A DNA stretch of 42,542 nt from Gammaproteobacteria bacterium (lineage in GTDB: Bacteria > Pseudomonadota > Gammaproteobacteria > Steroidobacterales > Foliamicaceae): assembly GCA_028821145.1 (NCBI GenBank), contig JAPPHC010000038.1, forward strand, positions 1-42,542, read 5' to 3'. How positions within the stretch are numbered: position 1 is the first letter of the stretch; the number at the start of each line of letters is the position of its first letter. The notes below the pieces were generated by a model that was not told the origin of the DNA, made no database searches, and saw only the letters and a list, made by a program, of their open reading frames with translations. Positions 1 through 42,542 of the stretch are shown here, one piece after another. The position numbers and the translations under genes are program-made.

Positions 1-74
1 CAGGGACAGCGAGAATCGAGCCAGGATGGCGTCTCCAACGAGGAGGGGGACGAACACCGAGCGAGGAAGCACGC
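1..74. repeat. Partial copy of long-hairpin repeat (copy A)
   Basis: This is the right-hand part of a repeat that is complete at 4825-4936. Positions 1-74 match 4863-4936 with four differences by eye (positions 37, 57, 58 and 60). They include the core with CAGGGACAGCGAGAATCG, the right stem arm starting near 34 (GAGGAGGGGGACGAAC at 40-55) and the tail GCGAGGAAGCACGC at 61-74. The left arm, if present, lies before the window. The copy sits just downstream of the stop codon of the TonB receptor gene. Confidence 0.85.
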
Positions 75-79
75 GAGGA

Positions 80-2515
80 TTACATCGAGTAGCTGAAACG
101 CACTCCGGCCTGGCGCTTGTCCGGCGCGAAGATCACGGTCGCCAGGTTGCCCAGGGCGAAGAAGTCGCCCGAGGACTGCGCCGTGCGCACCGTGTCGTCG
201 CCCGTTACGTTGTCCACGTAGGCGAACAGGCTCCAGCGTTCCGCCTGCAGGCCGACGCGCGCATCCACATTGACCCAGGAGTCGAACACGTTGCGGCGTC
301 CCACCGCGATGCCTCGCTCGCTCTGGTACTGCATCAGCAGGTCGACCTGGAGGTTCATGCCGTTGCCGACGGGACGGGTGTAGCTGGCGGAGACGTTGAA
401 GTTATGTTTCGGCACGCGCTCCATCTCCCTCCCCGACTGATCCACCGAACAGAGGAAGAACCCGGCGGGCGTCTGCTGCAACGTGCAATCGTTGACCAGC
501 CCGATCGTAAGCGAGCTGTTGGTGAGGCTGACATAGTCGGTGTACTCGCTGTCCAGCCACGTATATCCGCCGCGAATCACCAGCTCTTCCGTGAGCGCAA
601 GCGCGCCCTCCACTTCAAAACCACTGATTTCGGCGGCGCCCGCATTGCCCACAACCAGGTCGAAGCCGGTGGCCGCGGTTTCGCTGGGCTCGAGGCTGAC
701 CGTCTGTTTGCCCTCGTAGTCCATGAAGAACACAGCGGCGTTAAGCGTCACGCGGCCATCGGCCAGCGTGCTCTTGAATCCGGCTTCGTAGTTCCACAAT
801 TCCTCCGGCGCGAAGCGCGCGGTGAGGGGATTCGGGCTCGCTATCGTGGACACGCCGCCGGGCTTGACGCCCTTGGCGATGGAAGCGTAGGTGAGTATGT
901 TGTCGGAGTACTGGTATTCCAGCGTGAACCGCGGCGTGAAGAAACTGTCCTCGGAGTCCCGCGACGCGGTCGGATTGTTGTTCACGGGTATCGGACCCGC
1001 AAACGCGGCGCCGATCATGCCGTTCCCGCCCACGGTCCAGAAAGTGTCGGTGGACTCGTCCGAATAGCGGGCTTCGACCGAGCCGGTCAGCCTGTCGTTG
1101 AAGTCGTATTCGAGGATTCCGTACGCCGACCAGTGATCGGTATCGCGGCCCTCGTCGCGCTTCGTTATGGGGCTTTGCGCGGCCACGTTCTGGCCCGCGG
1201 AAATGAACGGGACGAACATCAGCACGATGAGATTTCCGTTCTTCTGCCGCACCTCTTCGTTCCAGTACAGTCCGCCCACAGCCCAGCGGAATCCATCGGA
1301 TTCCAGGTCGCCCAGCCTGAGCTCGAGGTTAGTCTGGTCGATGTCCGTATCCAGGTCGAATAGAAATTGCGCCGGCAAGGGTTCGTTAACGCCGGGGGAC
1401 GGCAGGAAAACCGGCCGCCAGGGCTCTCCGTAGTAGTCCACATCCATGTTCTGGGTGGTTTCGGCCGATGTGCTGCCCAGCCAGGCGTTCAGCTTTGTCC
1501 CGCCGAAGTCCCATTCCGCCCTCGCGTGCACCAGCAGCGAATCGAAAGTGCTTCCTTCGTAGTCCTCGCCGGTGTACGGGTTCAGGCTGGCGGTAATCCT
1601 GTCCAGCAAAGGGATCGGCCCTGGCGGCGGCGCGAAGACATTCGCGGGGTAGGGCGACGGCCCGAACGGGCCGGGCGCCAGGAGTCCCACCACGTGCGCG
1701 GGCAAAAGCACGGGATCGGCGTGGCCGGTCTTGCTGGCGAGCTGCATTTGCGGGCGGATTTCGTATTCGTCCGACGAGTAGGCCACCCTGAGGTCGAGGT
1801 TGAACGTGTCCGACGGCTGGAATGCGGCCGCTGCCGCCACGCCCGTGGAGTCCGAACCGCCAATGCCTTCGCCTGACACTTCGTTCTCGTAGTAGCCATC
1901 GTGCTGCGCCGTTACGGCGTTGATCCGCAGGCCGAGGGTCTCCGATACCGGGAAGGACACGCCCACGCGCGCTTCCATCTGCCCATAGTCGCCCACGTCG
2001 GCGGAAAAGCTGGCCTCGAACTCGTCGCTGGGGGCCCTTGAAACGTAGTTCACCGCACCGCCGAAGGCCACCCGGCCATACAGCGCGCTTTGCGGGCCCT
2101 TGACGACTTCGATGCGTTCGATGTCCATGACCTTGAGGTTCATCAGCATTCCGCCGCCCGAAGTCAGCATCGATTCAGACGAGATGTCGATGCCATCCAC
2201 CAGGATGCCGACCGGCGCGCGGCCGCGGTCTGTGGGCAGTCCGCGGATGTGCGGACGGGTGTCCTGCGGGATCCAGCCCTTGTCGAACACCAGGCCGGGC
2301 GTGAGCCGGGCGATATCGTCGATGTCCCTGATGCCGGCCGCGGCAATGGCTTCTTCGTCAAACACGGAGATGCTCAGCGGGATGTCCTGAACCGATTCGG
2401 TGCGTTTTCGCGCCGTGACGACAATTTCTTCGATTTCCTGTGCCGGCAGCGAGGTGGCCAGCAGGGAAAGGGCGCCGAGCGCGATCGCCGGGCGCGTGAA
2501 ACGCGATAAGGTCAT
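80..2515 (-). CDS. TonB-dependent outer-membrane receptor
   Basis: An 811-residue receptor that would take up a substrate across the outer membrane using TonB energy. A signal peptide covers about residues 1-25 (ends LPAQE). It is followed by a TonB-box-like EEIVVTARKR and a plug domain to about residue 165, including VKGPQSALYGR and GGAVNYVSRAPSDEF. The rest is a beta-barrel with alternating aromatic strands such as LEYQYSDNILTYASIAKGVK. The start is supported by AGGGG six bases upstream. The protein ends in SYSM rather than the usual terminal Phe, which is unusual for a barrel C-terminus. The substrate is unknown: no siderophore or vitamin genes are adjacent, and its downstream same-strand neighbour at 2591 is actually upstream in transcription. 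This receptor type (ARKR...QDIPLSISVF) is common in heterotrophic Gammaproteobacteria and Sphingomonadales. Confidence 0.95.
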   Translation of the reverse strand: MTLSRFTRPAIALGALSLLATSLPAQEIEEIVVTARKRTESVQDIPLSISVFDEEAIAAAGIRDIDDIARLTPGLVFDKGWIPQDTRPHIRGLPTDRGRAPVGILVDGIDISSESMLTSGGGMLMNLKVMDIERIEVVKGPQSALYGRVAFGGAVNYVSRAPSDEFEASFSADVGDYGQMEARVGVSFPVSETLGLRINAVTAQHDGYYENEVSGEGIGGSDSTGVAAAAAFQPSDTFNLDLRVAYSSDEYEIRPQMQLASKTGHADPVLLPAHVVGLLAPGPFGPSPYPANVFAPPPGPIPLLDRITASLNPYTGEDYEGSTFDSLLVHARAEWDFGGTKLNAWLGSTSAETTQNMDVDYYGEPWRPVFLPSPGVNEPLPAQFLFDLDTDIDQTNLELRLGDLESDGFRWAVGGLYWNEEVRQKNGNLIVLMFVPFISAGQNVAAQSPITKRDEGRDTDHWSAYGILEYDFNDRLTGSVEARYSDESTDTFWTVGGNGMIGAAFAGPIPVNNNPTASRDSEDSFFTPRFTLEYQYSDNILTYASIAKGVKPGGVSTIASPNPLTARFAPEELWNYEAGFKSTLADGRVTLNAAVFFMDYEGKQTVSLEPSETAATGFDLVVGNAGAAEISGFEVEGALALTEELVIRGGYTWLDSEYTDYVSLTNSSLTIGLVNDCTLQQTPAGFFLCSVDQSGREMERVPKHNFNVSASYTRPVGNGMNLQVDLLMQYQSERGIAVGRRNVFDSWVNVDARVGLQAERWSLFAYVDNVTGDDTVRTAQSSGDFFALGNLATVIFAPDKRQAGVRFSYSM

Positions 2516-2590
2516 GGTTGTCCCCTATTCAAGTGCAAGAGAATTCCGCCTCCCCAGGCGGACCAAGCCGAGTATATACGCCGGATTGCG

Positions 2591-4792
2591 CTATTGCGAT
2601 TGGCGCCAGGCCTGTGCCCGCAGGGACGCGTTGGCGCTCAAAGCGGCGTGGAACAGCGCTACGTCGTAGTAGTGGTAGCTGGCTTGAGGCAGCATCAGGG
2701 CGTCGAAGGGCGCGGCCGGGGTCCGGTCCAGCCGCAGGATTCCCTGGTCGCACCAGGCGCCGGTGATCCCGGGGATGGAAGCGCGCCGTACCTGTCCCGG
2801 CAGGGCAGGCGCCACCGCGCCGCGATTGGCCGAGGCCGGCGTCCATACACCCGGCGCCGACCAGTTCAGCGGATTGCTGCATTGCACGTCCAGGCCGCCG
2901 TCTTCGCGCTGGTATTGCGGGAAACGCTGGGCGGTGCCGAACTCAGCGGCCCTGGCGTCGCCGGTCGGTCCGTAGGTGACCCAGGAGGCCACGCAGCCCG
3001 TATCGTCACTCTTCCGGCATGGTTCGAAGCTTTGGAGCCTGTCGCTGTAGGAGCCCAGCGGAACCGGGATGCCGGCGATATAGGTGACGGCCATGCGTTT
3101 CCGCAGCGCATCGTCGCCTGCGATCACGTCGCTCAGCAGACGCTCGGCGTGCAGGGCGCCCTGACTGTGGCCCAGCAGCACGATGGGGCGGTCGCCGGTG
3201 CGCTCCGCAAAATGCGTGAACGCGCGCACGATATCGGTGAAGGCCAGCCCGTAAGCAGGATCCCGATTGCCGCGGCGATCGAATACCGCGGCCGAAGCAG
3301 CCTGACGATAGCGCGGGGCATATACCGCGCAGCAGGCATCCAGCACACTCGCCTGCGACGCCACCACGGCATCCACGGCGGGACGCGCCGCGGCATCCGG
3401 CACGGTGGCGTTCCATTCGCTTCCGGGCCAGGTGGTGGGGTGAATATAGAAGCCGGCGGCGTGCTCCGCCGCGAGCGTTTCCCCGTCATCGGGGTGGCGG
3501 GCCCAGTTGTCCCGGCGTTCGTAATCGGGCGGACGCGGCGCCGCGCGCTCGCCGAAACCATGGTCGGGCACGGTGACGTTGAGGGATACGGAAGGCGCCG
3601 GCTTCAGCGCCCCGATCAGACCGTTCATCATCTGCGCTTCGTCCCAGTCCAGGCGGTCCTCGCCGAAGCGCACGACCACCAGCCCCAGCGACGGCACGAC
3701 GTAGACGCGCTGCGAGAAGTGCCCTTCCATGTACCAGGCGTCCGGCGCCGCCAGCGCCGGGTCGCGCGGCACTTCCAGGCGCGGCTTCGACATGCGCAGT
3801 TGTGTCGCCGCGTAGGGTTCGTTGCGCCACAGTTGCATGCCGAAATTGGGGTTGGTGGACGCGCCTTGCGTCATTCGGTCCACCCAGCCTTCCGGCAGCA
3901 GGCGCCGGCCCTTCCAGACGCCGTCTCCGGCCATCAGCTCGCCGATGCGCAGCCAGTTGCGCCCGTTGGAAATCAGGCAGCAGAACGATTGCGCATTGCC
4001 GCCGGGGCGGTCAAGCTGCACCCAGGCCTCGCCCGCTCCGAGCGGCTCCCAGATCCAGTCTCTCAGCAGTTGTGCCCATGGCCGGCCGGCGGCCCTCTCG
4101 ATCGCGATGGAAAGGGCCTGCACGCTGGCGTTGGACCAGATGTACTCGGCACCCGGCTCGGCAGCCATGGGCGTGCCCAGTGCCTCACGGGCCAGGCGGC
4201 CGGTCAGGAACAGCCGCGCGCCGGGGGCAAACGGACTGACGGCGAAGCGGCCCCGCTCAAGTCCTCCTTCCATGTAGGCCAGGTTCGCCAGGGTAATGCC
4301 CGAGCGCTGCGGATCGCCCGCCCACTCCTCCAGCCAGAACGAGGCCGGCTGTTCCTCGGATTCGATTGCGCCGTTGTAGATGGCCGCGCCCAGCATCACG
4401 GCGGTCAGGCTCTTGTGCAGCGACTGGGAGTTGTAGGGCGTTCTGGAATTGGCCCCGCGGTCATAGCGTTCGAACTGCAATTCCCCATTGACGGAGACCA
4501 GCAGCGCGTAGGTCTGCTGGCTCTGCGCGTAGTCCCACGCTTCTTCCAGCACTTCTTGCGGAATCACGAGGTCTTGCGCGACGTCGGGGGCCGGGCTGTC
4601 GCCGTAGCCGATCGGCACCTGCGGCGAGAACCGACGGGCATTGGCCGGGTCGTCCGCCTTCTGGGGCCAGTTTGCGAATCGGATCCAGAGGCGATAGTCG
4701 CTCGCCATCCAGCCGAGCGTGCCCAGCAGCGCCACAAGAACGATCAAGGCTACGGCAAGCCACGCGCGTTTCTTTCTCATGGCGCGAATCAT
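2591..4792 (-). CDS. Two-domain hydrolase: serine beta-lactamase fold fused to DUF3089
   Basis: A 733-residue protein with an N-terminal membrane anchor at about residues 9-29 (LAVALIVLVALLGTLGW), so probably periplasmic and tethered. Residues 70-395 are a beta-lactamase / 6-aminohexanoate-dimer-hydrolase-like serine hydrolase. The SxxK motif is S124-L-H-K127, and YIWSN (217-221) stands where Y-x-N is expected, with Trp-Ser-Asn in the critical position. Residues 445-725 match DUF3089, an alpha/beta hydrolase-like family: FYIHPTTW, YAPRYRQA and a nucleophile elbow GHSQG at 541-545. Both halves look catalytically competent, apart from the Trp substitution. The next in-frame ATG at 4780 may be the real start, since TATGAT (4788-4793, minus strand) sits 7 bases upstream and neither start has a Shine-Dalgarno sequence. 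It is followed 75 bases downstream by the TonB receptor gene, so the two may be co-expressed. Substrate unknown; esters or amides are plausible. Confidence 0.9.
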   Translation of the reverse strand: MIRAMRKKRAWLAVALIVLVALLGTLGWMASDYRLWIRFANWPQKADDPANARRFSPQVPIGYGDSPAPDVAQDLVIPQEVLEEAWDYAQSQQTYALLVSVNGELQFERYDRGANSRTPYNSQSLHKSLTAVMLGAAIYNGAIESEEQPASFWLEEWAGDPQRSGITLANLAYMEGGLERGRFAVSPFAPGARLFLTGRLAREALGTPMAAEPGAEYIWSNASVQALSIAIERAAGRPWAQLLRDWIWEPLGAGEAWVQLDRPGGNAQSFCCLISNGRNWLRIGELMAGDGVWKGRRLLPEGWVDRMTQGASTNPNFGMQLWRNEPYAATQLRMSKPRLEVPRDPALAAPDAWYMEGHFSQRVYVVPSLGLVVVRFGEDRLDWDEAQMMNGLIGALKPAPSVSLNVTVPDHGFGERAAPRPPDYERRDNWARHPDDGETLAAEHAAGFYIHPTTWPGSEWNATVPDAAARPAVDAVVASQASVLDACCAVYAPRYRQAASAAVFDRRGNRDPAYGLAFTDIVRAFTHFAERTGDRPIVLLGHSQGALHAERLLSDVIAGDDALRKRMAVTYIAGIPVPLGSYSDRLQSFEPCRKSDDTGCVASWVTYGPTGDARAAEFGTAQRFPQYQREDGGLDVQCSNPLNWSAPGVWTPASANRGAVAPALPGQVRRASIPGITGAWCDQGILRLDRTPAAPFDALMLPQASYHYYDVALFHAALSANASLRAQAWRQSQ

Positions 4793-4824
4793 ACCGGCGC
4801 GCGATTACGGAGGCGCCGGCTGAA

Positions 4825-4936
4825 GCCCTTTGTTCGTCCCCCTCCTCGCGGGAGCGTTGGAGCAGGGACAGCGAGAATCGAGCCAGGATGGCGTCTCCCA
4901 CGAGGAGGGGGACGAACAAAGGGCGAGGAAGCACGC
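4825..4936. repeat. Long-hairpin repeat (copy B)
   Basis: Arms 4825-4854 and 4895-4924 are inverted repeats of 30 bases with a single mismatch (29 of 30 pairs). They enclose a 40-base loop (4855-4894) containing CAGGGACAGCGAG and GAGCCAGGATGGCGT. The block from 4863 to 4936 is repeated at 1-74. It lies between the stop of the flavoprotein gene (4961) and the start of the hydrolase gene (4792), both read leftward. It could therefore end or attenuate read-through, or stabilise the upstream mRNA. There is no T-run after the stem, so it is not a classical intrinsic terminator. Confidence 0.9.
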
Positions 4937-4960
4937 TCCGCGAGCAGGGACCGGCGGCGT

Positions 4961-6352
4961 TCAGGGCAAGGCGGCCGCGGTTTCGCCCGCCAGCCTTCCG
5001 TAGGTGGTGGCGGTGAGCAGGCCGTTGCCGGCGATATAGCCCCAGCGGGACGGGCCCGAGACGCCGCGCGCCGCCCCGCCGCCCGCGAACAGGTTGGGGA
5101 AGGCGCTGCCGTCTTCGCGAAGCACGCGGGCCCGCGCATCCACCCGGAGTCCGCCCTGCGTGTGGAACAGGGCGCCGGTTACGCGAACCCCGTACCAGGG
5201 CGCGGCGAGTTCCGGCCTACCGGTGAAATCGCGGCCGAAGGGATCGGATGCTTCTCCCCGCGTCAGGGCCGCCGTCTCGGCCAGCGTCTCCTCCAGCGCC
5301 CCGGCCGGCAGCCCGAACAGTTCCGCCAGCTCTCCCGGGGTCGAGGCCTCTCGCACCGCGCCCGCGGTGATGGCTTCGCGGTAATCGTTGAATTCGTGCA
5401 TCAATTCGTGCAGGCGCTGGTCGTAGACGGTAACGGCAACGTGTTCGGGCTGCGCCAGCACCTCCATCGCCTGCTCGGAATAGCCGATTGATTCGTCGGA
5501 AAATCGCCTGCCCTCAAGATTGACCTGGATCCCGCCCTCCAGGATGACCGGCCACAGGATCGGCACGCCGTAGCCCTTTGCGAGACCGCCGTGCCCCTGG
5601 TAGGAGCCGATGTCGGCGATCGCCGCGCCGAGTTCCCGGCCCCACCGGATCGCCTCGCCCTGGTTGCCCGGATGACCGAAGAACTCGGCGTGGCGCAGCT
5701 CGGGGATATATTCGGCCACCATGTCCTGGTTGCCGGCGAAACCGCAGCAGGCCAGGATCAGCGCTTCGCAGCCGAGGTCCTCGGTGCTGCCGTCCGGGCG
5801 CACGCAGCGCAGCCCGCTTATGCGGCCGTCGGCATCGGCGAACAGGTGGCTGACGCGCGCGTCCGTCAGCAGGTCGGCGCCGGCGTCGGTGCAGGCGTCC
5901 AGCAGGGTGCCCATCAGTTCGGCGCCGGTGCGGTTGGGGCTGCCGTGCATGCGTTTGACGCTGTGCCCCGAGTAGAGGAAGCTGTCCACCAGCGACAGCG
6001 CCACGCCGCATTCGCCGGCCAGCCACTCCACGGTACGCGCGGACTCGCGGGCCAGCGCCAGCACAACGTCCGCGTCGGTCTGGTGCTTCGCCTTGGCCAG
6101 CAGGTCTTCGGCGAAGAGTTCCGGCGAATCCTCGATGCCCTTCTCGCGCTGCATCCGGGTTCCGGCGCCCGGTATGAGCCCCGTGGACATGCCGGTCGTG
6201 CCGATCGGCACGGCGTCGCGCTCGAGGATCAGCACCTCGGCGCCCGCCTGGCGGGCCGCGAGTCCGGCGCAAAGGCCGCAGCCGCCCGCCCCGACCACGG
6301 CCACAGGGACGCTCCAGTCGAAACGCGCTTCCCTGGCGGGCAATACGCTCAT
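4961..6352 (-). CDS. FAD_binding_2 flavoprotein (fumarate reductase / ketosteroid dehydrogenase-like)
   Basis: A 463-residue flavoprotein of the FAD_binding_2 family. It starts with a Rossmann dinucleotide motif VAVVGAGGCGLCAGLAA at about residues 17-33, followed by LILERD at the ribose-binding end. C-terminal motifs are LFHTQGGLRVD, NLFAGGGAARGVSG and GYIAGNGLLTATTYGR, which close the FAD site. Start 6352 is chosen because GAGGA lies 4 bases upstream; the open frame continues to 6463 but would overlap the divergent gene and adds no recognisable sequence. There is no signal peptide, so it is cytoplasmic. The family reduces or oxidises C-C bonds next to carboxylates or ketones. No heme or FMN domain is fused, so the electron partner is unknown. 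It is more divergent from the three tandem flavoproteins at 19344-23946 than they are from each other. Confidence 0.9.
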   Translation of the reverse strand: MSVLPAREARFDWSVPVAVVGAGGCGLCAGLAARQAGAEVLILERDAVPIGTTGMSTGLIPGAGTRMQREKGIEDSPELFAEDLLAKAKHQTDADVVLALARESARTVEWLAGECGVALSLVDSFLYSGHSVKRMHGSPNRTGAELMGTLLDACTDAGADLLTDARVSHLFADADGRISGLRCVRPDGSTEDLGCEALILACCGFAGNQDMVAEYIPELRHAEFFGHPGNQGEAIRWGRELGAAIADIGSYQGHGGLAKGYGVPILWPVILEGGIQVNLEGRRFSDESIGYSEQAMEVLAQPEHVAVTVYDQRLHELMHEFNDYREAITAGAVREASTPGELAELFGLPAGALEETLAETAALTRGEASDPFGRDFTGRPELAAPWYGVRVTGALFHTQGGLRVDARARVLREDGSAFPNLFAGGGAARGVSGPSRWGYIAGNGLLTATTYGRLAGETAAALP

Positions 6353-6413
6353 CCAATCCTCGGGCACTCGGCCCCGGTGACGAAAACGCGAATCATACGC
6401 TCCACTCGCCGTT

Positions 6414-6428
6414 GCGTTATCGTTACGC
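6414..6428. promoter_or_regulatory. Operator-like near-palindrome between divergent genes
   Basis: GCGTTATCGTTACGC has 4-base perfect arms GCGT and ACGC with a partly symmetric centre. It is the only clear dyad in the 109-base divergent gap between the flavoprotein gene and the DUF1838 gene, and lies 33 bases upstream of the latter's ATG. It may be a repressor or activator site serving both genes. No convincing -35/-10 pair was found around it, so the call is tentative. Confidence 0.25.
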
Positions 6429-6461
6429 ACTTCTGTCTGAACATGCCTGGGAGAGAGTTCC

Positions 6462-7352
6462 ATGAATCGGAGGGATTTGCTGCAGGGTGCGGCCGTGATG
6501 GGTATCGGTTTGGGCGCGCCTCGAATGTTGGCCGCGGAAGCGACGGCGGGCGCTGCCGCGGAAACACTGACGCTGCCCGGCGATCCGGAATCGCAATGCC
6601 GCGCGATGATCCGAGCCTACGGGAACGAGGGCGGCGATCCCTGCGTCTGGAAGACCCGCGGCAAGGTGTTCGCCGTGCAGGAAGACGCGGTCACCCCCAT
6701 GTACGGGTTTCTGGGCAGCGAGACCGGGTGGTGGAAGCAGGTGGAGGAACACGTGTGGGTGCGCTATCCGTCCACGGTCTCGTTCTTTACCGATCTCGAG
6801 ACCGGCGAGTTCATCGACCAGTACACGAGCCCCTTCAACGGCGCCACGGTTACGCTGCCGGCAAGTTTCATCCGGCACAAGGAGGGGCAGTACTACACGC
6901 CGATGGGCGTGTGGTTCGGCAGCATGAAGAGGGTATTCCCCGACCATTACGCCGAGAAGCCGCTGCACCTGGACTGGACCGACGACAACGGCGTGTTGCG
7001 CCTGCAGGAAGGCTCGCGCTTTCCTCCCATCCTCCCGCAGCCGTCGCTGGAATACGCCTCCCTTTTCGCCGCGACGCACGAGGTCCTGGGCGAGGAGCCG
7101 CATCAGCCGACCGCCGCAGCGGGTGGCTGGAACATCTTCTCCGCGACTCGCAGGCCGTACGACGAAATGGGCATCCTGCCCGGCCACGTGATATGGCATT
7201 TCGACGCGGTCAAGGTGCCGTCCTTCGAGGAGCTGGACGCCGGCTATCTCGAGCGCGCCCGGGCCCTGTCGCCGGTATTCGAGCAGTCGCCCGAGCACGA
7301 CGACGGACCGTCGTTCTTCGAGCGCATCATCGAGATGCGCGGCTTCGGCTGA
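6462..7352 (+). CDS. DUF1838 family protein with Tat signal
   Basis: A 296-residue member of the DUF1838 family, whose biochemical role is not established. The N-terminus MNRRDLLQGAAVMGIGLGA is a twin-arginine signal, so the protein should be exported folded to the periplasm, cleaved after about residue 25-30. The mature part has the family hallmarks of many Trp, Tyr and Phe residues, FFTDLETGEFIDQYTSPFNG at about residues 108-127 and a conserved WNIFSATRRPYDEMG. A Shine-Dalgarno GGGAGAGAG precedes the ATG. It is followed 21 bases later by the ornithine-cyclodeaminase-like gene, suggesting an operon. A second, diverged DUF1838 protein is encoded at 39137-40000. Tat export hints at a cofactor-bearing or fast-folding protein, but this is inference. 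Confidence 0.88.
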   Translation: MNRRDLLQGAAVMGIGLGAPRMLAAEATAGAAAETLTLPGDPESQCRAMIRAYGNEGGDPCVWKTRGKVFAVQEDAVTPMYGFLGSETGWWKQVEEHVWVRYPSTVSFFTDLETGEFIDQYTSPFNGATVTLPASFIRHKEGQYYTPMGVWFGSMKRVFPDHYAEKPLHLDWTDDNGVLRLQEGSRFPPILPQPSLEYASLFAATHEVLGEEPHQPTAAAGGWNIFSATRRPYDEMGILPGHVIWHFDAVKVPSFEELDAGYLERARALSPVFEQSPEHDDGPSFFERIIEMRGFG

Positions 7353-7373
7353 GCGGCGCTCTTACGCTGGTTC

Positions 7374-8354
7374 ATGCGCATCCTCAACCGGGAGGCGGTC
7401 GCCGAATCGCTGTCGCACGCCGAGTGCATCGATGCGGTGGAAGCCGCGATGCGCGCGGTCTCCCGGGGCGACACGATCATGCCGCTTCGCAGGTACATGG
7501 ATATCCCGCGGCAGGGCGGCAAGTTCACGCTGATGCCGGGATATCTCGGCGAACCGTGCACCTTCGGCGTCAAGATTGTCTCGAAGTACCCGCGTTCGCC
7601 GGACAGTCCATACGGTTCGCATGTCGGCGCCGTGATGATCTTCGACAGCGAGCAAGGCATACCGCTGGCCCTGCTGGACGGCAGCGAACTGACGGCGATC
7701 AGGACGGCCGCGGCCAGCGCGCTGGCCACGCGGATCCTGGCGCGCGCCGACGCCGCGACGCTGGCGATACTCGGCACCGGCACGCAGGCGCAGCATCATG
7801 TTCAGGCGCTGACCTGCGTGCGGCCGATCACCGAATTGCGCGTCTGGGGGCGCACGCACGCCCACGCCCGGCGGCTCGTGCGGCGGCTGGCATTGCCCGC
7901 TTCCGTTGCCGCCCGCGTCTGCGACAGTGCGCGCCGGGCCGTCGACGGCGCCGACATTGTCTGCACCACGACTTCGGCCGCCGAACCGGTGCTTGCAGGC
8001 AAGTGGCTGGCGCCGGGTTGTCACGTCAACCTGGTCGGAGCGGCGATAGCCAGTTCGGCCGAGGCCGACGTTGACGTCGTGACCCGCTCGCGCTTCTACG
8101 TGGACTACAAGGCCTCCGCGATGGACCAGGCCGGAGAATTGCTCGCCGCCATCAGGGACGGCGCAGTGTCCGAAGCGCACATCGCGGGAGAGATCGGCGA
8201 CGTACTGGCCGGCCGCGTTGCCGGACGGAGCAACGATAGGGAGATCACGGTGTACAAGTCGCTGGGCGTGGCCGCCCAGGACCTGGCCGCCGCTTATGCC
8301 GCTTTTCGCAACGCCGAAAGCAGGAACATCGGCGTGGACCTCACCTGGGATTAG
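7374..8354 (+). CDS. Ornithine cyclodeaminase / mu-crystallin family enzyme
   Basis: A 326-residue cytoplasmic NAD(P)-dependent enzyme of the OCD/mu-crystallin superfamily, which includes ornithine cyclodeaminase, alanine dehydrogenases and ketimine reductases. The NAD-binding Rossmann motif is LAILGTGTQAQHHVQAL at about residues 131-147. The substrate domain includes KIVSKYP with the conserved Lys and LLDGSELTAIRTAAASALAT. The C-terminal signature is EIGDVLAGRVAGRSNDREIT followed by YKSLGVAAQDLAAA. Length is normal for the family. The Shine-Dalgarno is weak, and the gene starts 21 bases after the DUF1838 stop, so translation may be coupled. Position between DUF1838 and a racemase/decarboxylase-like gene suggests a small catabolic operon for an amino acid or imino acid, but the exact substrate cannot be read from sequence. 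Confidence 0.92.
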   Translation: MRILNREAVAESLSHAECIDAVEAAMRAVSRGDTIMPLRRYMDIPRQGGKFTLMPGYLGEPCTFGVKIVSKYPRSPDSPYGSHVGAVMIFDSEQGIPLALLDGSELTAIRTAAASALATRILARADAATLAILGTGTQAQHHVQALTCVRPITELRVWGRTHAHARRLVRRLALPASVAARVCDSARRAVDGADIVCTTTSAAEPVLAGKWLAPGCHVNLVGAAIASSAEADVDVVTRSRFYVDYKASAMDQAGELLAAIRDGAVSEAHIAGEIGDVLAGRVAGRSNDREITVYKSLGVAAQDLAAAYAAFRNAESRNIGVDLTWD

Positions 8355-8389
8355 CGGCGAAACACGGCACTGAACCGGAGGAATAAACG

Positions 8390-9133
8390 ATGACCGATTC
8401 TTTGGGATGGCGAAGAAAGTTCGGGGTGCTGGGGCCTTCTACGAACACTATCGTGCAACCGGATTTCGACGACCTGCGCCCGCCGGGCGTAACCAATCAC
8501 TACTCGCGGATCATCATCCAGGACGCCAATGCGATATCGGACGAGACCTTCATGGCCGGCACCATCGAGATTTCCGAGAATACGGCGGCAGCCGTTCGCG
8601 GCGTGCTGACGTGCAAGCCGGACTACCTGGTCATGGGGATGTCGGCGGTGACCTTTTACGGCGGCGTGAAGGGCGGCACGGAATGGAAAAGGCGAATCGA
8701 GGAGATCGCGGAACTGAAGCTGTCCGTGGGCTCCGAGGCCGTGGCCGATGCGCTCGATGCCTGCGGCTCGCGCAACGTCGCGTTCATGTCACCCTACTAC
8801 CCGGTGGCCAACCGCGAAGTCAGCCGCTACCTGTCGGACCGTGGCTTCAACGTCGTGCGCGATTCGTGCCTGCGCTGCCCGTCATGGACCGCCATCGCTG
8901 AGGTGCCGGAATCGCGGGTGGCCAGCGAATTCCGGGAACTCGACGGCGACGATGTCGACGCACTGGTGCAGGTGGGCACCAACCTGTCGGCGATCCGCCT
9001 GGCCGCGGGCGCCGAACGGTTGCTCGGCAAGCCCGTGATCGCCATCAACACCGCCACCTATTGGCATGCGCTGCGGGCCAACGGCATCGACGACAGGGTC
9101 ATGGGATTCGGCCGGCTGCTGGAGGAGTTTTAG
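8390..9133 (+). CDS. Asp/Glu racemase superfamily protein (maleate isomerase / arylmalonate decarboxylase-like)
   Basis: A 247-residue protein of the fold that includes maleate cis-trans isomerase, arylmalonate decarboxylase and aspartate/glutamate racemase. Family features are FGVLGPSTNTIVQPDF at about residues 11-26, LVMGMSAVTFYGG at about 80-92, VAFMSPYYPVANREV at about 123-137 and PVIAINTATYWHAL near the end. The usual catalytic cysteines are absent: the first site reads MGMS and the second, expected in LLSCGG-type sequence, reads VQVGTNLSAI. It must therefore use other chemistry or belong to a Cys-less subfamily; from memory, similar VQVGTNLS proteins exist in other Proteobacteria. A strong Shine-Dalgarno GGAGGAA precedes the ATG. 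It is third in the 6462-9133 gene run and ends 9 bases from convergent prfA. Confidence 0.85.
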   Translation: MTDSLGWRRKFGVLGPSTNTIVQPDFDDLRPPGVTNHYSRIIIQDANAISDETFMAGTIEISENTAAAVRGVLTCKPDYLVMGMSAVTFYGGVKGGTEWKRRIEEIAELKLSVGSEAVADALDACGSRNVAFMSPYYPVANREVSRYLSDRGFNVVRDSCLRCPSWTAIAEVPESRVASEFRELDGDDVDALVQVGTNLSAIRLAAGAERLLGKPVIAINTATYWHALRANGIDDRVMGFGRLLEEF

Positions 9134-9142
9134 CGTTGTGTC

Positions 9143-10228
9143 TCAGCCGGCGTCGAGCGTGGCGAGTTGTTCGGCCTCCATATGCTGGCGCAGCGGCTCG
9201 ATGATTCCGTCGAGGTCGCCTTCCATGATCTGCGGAAGCTTGTAGAGGCTCAGGTTGATGCGGTGGTCGGTGACCCGGCCCTGCGGAAAATTGTAGGTAC
9301 GGATGCGCTCGGAGCGGTCGCCGCTGCCCACCTGCGAGCGCCTTTCCTCCGCACGCTCGCGCTCCAGGCGGCTTTGCTCGGCGTCCAATAATCGCGCGCG
9401 CAGCAGCGACAGCGCCCGGGCGCGGTTCTTGTGCTGCGAGCGCTCGTCCTGACACTCGACGACGATTCCCGTGGGCAGGTGCGTAAGGCGGACCGCGGAA
9501 TCGGTCTTGTTGACGTGCTGGCCGCCGGCGCCTGACGCGCGATAGGTATCGACCCGCAGGTCGCCGGGATCGATCTCGATTTCTCCCGTTTCCTCGGCTT
9601 CCGGAAGCACCGCCACGGTGCAGGCCGAGGTGTGAATCCGTCCTTGCGACTCCGTTTCCGGCACCCGCTGCACGCGATGAGCGCCGGACTCGAACCGCAG
9701 GTAGGAAAAGACCCGCTTGCCGGCCAGCCGGCAGACGATTTCCTTGTAGCCGCCGTGTTCGCCCTCGCTCATCTGGATGATCTCCTGCTTCCAGCCGCGT
9801 GCCTCCGAATAGCGCGTGTACATGCGGAACAGGTCGCCGGCGAAAATCGCCGCTTCGTCTCCGCCGGTGCCGGCGCGGATCTCGAGGTACACGTCGCGCG
9901 CGTCGCGCGGGTCGGGCTTGAGCAAAAAGCGGCGCAACCGGACTTCGAGGGCCGCCTGCTCGCGCCGCGCTTCCTCGGCCTCCTCCCGCGCCAGCTCGCG
10001 CAGTTCCTCGTCGTCGCCGCCGAGCATTTCTTCCGCCGAAGCCTCCGTTTGCAGCGCCCGCTCCAGGCGGTCCAGCAGGCTGGCCAGGGGCTGAAGGCGC
10101 GCGTGCTCGCGCCCGGCATCGCGCCGGCGCACCGGATCCGAAAGCACTTCCGGATCGGCCAGCGACGCCTCAAGTTGTTGAAAACGGGCCTTGAGGCCGC
10201 GGAGTTTTTCCAGCAGGGCGGTGTTCAT
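9143..10228 (-). CDS. prfA: Peptide chain release factor 1
   Basis: A 361-residue class I release factor that reads UAA and UAG and triggers peptidyl-tRNA hydrolysis. The catalytic GGQ is in [20 protein letters not shown]. The stop-codon recognition region reads [20 protein letters not shown], so the PxT tripeptide is Pro-Glu-Thr. The C-terminus [20 protein letters not shown] is diagnostic. Length is normal. In most Gammaproteobacteria prfA lies in hemA-prfA-prmC. Here neither neighbour is present: upstream is the divergent TPR lipoprotein gene, 61 bases away, and downstream is a convergent unrelated gene 9 bases away. RF1-dependent termination is consistent with the TAG stops seen in this window, for example at 36180 and 40000. 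Confidence 0.97.
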
Positions 10229-10289
10229 GGTCGTTTCCGCGTGGGGCCTTTTGACCGGCGGTGCCTGGCACTGAGGCTATTATCGCAGT

Positions 10290-11939
10290 GTGGATGTTCG
10301 TCCCCGGGCCAGGCTGGCCGCCGTCTCTCTCGCAGGGTTCCTGCTCGCGGCTTGCGCGAGCGCGCAGATGTGGCTGGCCGAGGCCGGCTGGCCGGCGTTT
10401 CCGGGTAGTGAGGCCCGCGCTCTGCTGGCTGAAGCGCAACGATCGCCGGAAGGCGCAGCGACAGCGTCGAAGGCTCGGGATGCGGCGGAGTTCGCGTTCC
10501 GGCGCGATCTCTATGCCCTTGCCCTGGAAGCGGCGATCTTGTGGCATGCAAGCGACAGTGGCGATCCGGAAGTCCTGGCGCTGCTGACGGCCCTGCACGC
10601 GGCTGCCGGAGACATGCCGGCGGCGCTCGAGGCGGCGCGCGCCGGTCTTTCCACGGATGCGGATGACGGCCGCTTTCTCGCAGCGCTCGAGGAGCGGCTG
10701 AACGGGATCAATTCGGATGCGCTGACTACGGCGGACCTGGAGCCGCTGACCGCCCGGTTGGCCGCCTGGCATCCCGAATCGCCCGATGTCCTGAGTCTCG
10801 CGGCGCGGGTTGCGCTTGCCGCGAACGAATTCTCGCAGGCCGCCCGTCTGGCCGATCTCCTGTTGCGCCGCGATCCCCTGGCCGACGATGCGCACGCGCT
10901 CGCGGCCACCGCGCTGTTGCGTGCCGGCGAGCCGGATGCCGCCCTAGCGCGGCTGACGGAGCAACTGGCCACTCGCGACAGCCTGGCGCTGGAGCAGAAC
11001 TACGTGGTGTTGCTTCTGGAGGCGCGCCAGCCGCGCGAGGCCTTGAGCCGCCTCAGGAACCTGCGCGCGGCCAACCCGGGCTCGCTGGACCTGGCCATGC
11101 AGGAGGCGAGAATTCTGCAGGCGCTGGGTGCGGGCAATATCGCCGAGCCGATATATCTTGAGCTTTTTTCGCGCGGTTACCGGTCCGATTCCTGCCGGTT
11201 GGCCCTGGGACAGATCGCCGCCGGGCGCGAGGATTGGCTGGAGTCGATCGAGTGGCTCGCCGGGATCGAGTCGGAGCGGCTTGCGCCTGCGGCCACTGAG
11301 TTGCTGGTCAGGGCATTCGTCGCGCGGGATGAAATCGACGAAGCGCTGGCAACCCTGCTGGATCATGTCGGGCGTTATCCCCGGCACGCTTTCGAAAGCC
11401 TGCCGCTGTTCGCCTTCGCGATGCGGGCCGCCGGCCGGGACGTCCAGGCGTTGGCGGCTTATGAGGAAGCCCTTCGCTACCGGCCGCAGAGCCGCCGCCT
11501 GAGGATGCAGAGGGCGCACCTGCTGCTGGACCTCGAGGAACACCGCAGGGCGATACGCGAGATGGAGGACCTGCTGGACGACTACCCGCGCGACTCCGAA
11601 GTGCTCAATGCCCTGGGATACACGCTGGCGGACCGGGGCGTACGCCTCGAGGAGGCCCACGGGCACATCAGCCTGGCGCTGGAACTGGACCCGGACTCGC
11701 CCGCGATCGTGGACAGCATGGGATGGGTGCTCTACCGCCTCGGCAGAAAGGAGGAGGCGGTGCCGCTGCTGGAGCGGGCGCTTGAGAGCCTTCCGCATCC
11801 CGAAGTCGCCGCCCACCTTTGCGAGGTCCTGTACGAGCTGGGGCAGATTGATCGGGCCGACGAACTGCTTCGCGAATCGCTGGCGCAGTACGACGACACC
11901 GCCCTCCTGGAGGCAGTCCGGGAAAGGTATTCGCGGTGA
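10290..11939 (+). CDS. TPR-repeat lipoprotein
   Basis: A 549-residue lipoprotein with signal peptide and lipobox (FLLAACAS, Cys at about residue 22), so anchored in the inner or outer membrane. The body is alpha-helical with degenerate tetratricopeptide repeats. The clearest lie at about residues 420-530, for example LNALGYTLADRGVRLEEAHG and MGWVLYRLGRKEEAVPLLERAL, with typical W/L-G-Y-A/L spacing. In other Gammaproteobacteria a TPR lipoprotein of this size stands next to lolB, as here; its role is thought to be a scaffold in envelope biogenesis. The start is GTG at 10290 with no Shine-Dalgarno, but TATTAT at 10278-10283 ends 6 bases upstream, so a leaderless mRNA is possible. Its stop overlaps the lolB start (GTGA), implying translational coupling. 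Confidence 0.9.
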   Translation: MDVRPRARLAAVSLAGFLLAACASAQMWLAEAGWPAFPGSEARALLAEAQRSPEGAATASKARDAAEFAFRRDLYALALEAAILWHASDSGDPEVLALLTALHAAAGDMPAALEAARAGLSTDADDGRFLAALEERLNGINSDALTTADLEPLTARLAAWHPESPDVLSLAARVALAANEFSQAARLADLLLRRDPLADDAHALAATALLRAGEPDAALARLTEQLATRDSLALEQNYVVLLLEARQPREALSRLRNLRAANPGSLDLAMQEARILQALGAGNIAEPIYLELFSRGYRSDSCRLALGQIAAGREDWLESIEWLAGIESERLAPAATELLVRAFVARDEIDEALATLLDHVGRYPRHAFESLPLFAFAMRAAGRDVQALAAYEEALRYRPQSRRLRMQRAHLLLDLEEHRRAIREMEDLLDDYPRDSEVLNALGYTLADRGVRLEEAHGHISLALELDPDSPAIVDSMGWVLYRLGRKEEAVPLLERALESLPHPEVAAHLCEVLYELGQIDRADELLRESLAQYDDTALLEAVRERYSR

Positions 11940-12535
11940 GGCAAAAAGCGGCGTTTACCGGATTCCTGGTTGCTGTCGCATGGCTGCTTGCGGGCTGCAC
12001 GGCGGCAGGCAATCGCGTCCCCGCCGTCCTGGACGCGGCCGCGTTGGCGGAACTTGAATCGTGGGGGCTGCGCGGCCGGGTGGCGCTGAATCGGGAGGGC
12101 CGGGGCGCGCAGGCCAACGTGCTGTGGCGCCAGGAGGGCCCCCTGGCGCGGCTGGAATTGAGCGGACCCTGGGGCGTGGGCGCCGAGCGCGTGCGGATCG
12201 AGGACGGCGACGTCAACCTGTTCAGCGAGGGCGACTGGGTTTCGATGTGCGCGCCCGGCATGCAGATCGACGAGCTGGAGATGCTGTGCGACAGCGCGCC
12301 GCTGCAAAGCCTTCCCTACTGGCTGCGCGGACTGCCGGACCCCGGTTCTCCGTTCACCGAATACAGTTCCGGGCAGGGCGCAGTGCGGGAATTCCGCCAG
12401 GACGGCTGGCGGATCGAGGTGAACGCGCTGGCCCGCTCGGGCGACCTTGCCGTTCCCCGCAGGCTCAATATATCCGGCCCGGGCGCTTCCATGAGGGTCG
12501 CCATCACGAACTGGGAGTTGCCGCCTGCCCGCTGA
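11936..12535 (+). CDS. lolB: Outer-membrane lipoprotein insertion factor LolB
   Basis: A 199-residue lipoprotein that would accept lipoproteins from LolA and insert them in the outer membrane. The signal peptide with lipobox WLLAGCTA places the acylated Cys at about residue 21. The mature protein has the LolB pattern: SWGLRGRVALNREGRGAQAN, LWRQEGPLARLELSGPWG, then PYWLRGLPDPG and a C-terminal NISGPGASMRVAITNWEL. The start is GTG overlapping the upstream TPR gene stop by 4 bases. LolB sequences are poorly conserved, but length, lipobox, motif order and adjacency to the TPR lipoprotein agree. In relatives the next gene is ispE; here it is a helicase. Confidence 0.9.
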   Translation: MRQKAAFTGFLVAVAWLLAGCTAAGNRVPAVLDAAALAELESWGLRGRVALNREGRGAQANVLWRQEGPLARLELSGPWGVGAERVRIEDGDVNLFSEGDWVSMCAPGMQIDELEMLCDSAPLQSLPYWLRGLPDPGSPFTEYSSGQGAVREFRQDGWRIEVNALARSGDLAVPRRLNISGPGASMRVAITNWELPPAR

Positions 12536-12581
12536 CGAGAGAATACGGATCACCGACGAGTTCGCCCGCGCGCTCGAGGGG

Positions 12582-14084
12582 ATGGAACAGGGCGGCCGGC
12601 ACCTGCTGATCACCGGCAGCGCGGGTACCGGCAAGTCCACTCTCCTGAGCCACTTCTGCGAAAGCGTCGATTGGGACCCGGTGGTCCTGGCGCCGACCGG
12701 AGTGGCGGCGCTGAACGTGGGCGGCCAGACCGTGCACCGCTTTTTCGGCTTCGGGATCGACGTAACGCCGCAGGCCATCGCCGCGCGCCGCGGCAAGCCG
12801 CGCAACGCGAAGCTCTACAGGACCCTGCGCACGCTGATCATCGACGAGGTATCGATGCTGCGGGCCGACCTGCTCGACTGCGTGGACCTGTTTCTGCGGC
12901 GCTACGGCCCCCGATCCAACGCGCGCTTCGGCGGCGTTCACATGGTGTTCATCGGCGACCTCTACCAGCTTCCGCCGGTGGTTACCGGGCTCGAGCACCA
13001 GGCTCTGCGTGAGGTCTACGAGTCCCCCCACTTCTTCAGCGCCCGTGCGCTCGAGGACGTGGAGCTGGAGATCATCGAGCTCACGCGCGTATTCCGGCCG
13101 CGCGACAGCGAGTTCGTGCGCTTGCTGAACCGCGTTCGCAAGAAATCGCTGGAGGACCGCGACCTGGAGCGCCTGAATCGCCGGGTGGACCCCCATTTCG
13201 ATCCACCCGACGGCGAGGGCTACATCACGCTGACCGGCACCAACCGCAAGGCGGGCCTGATCAACCGCGACCGGCTGGACGGCCTGGCCGCGCCCGAGCA
13301 CCGGTTCGATGCCGTAATCGAAGGCGCTTTCGGCCGCGAGTACTACCCCACGGAGGCGCAACTTCGCTTCAAGGCAGGCGCCCAGGTCATGCTGCTGAAC
13401 AACGACGGGGCCGGGCGCTGGGTCAACGGCAGCATCGGCGTGATCGAGGGCGTGAACATCGGCGGCGGCGAGGCCTACGTGCTGGTCCGCCTGGCCGATT
13501 CCGGACGGCGCGTTCGCGTCGAGCCCTACGAGTGGGAGTTGATCCGCTTCGAGGCCCGCGAGGGGTCCATCTTCAGCAGTCCGGCGGGAACCTTCACCCA
13601 GTTTCCGTTCCGGCTGGCCTGGGCGGTGACCGTCCACAAGAGCCAGGGCAAGACTTTCGAGCGGATGGTGATCGATCTCGACCGCGTCTTCGCCGCCGGT
13701 CAGACCTACGTTGCCCTGAGCCGCTGCACGTCCTTCGAGGGGCTGGTGCTGACCCGCCCGCTGACGGCCGGTTCCATCCGTTGCGACTGGCGCGTGCAGC
13801 GCTTTCTGACCGGCGAGCAATACAAGCGCGCGGAACGAAGCCTGTCCACCGATACCAAGCTCGAAATCATCGAAAGAGCCATCGCCGCGGCCAGCCCCCT
13901 CGACATGGAGTACCTGAAGCGCAACGACGTGCGCACGCGACGCCGCATCCGCCCGCTGGAAGTGGGCATGCGGTCTTACTCCAACCGGGAATTCCTCGGC
14001 ATGCGCGCCTGGTGCATGCTCCGCCGGGACGAGCGCACCTTCCGCCTCGACCGCATCCTCTCCCTCAGCCCTCCCGACCCCTGA
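12582..14084 (+). CDS. Pif1-family DNA helicase with C-terminal WYL-like domain
   Basis: A superfamily 1B helicase of the Pif1/RecD2 type. Walker A is GSAGTGKST at about residues 12-20, Walker B is TLIIDEVSML, and motif III is FIGDLYQLPP. The C-terminal RecA-like part has WAVTVHKSQGKTFE and YVALSRCTSFEGL. The last roughly 75 residues (AIAAASPLDMEYL, then RRIRPLEVGM and FRLDRILSL) read like a WYL domain, a nucleic-acid-binding regulatory module also known fused to Pif1 in Thermotoga. The first ATG is at 12582, but conserved family sequence (ITDEFARALEG) is encoded just upstream in the same frame. That open stretch begins after a TGA at 12492 and has no ATG, GTG or TTG. The best candidate is CTG at 12525, with GGGAG 7 bases upstream, overlapping the lolB end by 11 bases. 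Confidence 0.9.
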   Translation: MEQGGRHLLITGSAGTGKSTLLSHFCESVDWDPVVLAPTGVAALNVGGQTVHRFFGFGIDVTPQAIAARRGKPRNAKLYRTLRTLIIDEVSMLRADLLDCVDLFLRRYGPRSNARFGGVHMVFIGDLYQLPPVVTGLEHQALREVYESPHFFSARALEDVELEIIELTRVFRPRDSEFVRLLNRVRKKSLEDRDLERLNRRVDPHFDPPDGEGYITLTGTNRKAGLINRDRLDGLAAPEHRFDAVIEGAFGREYYPTEAQLRFKAGAQVMLLNNDGAGRWVNGSIGVIEGVNIGGGEAYVLVRLADSGRRVRVEPYEWELIRFEAREGSIFSSPAGTFTQFPFRLAWAVTVHKSQGKTFERMVIDLDRVFAAGQTYVALSRCTSFEGLVLTRPLTAGSIRCDWRVQRFLTGEQYKRAERSLSTDTKLEIIERAIAAASPLDMEYLKRNDVRTRRRIRPLEVGMRSYSNREFLGMRAWCMLRRDERTFRLDRILSLSPPDP

Positions 14085-14092
14085 CCAGGTCC

Positions 14093-14098
14093 TATAAT
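14093..14098 (+). promoter_or_regulatory. -10 box (TATAAT) for the 14137-17659 operon
   Basis: A consensus TATAAT lies 38 bases upstream of the small-protein start at 14137 and just after the helicase stop. No good -35 hexamer lies 16-18 bases upstream, where the sequence is pyrimidine-rich. It may need an activator. It is the only consensus -10 in the short gap between the two genes. Confidence 0.5.
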
Positions 14099-14136
14099 CA
14101 GGCGTTCAGCAAGGGTTCAGCATGGGGGAGAAGACC

Positions 14137-14496
14137 ATGACCGACAATCCCGGCTACACGGCCGATTTCATCAAGTCCGACACGGACCAGGCGACGTTCA
14201 TGAAGGATCCGGCGATGGATCATCTGATGACGGCGCTGGTGTCGGTGAGCACGGAGATCTGGGCGCAGGCCCGGCGCATGAAGATCATGGAGCGATTGCT
14301 GGAGGACCATGGGAAGGTGACGCGCGAGATGATCGAGGGTTACATGCCGAGCGCGGAGGAGGAGGCGTCCTGGCGTGCCGAGCGCGACCGTTTCATCGAG
14401 CGGACCTTTGGTTCGATCACGGTGGGGCATTCGGGCGAGGGCCAGCCGATGATGGAGTTCCGCAACCGCTCGGGCATGGGAGGTGACCAGTCATGA
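14137..14496 (+). CDS. Small conserved-looking protein of unknown function
   Basis: A 119-residue soluble protein that I do not recognise. It is rich in Met and charged residues (DHLMTALVSVSTEIWAQARR, then MKIMERLLEDHGKVTREMIE) and is predicted largely alpha-helical. It has no signal peptide or cysteine. Start 14137 is chosen over an in-frame ATG at 14122 because GGGGGAG (14124-14130) stands 6 bases before it. Its stop overlaps the start of the Tat-methyltransferase gene (ATGA at 14493-14496), so the two are translationally coupled. The helical, acidic character and coupling suggest a partner or chaperone for the following exported enzyme, but that is inference. Confidence 0.85.
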   Translation: MTDNPGYTADFIKSDTDQATFMKDPAMDHLMTALVSVSTEIWAQARRMKIMERLLEDHGKVTREMIEGYMPSAEEEASWRAERDRFIERTFGSITVGHSGEGQPMMEFRNRSGMGGDQS

Positions 14497-15671
14497 TGAA
14501 TCGACGCACGATTCTGGGCGCCCTGGCCGCGGCCTTTTCCGCCACGGCTGCTACGCGCAAGGCGCGCGCGTCCACGGCCACCCCGCCTTCACCGCCGTAC
14601 GACTTCGAGCCGCGCGGCAACATCGGCAAGCTGGAGCGTCTGGCCAGTCTTGACCTGGAAAGCCGCCAGGACTTCCTGACCGGCTTCCGCGTCTGGTCGA
14701 ACGGCCCTCTCGGCCGCGCCGCACAGGTTCGCGCCGAACACATCTTCAAGCAAGAGGGCATCGATCCCGCGAGCAATCTTTCGATCGAGGCGCTGCGCGA
14801 GGTGCTGGAACGCGATCCGGTGATCGGCGCCAGCATGCGCTACTGGATCAGCGGCCAGCAGATCAGCTGGAAGATCCTGCAGGAGGAGTTCCACGGCAAG
14901 GCCGACACCTACCTGGCGGAGCTGGACGCGGCCGACAAGGCAGGTCCGGGCTCGGTGAAGCTGGACCCGGACCTCAAGGTCCCGGAATACGCTTCGCACG
15001 AAATCCACATCCAGCCCGGCGGCTACGTGGGCGATCCCTTTGCGGGCCACATCTATCACTACGGCACCAACCACTTCTACATGGGCCACAACGACCAGGA
15101 CGAGGTGCACGCGCAACTGGCGGCGGCGGTCGAGCCGCCCGAAGACGGCCAGGTCAAGCGTATTCTCGATCTGGCCTGCGGGCCCGGCCAGCTGACCCTG
15201 GCGCTGAAGGACCGTTTCCCGGATGCCGAGGTGTGGGGACTGGACGTTTCCGCTCCGATGGTGCGTTATGCGCACATGCGGGCGGTCGAGCTCGGCCGGG
15301 AACTGCACTTCGTGCAGGCGCTGGGCGAGAAGACCGGCTTTCCGGACGGGTTTTTCGACCTGGTGGCCTCGTACATCGTCTTTCACGAGACCCCGGCGAG
15401 TATCACCAGGGACATCGTTGCCGAGGTGCGCCGCATTACGCGTCCCGGCGGCGTGTTCCAGCCGTTCGATTTTCCGAGCGACGAGCACCCGCCCACCGGT
15501 TTCCGCAAGTTCAGGCGCTGGTGGGACCACCGCTGGAACCAGGAAGTGTGGCGCAACGAATTCGCGAGCATCCATTTTCCGACCGAGATCGAGAAGGCCG
15601 GCTTTTCGGTGCGCGAAGCGAAGAAGGGCGTGCTGTTCTTCGGGCGGGTCCACGCAACGCGCAACGCTTGA
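14493..15671 (+). CDS. Class I SAM-dependent methyltransferase with Tat signal
   Basis: A 392-residue protein whose N-terminus MMNRRTILGALAAAFSATAA is a twin-arginine signal, cleaved near ARKARAS/TA at about residues 25-30. Residues 30-215 are a helical region without a recognised domain (YDFEPRGNIGKLERLASLDL; MRYWISGQQISWKILQEEF). Residues 220-345 are a class I methyltransferase fold: motif I ILDLACGPGQLTLALKDRFP, motif II VWGLDVSAPMVRYA, post-I FPDGFFDLVASYIVFHET and a late VRRITRPGGVF. An exported methyltransferase is odd, because SAM is a cytoplasmic cofactor. Either SAM is loaded before Tat export, or the fold serves another purpose. Its TGA overlaps the TTG start of the PQQ dehydrogenase gene. 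Confidence 0.88.
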   Translation: MMNRRTILGALAAAFSATAATRKARASTATPPSPPYDFEPRGNIGKLERLASLDLESRQDFLTGFRVWSNGPLGRAAQVRAEHIFKQEGIDPASNLSIEALREVLERDPVIGASMRYWISGQQISWKILQEEFHGKADTYLAELDAADKAGPGSVKLDPDLKVPEYASHEIHIQPGGYVGDPFAGHIYHYGTNHFYMGHNDQDEVHAQLAAAVEPPEDGQVKRILDLACGPGQLTLALKDRFPDAEVWGLDVSAPMVRYAHMRAVELGRELHFVQALGEKTGFPDGFFDLVASYIVFHETPASITRDIVAEVRRITRPGGVFQPFDFPSDEHPPTGFRKFRRWWDHRWNQEVWRNEFASIHFPTEIEKAGFSVREAKKGVLFFGRVHATRNA

Positions 15672-17659
15672 GCCGCACCCAGCCACGAGGGCGCCCCCGG
15701 GAGCGAGGGCGTCCCGCCCGCATTCCGGGCCTGCTGGTCGCGGCAGGCCTTTTCATCGCCGCATCGGGCCCGCCCGCCCATGCGCAAACGGCCGAGGGCA
15801 ACGATGACGCGGCGGGGGAGTGGCCGAATTTCGGCAGGGACCCGGGCGGAAGCCAGTATTCTCCGCTGGATGAGATCAACCGGGAAAACGTAGGCCACCT
15901 CGAACAGGCCTGGGTACACCATAGCGGCGACTATGCGGAAGGCCCCTTCAGGATCGGGTCGACGCAGCAGGCCGTGCCGTTGATGGCCAACGGCCTGGTC
16001 TATTTCTGCACGCCCTTCAACCGGGTTTTCGGCGTCGATGCCGAAAGCGGCGAAGAGGTCTGGGTGTTCGATGCACACGCCGCGCTGACAGGAAACGAAG
16101 CCGAACGAGCAGGCGAACGCGGGCCGAGCACCTGCCGCGGGGTGGCCTACTGGGAGCGGACGGAAGCATCGACCGAGCCCTGCGCGAAGCGCATCTTCAA
16201 GGGCGACTTCACCGGCGCCGTCCACGCGATCGATGCGCTGACCGGGGAAGCCTGCCGGGACTTCGGCGCGGCCACGGATCACCCCGGCTACGTGTCGCAC
16301 TGGGATTACGAGGGCTATGGCGAAGGAGAGGTTCGCGGCATGTCGTCGCCGCCGGTGGTGCTGGGCGACCTGGTGATCGCCGGCAGCGGTTCGAACGACG
16401 GCATTGCCAATGCGAACGACGGGGTGGTGCGGGCCTTCGACGTGCGAACCGGGGCAATGGTGTGGGAATTCAATCCCATCCCCCCGGAGTACAGCGCCGT
16501 CACGGGCGCCGCCAACGTATGGACCACGATGAGCGCCGATCCGGCGCGCAACCTGGTTTTTCTGCCCACAACCAGCCCGTCGGTGGACTACTATGGCGGA
16601 GGCCGCCGCGTGGAACTTCCGCTGGCGAACGCCGTGGTGGCGGTGGACGGGGCAACCGGCAAGCCCGCCTGGTCTTTCCAGACCGTTCACCATGACCTGT
16701 ACGACTACGACCTGCCGGGCCACGCCCTGCTGGTGACCATCCGCAAGGACGGAAAGGCGCGCGAGGTCGCCATACAGCAGACCAAGAGCGGACATCTTTT
16801 CGTGTTCGACAGGGATACGGGCGAACCGGTTTTTCCCATCGAGGAACAGGCCATTCCGCCTTCCGATCTGCCCGACGAGACCGCCTTTCCCACTCAGCCA
16901 ATACCCATGGGCATCTCGACCTTCGCCCGCACCGAACTGGACCGGGAAAGCCTTTTCGGGATCACCGCGCTGGACCGCGCCTGGTGCCGCAGGCGGTTTG
17001 ACGAATCGCGCTACGACGGCCTCTTCACGCCGCCCAGCCGGCGCGGCAGCATCCTGTTTCCTTCGGCGCTGGGCGGCGGCAACTGGGGCGGCGCGGCGTT
17101 CGATCCGGCAAGCAATCTTCTCGTCATCAAGGCTGAGAACCTGGCTACCTGGCTGCGCTTCGTGCCGCTGGAAGAGGGTGAACATGACGGGCCGCGCGAC
17201 TATCTCAACCGCACACTGAGCGGAACGCCCTACCGCGTGGAGGGCGAGGTCTGGATCTCGCCTTCGGGGTTTCCGTGTACGCCGCCCCCGTGGGGCACGC
17301 TGAGCGCCATCGACATGGACAGCGGCGAGTTGCGCTGGCAGGTGCCCCTGGGACGTCTGCGCGCGATGGGCATTACATTGCCGTCCGGGTTCGGCTGGGG
17401 CTCGCCCAGCGTCGGCGGTCCCATCGTGACGGCCGGGGGCCTGGTGTTCGTGGCCTCCACCCTCGACCATAACCTGCGCGCCCTGGACGTGGAGACCGGC
17501 AATGAACTGTGGACCGGCAAGCTCCCCGCGCCGGGGATGACGGTGCCGATCACCTACCGCGCCGGCGGCCGGCAATACGTTGTGATCGCCGCCGGCGGAA
17601 ACGCGCGCGCGGGCACGGCGCAGTCCGACGCGCTGGTCGCCTTCGCGCTGCCTGACTGA
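15668..17659 (+). CDS. PQQ-dependent dehydrogenase (quinoprotein, glucose-dehydrogenase type)
   Basis: A 663-residue quinoprotein beta-propeller that would oxidise a sugar or alcohol in the periplasm and pass electrons to quinone or cytochrome. Propeller motifs include WPNFGRDPGGSQYSPLDEIN, CTPFNRVFGVDAESGEEVW, HHDLYDYDLPGHALL, GHLFVFDRDTGEPVFPIEE and LRALDVETGNELWTGKLPA. It lacks the membrane domain of E. coli Gcd, so it is probably soluble periplasmic. The only sensible start is TTG at 15668, overlapping the upstream TGA. It gives an unusually Arg-rich n-region of about 20 residues before the signal core GLLVAAGLFIAASG and a cut at AHA-QT. The n-region coincides with a short GC-rich repeat (15697-15719) that also interrupts acs. 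Third gene of the 14137-17659 operon. Confidence 0.92.
   Translation: MSRTQPRGRPRERGRPARIPGLLVAAGLFIAASGPPAHAQTAEGNDDAAGEWPNFGRDPGGSQYSPLDEINRENVGHLEQAWVHHSGDYAEGPFRIGSTQQAVPLMANGLVYFCTPFNRVFGVDAESGEEVWVFDAHAALTGNEAERAGERGPSTCRGVAYWERTEASTEPCAKRIFKGDFTGAVHAIDALTGEACRDFGAATDHPGYVSHWDYEGYGEGEVRGMSSPPVVLGDLVIAGSGSNDGIANANDGVVRAFDVRTGAMVWEFNPIPPEYSAVTGAANVWTTMSADPARNLVFLPTTSPSVDYYGGGRRVELPLANAVVAVDGATGKPAWSFQTVHHDLYDYDLPGHALLVTIRKDGKAREVAIQQTKSGHLFVFDRDTGEPVFPIEEQAIPPSDLPDETAFPTQPIPMGISTFARTELDRESLFGITALDRAWCRRRFDESRYDGLFTPPSRRGSILFPSALGGGNWGGAAFDPASNLLVIKAENLATWLRFVPLEEGEHDGPRDYLNRTLSGTPYRVEGEVWISPSGFPCTPPPWGTLSAIDMDSGELRWQVPLGRLRAMGITLPSGFGWGSPSVGGPIVTAGGLVFVASTLDHNLRALDVETGNELWTGKLPAPGMTVPITYRAGGRQYVVIAAGGNARAGTAQSDALVAFALPD
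15697..15719 (+). repeat. Short GC-rich dispersed repeat, copy 1 (within signal-peptide n-region)
   Basis: These 23 bases are identical to the reverse complement of 30336-30358 in acs. The unit begins CCGGGAGCGAGGGCG and carries the arms that pair GAGGGCG with CGCCCTC in the acs copy; here the second arm is degenerate. It is translated as part of the Arg-rich start of the PQQ dehydrogenase (RERGRPAR). Confidence 0.75.
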
Positions 17660-17667
17660 GCCGCTGA

Positions 17668-17681
17668 CCGGAGAGCTCCGG
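17668..17681. terminator. Weak bidirectional hairpin between convergent genes
   Basis: CCGGA (17668-17672) pairs with TCCGG (17677-17681) across a GAGC loop in the 28-base gap between the PQQ dehydrogenase stop and the SulP stop. It lies where a shared terminator is expected, but the stem is short and no T-run follows on either strand. Confidence 0.3.
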
Positions 17682-17687
17682 AGCGCC

Positions 17688-19304
17688 CTAGTTCTCGAGA
17701 ATATTCCGCGCGATCCCGCGCGCGCGGGCGAGCCTGTCCACCACCCGGTCCTCCGGCACGCCTCTCAGCACGTCCAGGGTGTCGATCATTTCCGCGACGC
17801 CGCCGGAAAGACCCACGACAATTACGCTGGTGTCCGCGTCCCCGGCCACCTCAAGCAATTGCTCGATAACCATGGCGGCGCTGTCATCGAGGTACCTGGC
17901 ATCGGAAAAGTCGAAGATCACGACCTCGTGGTCCTTGATGTCCGCGCCGATCACGCTGACCAGGTTGCGTGAGGAAGCCACCGTGAGAGTGCCCCGCAAG
18001 GCCACCATCCCCACCCGCGCCTGCAGCGGGTCGCTGATCTCCATGCCCTTCTCGCCGGCGAAGAATGTCCGGTCGAGCACCGGAACCGAAACCACGCTGT
18101 CCAGTTCCAGGCCCTTCAACTGGCGCGCGTGATTCATGCCGGCAACGATCAGTCCGAGCGCAACGGCGGTAACGAGATCGACCACGACCGTCAGGAGCAG
18201 CGTCATCAGCATGACTACCAGGTGATCCCGGCGCAGGCGGTGGATGCGCAGCAACAGCCGCCAATCCACGATGTCCCAGCCGATCTTCATCAGGATGCCG
18301 GCCAGCACGGCATGCGGAATCGGTTCCACGTACTCGCCGAACCCCAGCAGCAGGGCCAGCAGGAACAGCGCGCGTATGACCCCGGAGACCGGCGTGCTGC
18401 CTCCCGCCCGGATGTTGGTGACGGTCCCGATAGTGGCGCCGGCCCCCGGCATTCCCTGGAACAGCCCGGAAACGATGTTGCCGATCCCCTGTCCGACCAG
18501 TTCCTTGTCGGGCTTGTGGCGCGTGCCGGTCATCGAATCCGCCACCAGCGACGTGAGCAGGCTGTCCACGGAGCCCAGCAGCGCGAGGATGATGGCAGGG
18601 TGCAAGGCGCCCAGCAGGAAGTCGGCGGACGGGACCTGAAGGCTGATGGCCGGCAGTCCCTCGGGGATCGAGCCGATCGCGGGAGCTCCGGTCAGCCACA
18701 GGATTCCGATCACGGAGCCGACCACGAGCGCGATCAGTGGAGCGGGGGCCAGGCGCTCCAGCCGCCGGGGCCAGAAAATCGTGATGGCAAGCGCCAGGGT
18801 TGCGATGGCCAGGGCGCTCGGGTTCAACCCCGCAAGTGCGCCGGGCAGCGAGCGCAATGCGCCCATCGGACCTTCGGGCGAAGTCGGGGCGCCGAGGAAC
18901 GGCAGCACCTGGATCAGCATGATGATGATGCCGATACCGGACATGAACCCGGAAACCACCACGTGGGGCGTGTAGACGACGAACCGTCCGATCCGCAGTA
19001 CGCCGAGCAGCACCTGTATCAGTCCGGCCAGCACCACCACGATCAGCGCCTCGCTGAGGCTGTTCGCGTGGGTCGAGATGATCACGGCCATGGCCACGGT
19101 CATCGACGGCGTGGGCCCCGATATCTGTGACCGCGTGCCGCCGAACACGGAAGCGAAGAAGCCGACCGCAATCGCTCCGTAAATCCCCGCCTCGGCGCCC
19201 AGGCCCGAGGCGATCCCGAACGCCAGCGCCACCGGGAGCGCGACCACGGCGGAGGTGATCCCGCCGAAAACGTCGCCCTGAAAGGTCTTCAGGTCGTACT
19301 TCAT
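17688..19304 (-). CDS. SulP-family anion transporter with STAS domain
   Basis: A 538-residue inner-membrane permease of the SulP (SLC26) family, transporting sulfate, bicarbonate or a related anion. Residues 1-410 hold about 10-14 hydrophobic segments, starting with the family opening DVFGGITSAVVALPVALAFG and GGTRSQISGPTPSMTVAMAV. The loop GQGIGNIVSGLFQGMPGAGA is the sulfate-transporter signature region. Residues 430-530 form a cytoplasmic STAS domain (VVIFDFSDARYLDDSAAMVI). Overall length and the plain STAS resemble BicA-type bicarbonate transporters, but substrate cannot be assigned safely. It starts 39 bases after the stop of the first flavoprotein of the tandem trio and reads the same way, so it may share their transcript. 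Confidence 0.93.
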   Translation of the reverse strand: MKYDLKTFQGDVFGGITSAVVALPVALAFGIASGLGAEAGIYGAIAVGFFASVFGGTRSQISGPTPSMTVAMAVIISTHANSLSEALIVVVLAGLIQVLLGVLRIGRFVVYTPHVVVSGFMSGIGIIIMLIQVLPFLGAPTSPEGPMGALRSLPGALAGLNPSALAIATLALAITIFWPRRLERLAPAPLIALVVGSVIGILWLTGAPAIGSIPEGLPAISLQVPSADFLLGALHPAIILALLGSVDSLLTSLVADSMTGTRHKPDKELVGQGIGNIVSGLFQGMPGAGATIGTVTNIRAGGSTPVSGVIRALFLLALLLGFGEYVEPIPHAVLAGILMKIGWDIVDWRLLLRIHRLRRDHLVVMLMTLLLTVVVDLVTAVALGLIVAGMNHARQLKGLELDSVVSVPVLDRTFFAGEKGMEISDPLQARVGMVALRGTLTVASSRNLVSVIGADIKDHEVVIFDFSDARYLDDSAAMVIEQLLEVAGDADTSVIVVGLSGGVAEMIDTLDVLRGVPEDRVVDRLARARGIARNILEN

Positions 19305-19343
19305 GCGTGCAGAGGCCTCTTGCCCCCCGGGTGGGCGGAGACG

Positions 19344-20885
19344 TCAGGCGAACACGCGCTCTCCGATCATGCGTCCGAATACCAGCGCCGGCGTCAGCAG
19401 CATCCCGTTGACGATGCCGAAGCCCGAAGTCGCTCCCGCGCCCAGCACCTCGCCGGCGGCGTAGAGGTTGGGGATGGGATCGCCGCTACCGTTCAGCACC
19501 TCGAGCCCCGGACTGACGGTCAGGCCCGCGAAGGAAATCAGGTGCGTGCCCTGCATGCGGATCGCATAGTACGGCGGCTTGCCGACCGGCAGCGGCATGT
19601 GCTCGCGGCCGAAATCGGAATCCTGGCCGCCCTCCTGACCGGAGTTGTAACGCCCTATGGAGGCGGCCAGCCCGTCGCCGTCGATACCGGCCCAGTAGGC
19701 CAGTTCGGCCAGCGAATCCCCGCGCGAGAAGAAGTGGAACTTGTCGAACGCCCAGTCCAGCCGGTCCCGGTCCCAGCCGCCCACCAGGGACGGCGCCGAG
19801 TCCATGATCTGCTGGTCGAACACGATCCAGAAGCGGTGGTCCTTCTGCCCGAGAAGCGCGTGCTCGCGAGCATCCACGCTGGGATGGTCTTCACGCACGA
19901 AGCGTTGCCCGCCCGAATTCACGTAGACCTCCCAGGGCAGGCGCGTCTGCGGCGCGGTGCGCACCGGCACGGGGGCCGGAGTGCTCGGCACGTTGAAGTC
20001 GTTCAGCACCATGCCGAAGGCAACCAGGAAGAGTTCTCCGCCGCGCAGCGTGCCGCCCGCCCCCACGCCCATCTCCAGGCCGCCGCCCAGATTGAAGGGA
20101 TAGGCCATGTTGGCGTACAGCGGTGCGCCATGCAGTTCCCGGAACATTTCCGGATTGGCCGCGCAACCGCCCGTGGTCAGCGCCACCTTGCGGCCCAGCA
20201 GGTCCATCTTGCGCCCCATTGCGTCGCGCACCATGACGCCGTTCACCGCCCCGGATTCGTCCTGAATCAGTTCCTGCGCGTCGGTGCGAATCAGGAACTC
20301 GATGGAGCCCTGGCGCGCCAGTCCGAGGAATTGCGGCAACAGAATCTTCAGGATCGCGACCCCGAACTGTTCCGCCCACTGGTAGCGCCGCGTCAGATAG
20401 GGTTCGTGCCCGCCGCCCACGACCGGGTGGCCGGGCAGCGGGGTAAAGCCATTCGCGCCCAGCCAGTCAATGGTCCTGGCCGCTTCGTTGACGAACACGC
20501 GGACGAGGTCCTGGTCGATCTTGCCCTTGCTGATGCGCATGATGTCGTCAAAGTGGGCCTCGGGCGAATCCTCGATCCCGTGCTCGGCCTGGAATCGCGT
20601 TCCCGCGGCAGAGATCTGCCCGAAGGAACGATCGAGCGTGCCTCCCAGCCGGTGCGCGCGATCCACTACCAGCACCCGGGCGCCCTGCTGCGCCGCAAAG
20701 ATCGCGCAGGGCAGCCCGGCCGACCCGCCGCCCACCACGATCAGGTCCCAGGTTTCGCTGGCCGCGCGGCTGATGCGGGGCATCAGCGCCAGTGCCGCCG
20801 CCGCTCCCGCGCCCGTAATCAACTCTCTCTTGTTGAGCCGGAAGCTCGCGGTGTCCGTCGCGGTATCAATTTCGGTCTTGCTCAT
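19344..20885 (-). CDS. FAD-dependent oxidoreductase, FAD_binding_2 family (tandem copy 1), exported
   Basis: A 513-residue flavoprotein. The N-terminus carries a Tat-like leader (LNKRELITGAGAAAALALMP, KR instead of RR) cut near ISRAAS at about residue 42. A FAD Rossmann motif follows, VVGGGSAGLPCAIFAAQQG, with GGGSAG at 52-57. The substrate-cap domain includes GQRFVREDHPSVDAREHALL. The C-terminal FAD lid is LYAAGEVLGAGATSGFGIVN. The family includes fumarate and urocanate reductases and ketosteroid dehydrogenases; no FMN or heme domain is attached. Start 20885 is supported by GGGAGGA 6 bases upstream, better than the ATG at 20900. The gene lies 20 bases after copy 2 and 39 bases before SulP in the same direction. 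Confidence 0.92.
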   Translation of the reverse strand: MSKTEIDTATDTASFRLNKRELITGAGAAAALALMPRISRAASETWDLIVVGGGSAGLPCAIFAAQQGARVLVVDRAHRLGGTLDRSFGQISAAGTRFQAEHGIEDSPEAHFDDIMRISKGKIDQDLVRVFVNEAARTIDWLGANGFTPLPGHPVVGGGHEPYLTRRYQWAEQFGVAILKILLPQFLGLARQGSIEFLIRTDAQELIQDESGAVNGVMVRDAMGRKMDLLGRKVALTTGGCAANPEMFRELHGAPLYANMAYPFNLGGGLEMGVGAGGTLRGGELFLVAFGMVLNDFNVPSTPAPVPVRTAPQTRLPWEVYVNSGGQRFVREDHPSVDAREHALLGQKDHRFWIVFDQQIMDSAPSLVGGWDRDRLDWAFDKFHFFSRGDSLAELAYWAGIDGDGLAASIGRYNSGQEGGQDSDFGREHMPLPVGKPPYYAIRMQGTHLISFAGLTVSPGLEVLNGSGDPIPNLYAAGEVLGAGATSGFGIVNGMLLTPALVFGRMIGERVFA

Positions 20886-20905
20886 CAGAAATCCTCCCAC
20901 GGGTG

Positions 20906-22447
20906 TCAGGCGAACACGCGTTCCCCGATCATGCGACCGAACACCAGCGCCGGTGTCAGCAGCATCCCGTTGGTGATGCCGAAGCCGGTCAGCGCTCCCG
21001 CGCCCAGCACTTCGCCGGCGGCGTAGAGATTGGGGATGGGATCGCCGTTCCCGTTCAGCACTTCAAGGTTGGTGTTCACGTTCAGGCCGGCAAAGGAAAG
21101 CAACTGGGTGCCCTGCATGCGGATGGCGTAGTACGGCGGCTTGCCCAGGGGCAGCGGCATGTGCTCGCGGCCGAAGTCGGGGTCCTGTCCGCTCGCCTGG
21201 GCGGAGTTGTAGCGCCCGATGGAGGCGGCCAGTCCCTCGCCGTCGATGTCGGCCCAGTAGGCCAGCTCGGCCAGGGAATCGGCACGAGAGAAAAAGTGGT
21301 ACTTGTCGAAAGCCCAGTCCACCCGCTCGCTGTCCCAGCCCATGACCACCGACGGCGCCGCGTCCCGGATGGCCTGGTCGAACACGATCCAGTAGCGGTG
21401 GCCTTCCTGTGCGAGCAATGAGTGTTCGCGCGCGTCCACGCTGGGATGGTCTTCGCGCACGAAGCGCTGCCCCGCGGTGTTGACGTACACCTCCCAGGGC
21501 ATGCGGCGTTCCGGGGCGGTGCTGATGGGCACTCCAGCGGGCGTGCTCGGCACGTTGAAGTCGCTCAGCACCATGCCGAAGAAGGTCTGGAACAGCTCCG
21601 CGCCGCGCAGCGTGCCGCCCGCGGCCACGCCCATCTCCAGGCCCCCGCCCAGGTTGTAGGGATAGGCCAGGCTTGCGTACAGCGGCACCCCGTGCAGGTC
21701 CCTGAACATTTCGGGGTTGCCCGCGCAGCCGCCGCTGGTCAGCGCCACCTTGCGGCCCAGCAGGTCCATCTTGCGCCCCGTCGCATCGCGCACCATGACG
21801 CCCTTCACCGCACCGGTATCGTCCTGTATCAGTTCCTGCGCGTCGGTGCGGATCAGGAACTCGATCGACCCCTGCCGGGCAAGATCGAGGAACTGGGGCA
21901 GCAGGATCTTGAGGATCGCGACTCCGGCCTGTCCGGCCCACTGGTAGCGCCGGGTCAGATAGGGCTCGTGTCCGCCGGACTTGACGGGATGGCCGTCCAG
22001 GGGGGTAAAACCGTGCTCGCCCAGCCAGTCCAGGGTCCTGGCCGCATCATTGACGAAGACCCGGACCAGGTCGGTATCGACCTTGCCCTTGCTGATTCGC
22101 ATGATGTCATCGAAATGCGCTTCGGGCGAATCCTGGATCTCCAGTTCGGCCTGCAGCCGGGTGCCGGCGGCCGCTATCTGGCCCGAGGAACGGTCCAGCG
22201 TTCCGCCCAGGCGGTGGGCGCGTTCGACCACGAGGACCCGGGCGCCCTGCTGGGCGGCGAAGATCGCGCAGGGAAGCCCCGCCGAGCCGCCGCCGATCAC
22301 GATCAGGTCCCAGGTCTCGCTGGCAGCACGGCTGATGCGCGGCATCAGGGCCAGCGCCGCCGCCGCGCCCGCGCCGGCAAGCAGTTCCCGCTTGTTCAGC
22401 TGCATTTCCCCGGCTTCGGCCAGGAATTCAAACGATCTGTTGCGCAT
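20906..22447 (-). CDS. FAD-dependent oxidoreductase, FAD_binding_2 family (tandem copy 2), exported
   Basis: A 513-residue paralogue of copies 1 and 3, highly similar along its full length. The leader LNKRELLAGAGAAAALALMP is nearly identical to copy 1 but preceded by a different N-terminal extension (MRNRSFEFLAEAGEMQ). The FAD motif is VIGGGSAGLPCAIFAAQQG. Cap residues GQRFVREDHPSVDAREHSLL and lid LYAAGEVLGAGALTGFGITN are conserved, with small changes that could alter substrate specificity. Start 22447 is fixed by GGGAGGG 8 bases upstream; the ATG at 22486 lies in the conserved leader region and lacks an equivalent. It is preceded by a promoter-like element shared with copy 3. Tat-type export of a FAD enzyme implies a periplasmic reaction with electrons exchanged with quinone or cytochrome (inference). 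Confidence 0.92.
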   Translation of the reverse strand: MRNRSFEFLAEAGEMQLNKRELLAGAGAAAALALMPRISRAASETWDLIVIGGGSAGLPCAIFAAQQGARVLVVERAHRLGGTLDRSSGQIAAAGTRLQAELEIQDSPEAHFDDIMRISKGKVDTDLVRVFVNDAARTLDWLGEHGFTPLDGHPVKSGGHEPYLTRRYQWAGQAGVAILKILLPQFLDLARQGSIEFLIRTDAQELIQDDTGAVKGVMVRDATGRKMDLLGRKVALTSGGCAGNPEMFRDLHGVPLYASLAYPYNLGGGLEMGVAAGGTLRGAELFQTFFGMVLSDFNVPSTPAGVPISTAPERRMPWEVYVNTAGQRFVREDHPSVDAREHSLLAQEGHRYWIVFDQAIRDAAPSVVMGWDSERVDWAFDKYHFFSRADSLAELAYWADIDGEGLAASIGRYNSAQASGQDPDFGREHMPLPLGKPPYYAIRMQGTQLLSFAGLNVNTNLEVLNGNGDPIPNLYAAGEVLGAGALTGFGITNGMLLTPALVFGRMIGERVFA

Positions 22448-22474
22448 TTGATGAACCCTCCCAATCGAGGTAGT

Positions 22475-22487
22475 CATTCTACGCACG
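22475..22487 (-). promoter_or_regulatory. Conserved leader element upstream of flavoprotein copy 2
   Basis: Read on the minus strand this is CGTGCGTAGAATG, identical to 23972-23984 upstream of copy 3. It contains TAGAAT, which fits a -10 box, and lies 27 bases before the start codon. No strong -35 is seen. Flanking sequence is not conserved apart from the Shine-Dalgarno, so the element may be under selection or simply a remnant of the duplication. Confidence 0.5.
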
Positions 22488-22512
22488 ATCCTGAGCCTTC
22501 GGCCGGCGCCTC

Positions 22513-23946
22513 CTAGCTGAAGACGCGTTCCCCGATCATGCGTCCGAATACCAGCGCCGGAGTGAGCATCATCCCGTTGACGATGCCGAATCCGGTGGTC
22601 GCCCCGGCCCCAAGCACTTCTCCGGCGGCGTAGAGGTTGGGAATGGGCTCGCCGTCCCGATTCAGCACTTCGAGTTGCGGATTGACGTGAAGCCCCGCAA
22701 ACGTCAGCAGTTGAGTGCCCTGCATGCGGATCGCATAGAACGGCGGCTTGCGGACCGGCAGCGGCATGTGCTCGCGGCCGAAATCCGGGTCCCGCCCGGC
22801 GGCCTGCCCGGTGTTATAGCGCTCGACGGCTGCCGCGAGGCCCTCCGCCTCGACGCCTGCCCAGAAGGCCAGCTCCCCAAGCGTCTCCGCGCGCGAGAAG
22901 AAGTGATATTTGCTGAAGGCGAAGTCCAGCCGCGCGCGGTCCCACCCCAGCGCCACCGGCGGCGCGGTGTTCATGATCTCCTGGTCGAAGATCATCCAGT
23001 AGCGATGGCTCTCCTGGGCGAGGAGCGCGTGTTCGCGCTCGTCCACGCTCGGATGGTCCTCGCGCACGAAGCGCTGCCCGGCCGAGTTCACGTACACCTC
23101 CCAGGGCATGCGCCGCTCCGGGTAGCTGTTGACCGGGACTCCGGCGGGCGTGCTGGGCACATTGAAATCGTTCAGCACCATGCCGAAAAAGGTCGTGAAC
23201 AGTTCCGCTCCCCGCAAGACGCCACCGGCCGCCACGCCCATTTCCAGGCCGCCGCCGAGATTGAACGGATAGGCCAGCCGCGCATACATCGGAACGCCGT
23301 GCAGCCGCTCGAACATCTCGGGGTTGCCTCCGCATCCTCCGGTGGTAATCGCGACCTTGCGCCCCTTCAGGTCCATCCTGCGACCCAGGGCGTCTTCCAC
23401 CATCACTCCCGTTACGGCGCCGTCAGCGTCCTGAATGAGTTCCTTTGCGTCGGTACGGATCAGAAATTCGATCGAGCCCTTGCGGACCAGATCCATGAAT
23501 ACGGGCAAGAGGGTTCTCAGGATCGCCACGCCGTTCCCCGCCGCCCATTGATAGCGGCGCACCCTGTACGGTTCGTGGCCTCCGGTAGTTACCGGGTGGT
23601 CGGGCAACGGCGTGAACCCGTGATCGCAGAGCCAGTCCACCGTCCTGGCCGCCTCGCCAACGAACACGCGGGCCAGATCGGGGTCCACCTTGCCGCGACT
23701 GATGCGCATGATGTCGTCGTAGTGCGCATCCGGCGAATCCTGAATGCCCTGTTCCGCCTGGATACGAGTTCCCGCCGCGGCGATCTGCCCGGTCGAGCGG
23801 TCCAACGTTCCACCCAACCGGTGCGCCCGGTCCACCACCAGCACCCGCGCGCCCTGCATGGCCGCGAATATCGCGCACGGCAGCCCCGCCGATCCTCCGC
23901 CCACCACGATCAGGTCCCAGGTCTCGCTCGCCGCCTTGTTGAGCAT
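22513..23946 (-). CDS. FAD-dependent oxidoreductase, FAD_binding_2 family (tandem copy 3), leaderless cytoplasmic form
   Basis: A 477-residue paralogue of copies 1 and 2. It begins MLNKAASETWDLIVVGGGSA. Compared with copy 2, the 21 residues between LNK and AASETWD, which are the whole Tat-like hydrophobic leader, are missing in frame. This copy is therefore expected to stay in the cytoplasm. The catalytic body is intact: GQRFVREDHPSVDEREHALL, then LYAAGEVLGAGATTGFGIVN. Start 23946 is supported by GGGAGG 8 bases upstream. The ATG at 23988 would add a non-homologous stretch and is rejected. As the promoter-proximal gene of the trio it is transcribed first, divergent from the HAD-MATE-TRAP genes. 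Confidence 0.92.
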   Translation of the reverse strand: MLNKAASETWDLIVVGGGSAGLPCAIFAAMQGARVLVVDRAHRLGGTLDRSTGQIAAAGTRIQAEQGIQDSPDAHYDDIMRISRGKVDPDLARVFVGEAARTVDWLCDHGFTPLPDHPVTTGGHEPYRVRRYQWAAGNGVAILRTLLPVFMDLVRKGSIEFLIRTDAKELIQDADGAVTGVMVEDALGRRMDLKGRKVAITTGGCGGNPEMFERLHGVPMYARLAYPFNLGGGLEMGVAAGGVLRGAELFTTFFGMVLNDFNVPSTPAGVPVNSYPERRMPWEVYVNSAGQRFVREDHPSVDEREHALLAQESHRYWMIFDQEIMNTAPPVALGWDRARLDFAFSKYHFFSRAETLGELAFWAGVEAEGLAAAVERYNTGQAAGRDPDFGREHMPLPVRKPPFYAIRMQGTQLLTFAGLHVNPQLEVLNRDGEPIPNLYAAGEVLGAGATTGFGIVNGMMLTPALVFGRMIGERVFS

Positions 23947-23971
23947 TTGAAGAGCCTCCCAACGAACTTGC

Positions 23972-23984
23972 CATTCTACGCACG
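23972..23984 (-). promoter_or_regulatory. Conserved leader element upstream of flavoprotein copy 3
   Basis: The same 13 bases (CGTGCGTAGAATG on the minus strand) as at 22475-22487, here 25 bases before the copy 3 start. TAGAAT may be the -10 of the first promoter of the flavoprotein trio. It sits in the 92-base gap divergent from the HAD gene, whose own -10-like TAAAAT is at 24009-24014. Confidence 0.5.
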
Positions 23985-24038
23985 GCATTTTTGTTCCGCT
24001 GCCGGCCCTAAAATGCGCGTCTGCCTCGGGAAGGAACC

Positions 24039-24734
24039 ATGGAAATCAAGGCCATCAGCTTTGACTGTTACGGAACGCTGATCGATTGGGAAAGCGGCAT
24101 TGCCGATGCATTGTCGGATTGGTCGCGGCGCCACGGAGCAGCCCTGGAACGCGCCGAATTGCTGGCGGCGTTCTCCGAGGCTGAGCCCGTGGTGCAGTCG
24201 TCCGATCCGGATTTGCCCTATCCCGAGGTGCTGCGCCGGGTAGCGCAAAGGATCGGACGCAGGTTCGACTTGCCCGTAAGCGATGCCGATGTCGGCGGGT
24301 TCGCCCGGTCGATTCGCCGCTGGCCGCCGTTTTCGGATACATCGAAGGCGCTGGCCCGGCTGCAGGAGCACTATCGACTTGTGGTGCTGTCGAACGTGGA
24401 CAAGGCGTCCTTCGCGGCAACCGAGCGGGCCCTGGGCATCCGCTTCGACCTCGTGTGCACCGCCGAGGAGATCGGCTCGTACAAACCGGACCCGCGCAAC
24501 TTCCGTTTCCTGCTGGCCCGGCTGTCGGAAATGGGCATCGACAGGACGGAATTGCTGCACGCCGCGCAAAGCCTTTATCACGACATAGAGCCCGCCCGCG
24601 CGCTGGGGATCCGCACCGCCTGGGTGGACCGCTATGCCGGCGCGACGTCCGGGGCGGCGCGCGCTCCACAAAACCGGATCGAGGCCGACATTCGGATCTC
24701 CAGCCTGGACGAACTTGTCGAGTCGCTCCAGTAG
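24039..24734 (+). CDS. HAD-superfamily hydrolase, haloacid-dehalogenase type II-like
   Basis: A 231-residue HAD hydrolase of the L-2-haloacid dehalogenase branch. Motif I is FDCYGTLIDWE with the nucleophile Asp at about residue 9. Motif II is LVVLSNVD. Motif III Lys is in IGSYKPDPRNF. The type II signature follows as HAAQSLYHDIEPARALGIRT. The class dehalogenates short 2-haloacids or dephosphorylates small metabolites; annotation as a true dehalogenase is not secure. The Shine-Dalgarno GGAAGGAA stands before the ATG and a -10-like TAAAAT lies at 24009-24014. It is the first gene of a plus-strand run with MATE and TRAP genes; the link to 2-hydroxy- or haloacid transport is plausible but inferred. 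Confidence 0.92.
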   Translation: MEIKAISFDCYGTLIDWESGIADALSDWSRRHGAALERAELLAAFSEAEPVVQSSDPDLPYPEVLRRVAQRIGRRFDLPVSDADVGGFARSIRRWPPFSDTSKALARLQEHYRLVVLSNVDKASFAATERALGIRFDLVCTAEEIGSYKPDPRNFRFLLARLSEMGIDRTELLHAAQSLYHDIEPARALGIRTAWVDRYAGATSGAARAPQNRIEADIRISSLDELVESLQ

Positions 24735-24775
24735 CCGTACAGCGCAGCGGCCCCGTCCCGTATCATGCGCGGTTC

Positions 24776-26146
24776 ATGGAAGCGCGCCTGACCGAGGGGC
24801 CCGTCGGCCGCCATCTCTGGGAACTGATGGTCCCGATGATGATCGGGCTGCTGGCCATGATCTCGTTCGGACTGGTGGACGCCTGGTTCGTCAGCCGGCT
24901 CGGTCCACTGCCGCTGGCCGCCGTCAGTTTTACGCAGCCCGTGGGGTTCGTCGTGGCCGCCGTTGCGATGGGCATCGGCGTGGGCGCCAGTTCGGTGATC
25001 GCGCGTCTGCTGGGCCAGGGCAACAGGCGCCGGGTGCGGCGCATCGCCACCCATGCGTTCATGCTGAGCGGAATGCTGGGCCTGGTGCTGCTGGCGGCGG
25101 GTTGGGTCTTCATGGACGACATCTTCGGACTGATGGGCGCCGACGAGACCACGATGCCGCTGGTTCGCGACTATATGGAGATTTACCTGGTCGGGCTGAT
25201 CTTGGTAATTGGGCCCGCCATCGGCGGTGCGATCCTGCGCGCGCTCGGGGACGCCAAGTCGCCTGGAGTCCTGCTCGCCCTCACCGCCCTGGTCAATGCC
25301 ATCCTGGACCCGATCCTGATCTTCGGCTTGTTCGGGTTCCCCCGGCTGGAGGTGCAGGGCGCGGCGCTTGCCACCGTGATCGCCAACTTTTTGTCGCTGG
25401 CGGCCATGCTGGTCATCGGCATCCGCCGCGACAAGTTCCTGACGCTGCGCGGCATGAAACTGATTCTCGATTCCTGGAAGCGCATCCTGCACGTGGGGCT
25501 TTCGGCCACCGCTTCCGGGTTGATGGCGCCACTGACTTCCGCATTCGTGGTGGCGATGGTGGCCCGCTTCGGCCAGACGGCGGTGGCCGGCTTCGGCGTC
25601 GGAATCCGCACCGAGGCGATGGCGCTGTTGCCGTTCATGGCTCTGGGCGCCGCGATCGGACCGTTCGTGGGCCAGAATGCGGGCGCGGAACGGATGGACC
25701 GGGTGCGCGAGGCGCACAACTGGTGCCTGCGCTTCACGTCCATTTACGGCCTCTCCGTGGCCGCCCTGCTGAGCATCTTCGCCGTGCCGATTGTTGGACT
25801 ATTTACCCATGACGAGGGCGCCATGCGCGCGGCGGTGACCCAGCTTCGCATCCTGCCCTGGACCTATTGCCTGCTGGGCGTGACCATTGTCGCGAACACT
25901 TCCCTCAACGCGCTCGGCAAACCCCTGGCGGCCATGATGGTCTCGCTGTGCCGGACGCTGCTGGTCTATGTGCCGCTTTCGTGGCTGCTGGGCCTGTGGT
26001 TCGGGCTGATCGGGGTGTTCTTCGGCGGCGCCCTGGGCAACCTGGTGTCCGCCGCCGTCGGCTTTCTGCTCCTGCGGCGCGGGCTGCGCCAGATTGAGCT
26101 GACCGGCGCTCTTCCGGACTTGGACCGTGGCAAGGTCGCGGCTTAA
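24776..26146 (+). CDS. MATE-family efflux transporter
   Basis: A 456-residue multidrug and toxin extrusion (MatE) protein of the inner membrane with about 12 hydrophobic segments. The N-terminal half starts GPVGRHLWELMVPMMIGLLA, then VDAWFVSRLGPLPLAAVSF. Mid-protein ALTALVNAILDPILIFGLFG is typical, and the second half repeats the pattern (GFGVGIRTEAMALLPFMALG). It would export cationic drugs or metabolites against Na+ or H+. Start 24776 has no Shine-Dalgarno but TATCAT at 24761-24766 stands 9 bases upstream, so the message may be leaderless; upstream in-frame sequence to 24455 overlaps the HAD gene and is not protein-like. The dctP gene begins inside its last 20 bases. Confidence 0.93.
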   Translation: MEARLTEGPVGRHLWELMVPMMIGLLAMISFGLVDAWFVSRLGPLPLAAVSFTQPVGFVVAAVAMGIGVGASSVIARLLGQGNRRRVRRIATHAFMLSGMLGLVLLAAGWVFMDDIFGLMGADETTMPLVRDYMEIYLVGLILVIGPAIGGAILRALGDAKSPGVLLALTALVNAILDPILIFGLFGFPRLEVQGAALATVIANFLSLAAMLVIGIRRDKFLTLRGMKLILDSWKRILHVGLSATASGLMAPLTSAFVVAMVARFGQTAVAGFGVGIRTEAMALLPFMALGAAIGPFVGQNAGAERMDRVREAHNWCLRFTSIYGLSVAALLSIFAVPIVGLFTHDEGAMRAAVTQLRILPWTYCLLGVTIVANTSLNALGKPLAAMMVSLCRTLLVYVPLSWLLGLWFGLIGVFFGGALGNLVSAAVGFLLLRRGLRQIELTGALPDLDRGKVAA

Positions 26147-27152
26147 GACGCTAGCCGCCGCGCTCGCGCTGGCGGCTTGCGCGCCGGCCGCCGGCGAGGA
26201 GACGCTGACCCTGGTGAGTTCCTGGAACCGCCAGATCAATTTCTCGCAGCACGCCCAGCACTACATCGACGCGGTCAACGAACGAGGCCGCGGCGTCGTT
26301 CAGATCGAGTTCATCGGCGGCCCGGAGGTCATTCCTCAGCGCCAGCTCTTCTACGCCCTGCGCCGCGGCGTGATCGACATGGCGCTGGGCGGTATCACCT
26401 ACTACCTCGGGCTGCTGCCGGAGGGCGACGCCATCTTCGCCTCCAACATCGACCCGATGCAGGCGCGCGCCAGCGGCGCGCTCGAGGCCCTGCAGCCGTA
26501 CTGGAAGAAACGCGCCAACGCCCACCTGATCGGCTGGATGCAGTCCGGCATCGGCATCAGCATCTACCTGGCCCGCCGGCCCGAATTCACGCCCGACGGA
26601 ATGCCGGACCTTCGCGGCCTGAAGCTCCGCACCTCGCCGTCCAACCGGGAACTGCTCTACGCCTTCGGGGCCCGCCCGGTGCAGATTGCCCTGCGCGAAA
26701 CGTATACCGCCCTGCAGCGAGGCATCGTCGATGGCCTGGCCTTCACCAGCGTGGGTCTCGCGGACCTGGGCGTGGAGGAGTTCGTCCGCTACCGCATCGA
26801 CCCGGAAGTGCTGAACCTCTCCATCTGCCTGCAGATCAACCTCGACCGCTGGAACGCCCTTAGCGACGAAGCGCGCCACATCCTCACCGACGAGGCGACC
26901 CGGTACGCGGTGGAGGCGAATCAATGGTTCCGCGAACTGCGCATTCGCGAATACGCGGAACTGGCCGAGACCGGTTTCCAGAGCGTGCCGGCGCCGGATC
27001 CGGAGGCTTTTCGGGACCTTGCCCACCAGGTGGTCTGGGAGCGCATGCGCAAGCGCGCTCCCGACTCGGTCGAGGCGCTGAAGCCGCTGTTTTACCCGCA
27101 GAGCGACGAAGCGGCCCGGGTGGAAGGGCGCCCCGTCCTCAATGAACCTTAG
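26127..27152 (+). CDS. TRAP transporter substrate-binding protein (DctP family)
   Basis: A 341-residue periplasmic solute receptor. The signal peptide ends in LALAACAPAAGEE, which could be a lipobox (LAAC) or a signal peptidase I site. The DctP fold is shown by WNRQINFSQHAQHYIDAVNE, DMALGGITYYLGLLPEGDAI, LRGLKLRTSPSNRELLYAFG and ALQRGIVDGLAF. The Arg in LKLRTSPSNR is the usual carboxylate-binding position, so the substrate is probably an organic acid. The start is GTG at 26127, inside the end of the MATE gene (20-base overlap), and its end overlaps dctQ by 11 bases, so all three are coupled. Confidence 0.93.
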   Translation: MARSRLKTLAAALALAACAPAAGEETLTLVSSWNRQINFSQHAQHYIDAVNERGRGVVQIEFIGGPEVIPQRQLFYALRRGVIDMALGGITYYLGLLPEGDAIFASNIDPMQARASGALEALQPYWKKRANAHLIGWMQSGIGISIYLARRPEFTPDGMPDLRGLKLRTSPSNRELLYAFGARPVQIALRETYTALQRGIVDGLAFTSVGLADLGVEEFVRYRIDPEVLNLSICLQINLDRWNALSDEARHILTDEATRYAVEANQWFRELRIREYAELAETGFQSVPAPDPEAFRDLAHQVVWERMRKRAPDSVEALKPLFYPQSDEAARVEGRPVLNEP

Positions 27153-27669
27153 GGGCATGTCCAGGGAGATGATTTCCAGGGCCTGGGACAAGCTCGTGAA
27201 CGGCATGGTGCTGTTCGCCTGCGCGCTGATCGCCGCCGACTGCCTGCTGATCGTGGTGGACGTGACCCTGCGCAACTTCGGCCGGCAACCGCCTGCCTAC
27301 ACGGTCGCACTTACCGAGTATTCGCTGCTCTACCTGACCATGGCCGCCGCGCCCTGGCTGGTGCGCGAGCGCGCCTGGATCGTGGTGGAAGTCATCTACC
27401 GGCGGACTTCACCGACTTTGCGTGGAAGGCTCGACAAGCTGATCTTCGGCCTCTGCACCCTGGTCAGCGTAATCGTGGCGGTGATGGCCGGCATCCTTGC
27501 GGTAGAGGGCGTCATGCGGGGCGAAGTCGAAATCCGCTCGCTGGACATGCCGCGCTGGGCGCTGTTTGCACCGGTGACGCTGGGCTTCTCCATGATGGCG
27601 GTGGAGTTCACGCGTTGCCTCATCCGCGGGGACAGCATGTCCCAGGCCGAGGCCGACCAGGCCTTCTGA
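27142..27669 (+). CDS. TRAP transporter small permease subunit (DctQ)
   Basis: A 175-residue membrane protein with four hydrophobic segments: GMVLFACALIAADCLLIVVD, YTVALTEYSLLYLTMAAAPW, LIFGLCTLVSVIVAVMAGIL and WALFAPVTLGFSMMAVEF. This is the DctQ layout; it holds the large permease and binding protein in a functional Na+-coupled TRAP complex. The start at 27142 has GGAAGGG about 12 bases upstream. Internal ATGs at 27157 and 27169 are possible but sit directly against purine runs. It overlaps dctP by 11 bases and is 9 bases before dctM. Confidence 0.92.
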   Translation: MNLRGMSREMISRAWDKLVNGMVLFACALIAADCLLIVVDVTLRNFGRQPPAYTVALTEYSLLYLTMAAAPWLVRERAWIVVEVIYRRTSPTLRGRLDKLIFGLCTLVSVIVAVMAGILAVEGVMRGEVEIRSLDMPRWALFAPVTLGFSMMAVEFTRCLIRGDSMSQAEADQAF

Positions 27670-27678
27670 TCTTCCGTC

Positions 27679-28965
27679 ATGACCGCAGGCCTCGCCGTAT
27701 TCTTGCTGGTCCTTGCCTTCATGGCGATGGGCGTGCCGGTGGCTTTCGCCTTCCTGGCCGCCAACCTCCTGGGCGCCTGGATACTTGTCGGCGACTGGTA
27801 CGGCCCGCTGCAGGTTGTGGACAACTCCACCAGCCTGATCACGAGTTTCACGCTGGTCGCCGTGCCCATGTTCGTGTTCATGGGCGCCCTGCTGTTTCAT
27901 TCGGGCCTGGCGCTGCGGGTGTTCGACGCGCTGGAGACGCTGTTCGGCAGGCTTCCCGCGCGTCTGAGCTACATCACCGTCGCCGGCGGCTCGACCTTTT
28001 CCACGCTCACCGGATCGACGATGGCCAACACCGCCATGCTCGGCTCGCTGATGATTCCCGAAATGACCCGCCGGGGATATGCGCCGCACATGTCCATCGG
28101 ACCCATCATCGGCACCGGCGGCCTGGCCATGCTGATCCCGCCCTCTTCGCTGGGCGTCCTGCTCGGCAGCCTTGCCGGGCTCAACATCGGCGCGCTGCTG
28201 ATCGCGGGAATCCTTCCCGGCCTGGTGCTGGCGGTCGGCTACAGCCTGGTCATCTATCTGCAGGCGCGTCTCAATCCGGCCAGCGCGCCCAGTTACGGCG
28301 TGCAAAGGGTTCCGGTCAAGCGCCGTGTTCAGCTCCTGGTGTTCAACATTCTGCCGTTGGGGCTGGTGGTGTTCTGCGTCGTGGGTTTCATTGTGCTCGG
28401 CTGGGCAACGCCTTCGGAGGCCGCGGCCTTCGGCGCACTCAGCGTGGCCGCGCTTGCGGCTTTTTCCCGCAAACTCACGGTCAGGGCGCTGCGGGCCGCC
28501 CTGGCCAGCACGGTTCGCATCTCCGGCATGGTGTTCCTGCTGATCCTGAGTTCGTCGGTGTTCAGCCAGCTGATGGCCTTCTCGGGCGCCAGCACGGCGG
28601 TGGTGGAATGGTCGATCGCGCTGGAGGCGGGACCGTACGCGAAGTTGCTGCTGATGTTCGCGCTGATGCTGGTGCTGGGCATGTTCATGGACCAGCTTTC
28701 GATCATGCTGCTCACCATCCCGGTGTTCTTTCCGCTGGCCACGCTGATGGGCTTCGACCCCATCTGGTTCGGCGTGGTGGTGCTGCTGGCCCTGGAGATG
28801 AGCCTGACGACGCCGCCGTTCGGGCTGCTGCTGTTCCTGATGCAGAGCGTCGCCCCGAAGGGCACTACGCTCGGGCAGGTCATCCGCGCCGCCTTGCCCT
28901 ACCTCGCCTGCGACGCGCTGCTGCTGGGCGTGCTGATCCTGTTTCCCGCCATCACCCTCCGCTGA
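27679..28965 (+). CDS. TRAP transporter large permease subunit (DctM)
   Basis: A 428-residue inner-membrane permease of the DctM family with about 11-12 hydrophobic helices, near the usual 425-residue length. Diagnostic stretches are FMAMGVPVAFAFLAANLLGA, PMFVFMGALLFHSGLALRVF, GGSTFSTLTGSTMANTAMLG, GTGGLAMLIPPSSLGVLLGS, the second pseudo-repeat MFMDQLSIMLLTIPVFFPLA, and SLTTPPFGLLLFLMQSVAPK. Together with 26127-27669 it forms a complete three-component TRAP system. It is followed 23 bases later by the long perfect hairpin at 28989-29094. Confidence 0.95.
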   Translation: MTAGLAVFLLVLAFMAMGVPVAFAFLAANLLGAWILVGDWYGPLQVVDNSTSLITSFTLVAVPMFVFMGALLFHSGLALRVFDALETLFGRLPARLSYITVAGGSTFSTLTGSTMANTAMLGSLMIPEMTRRGYAPHMSIGPIIGTGGLAMLIPPSSLGVLLGSLAGLNIGALLIAGILPGLVLAVGYSLVIYLQARLNPASAPSYGVQRVPVKRRVQLLVFNILPLGLVVFCVVGFIVLGWATPSEAAAFGALSVAALAAFSRKLTVRALRAALASTVRISGMVFLLILSSSVFSQLMAFSGASTAVVEWSIALEAGPYAKLLLMFALMLVLGMFMDQLSIMLLTIPVFFPLATLMGFDPIWFGVVVLLALEMSLTTPPFGLLLFLMQSVAPKGTTLGQVIRAALPYLACDALLLGVLILFPAITLR

Positions 28966-28988
28966 CACCAATCTAAGGCCGGCACGAG

Positions 28989-29094
28989 CGTTCTTCCGCC
29001 CCCGGTCGTGCGGGAGTGTCGGCGACAGGGATGTCGCCGCCAAGCTCCATGGATGGATTTATGCGTCTCCCGCACGACCGGGGGCGGAAGAACG
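28989..29094. repeat. Long perfect inverted repeat (hairpin element copy C)
   Basis: Arms 28989-29016 and 29067-29094 are perfectly complementary over 28 bases. The 50-base loop contains a second hairpin, CGGCGAC (29020-29026) with GTCGCCG (29033-29039) around AGGGAT, and the phrase CTCCATGGATGG. It is related to copies A and B: shared CAGGGA, GGATGG, GCGTCTCCC at the loop-stem border and CGGGAG/CTCCCG at the inner stem. The outer arms differ in sequence but remain complementary. It lies between convergent gene ends (dctM at 28965, methyltransferase-like at 29105), a place suited to a bidirectional transcription stop or mRNA 3' end stabiliser. Confidence 0.9.
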
Positions 29095-29104
29095 CGGATT
29101 CAGG

Positions 29105-29833
29105 CTATTCGGTAGGCTTGGTGAGCTTGTAGAGCAGCCGGTCGGTCTTCCCCCGGATCGCGGGATCGAACACCATGATGCTGTGATCGTCGTCCGGATT
29201 GCGCAGCAGGTCCGAACTCTGCATCTCGAAGCCGGCGGCCTCGATAATCGGCAGCGCCGTGGCCACGTTCAGGCGATGCAACTGGGTGTTGTCCTTGTCC
29301 GGGTCACCGTAGTGGTCGATCACGCCGAGCACGCCGCCCGGTTTGAGCAAGTCCCTGACCGCGGCCAGCAGGATCGCAACGTCCTCGTCGCTTCCGAAGT
29401 TGTGGCGGTCATGCAGGTTCAGGGCGGTCAGGGCCGCGTCCAGCGAGCCGGGCTCGAGGCCGGTGTCGCCCTCATCGCGGTCCACCCGGATCACGTTCGG
29501 GAGCCGGTTGTCTGCCAGACGGGCCGTAATCGCCTTGTCGTAGGCGTTGTCATTGAAGCCCAGCAACATGGGAGGATTCTGGGCATAGACGGTGCCCTCC
29601 GGTCCCACGGCCACCGAAAGCACCTCGGTGTACCAGCCGCCCGAAGCAAGCAGGTCCATTACGGTCATGCCCGGCCCGATTCCGAGAAAGTCGAGCACCT
29701 CGGCCGGCCTTCTGGCCTCGTCCCGCGCCTTGTCCGCGTCGGATCGGCCGCTGGCCGCCAGTTGCTGCGCCAGGTCCGCGGACGCGGACATCGAGAACAG
29801 GGCCATCAGGACCACCCCAAGCAGTTTCTTCAT
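29105..29833 (-). CDS. Exported methyltransferase-like protein
   Basis: A 242-residue protein with a Sec signal peptide (MKKLLGVVLMALFSMSASA) that should be periplasmic. The mature part has a class I methyltransferase-like fold: ARRPAEVLDFLGIGPGMTVM and DLLASGGWYTEVLSVAVGPEG stand for motif I, and DAALTALNLHDRHNFG and LLKPGGVLGVIDHYGDP stand for motifs IV and V. Similar predicted exported methyltransferases occur widely in Proteobacteria with unknown function. Motif I lacks the usual GxGxG (it reads LASGGW), so SAM binding is uncertain. Start 29833 is supported by GGAGGA. It stands alone between hairpin C and the small membrane protein. Confidence 0.85.
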   Translation of the reverse strand: MKKLLGVVLMALFSMSASADLAQQLAASGRSDADKARDEARRPAEVLDFLGIGPGMTVMDLLASGGWYTEVLSVAVGPEGTVYAQNPPMLLGFNDNAYDKAITARLADNRLPNVIRVDRDEGDTGLEPGSLDAALTALNLHDRHNFGSDEDVAILLAAVRDLLKPGGVLGVIDHYGDPDKDNTQLHRLNVATALPIIEAAGFEMQSSDLLRNPDDDHSIMVFDPAIRGKTDRLLYKLTKPTE

Positions 29834-29933
29834 TACCGTTCCTCCTCCCCGGAATCGGGGGCCGCAAAGTGTAACGCGTCGTGACGTATATGCCCGGAGG
29901 CGGAGATTGAAGAAATGCCTTCCCCTTTTGAAC

Positions 29934-29961
29934 TTGGTTACATGTGGACGGCGCCTATACT
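29934..29961 (+). promoter_or_regulatory. Sigma70-type promoter for the small membrane protein
   Basis: TTGGTT (29934-29939) and TATACT (29956-29961) are separated by 16 bases. Predicted transcription would start around 29967-29969. That leaves a leader of about 15 bases carrying GGTGAG before the ATG at 29983, or a leaderless start at ATG 29968. Confidence 0.5.
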
Positions 29962-29982
29962 TGCGGCATGGGTGAGATATCC

Positions 29983-30111
29983 ATGACGGAAATCGGCGCT
30001 CGACTGGCCGTCCTCGAACGTCTGCTCTACTGGACGCTCGGCCTCATCGGCGGCCTCATACTGGCGCTTTTGACCGGTGCTTTCGCCATCATTGCCTCCT
30101 TGCTGCAGTAG
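29983..30111 (+). CDS. Small single-helix membrane protein
   Basis: A 42-residue open frame (47 if it starts at ATG 29968). It begins MTEIGARLAVLERLLYWTLG, a short amphipathic helix running into one hydrophobic transmembrane helix that ends ASLLQ. Support comes from GGTGAG 6 bases upstream of 29983, a good promoter immediately before it, and a stop only 2 bases from the convergent acs stop, leaving no spare DNA. The pattern resembles short XhlA/holin-like or other single-span proteins, but no function is claimed. Confidence 0.55.
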   Translation: MTEIGARLAVLERLLYWTLGLIGGLILALLTGAFAIIASLLQ

Positions 30112-30113
30112 CT

Positions 30114-32075
<1,962 letters not shown>

Positions 32076-32097
32076 GACGGCCCGCCGTCCGGGTGGT

Positions 32098-32715
32098 TCA
32101 GGCGGCCTGTTCGAAGCGGCTTTGCAGGCGGCTGTCGCGCGGGAAATGGGCCTTCAGGAACTCCATCTGGTCGGCCAGCACGCGCCGGCCCTTCAGATAG
32201 ATGTACTCGGCGTAAGTGGGCACGAAGGGCACGGCCAGCAACTGCATGCCGGCGTCCTCGGGCAGCCGGCCGCCCTTGAAGTTGTTGCAGCGCTTGCAGG
32301 CCGCCACCACGTTGGCCCAGGCGTCCGATCCGCCCATGCTGATCGGGCGCACATGATCGCGCGTCAGGTCGCGTTTGAGGAAGCGCCCGCCGCAGTACAT
32401 GCAGATCTGCGCATCGCGGCGGAACAGCGTGTGGTTGTTGAGCGGCGGCGTGTAATTGTCGAGACGCTTGTTGAGTCCCGCCGACACGCCCTGGGTGGCC
32501 ACGATCGTGTTCACGTCCACCTCGCTGCGGTGGCCGGTGCGCGCGCAGATTCCGCCGCGAATCCGGAAAAGGGGCCGGCCGCAGTGATAGGCGACCTGGC
32601 CCGCGTGATAGAGCCGCACGGCATCGCGGTAGTCGATCCAGCCCAGGGGGCGGCCCGCCACGTCGGTGCGCAGCACCCACTGGCGCAAGTCCAAGGCGTC
32701 TTCAAGCAGCAGCAT
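32098..32715 (-). CDS. HNH endonuclease
   Basis: A 205-residue protein with a zinc-finger HNH nuclease core: [20 protein letters not shown] supplies the first Cys pair and the DH of the active site, [20 protein letters not shown] supplies the central Asn and second Cys pair, and [14 protein letters not shown] follows. The N-terminal about 90 residues ([20 protein letters not shown]) are a family extension of unknown role. Start 32715 is chosen because AGGGAG lies 6 bases upstream and a promoter is present; the open frame runs on to 34092 antisense to pntAA, which is spurious. No restriction methylase, phage or toxin-immunity gene is adjacent. Chromosomal stand-alone HNH proteins of this type are widespread in Gammaproteobacteria. 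Confidence 0.9.
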
Positions 32716-32737
32716 CACACGCTCCCTTTCAGGTGGC

Positions 32738-32765
32738 CTTATACCTCTAAATTGCGAAATTTCAA
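32738..32765 (-). promoter_or_regulatory. Promoter with internal palindrome for the HNH gene
   Basis: On the minus strand TTGAAA (32760-32765) and TATAAG (32738-32743) are 16 bases apart, a good sigma70 promoter. The A+T-rich palindrome AAATTGCGAAATTT (32749-32762) lies between and partly over the -35, the position of a repressor site. Confidence 0.6.
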
Positions 32766-32847
32766 TGTCCGACGGGCAAAACCGGCGCGGCCGGTCGGCT
32801 AAAATGCGCGCCAACTCCCGCTTGCTGCGCAGTATTTCTTCTCCCAG

Positions 32848-33963
32848 ATGCCCCTGACAATCGGCGTTTTGCGCGAGACCGCGCCAGGCGAAAAGCGCGT
32901 GGCCGTGGTGCCCAAGGTCTGGGTGCGCATGCAGGCCGCGGGGCTGCGCGTCGTCATGGAGAAGGGCGCGGGCCTTGCCGCAAGTTTCGCGGACAGCGAC
33001 TACCAGGACATCGGGATCGAGTCGTCGCCCGGCACCGTGACGAAGGCATGCGACGCCCTTTTCTGCGTCGGGCCGCCGGAGATCGAGCGCATCGGGGAAC
33101 TGAAGAAGGGTGCGATGGTGATGGGCCTGCTGAACGCCTACACGCCGTCCGAAACGACCGACGCCCTGCGGGATTCCGGAGTAACGGCATTTTCGATGGA
33201 ACTGGTGCCGCGGATTGCACGCGCCCAGTCCATGGACGTGCTGTCGTCGCAGGCTTCGGTGGCCGGCTACAAGGCGGTCCTGATGGCGGCCGACGAGATG
33301 CAGAAGTTCCTGCCCATGCTGACTACCGCCGCCGGCACGATCAGTCCCGCGCGGGCCCTGGTTCTGGGCGCCGGCGTCGCGGGGCTGCAGGCCATCGCCA
33401 CCGCCCACCGGCTGGGCGCCGTGGTCGAGGCCTATGACGTGCGCGAGGAAACGCGCGAGCAGGTGGAGTCCCTGGGCGCCCGCTTCGTCGACTCCGGCGT
33501 AAGCGCGACCGGCGAAGGCGGCTATGCGCGGGAACTGACGGACGAGGAAAAGGCCATGCAGCAGGAGGCCCTGGATCGCCATATCGCGGCCTCCGACATG
33601 CTGATCACCACGGCTGCGGTTCCCGGCCGGCCCTCCCCGCGCATCGTCAGCGCCGCCGCGGTCGAGCAGATGCGGCCGGGCTCGGTCATCGTGGACCTGG
33701 CGGCCGAGGGCGGCGGTAACTGCGAGTTGAGCCGTCCGGGCGAGACGATCGACCACAATGGCGTGCGCATCATGGCGCCGTTGAAAGTGCCCGCGATGAT
33801 GGCCCGCCACGCCAGCGCCATGTATTCGCGCAACCTGTTCAATTTCATCAAGCCCGCCATCAACGGCGACGAGTTCTCGCTCGACCTTGACGACCCTGTC
33901 TTCGCGGGCACGCTGCTGACCCATGAGGGCGAGATCCGTTACGCGGGAGCGAGGAGGGACTGA
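32848..33963 (+). CDS. pntAA: NAD(P) transhydrogenase alpha subunit, part 1 (NAD-binding domain I)
   Basis: A 371-residue soluble NAD(H)-binding subunit of proton-translocating transhydrogenase. It starts TIGVLRETAPGEKRVAVVPK, typical of the alanine dehydrogenase/PntA fold. ARAQSMDVLSSQASVAGYKA and the Rossmann motif LVLGAGVAGLQAIATA follow, with AYDVREETREQVESLGARF at the adenosine-binding end. The size matches the three-gene form of the enzyme, where the alpha chain is split. It is followed by pntAB after 6 bases. A -10-like TAAAAT at 32800-32805 lies 42 bases upstream, divergent from the HNH promoter. Confidence 0.96.
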   Translation: MPLTIGVLRETAPGEKRVAVVPKVWVRMQAAGLRVVMEKGAGLAASFADSDYQDIGIESSPGTVTKACDALFCVGPPEIERIGELKKGAMVMGLLNAYTPSETTDALRDSGVTAFSMELVPRIARAQSMDVLSSQASVAGYKAVLMAADEMQKFLPMLTTAAGTISPARALVLGAGVAGLQAIATAHRLGAVVEAYDVREETREQVESLGARFVDSGVSATGEGGYARELTDEEKAMQQEALDRHIAASDMLITTAAVPGRPSPRIVSAAAVEQMRPGSVIVDLAAEGGGNCELSRPGETIDHNGVRIMAPLKVPAMMARHASAMYSRNLFNFIKPAINGDEFSLDLDDPVFAGTLLTHEGEIRYAGARRD

Positions 33964-33969
33964 ACCGCA

Positions 33970-34275
33970 ATGATCGACGGCTTCGTAGCGTTGTACATAT
34001 TCATGCTGGCGGCCTTCGTCGGCTACGAGGTCATCTCGCGGGTGCCGGTAATCCTGCACACGCCGCTGATGTCCGGGTCGAACTTCATTCACGGCATCGT
34101 CCTGGTCGGCGCCATGGTGGCGCTGGGGTTTGCCGAAACGTCGCTGGAGAAGGCGATCGGCTTCATCGGCGTAATGCTGGCCTCTGCCAACGCGGTGGGC
34201 GGCTACGTGGTCACCGAGCGGATGCTGGAGATGTTCAAGCGCAGCAAGGACGGCGATAAGGAAGCCGAAGAGTGA
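33970..34275 (+). CDS. pntAB: NAD(P) transhydrogenase alpha subunit, part 2 (membrane)
   Basis: A 101-residue membrane subunit that supplies part of the proton channel. It has three hydrophobic segments, with LYIFMLAAFVGYEVISRVPV and the conserved THTPLMSG-like stretch reading LHTPLMSGSNFIHGIVLVGA. FIGVMLASANAVGGYVVTER is the third helix. A Shine-Dalgarno GGAGGGA precedes the ATG by 10 bases. It overlaps the pntB GTG start by 4 bases. Confidence 0.95.
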   Translation: MIDGFVALYIFMLAAFVGYEVISRVPVILHTPLMSGSNFIHGIVLVGAMVALGFAETSLEKAIGFIGVMLASANAVGGYVVTERMLEMFKRSKDGDKEAEE

Positions 34276-35654
34276 GTCTGAACACTCTCATTGCCGCCAG
34301 CTATTTCCTGGCCGCGGTCCTGTTCATTCTCGGACTCAAGGCGATGAGTTCGCCGGCAGGTGCAAGGCAAGGCATCGTCTGGGCCGGAGTGGGCATGGTG
34401 CTGGCCACGGTCGTGACCTTCTTCTGGCCGGGAATGAAGCCCGAGAATCTCCTGCTGATCGGGACGGCGATTGTCATTGGCGGTGCGTGGGCCTGGATCA
34501 GCGGACGCAGGGTGGCGATGACCGGCATGCCGCAGATGATCGCGCTCTACAACGGCATGGGCGGCGGCGCGGCGGCGGCGATCGCCTGGGTGGAGCTTCT
34601 CCGCGGCGGACATGGCGGCGAGGAGTTCGGCTGGACGGTGATCGCGCTGGCGGTCACCGGTGCGCTGATCGGCGCCGTTTCATTCTCCGGCAGCCTGCTG
34701 GCATTCGCCAAGCTGCAAGGCTGGCTGAAACGCTCGCTGCGTTTCGCCGGACAGAACCTGCTGAACGTCGTGATCCTTCTGGCGGCGACGGCTGCGGGAG
34801 TGCTCGTGATCCTGGGCGTAAGCGGGCCTTGGCTCACCGTGTTCATAGCCCTGGCGCTGCTGCTGGGGCTCACGCTGACGATGCCCATCGGCGGCGCCGA
34901 CATGCCGGTCGTGATTTCGCTTTACAACGCGCTGACCGGCCTGGCGGTCGGACTGGAAGGCCTGGTGCTGGACAACGCGGCCATGATCATCGCCGGCACC
35001 GTGGTCGGCGCGGCGGGCACGTTGCTGACCCAGTTGATGGCCAAGGCGATGAACCGGTCGCTGGGCAACGTGATGTTCAGCGCGTTCGGAGAAACGGCGG
35101 CCGAAGGCGACGAGATCGAGGGGACCATGAAGCCGGTGGAGGCCATCGACGCGGCGGTCATGCTCGGTTTCGCCCGCCAGGTCATCATCATCCCCGGTTA
35201 CGGCATGGCCGTGGCGCAGGCCCAGCACAAGGTGTGGGAGCTGGCCGAGGCGCTGATGAAGCGCGGCGTGCGGGTCAAGTTCGCGATCCACCCGGTGGCC
35301 GGCCGCATGCCGGGGCACATGAACGTGCTGCTGGCGGAAGCGGGCGTGCCCTACGACCTCATATTCGACGAATCGGAAATCAACCCGGAATTCCCCAAGA
35401 CCGACGTGGCGCTGGTGATCGGCGCCAACGATGTCGTCAACACGGCCGCACGGACCGACACGGCCAGCCCCATCTACGGCATGCCGATACTGGACGCCGA
35501 CAAGGCCAGTAACGCCATCGTGATCAAGCGCGGCAAGGGGACCGGCTTTTCCGGCATCGAGAACGCGCTGTTCTACGAGGACCGCACCCGCATGCTCTAC
35601 GGCGACGGTCAGGCCATGTGCGCCGAACTGATCCGGGCGGTGCACGAAATCTAG
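34272..35654 (+). CDS. pntB: NAD(P) transhydrogenase beta subunit
   Basis: A 460-residue subunit with an N-terminal set of about nine membrane helices (to about residue 270) and a C-terminal NADP(H)-binding domain. Key motifs are GGADMPVVISLYNALTGLAV in the membrane part, then IIPGYGMAVAQAQHKVWELA (NADP-binding), HPVAGRMPGHMNVLLAEAGV, DVALVIGANDVVNTAARTDT and KRGKGTGFSGIENALFYED. It uses the proton gradient to make NADPH from NADH. Start is GTG overlapping the pntAB stop. Confidence 0.97.
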   Translation: MSLNTLIAASYFLAAVLFILGLKAMSSPAGARQGIVWAGVGMVLATVVTFFWPGMKPENLLLIGTAIVIGGAWAWISGRRVAMTGMPQMIALYNGMGGGAAAAIAWVELLRGGHGGEEFGWTVIALAVTGALIGAVSFSGSLLAFAKLQGWLKRSLRFAGQNLLNVVILLAATAAGVLVILGVSGPWLTVFIALALLLGLTLTMPIGGADMPVVISLYNALTGLAVGLEGLVLDNAAMIIAGTVVGAAGTLLTQLMAKAMNRSLGNVMFSAFGETAAEGDEIEGTMKPVEAIDAAVMLGFARQVIIIPGYGMAVAQAQHKVWELAEALMKRGVRVKFAIHPVAGRMPGHMNVLLAEAGVPYDLIFDESEINPEFPKTDVALVIGANDVVNTAARTDTASPIYGMPILDADKASNAIVIKRGKGTGFSGIENALFYEDRTRMLYGDGQAMCAELIRAVHEI

Positions 35655-35676
35655 CCCCGGGAACGGGAGAACCATC

Positions 35677-36180
35677 ATGAACGACACACCGCAAGTCAGC
35701 CGCCTGGTGCGCACTGCACTCTTTGTTTCCGACCTCGACCGGTCGTCCCGCTTCTACAAGCAGGGCCTGGGCTACCACGAGGTCTACAGCGGCGGGGTAC
35801 TGACCCACAAGGTCGCGCACGCCCTGCTCGGCGTGCCCGAGGATTCGGCGATTCGCTACGAAATCGTCAAGGCCGAGGGGCCGAACTTCGGAATGATCGG
35901 CATGTTCGAAGTCAAGCCGTCTCCGCCGAAGGTCAGCCGCGCCAGCGGGGGCGTGAACGTCGGCGAAGGCTGCCTGGTCCTGCTGACCACCGACATTCGC
36001 GCGGTGCGCAACCGCCTGGTGGACATGGGCGCCGAGATCGTATGCGAGCCGCAGCGGCTGGTCGTGCGGGGCACCCTGCCAGGGGGCGCGGAGATGACCG
36101 GCCCCGGGTCCCTGGAGATGACCTGCCGCGATCCCGACGGCATGCTGATCAACCTCATCGAACGCCCCTCCGACTTCTAG
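35677..36180 (+). CDS. VOC superfamily (glyoxalase/dioxygenase fold) protein 1
   Basis: A 167-residue vicinal-oxygen-chelate fold protein. The pattern is VRTALFVSDLDRSSRFYKQG at the start of the first beta-alpha-beta module, and LEMTCRDPDGMLINLIERPS ends the second. A possible metal ligand is Glu in LEMTCRDPDG; His at the usual first position is not evident. The Shine-Dalgarno GGGAG precedes the ATG, 22 bases after pntB. It is clearly paralogous to 36258-36752 and carries an extra loop near residue 135 (GTLPGGAEMTGPGS). Substrate unknown; glyoxalase, ring-cleavage dioxygenase and resistance proteins share the fold. Confidence 0.88.
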   Translation: MNDTPQVSRLVRTALFVSDLDRSSRFYKQGLGYHEVYSGGVLTHKVAHALLGVPEDSAIRYEIVKAEGPNFGMIGMFEVKPSPPKVSRASGGVNVGEGCLVLLTTDIRAVRNRLVDMGAEIVCEPQRLVVRGTLPGGAEMTGPGSLEMTCRDPDGMLINLIERPSDF

Positions 36181-36231
36181 CCTGGTACCTGGCGCGCATG
36201 CGCCTGGGAGCGATTTGGCGTTAATCTGGCG

Positions 36232-36251
36232 CCCTTGTTTTGCAAGGGAGG
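36232..36251 (+). promoter_or_regulatory. Hairpin overlapping the Shine-Dalgarno of VOC protein 2
   Basis: CCCTTG (36232-36237) pairs with CAAGGG (36243-36248) across a five-base loop TTTTG. The 3' arm includes the first three bases of the GGGAGG ribosome-binding site (36246-36251) for the GTG at 36258. Folding would hide the site, so translation may be controlled. The stem is short, so this is a weak call. Confidence 0.35.
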
Positions 36252-36257
36252 TCCAAC

Positions 36258-36752
36258 GTGAACGACACGCCACAAGTCAGCCGCATCGTGCGCACCGCCA
36301 TCTTCGTATCCGACCTGGAAAAATCGGTCCGCTTCTACAGGGAGGCCCTCGGCTACCGCGAGGTCTATGCCAATGGAGTGCTTGAGCACAAGGTGGGGCA
36401 TGCCCTGATCGGGGTCCCGGAAGACAGCGTGATCCGCTACGAGATCGTGAAGGCCGACGAACTCAACTTCGGAATGGTGGGCCTGTTCGAGGCGAAGCCT
36501 TCACCCCCGGCGTTCCGACGCGAGAACCGGGGAGCCAACCTGGGCGAAGGCTGCATGGTGTTCTTCGCGACGGACATCCACGCGGTGCGCGACCGCATCG
36601 TGGAACTGGGCGGCGAGGTCGTGTGCGAACCGCAACTGCTCGCCGTGCATACGTTGCGCCAGCTGGAAATGACCTGCCGCGATCCGGACGGCATGATGAT
36701 CAACATCATCGAGCGCCCGACCGAGAATTGGAACGCCGACGTAGTGCAATAG
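36258..36752 (+). CDS. VOC superfamily (glyoxalase/dioxygenase fold) protein 2
   Basis: A 164-residue paralogue of the preceding gene product. The N-termini align almost perfectly (NDTPQVSRIVRTAIFVSDLE here, NDTPQVSRLVRTALFVSDLD there), as do GVPEDSVIRYEIVKADELNF and QLEMTCRDPDGMMINIIERP. Start is GTG at 36258 with GGGAGG 6 bases upstream; the TTG at 36240 is rejected because the paralogue begins at the corresponding Met. The gene pair arose by tandem duplication, with divergence concentrated in the middle loop and tail (ENWNADVVQ added here). Confidence 0.88.
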   Translation: MNDTPQVSRIVRTAIFVSDLEKSVRFYREALGYREVYANGVLEHKVGHALIGVPEDSVIRYEIVKADELNFGMVGLFEAKPSPPAFRRENRGANLGEGCMVFFATDIHAVRDRIVELGGEVVCEPQLLAVHTLRQLEMTCRDPDGMMINIIERPTENWNADVVQ

Positions 36753-36812
36753 GGCGGAACGCGCCTCTTTATTGAACTGCGCCAGCCGCAAAGTCCGGGA
36801 TATGCTCCGGTC

Positions 36813-39014
36813 ATGTCGTCCGGATCTCTCCTGAGGGTAGCGGTGGGGCCGCGCTTCGCGGCCCCCTTGCTGGACTATCTCGCGCCCGCCGAGGGACCCG
36901 TTCCCCCCGTGGGGGGGCGTGTTTCGGCGCCCCTGGGCAAGGGCAAGCGCACCGGTTTCGTGATCAAGCACCTCGACGCGTCGGACGTGCCCGCCGAACG
37001 ACTGCGGCCGGTGTTGGAGGTGCTGGATGCCGAGCCGCTCTGGGACCCGGTGACCCTGGAAGTGCTTCGCTGGGCCGCGAACTACTACTGCCATCCGCTC
37101 GGGCAGGTCCTCGCCTACGCGCTGCCGCAGCACTTGCGTCGCGGCGGCCAACTGCCGGCTCCTCCTTCGTTCTGGCGGGCCTGCGGGAAAGCCTTGGGCG
37201 TAGCGCCGGAACTTCCGGCGCGCGCGCCAAGGCAGCGCGAACTGCTCGAACAACTCCTGGCGGCCGGGCGCGGCGGCCTGGCGGAGCGGGCGCTTGCCTC
37301 GCGTGCTCGCGACTGGCGGAGGATTGTCCGGATCCTTGAAGAGAAGGGGCTGGCCGAATCCTTCGAACGGGAAATCCCGGAACCGGCGGTGATGCTGCGC
37401 GAGGAACCGCTTGCGCTGAGCCGCGAGCAGTCCGCCGCGGTGAACGCCATGCCGATGGACCGGGGCTATGCCTGTCATCTCCTCGATGGCGTTACGGCCA
37501 GCGGCAAGACGGAGGTCTATCTGCACCTCGTGGAACAGGTGCTGGCCTCGGGCCGGCAATGCCTGCTGCTGGCGCCGGAAATCGGGCTGACGCCGCAGCT
37601 GGCCGAGCGGCTGAAGGCCCGATTCCGCGTGCCCGCGGCGGTGCTGCATTCGGGCCTGGGCGACGGCGAGCGCCTGAACGCCTGGGTGGACGCCCGCGCC
37701 GGGCGGGCGCGGCTGGTGGTCGGCACGCGCTCCGCCGTGTTCGTGCCCTGCCGCGAACTGGGCCTGATCGTGGTGGACGAAGAGCACGATCCGTCCTACA
37801 AGCAGCAGGACGGCTTCCGCTACCAGGCCCGCGACCTGGCGGTCATGCGCGCATCCAGGGCCGGGATTCCGGTCGTGCTGGGTTCCGCCACGCCGGCGCT
37901 GGAGTCCCTGCTGAACGTGCAAAGAGGGCGCTATACGCACCCGCGGCTGACGAAGAAGGTCACCGGATCGCGGCCTCCGCTGGCCCGGCTGGTGGACCTC
38001 AACCGGCACCCGCCGGAGCATGGCCTGAGCGCACCGCTTCTCCAGGCCATGTCCGAGCAGCTCGAGTCGGGTTCGCAAGTGCTGCTGTATCTCAACCGCC
38101 GCGGTTTCGCGCCGGTGCTGATGTGTCCGGACTGCCGCCGGTCGGAAGAATGCAGCCACTGCGACGCCCGCCTGGTGTTCTATCGCAGGCGCGACCTGCT
38201 GCTCTGTCACCACTGCGGCGCCAGACGCCGCCCGCCTCCAGTCTGCGAGAACTGCGGCTCGCCGCTTCAGACCATAGGGCGCGGAACGGAACGGCTGGAG
38301 GAGGAACTTCAGGCGCGCTTCGAGGACTTTCCGGTGGCCCGCATGGACCGCGACAACGTGCGCGGCCGGCGCAGGCTGGAGAACATCCTGGGCGGCATTC
38401 GCGAGCGGCACTACCGTATCCTGCTCGGCACCCAGATGCTCACCAAGGGCCATGACTTCCCGAGCCTGGGGTTGGTGGGGGTGATCGACGCCGACCAGGG
38501 CATGTTTTCCCAGGAATTCCGCGGGCCCGAACGCCTGGCGCAGACGCTGGTGCAGGTTGCCGGCAGGGCGGGGCGGCGCGAGCGGCCCGGCCTGCTGGTA
38601 CTGCAGACCCGCTTCCCCGAGCACCCCCTGCTTCGCCAGTTGCTGAAGGAGGGTTACGGCGGCTTTGCCGCAACGGCGCTGGACCTTCGCCGGCGCAGCG
38701 GCTGGCCACCGTACGCGCACCTCGCGCTGCTGCGGGCCAACGCGCCTGAAGCGGCGAGCGTCCGCGAGTTCCTCGAGCAGGCGATAGGCGTGGTTCCACA
38801 GGACGGCTCCGGGTCCGCGGTGGAGGTGCTGGGTCCGGCGCCCGCCCTGATGGAGCGCAGGCGCGACCGCAGTCACGCGCACCTGCTGGCGCGCTCTTCC
38901 AGCCGCGCCCGGCTGCAGGAGTATCTGGGCCGCTGGATTCCCGCGGTACGCAAGTTGCCGTGCCGCAGGCGCGTGTCCTGGTCGCTGGACGTGGACCCCG
39001 CGGAGATCGGCTAG
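36813..39014 (+). CDS. priA: Primosomal protein N' (replication restart helicase PriA)
   Basis: A 733-residue helicase that reloads the replisome at stalled forks. The N-terminal 3'-DNA-binding domain is represented by FAAPLLDYLAPAEG and GGRVSAPLGKGKRTGFVI. Walker A is GVTASGKTEVY (usual GVTGSGKTEVY, here Gly to Ala). The DEEHD box is in LIVVDEEHDPSYKQQDG. Zinc-binding cysteines are in LMCPDCRRSEECSHCDARL and LLLCHHCGARRRPPPVCENC, and the helicase C-terminal part has LLGTQMLTKGHDFPSLGLVG. No Shine-Dalgarno is seen before ATG 36813; TATGCT (36801-36806) ends 6 bases before it, so the message may be leaderless. Confidence 0.97.
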   Translation: MSSGSLLRVAVGPRFAAPLLDYLAPAEGPVPPVGGRVSAPLGKGKRTGFVIKHLDASDVPAERLRPVLEVLDAEPLWDPVTLEVLRWAANYYCHPLGQVLAYALPQHLRRGGQLPAPPSFWRACGKALGVAPELPARAPRQRELLEQLLAAGRGGLAERALASRARDWRRIVRILEEKGLAESFEREIPEPAVMLREEPLALSREQSAAVNAMPMDRGYACHLLDGVTASGKTEVYLHLVEQVLASGRQCLLLAPEIGLTPQLAERLKARFRVPAAVLHSGLGDGERLNAWVDARAGRARLVVGTRSAVFVPCRELGLIVVDEEHDPSYKQQDGFRYQARDLAVMRASRAGIPVVLGSATPALESLLNVQRGRYTHPRLTKKVTGSRPPLARLVDLNRHPPEHGLSAPLLQAMSEQLESGSQVLLYLNRRGFAPVLMCPDCRRSEECSHCDARLVFYRRRDLLLCHHCGARRRPPPVCENCGSPLQTIGRGTERLEEELQARFEDFPVARMDRDNVRGRRRLENILGGIRERHYRILLGTQMLTKGHDFPSLGLVGVIDADQGMFSQEFRGPERLAQTLVQVAGRAGRRERPGLLVLQTRFPEHPLLRQLLKEGYGGFAATALDLRRRSGWPPYAHLALLRANAPEAASVREFLEQAIGVVPQDGSGSAVEVLGPAPALMERRRDRSHAHLLARSSSRARLQEYLGRWIPAVRKLPCRRRVSWSLDVDPAEIG

Positions 39015-39136
39015 CCTGCGCTCATTGGTCCGTACCGACCCCCCTGCTCGCGTCGCTACGACGTTCCGGTACTTGCGCCGGCCACTGGCCCTTGTGGCCG
39101 AATCGATACAATCGGCACCGATACTGGAGACGAGTA

Positions 39137-40000
39137 ATGATCCTGAATAGACGGGCCGCGATACTCTGGGCCACCGGCGCAGCGTTCAGCGGAATGGCGC
39201 TGCCCCGCGCTGCGTCCGTAGCGGCTCCGCGAGGATTTGATCCCGGCGATCCGACGGACAATCTATATGGTCTGGCCAAGGTCATGGGCGATCTGAACGG
39301 CGAGCCCAACTGGATGATTGGGGAAGGGCGAATCTACGCGCTGGTTCACGGAGAAATGCCCGTGCCGCTGTTCGGCGTTTCGGGTCTGCGCTACGTGAAG
39401 TTCGTTCGCGAAGGCGATGGATTTCGCATGTCGGTGCGTGACTGGGGCTTCTTTACGGATCTTGATACCGGCGCCGTACTGGAGTCCTACAGGAATCCAT
39501 ACACCGGTGAAACGAATACGCCAGCACCTCTGTTGACACGTCTGAGTTCCTGGATCATGAGCCCGGGAGGCCAGCACGTGGAGGGCTATTCGGGAGAGGC
39601 CTGGCTGATGGACCGGCCACTGCTATTGCCCTGGTCTTTTTCCGGCGAAGATGCGGCCGTTACCCTGGAACTTCTCGTGAAGTATGGGCACGGCGGCTAC
39701 GGGGCGGAGTGGATCAACATGCTCGCGAGGACGTCCGATGTCATTGATGCGGCTGTCACACGCGCCGACATGCGCTATTCCTGGGGCGGTTATTCGCCTT
39801 GGGCACGATGGATGAACATGGGCGACCGGCCGGGACGTACGTTCTGGAACTCGACCGGACGAAAAGCGGCCAATCTTGATTCCCTGGCTCCGAAAGTTCG
39901 TGCGATCTACGACCGCTATTTCCCCGGGTCGCTGGGAAATCCGGAAACTTACGAGAAAACGTCCGGCCTCACGACGACGTCCGATCAGGAAGCGTACTAG
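39137..40000 (+). CDS. DUF1838 family protein with Tat signal, second copy
   Basis: A 287-residue protein related to 6462-7352 but strongly diverged. The Tat leader is MILNRRAAILWATGAAFSGM, with cleavage near ALPRAASVAA. Shared features are GEGRIYALVHGEMPVPLFGV, GFFTDLDTGAVLESYRNPYT and a Trp/Tyr-rich end. Start 39137 has GGAG 7 bases upstream, and a -10-like TACAAT lies at 39107-39112. The open frame extends upstream to 38960 but overlaps priA and is not used. Its TAG stop shares CTAG with the stop of the convergent cytochrome gene, a 4-base overlap. Confidence 0.88.
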   Translation: MILNRRAAILWATGAAFSGMALPRAASVAAPRGFDPGDPTDNLYGLAKVMGDLNGEPNWMIGEGRIYALVHGEMPVPLFGVSGLRYVKFVREGDGFRMSVRDWGFFTDLDTGAVLESYRNPYTGETNTPAPLLTRLSSWIMSPGGQHVEGYSGEAWLMDRPLLLPWSFSGEDAAVTLELLVKYGHGGYGAEWINMLARTSDVIDAAVTRADMRYSWGGYSPWARWMNMGDRPGRTFWNSTGRKAANLDSLAPKVRAIYDRYFPGSLGNPETYEKTSGLTTTSDQEAY

Positions 40001-40512
40001 CGGGTTTCCTGCTCCAGGTAGGCGATCAGGGCAGCGCGGTCGGCGCCGCGCTGGATTCCTACAAAGGCCATGGCGGTTCCCGGAACGACGTCAAAAGGAT
40101 CCGCCAGGAAACGGCTGAGGTTCTCGCGCGACCAGACAATTCCCGATTCCTTCAACGAGTCCGTATAAACGTAGCCCGGCTTGTGGGCGGCCGGAGCCCC
40201 GATCACACGATGAAGGTTGGGACCCACCTTGTGCGCTTCGCCCTCCTTCAGGGAATGACATGCCGTGCATTGCAGGAACAGGATGCGCCCACGCCGCATG
40301 GCCACCGGATCCGGTGCGGCTTGAGGCTGCTGCGCGCCGGCTTGAGCTGCATGGGCGGCCTCGACCCGGATGGGTGCTGAAGCCTGCACCATCGGCCCCG
40401 CGGCGGGACCGGGCGCATCGGCGTCCGCGGTCAGCGCAATCATCAGGCCGGCCAGCAATGCCGCCCCGGCGGTCCGGCCGAACCCGGTCGGGCGGAGGTT
40501 TTTTTCAGGCAT
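39997..40512 (-). CDS. Class I cytochrome c, exported
   Basis: A 171-residue protein with a signal peptide or anchor at about residues 12-33 (AGAALLAGLMIALTADADA) and an Ala/Pro-rich linker. The c-type domain has one heme site CTACH at about residues 83-87, followed by KVGPNLHRVIG and the distal Met in VVPGTAMAFVG. It resembles cytochrome c2/c550-type electron carriers in the periplasm. Start 40512 is fixed by GGGGAG 7 bases upstream, inside the end of the preceding CpcT/CpeT-like gene. The gene is third in the minus-strand run with that gene and the amine oxidase. It is a natural electron acceptor for nearby oxidoreductases, though this pairing is inferred. Confidence 0.92.
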   Translation of the reverse strand: MPEKNLRPTGFGRTAGAALLAGLMIALTADADAPGPAAGPMVQASAPIRVEAAHAAQAGAQQPQAAPDPVAMRRGRILFLQCTACHSLKEGEAHKVGPNLHRVIGAPAAHKPGYVYTDSLKESGIVWSRENLSRFLADPFDVVPGTAMAFVGIQRGADRAALIAYLEQETR

Positions 40513-40513
40513 C

Positions 40514-41527
40514 TCAGCGCTCCCCGCCGACAATCGCCAACTCCTCCAGCGACTCGCGGAATTCGTAACCGTCCCGATAGCACGAGGCCACCAGGTCTCC
40601 GGTGTTCACGGCCAGCGATCGCGAGTCCGGGTCGTTGACGGTAAACACGACCGAGGCGAGCTCTCCCTTGCGGCGGATCGAGAAATAGATGAAATCCGGC
40701 CGCGTCGAGTAATACGGGTATTCCTTGTCGCGCATCAGCAGCGTGAATTCCTGGCCGTCGCGTTCCCGGGTGACGTCTGCCGATCCACCCTGGCTGTGCA
40801 GCGAAATGTCCGTGATCTCCTGGGGCTCGGGTCCGCGCGGGTCGAAGGTGATACCGCAGATAAAGCGCTTCACGCGGCGCAACTCGAAGGGCTGGTCCGC
40901 CGGCATGCCGACGTGAAGGCTGTCGTCCGCGACCAGGAAGGTGGAATCCACTCTCCAGTACTTGGTCTCGGAAAGATAGAGATCGTGGACCGAATAGCGG
41001 CGCAACTCGCCCTCGCCGAACACGCAGGCTTTCGGTCGCATGCCGCCCTCGAACTGCCCGGCCACGCGTTTCCAGTAGACGTCGCACTCGTCCAGGAAGA
41101 AGGCGTCCTCCGCCGTGAGGTCGTCGAAGAGGCCCGGATTGTGCTGGGCGCCGAGAAAGCGATCCGGCTCATTGAAGAAGCCCTGCCGCATGCGGATCCC
41201 GCCAGCCTCCGGGGCTGAGGAAAAGATGACCAGGCGCTGGCGGAAGACCCTTTCGGGATCGTCGTGGGTGTACTCCTCCACGTAGAAGACATGTTCGCCG
41301 AACTCCGGTGCTTCAATGCGCTTGTGCGTCGTGTGCACGCGCACATGCCGCTCTTCCTCCGGCGTACTGGAACGCGGGTCCGCCTGGAACCAGCGCTGCT
41401 CCTCGTTGTCGAACTCGCCTTCGAACCAGTCCGTCAGGATCAGGAGATCGCGGGCGAGGGGATCATATTCAGTCGCTGCGACCGCGGCCAATGGAGCGCA
41501 CAAGAGCGCAACAACCAGGATTCTCAT
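40514..41527 (-). CDS. CpcT/CpeT-like (DUF1001) protein, exported
   Basis: A 337-residue protein with a Sec signal (MRILVVALLCAPLAAVAATE). The N-terminal half matches the CpcT/CpeT fold: LLILTDWFEGEFDNEEQRWF, then FYVEEYTHDDPERVFRQRLV and LDECDVYWKRVAGQFEGGMR. Cyanobacterial members attach bilins to phycobiliproteins; no phycobiliprotein or other photosynthetic gene is visible here. Non-cyanobacterial homologues exist and their role is unknown; lipid or small-molecule binding in a beta-barrel is likely. It begins 8 bases after the amine oxidase stop and ends 1 base before the cytochrome start. Confidence 0.85.
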   Translation of the reverse strand: MRILVVALLCAPLAAVAATEYDPLARDLLILTDWFEGEFDNEEQRWFQADPRSSTPEEERHVRVHTTHKRIEAPEFGEHVFYVEEYTHDDPERVFRQRLVIFSSAPEAGGIRMRQGFFNEPDRFLGAQHNPGLFDDLTAEDAFFLDECDVYWKRVAGQFEGGMRPKACVFGEGELRRYSVHDLYLSETKYWRVDSTFLVADDSLHVGMPADQPFELRRVKRFICGITFDPRGPEPQEITDISLHSQGGSADVTRERDGQEFTLLMRDKEYPYYSTRPDFIYFSIRRKGELASVVFTVNDPDSRSLAVNTGDLVASCYRDGYEFRESLEELAIVGGER

Positions 41528-41535
41528 GGTGGAGC

Positions 41536-42542
41536 TCAGGCGCGGAGCAGCGCGTCCACCGCGGCGCGCTCACCCGACTCGAAGGCGCCCTCCATGCCGC
41601 GCTCCATCAGGGCCGTGTGTTCTCCCGCGAAATGAATATTGCCGTGGGCTTCGCGCATGTGGGCGGCGAACTGCCCGACCTGTCCGGGACGCCAGAACAC
41701 CCAGTCTCCGCCGCCGTGGACTTCGCGATGACAGGACTGGATCCCGATCGGTTCGAGCGCTCCCTTCAGCGAAGGCCGCACCCGCTCGAGTTCGCGCATC
41801 GTGTATTCGCTGACCTGCTCGTCGGTCATGAAGTCGTACTTGTAGGCCTCGTTGCCGTTGATGAAGGCGACCGCGGACGTCGCCTCGCCGTTCGGCCCCC
41901 GGTGATGGACGCCGAAGCGTTCGAACGGTTCGTCGGTCCACATGCTGCCCGGCATTTCGTCAAGCTCCCAGAAGTTCTTTTTGAGAAGGAAGTGCACCTG
42001 GATGGAGGTGCCGTAGTCGATTTCGTCGATCGCCCGTTCCATCCGCGCCGGCAGGCGCGGCGTGAACTTGACCTTGCGCAGGACCGGCCAGGGCGTCGAG
42101 CAGATGACCTGGCGCGCGGTGTAGCGCGTGCCGTCCATGCAATGCACGGTCACCTCGTTGCCCTTGTCCTCGAAGGCATAAACGGTCTTGTTCACTTCCA
42201 CCGGGTTGTCCAGGGATGCGGCCATGGCTTCCGGCAGGTTCGAGTTGCCGCCCTTGATCTGCACCCAGGCGGGCTGGCCGGCCATGGCCAGGGCCCGCGA
42301 GGCATTGAATTCCCCAACCGCATAGCGGCGCATTTCATGCAGGGCCGAGGTGTTGTCCATGTGGTCAGTATGGATCACCACGTTCATCAGGCGGATCGTT
42401 TCGTCGTCGAAACCGAGATACTCCTTGAGGTAGTGCGTCTGGGGAATATCGAAGCGCGCGAACTCGGGCGTGATCCAGGCATCCAGAGGCTGGCCCGACA
42501 GCGGATTGTTCTTGTGCGACAGTTCGAACAGCATGCGGTGGG
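41536..42542 (-). CDS. Flavin-containing amine oxidase, C-terminal part (5' end outside window)
   Basis: At least 335 residues of the C-terminal part of a monoamine or polyamine oxidase-type flavoprotein. The reading frame is still open at the window end; an ATG at 42534 lies in mid-protein. Amine oxidase features are GGNSNLPEAMAASL, VICSTPWPVLRKVKFTPRLP and the FAD-proximal end GNIHFAGEHTALMERGMEGA followed by FESGERAAVDALL. The GxGxxG FAD motif must lie beyond 42542. It heads the visible run amine oxidase - CpcT/CpeT-like - cytochrome c, 8 bases before the second gene. Confidence 0.9.
   Translation of the reverse strand, partial: HRMLFELSHKNNPLSGQPLDAWITPEFARFDIPQTHYLKEYLGFDDETIRLMNVVIHTDHMDNTSALHEMRRYAVGEFNASRALAMAGQPAWVQIKGGNSNLPEAMAASLDNPVEVNKTVYAFEDKGNEVTVHCMDGTRYTARQVICSTPWPVLRKVKFTPRLPARMERAIDEIDYGTSIQVHFLLKKNFWELDEMPGSMWTDEPFERFGVHHRGPNGEATSAVAFINGNEAYKYDFMTDEQVSEYTMRELERVRPSLKGALEPIGIQSCHREVHGGGDWVFWRPGQVGQFAAHMREAHGNIHFAGEHTALMERGMEGAFESGERAAVDALLRA

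Follow-up and report, generated by a model that had tools for sequence, protein, structure and literature searches.

Three overlapping genes

Within the window, by which we mean the whole 42,542-nucleotide stretch of DNA analysed here, a methyltransferase gene with an N-terminal twin-arginine (RR) leader is joined by overlaps to the gene of a small helical protein on one side and to that of a PQQ-type dehydrogenase on the other. The locus raises the question of whether an S-adenosylmethionine (SAM)-dependent enzyme is exported here to act outside the cytoplasm, and which of its neighbours belongs with it. The features on which the analysis turns are as follows.

14093–14098, + strand: TATAAT, candidate −10 element; CTATAAT is kept in the window and three orthologues.
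14137–14496, + strand: gene of the small helical partner, 119 aa; its paralogues adjoin nearly every methyltransferase paralogue.
14493–15671, + strand: gene of a class I SAM-dependent methyltransferase, 392 aa, with an N-terminal helical region and an RR leader.
14493–14570, + strand: predicted Tat-type signal peptide MMNRRTILGALAAAFSATAATRKARA, with a predicted cut after ARA; judged from its sequence and kept in 27 enzymes of one clade.
15138–15482, + strand: SAM-binding core (residues 216–330), with motif I DLACGPG, D251, D289 and H298-E299.
15668–17659, + strand: PQQ-type beta-propeller dehydrogenase with a Sec-type leader and a TTG start, loosely associated; judged from PF01011 and a signal-like N terminus.

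All three genes lie on the + strand and are joined by four-base overlaps, ATGA between the first and second and TTGA between the second and third, as an earlier note on this DNA had described. The start of the small gene at 14137 is supported by the divergent orthologue L034, from which the upstream in-frame ATG is absent, and the TTG start of the dehydrogenase recurs with its overlap in three orthologues (L031–L033), while L034 fits a later start. The TATAAT box noticed ahead of the operon held up in part: CTATAAT, about 40 bases 5′ of the small gene, is kept in four aligned orthologous upstream regions, the most divergent included, which is more than expected by chance, but a promoter scan found no recognisable −35 box or sigma-70 promoter 5′ of the small gene.

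Directly upstream of the operon (12582–14084), the window encodes a PIF1-like helicase whose C-terminal domain is WYL-like. Elsewhere, it contains four FAD_binding_2 flavoproteins (4961–6463, 19344–20900, 20906–22486 and 22513–23988), of which that at 19344–20900 carries a KR-type leader and has a TRAP transporter nearby (26127–28965), as well as a 733-aa protein (2591–4792) that joins a beta-lactamase-type domain (PF00144) to DUF3089.

The dehydrogenase is a neighbour within one genus

The dehydrogenase matches the PF01011 propeller over its full length (E 5.8e-195) and falls below the cut-off for TIGR03074, the membrane-bound PQQ glucose/quinate dehydrogenases (580 against 832.65 bits). An orthologue is present in all nine genomes of the genus, and seven of these contain the trio, with a short gap in G002 and G008. 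In G003, the dehydrogenase follows a lone small gene, the methyltransferase being absent, and in G005 it follows a predicted DNA methylase, the whole pair being absent; in G003, Pfam identifies a DNA methylase of this type. Outside the genus other genes, for the most part with signal peptides, follow the pair, and only within it does the dehydrogenase adjoin the pair. The trio, present in seven genomes and broken in two where the dehydrogenase persists without the methyltransferase, is thus a genus-level arrangement, and the idea of a conserved three-gene system is not supported; the three-gene order, suggested as a check in other genomes, was found only as far as the genus extends. In the nine genomes, all matches to PqqC and PqqE stay far below their curated cut-offs, so PQQ may come from elsewhere or the dehydrogenase may not use PQQ. 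The bacteria of the genus, which do encode PQQ-type dehydrogenases, may import PQQ made by other organisms.

The methyltransferase and the small protein form the conserved unit

The conserved unit at this locus is the pair of methyltransferase and small protein. Genomes of the genus contain 9–20 methyltransferase matches and one relative up to 32, counts that include a few weak matches per genome to unrelated class I enzymes; small-protein matches are nearly as numerous and mostly adjoin methyltransferases. Of the 95 family methyltransferase genes read from loci fetched around the matches, 78 are flanked on one side or the other, no more than 160 nt away, by a small gene in the same orientation, and no natural fusion of the two proteins occurs among the 95. 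In the clade of leader-bearing enzymes, the small gene is upstream in 23 of 23 pairs, whereas outside this clade it is upstream in 19 and downstream in 36. Four complete leader-bearing methyltransferases (L065, L069, L071 and L158) lack an adjacent small gene. In most pairs, the methyltransferase has no leader and begins directly with the mature domain.

A profile search placed the small protein in 9 of 369 genomes of the class and 4 of 398 of the phylum, the window's own genome included. Of 15 small-profile matches examined outside the order, 13 abut a family methyltransferase and the others are 1.1 kb away from such a gene. Metagenome-assembled Gammaproteobacteria are the nearest named records; pairs also occur in other gammaproteobacterial families and in sphingomonads, whose plasmids carry the same pair, annotated on pJE1 as a class I methyltransferase and a hypothetical protein. 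Pairwise distances in the two proteins were correlated in a mirror-tree comparison (Spearman 0.456 over 46 dereplicated pairs, with 0 of 2000 permutations as high), as expected of a module that was duplicated as a unit.

A functional partnership of the two proteins is therefore very likely, and genes 1 and 2 are best read as a single instance of a two-gene module that exists in many copies and specifies a two-subunit methyltransferase, from which we infer that the proteins form a complex. A small protein family that, though unnamed, has stayed with a methyltransferase family over dozens of duplications and in different classes of Proteobacteria should be needed for the enzyme's work. In the open-access literature that we searched, neither this pair nor a periplasmic or exported methyltransferase is described.

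The small protein is helical and accompanies leaderless enzymes as well

The small protein of the window has neither a signal peptide nor a Cys residue and belongs to no named family in Pfam or NCBIfam. Its structure model (pLDDT 64), which like that of the methyltransferase is of modest confidence, shows a long helix, then a short one and a third, with ends of low confidence, and a fold search with this model gave no match. R47 and E52 were invariant in our first alignment. Partners of leader-bearing methyltransferases have in common an FIKxDTDxxxF-like N-terminal segment that is absent from other partners, and they are not poorer in Cys than those. A tblastn search of plasmids with the small protein alone as query returned nothing useful. 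We rejected as chance a likeness of its profile to nitrile hydratase alpha, a short helix-turn match over 24 residues; E was 0.0005 for a single entry, which has a duplicated segment, and 0.5 for the others.

The earlier suggestion that the small protein might be a maturation partner is supported as to partnership and not as to maturation. Because leaderless methyltransferases are accompanied by the same family just as tightly, the gene neighbourhoods indicate that it is not a Tat-specific maturation factor and that its role predates export.

The methyltransferase retains a complete SAM site

The enzyme was claimed to be a class I methyltransferase with a full motif set, and our searches bear this out. 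Methyltransf_25 matches residues 224–320 (E 2.3e-20, 73.5 bits against a cut-off of 27), the SAM core contains motif I and the invariant D251, and the fold search agrees with the class assignment. H172, D251, D289, H298, E299, E311, R314, N349 and E351 are each kept in 26 of 26 enzymes of the leader clade, the SAM residues among them, and the catalytic His-Glu pair and other conserved residues are the same in leaderless paralogues. H298 aligns with His120 of CouO, a residue whose importance was shown by mutagenesis and which has been proposed as the general base (PMC5289526). Whole-gene dN/dS is about 0.11–0.14 (0.09–0.11 in the SAM core, 0.08–0.30 in the leader), as expected of a real gene under purifying selection. 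Given the retained SAM and active-site residues and the low dN/dS, the leader-bearing form is probably still a SAM enzyme and not a relic.

A full-length relative of the leaderless methyltransferases, with no small partner, is encoded on an IMG/VR viral contig (L116:3665-4822), which may be phage or mis-binned host DNA.

The RR leader marks a single clade

Judged by motif, hydropathy and conservation, the RR leader noticed earlier is real. In the window, it reads MMNRRTILGALAAAFSATAATRKARA and is followed by S after the predicted cut; it has the RR motif, uncharged h-region and N-terminal cleavage site of a Tat substrate, and basic residues precede the ARA site, as is typical of Tat. Across 27 enzymes with 22 distinct leaders, the consensus is M-x-N/D/K/G-RR-T/S/Q-I/L/V-L/M/F followed by an uncharged stretch. 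A tree of 93 family members places every leader-bearing methyltransferase in one clade (support 1.0); all 27 complete members of this clade have the leader, and contig ends truncate the two that lack it. Automatic RR calls in L164 and L187 were dropped, as they lie in frames upstream of the true start. The clade spans five GTDB families (f1, f2, f3, f6 and f11), and the twin Arg, the uncharged h-region of moderate hydropathy, the basic c-region and the AxA-type site are kept across about 50% identity, so that a single gain followed by retention is the simplest history. TatC was present in all seven genomes tested. Taken together, the sequence features make it probable that the leader directs Tat export.

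Further differences set the clade apart. Mature leader-clade enzymes contain 0–2 Cys compared with 3–6 in the nearest leaderless clades, and the gene downstream has a signal-like N terminus, by a heuristic call, in 5 of 8 leader clusters compared with 5 of 47 others (Fisher p 0.003). Neighbours of leader pairs include TonB receptors, a Tat-leader alpha/beta hydrolase, and DM13 and FGE-sulfatase proteins. Since Cys loss and exported neighbours both belong to a single clade, they do not count as independent events.

At several loci (L051:7019-10108, L148, L149–L154 and L159), two family modules stand back to back and divergent, one leaderless and one with an RR leader. In most genomes a lipoprotein-like gene comes after the leaderless module, encoding an S41 peptidase where its product was identified; an RR-leader alpha/beta hydrolase follows the other. 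Additionally, leaderless modules are repeatedly followed (L075, L053, L161 and L080) by the gene of a protein of about 530 aa whose N terminus carries a shared 'SQDVYRxG'-like motif.

A model of export, and its alternatives

The model that we favour, and to which we assign an even chance, is that of a two-subunit methyltransferase of which one lineage was retargeted to Tat, is exported folded with SAM bound and acts in the periplasm. In this model, the methyltransferase and its dedicated small alpha-helical subunit, probably a heterodimer, existed before one lineage gained a Tat signal peptide. The enzyme would be made and folded in the cytoplasm with the small subunit and SAM bound, and, because it would have to fold around SAM first, Tat would be its natural route. 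Once folded, it would cross the membrane by way of Tat, probably with the small subunit, which has no leader of its own, as a hitchhiker, and the enzyme's leader would be cut after ARA. Alternatively, the small subunit may stay in the cytoplasm after folding the enzyme. We rank joint crossing above this, and, by analogy with hitchhiker export as established for other pairs, including HybOC and PaoABC (PMC4273604; PMC10924467), regard co-export as a balanced proposition. In the periplasm, the methyltransferase would act on a hydroxylated (phenol-type) compound through its invariant His-Glu pair, working beside oxidoreductases, hydrolases and TonB receptors that are encoded nearby and exported as well. 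Its SAM might suffice for one turnover per exported molecule, remain bound as an unconsumed cofactor or come from an external supply. We know of no SAM supply for a periplasmic methyltransferase, and this counts against our explanation. Methyl transfer outside the cytoplasm is put forward tentatively, and the complete scheme, in which the enzyme binds SAM in the cytoplasm, leaves it through Tat as a folded heterodimer with its leaderless subunit and performs SAM chemistry in the periplasm, is likewise possible but somewhat doubtful.

Several other explanations deserve consideration. The exported enzyme might no longer methylate, its SAM- or SAH-loaded fold serving as a bound-cofactor isomerase or lyase or as a periplasmic ligand binder, which would need no SAM supply. 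A few methyltransferase-fold enzymes use SAM as a structural cofactor, Tat export suits a protein that folds around its cofactor first, and bound, unconsumed SAM would explain why the SAM-site residues were kept; however, with the His-Glu pair and the other conserved residues matching those of leaderless paralogues, there is no sequence mark of changed chemistry, and we consider this unlikely. We are similarly sceptical that the leader does no more than anchor the enzyme in the membrane, or is a signal of low efficiency, leaving the methyltransferase on the cytoplasmic side to use cytoplasmic SAM with the small protein as its cytoplasmic subunit. Although SAM is cytoplasmic, the small subunit leaderless and most of the family cytoplasmic-type, the conservation of every part of the leader, twin Arg to AxA-type site, at about 50% identity argues against an anchor, as do the Cys loss and exported neighbours of the leader clade.

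The remaining explanations concern the neighbours. A dedicated pathway of PQQ-dependent oxidation and methylation, suggested by the 4-nt overlaps and the presence of the trio in seven of nine genus genomes, is improbable, as the dehydrogenase persists in G003, where the methyltransferase is missing, and in G005, where both genes of the pair are, no PqqC or PqqE exceeds the curated cut-off in the nine genomes, and other leader pairs adjoin TonB receptors, the Tat-leader hydrolase, and DM13 and FGE-sulfatase proteins instead. We think it very improbable that the small protein is a TorD/DmsD-like Tat proofreading chaperone for the methyltransferase or the PQQ dehydrogenase: it is small, helical and leaderless, its gene is upstream and overlapping, and the FIKxDTDxxxF-like segment is confined to partners of leader-bearing enzymes, but the same family stands beside leaderless methyltransferases, those of sphingomonads included, is near PQQ dehydrogenases only in this genus and, among 24 members, gave no match to a Pfam chaperone family of this type.

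If our model of an exported two-subunit enzyme is correct, the exported branch offers a clean case for asking if SAM enzymes can function beyond the cytoplasm, because the leader arose once and was kept, along with the SAM site; leaderless paralogues that share a genome with the exported enzyme would provide natural controls.

Comparison with known systems

The best PDB sequence matches of the methyltransferase, also among its best fold matches, are enzymes of the CouO/NovO and CysG/BelI types, with which it shares the SAM core and the histidine. Of the His120-Arg121 catalytic pair of CouO, His is kept and Arg121 is replaced by the nearly invariant Glu299. Compared with these enzymes, the window protein adds an N-terminal region of about 200 residues, the small partner and, in this clade, the predicted Tat leader. 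Yeast Coq5 was its best Foldseek match, and fold and core motifs are like those of UbiE/COQ5; however, its score of 40.6 bits against a cut-off of 158.35 places it outside that family (NCBIfam TIGR01934).

In serving a class I methyltransferase as its obligate partner, the small protein would resemble Trm112-type activators, but it is not a zinc-ribbon Trm112, given its mostly helical model and lack of the conserved Cys residues of that fold. From TorD/DmsD chaperones it differs in that it neither matches their family profile nor is restricted to Tat substrates. A close counterpart of the pair is on plasmid pJE1 of Sphingomonas sp. JE1, where the gene of a class I methyltransferase precedes that of a hypothetical protein, 119 aa long, from the same small family; this pair differs in having no RR leader and cytoplasmic-type oxidoreductases as neighbours. 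For the proposed export, the parallel is with Tat hitchhikers such as the HybOC hydrogenase and PaoABC, in which one subunit has an RR leader and its partner none (PMC4273604); those are redox enzymes with metal cofactors, whereas the pair described here would extend the arrangement to a SAM enzyme.
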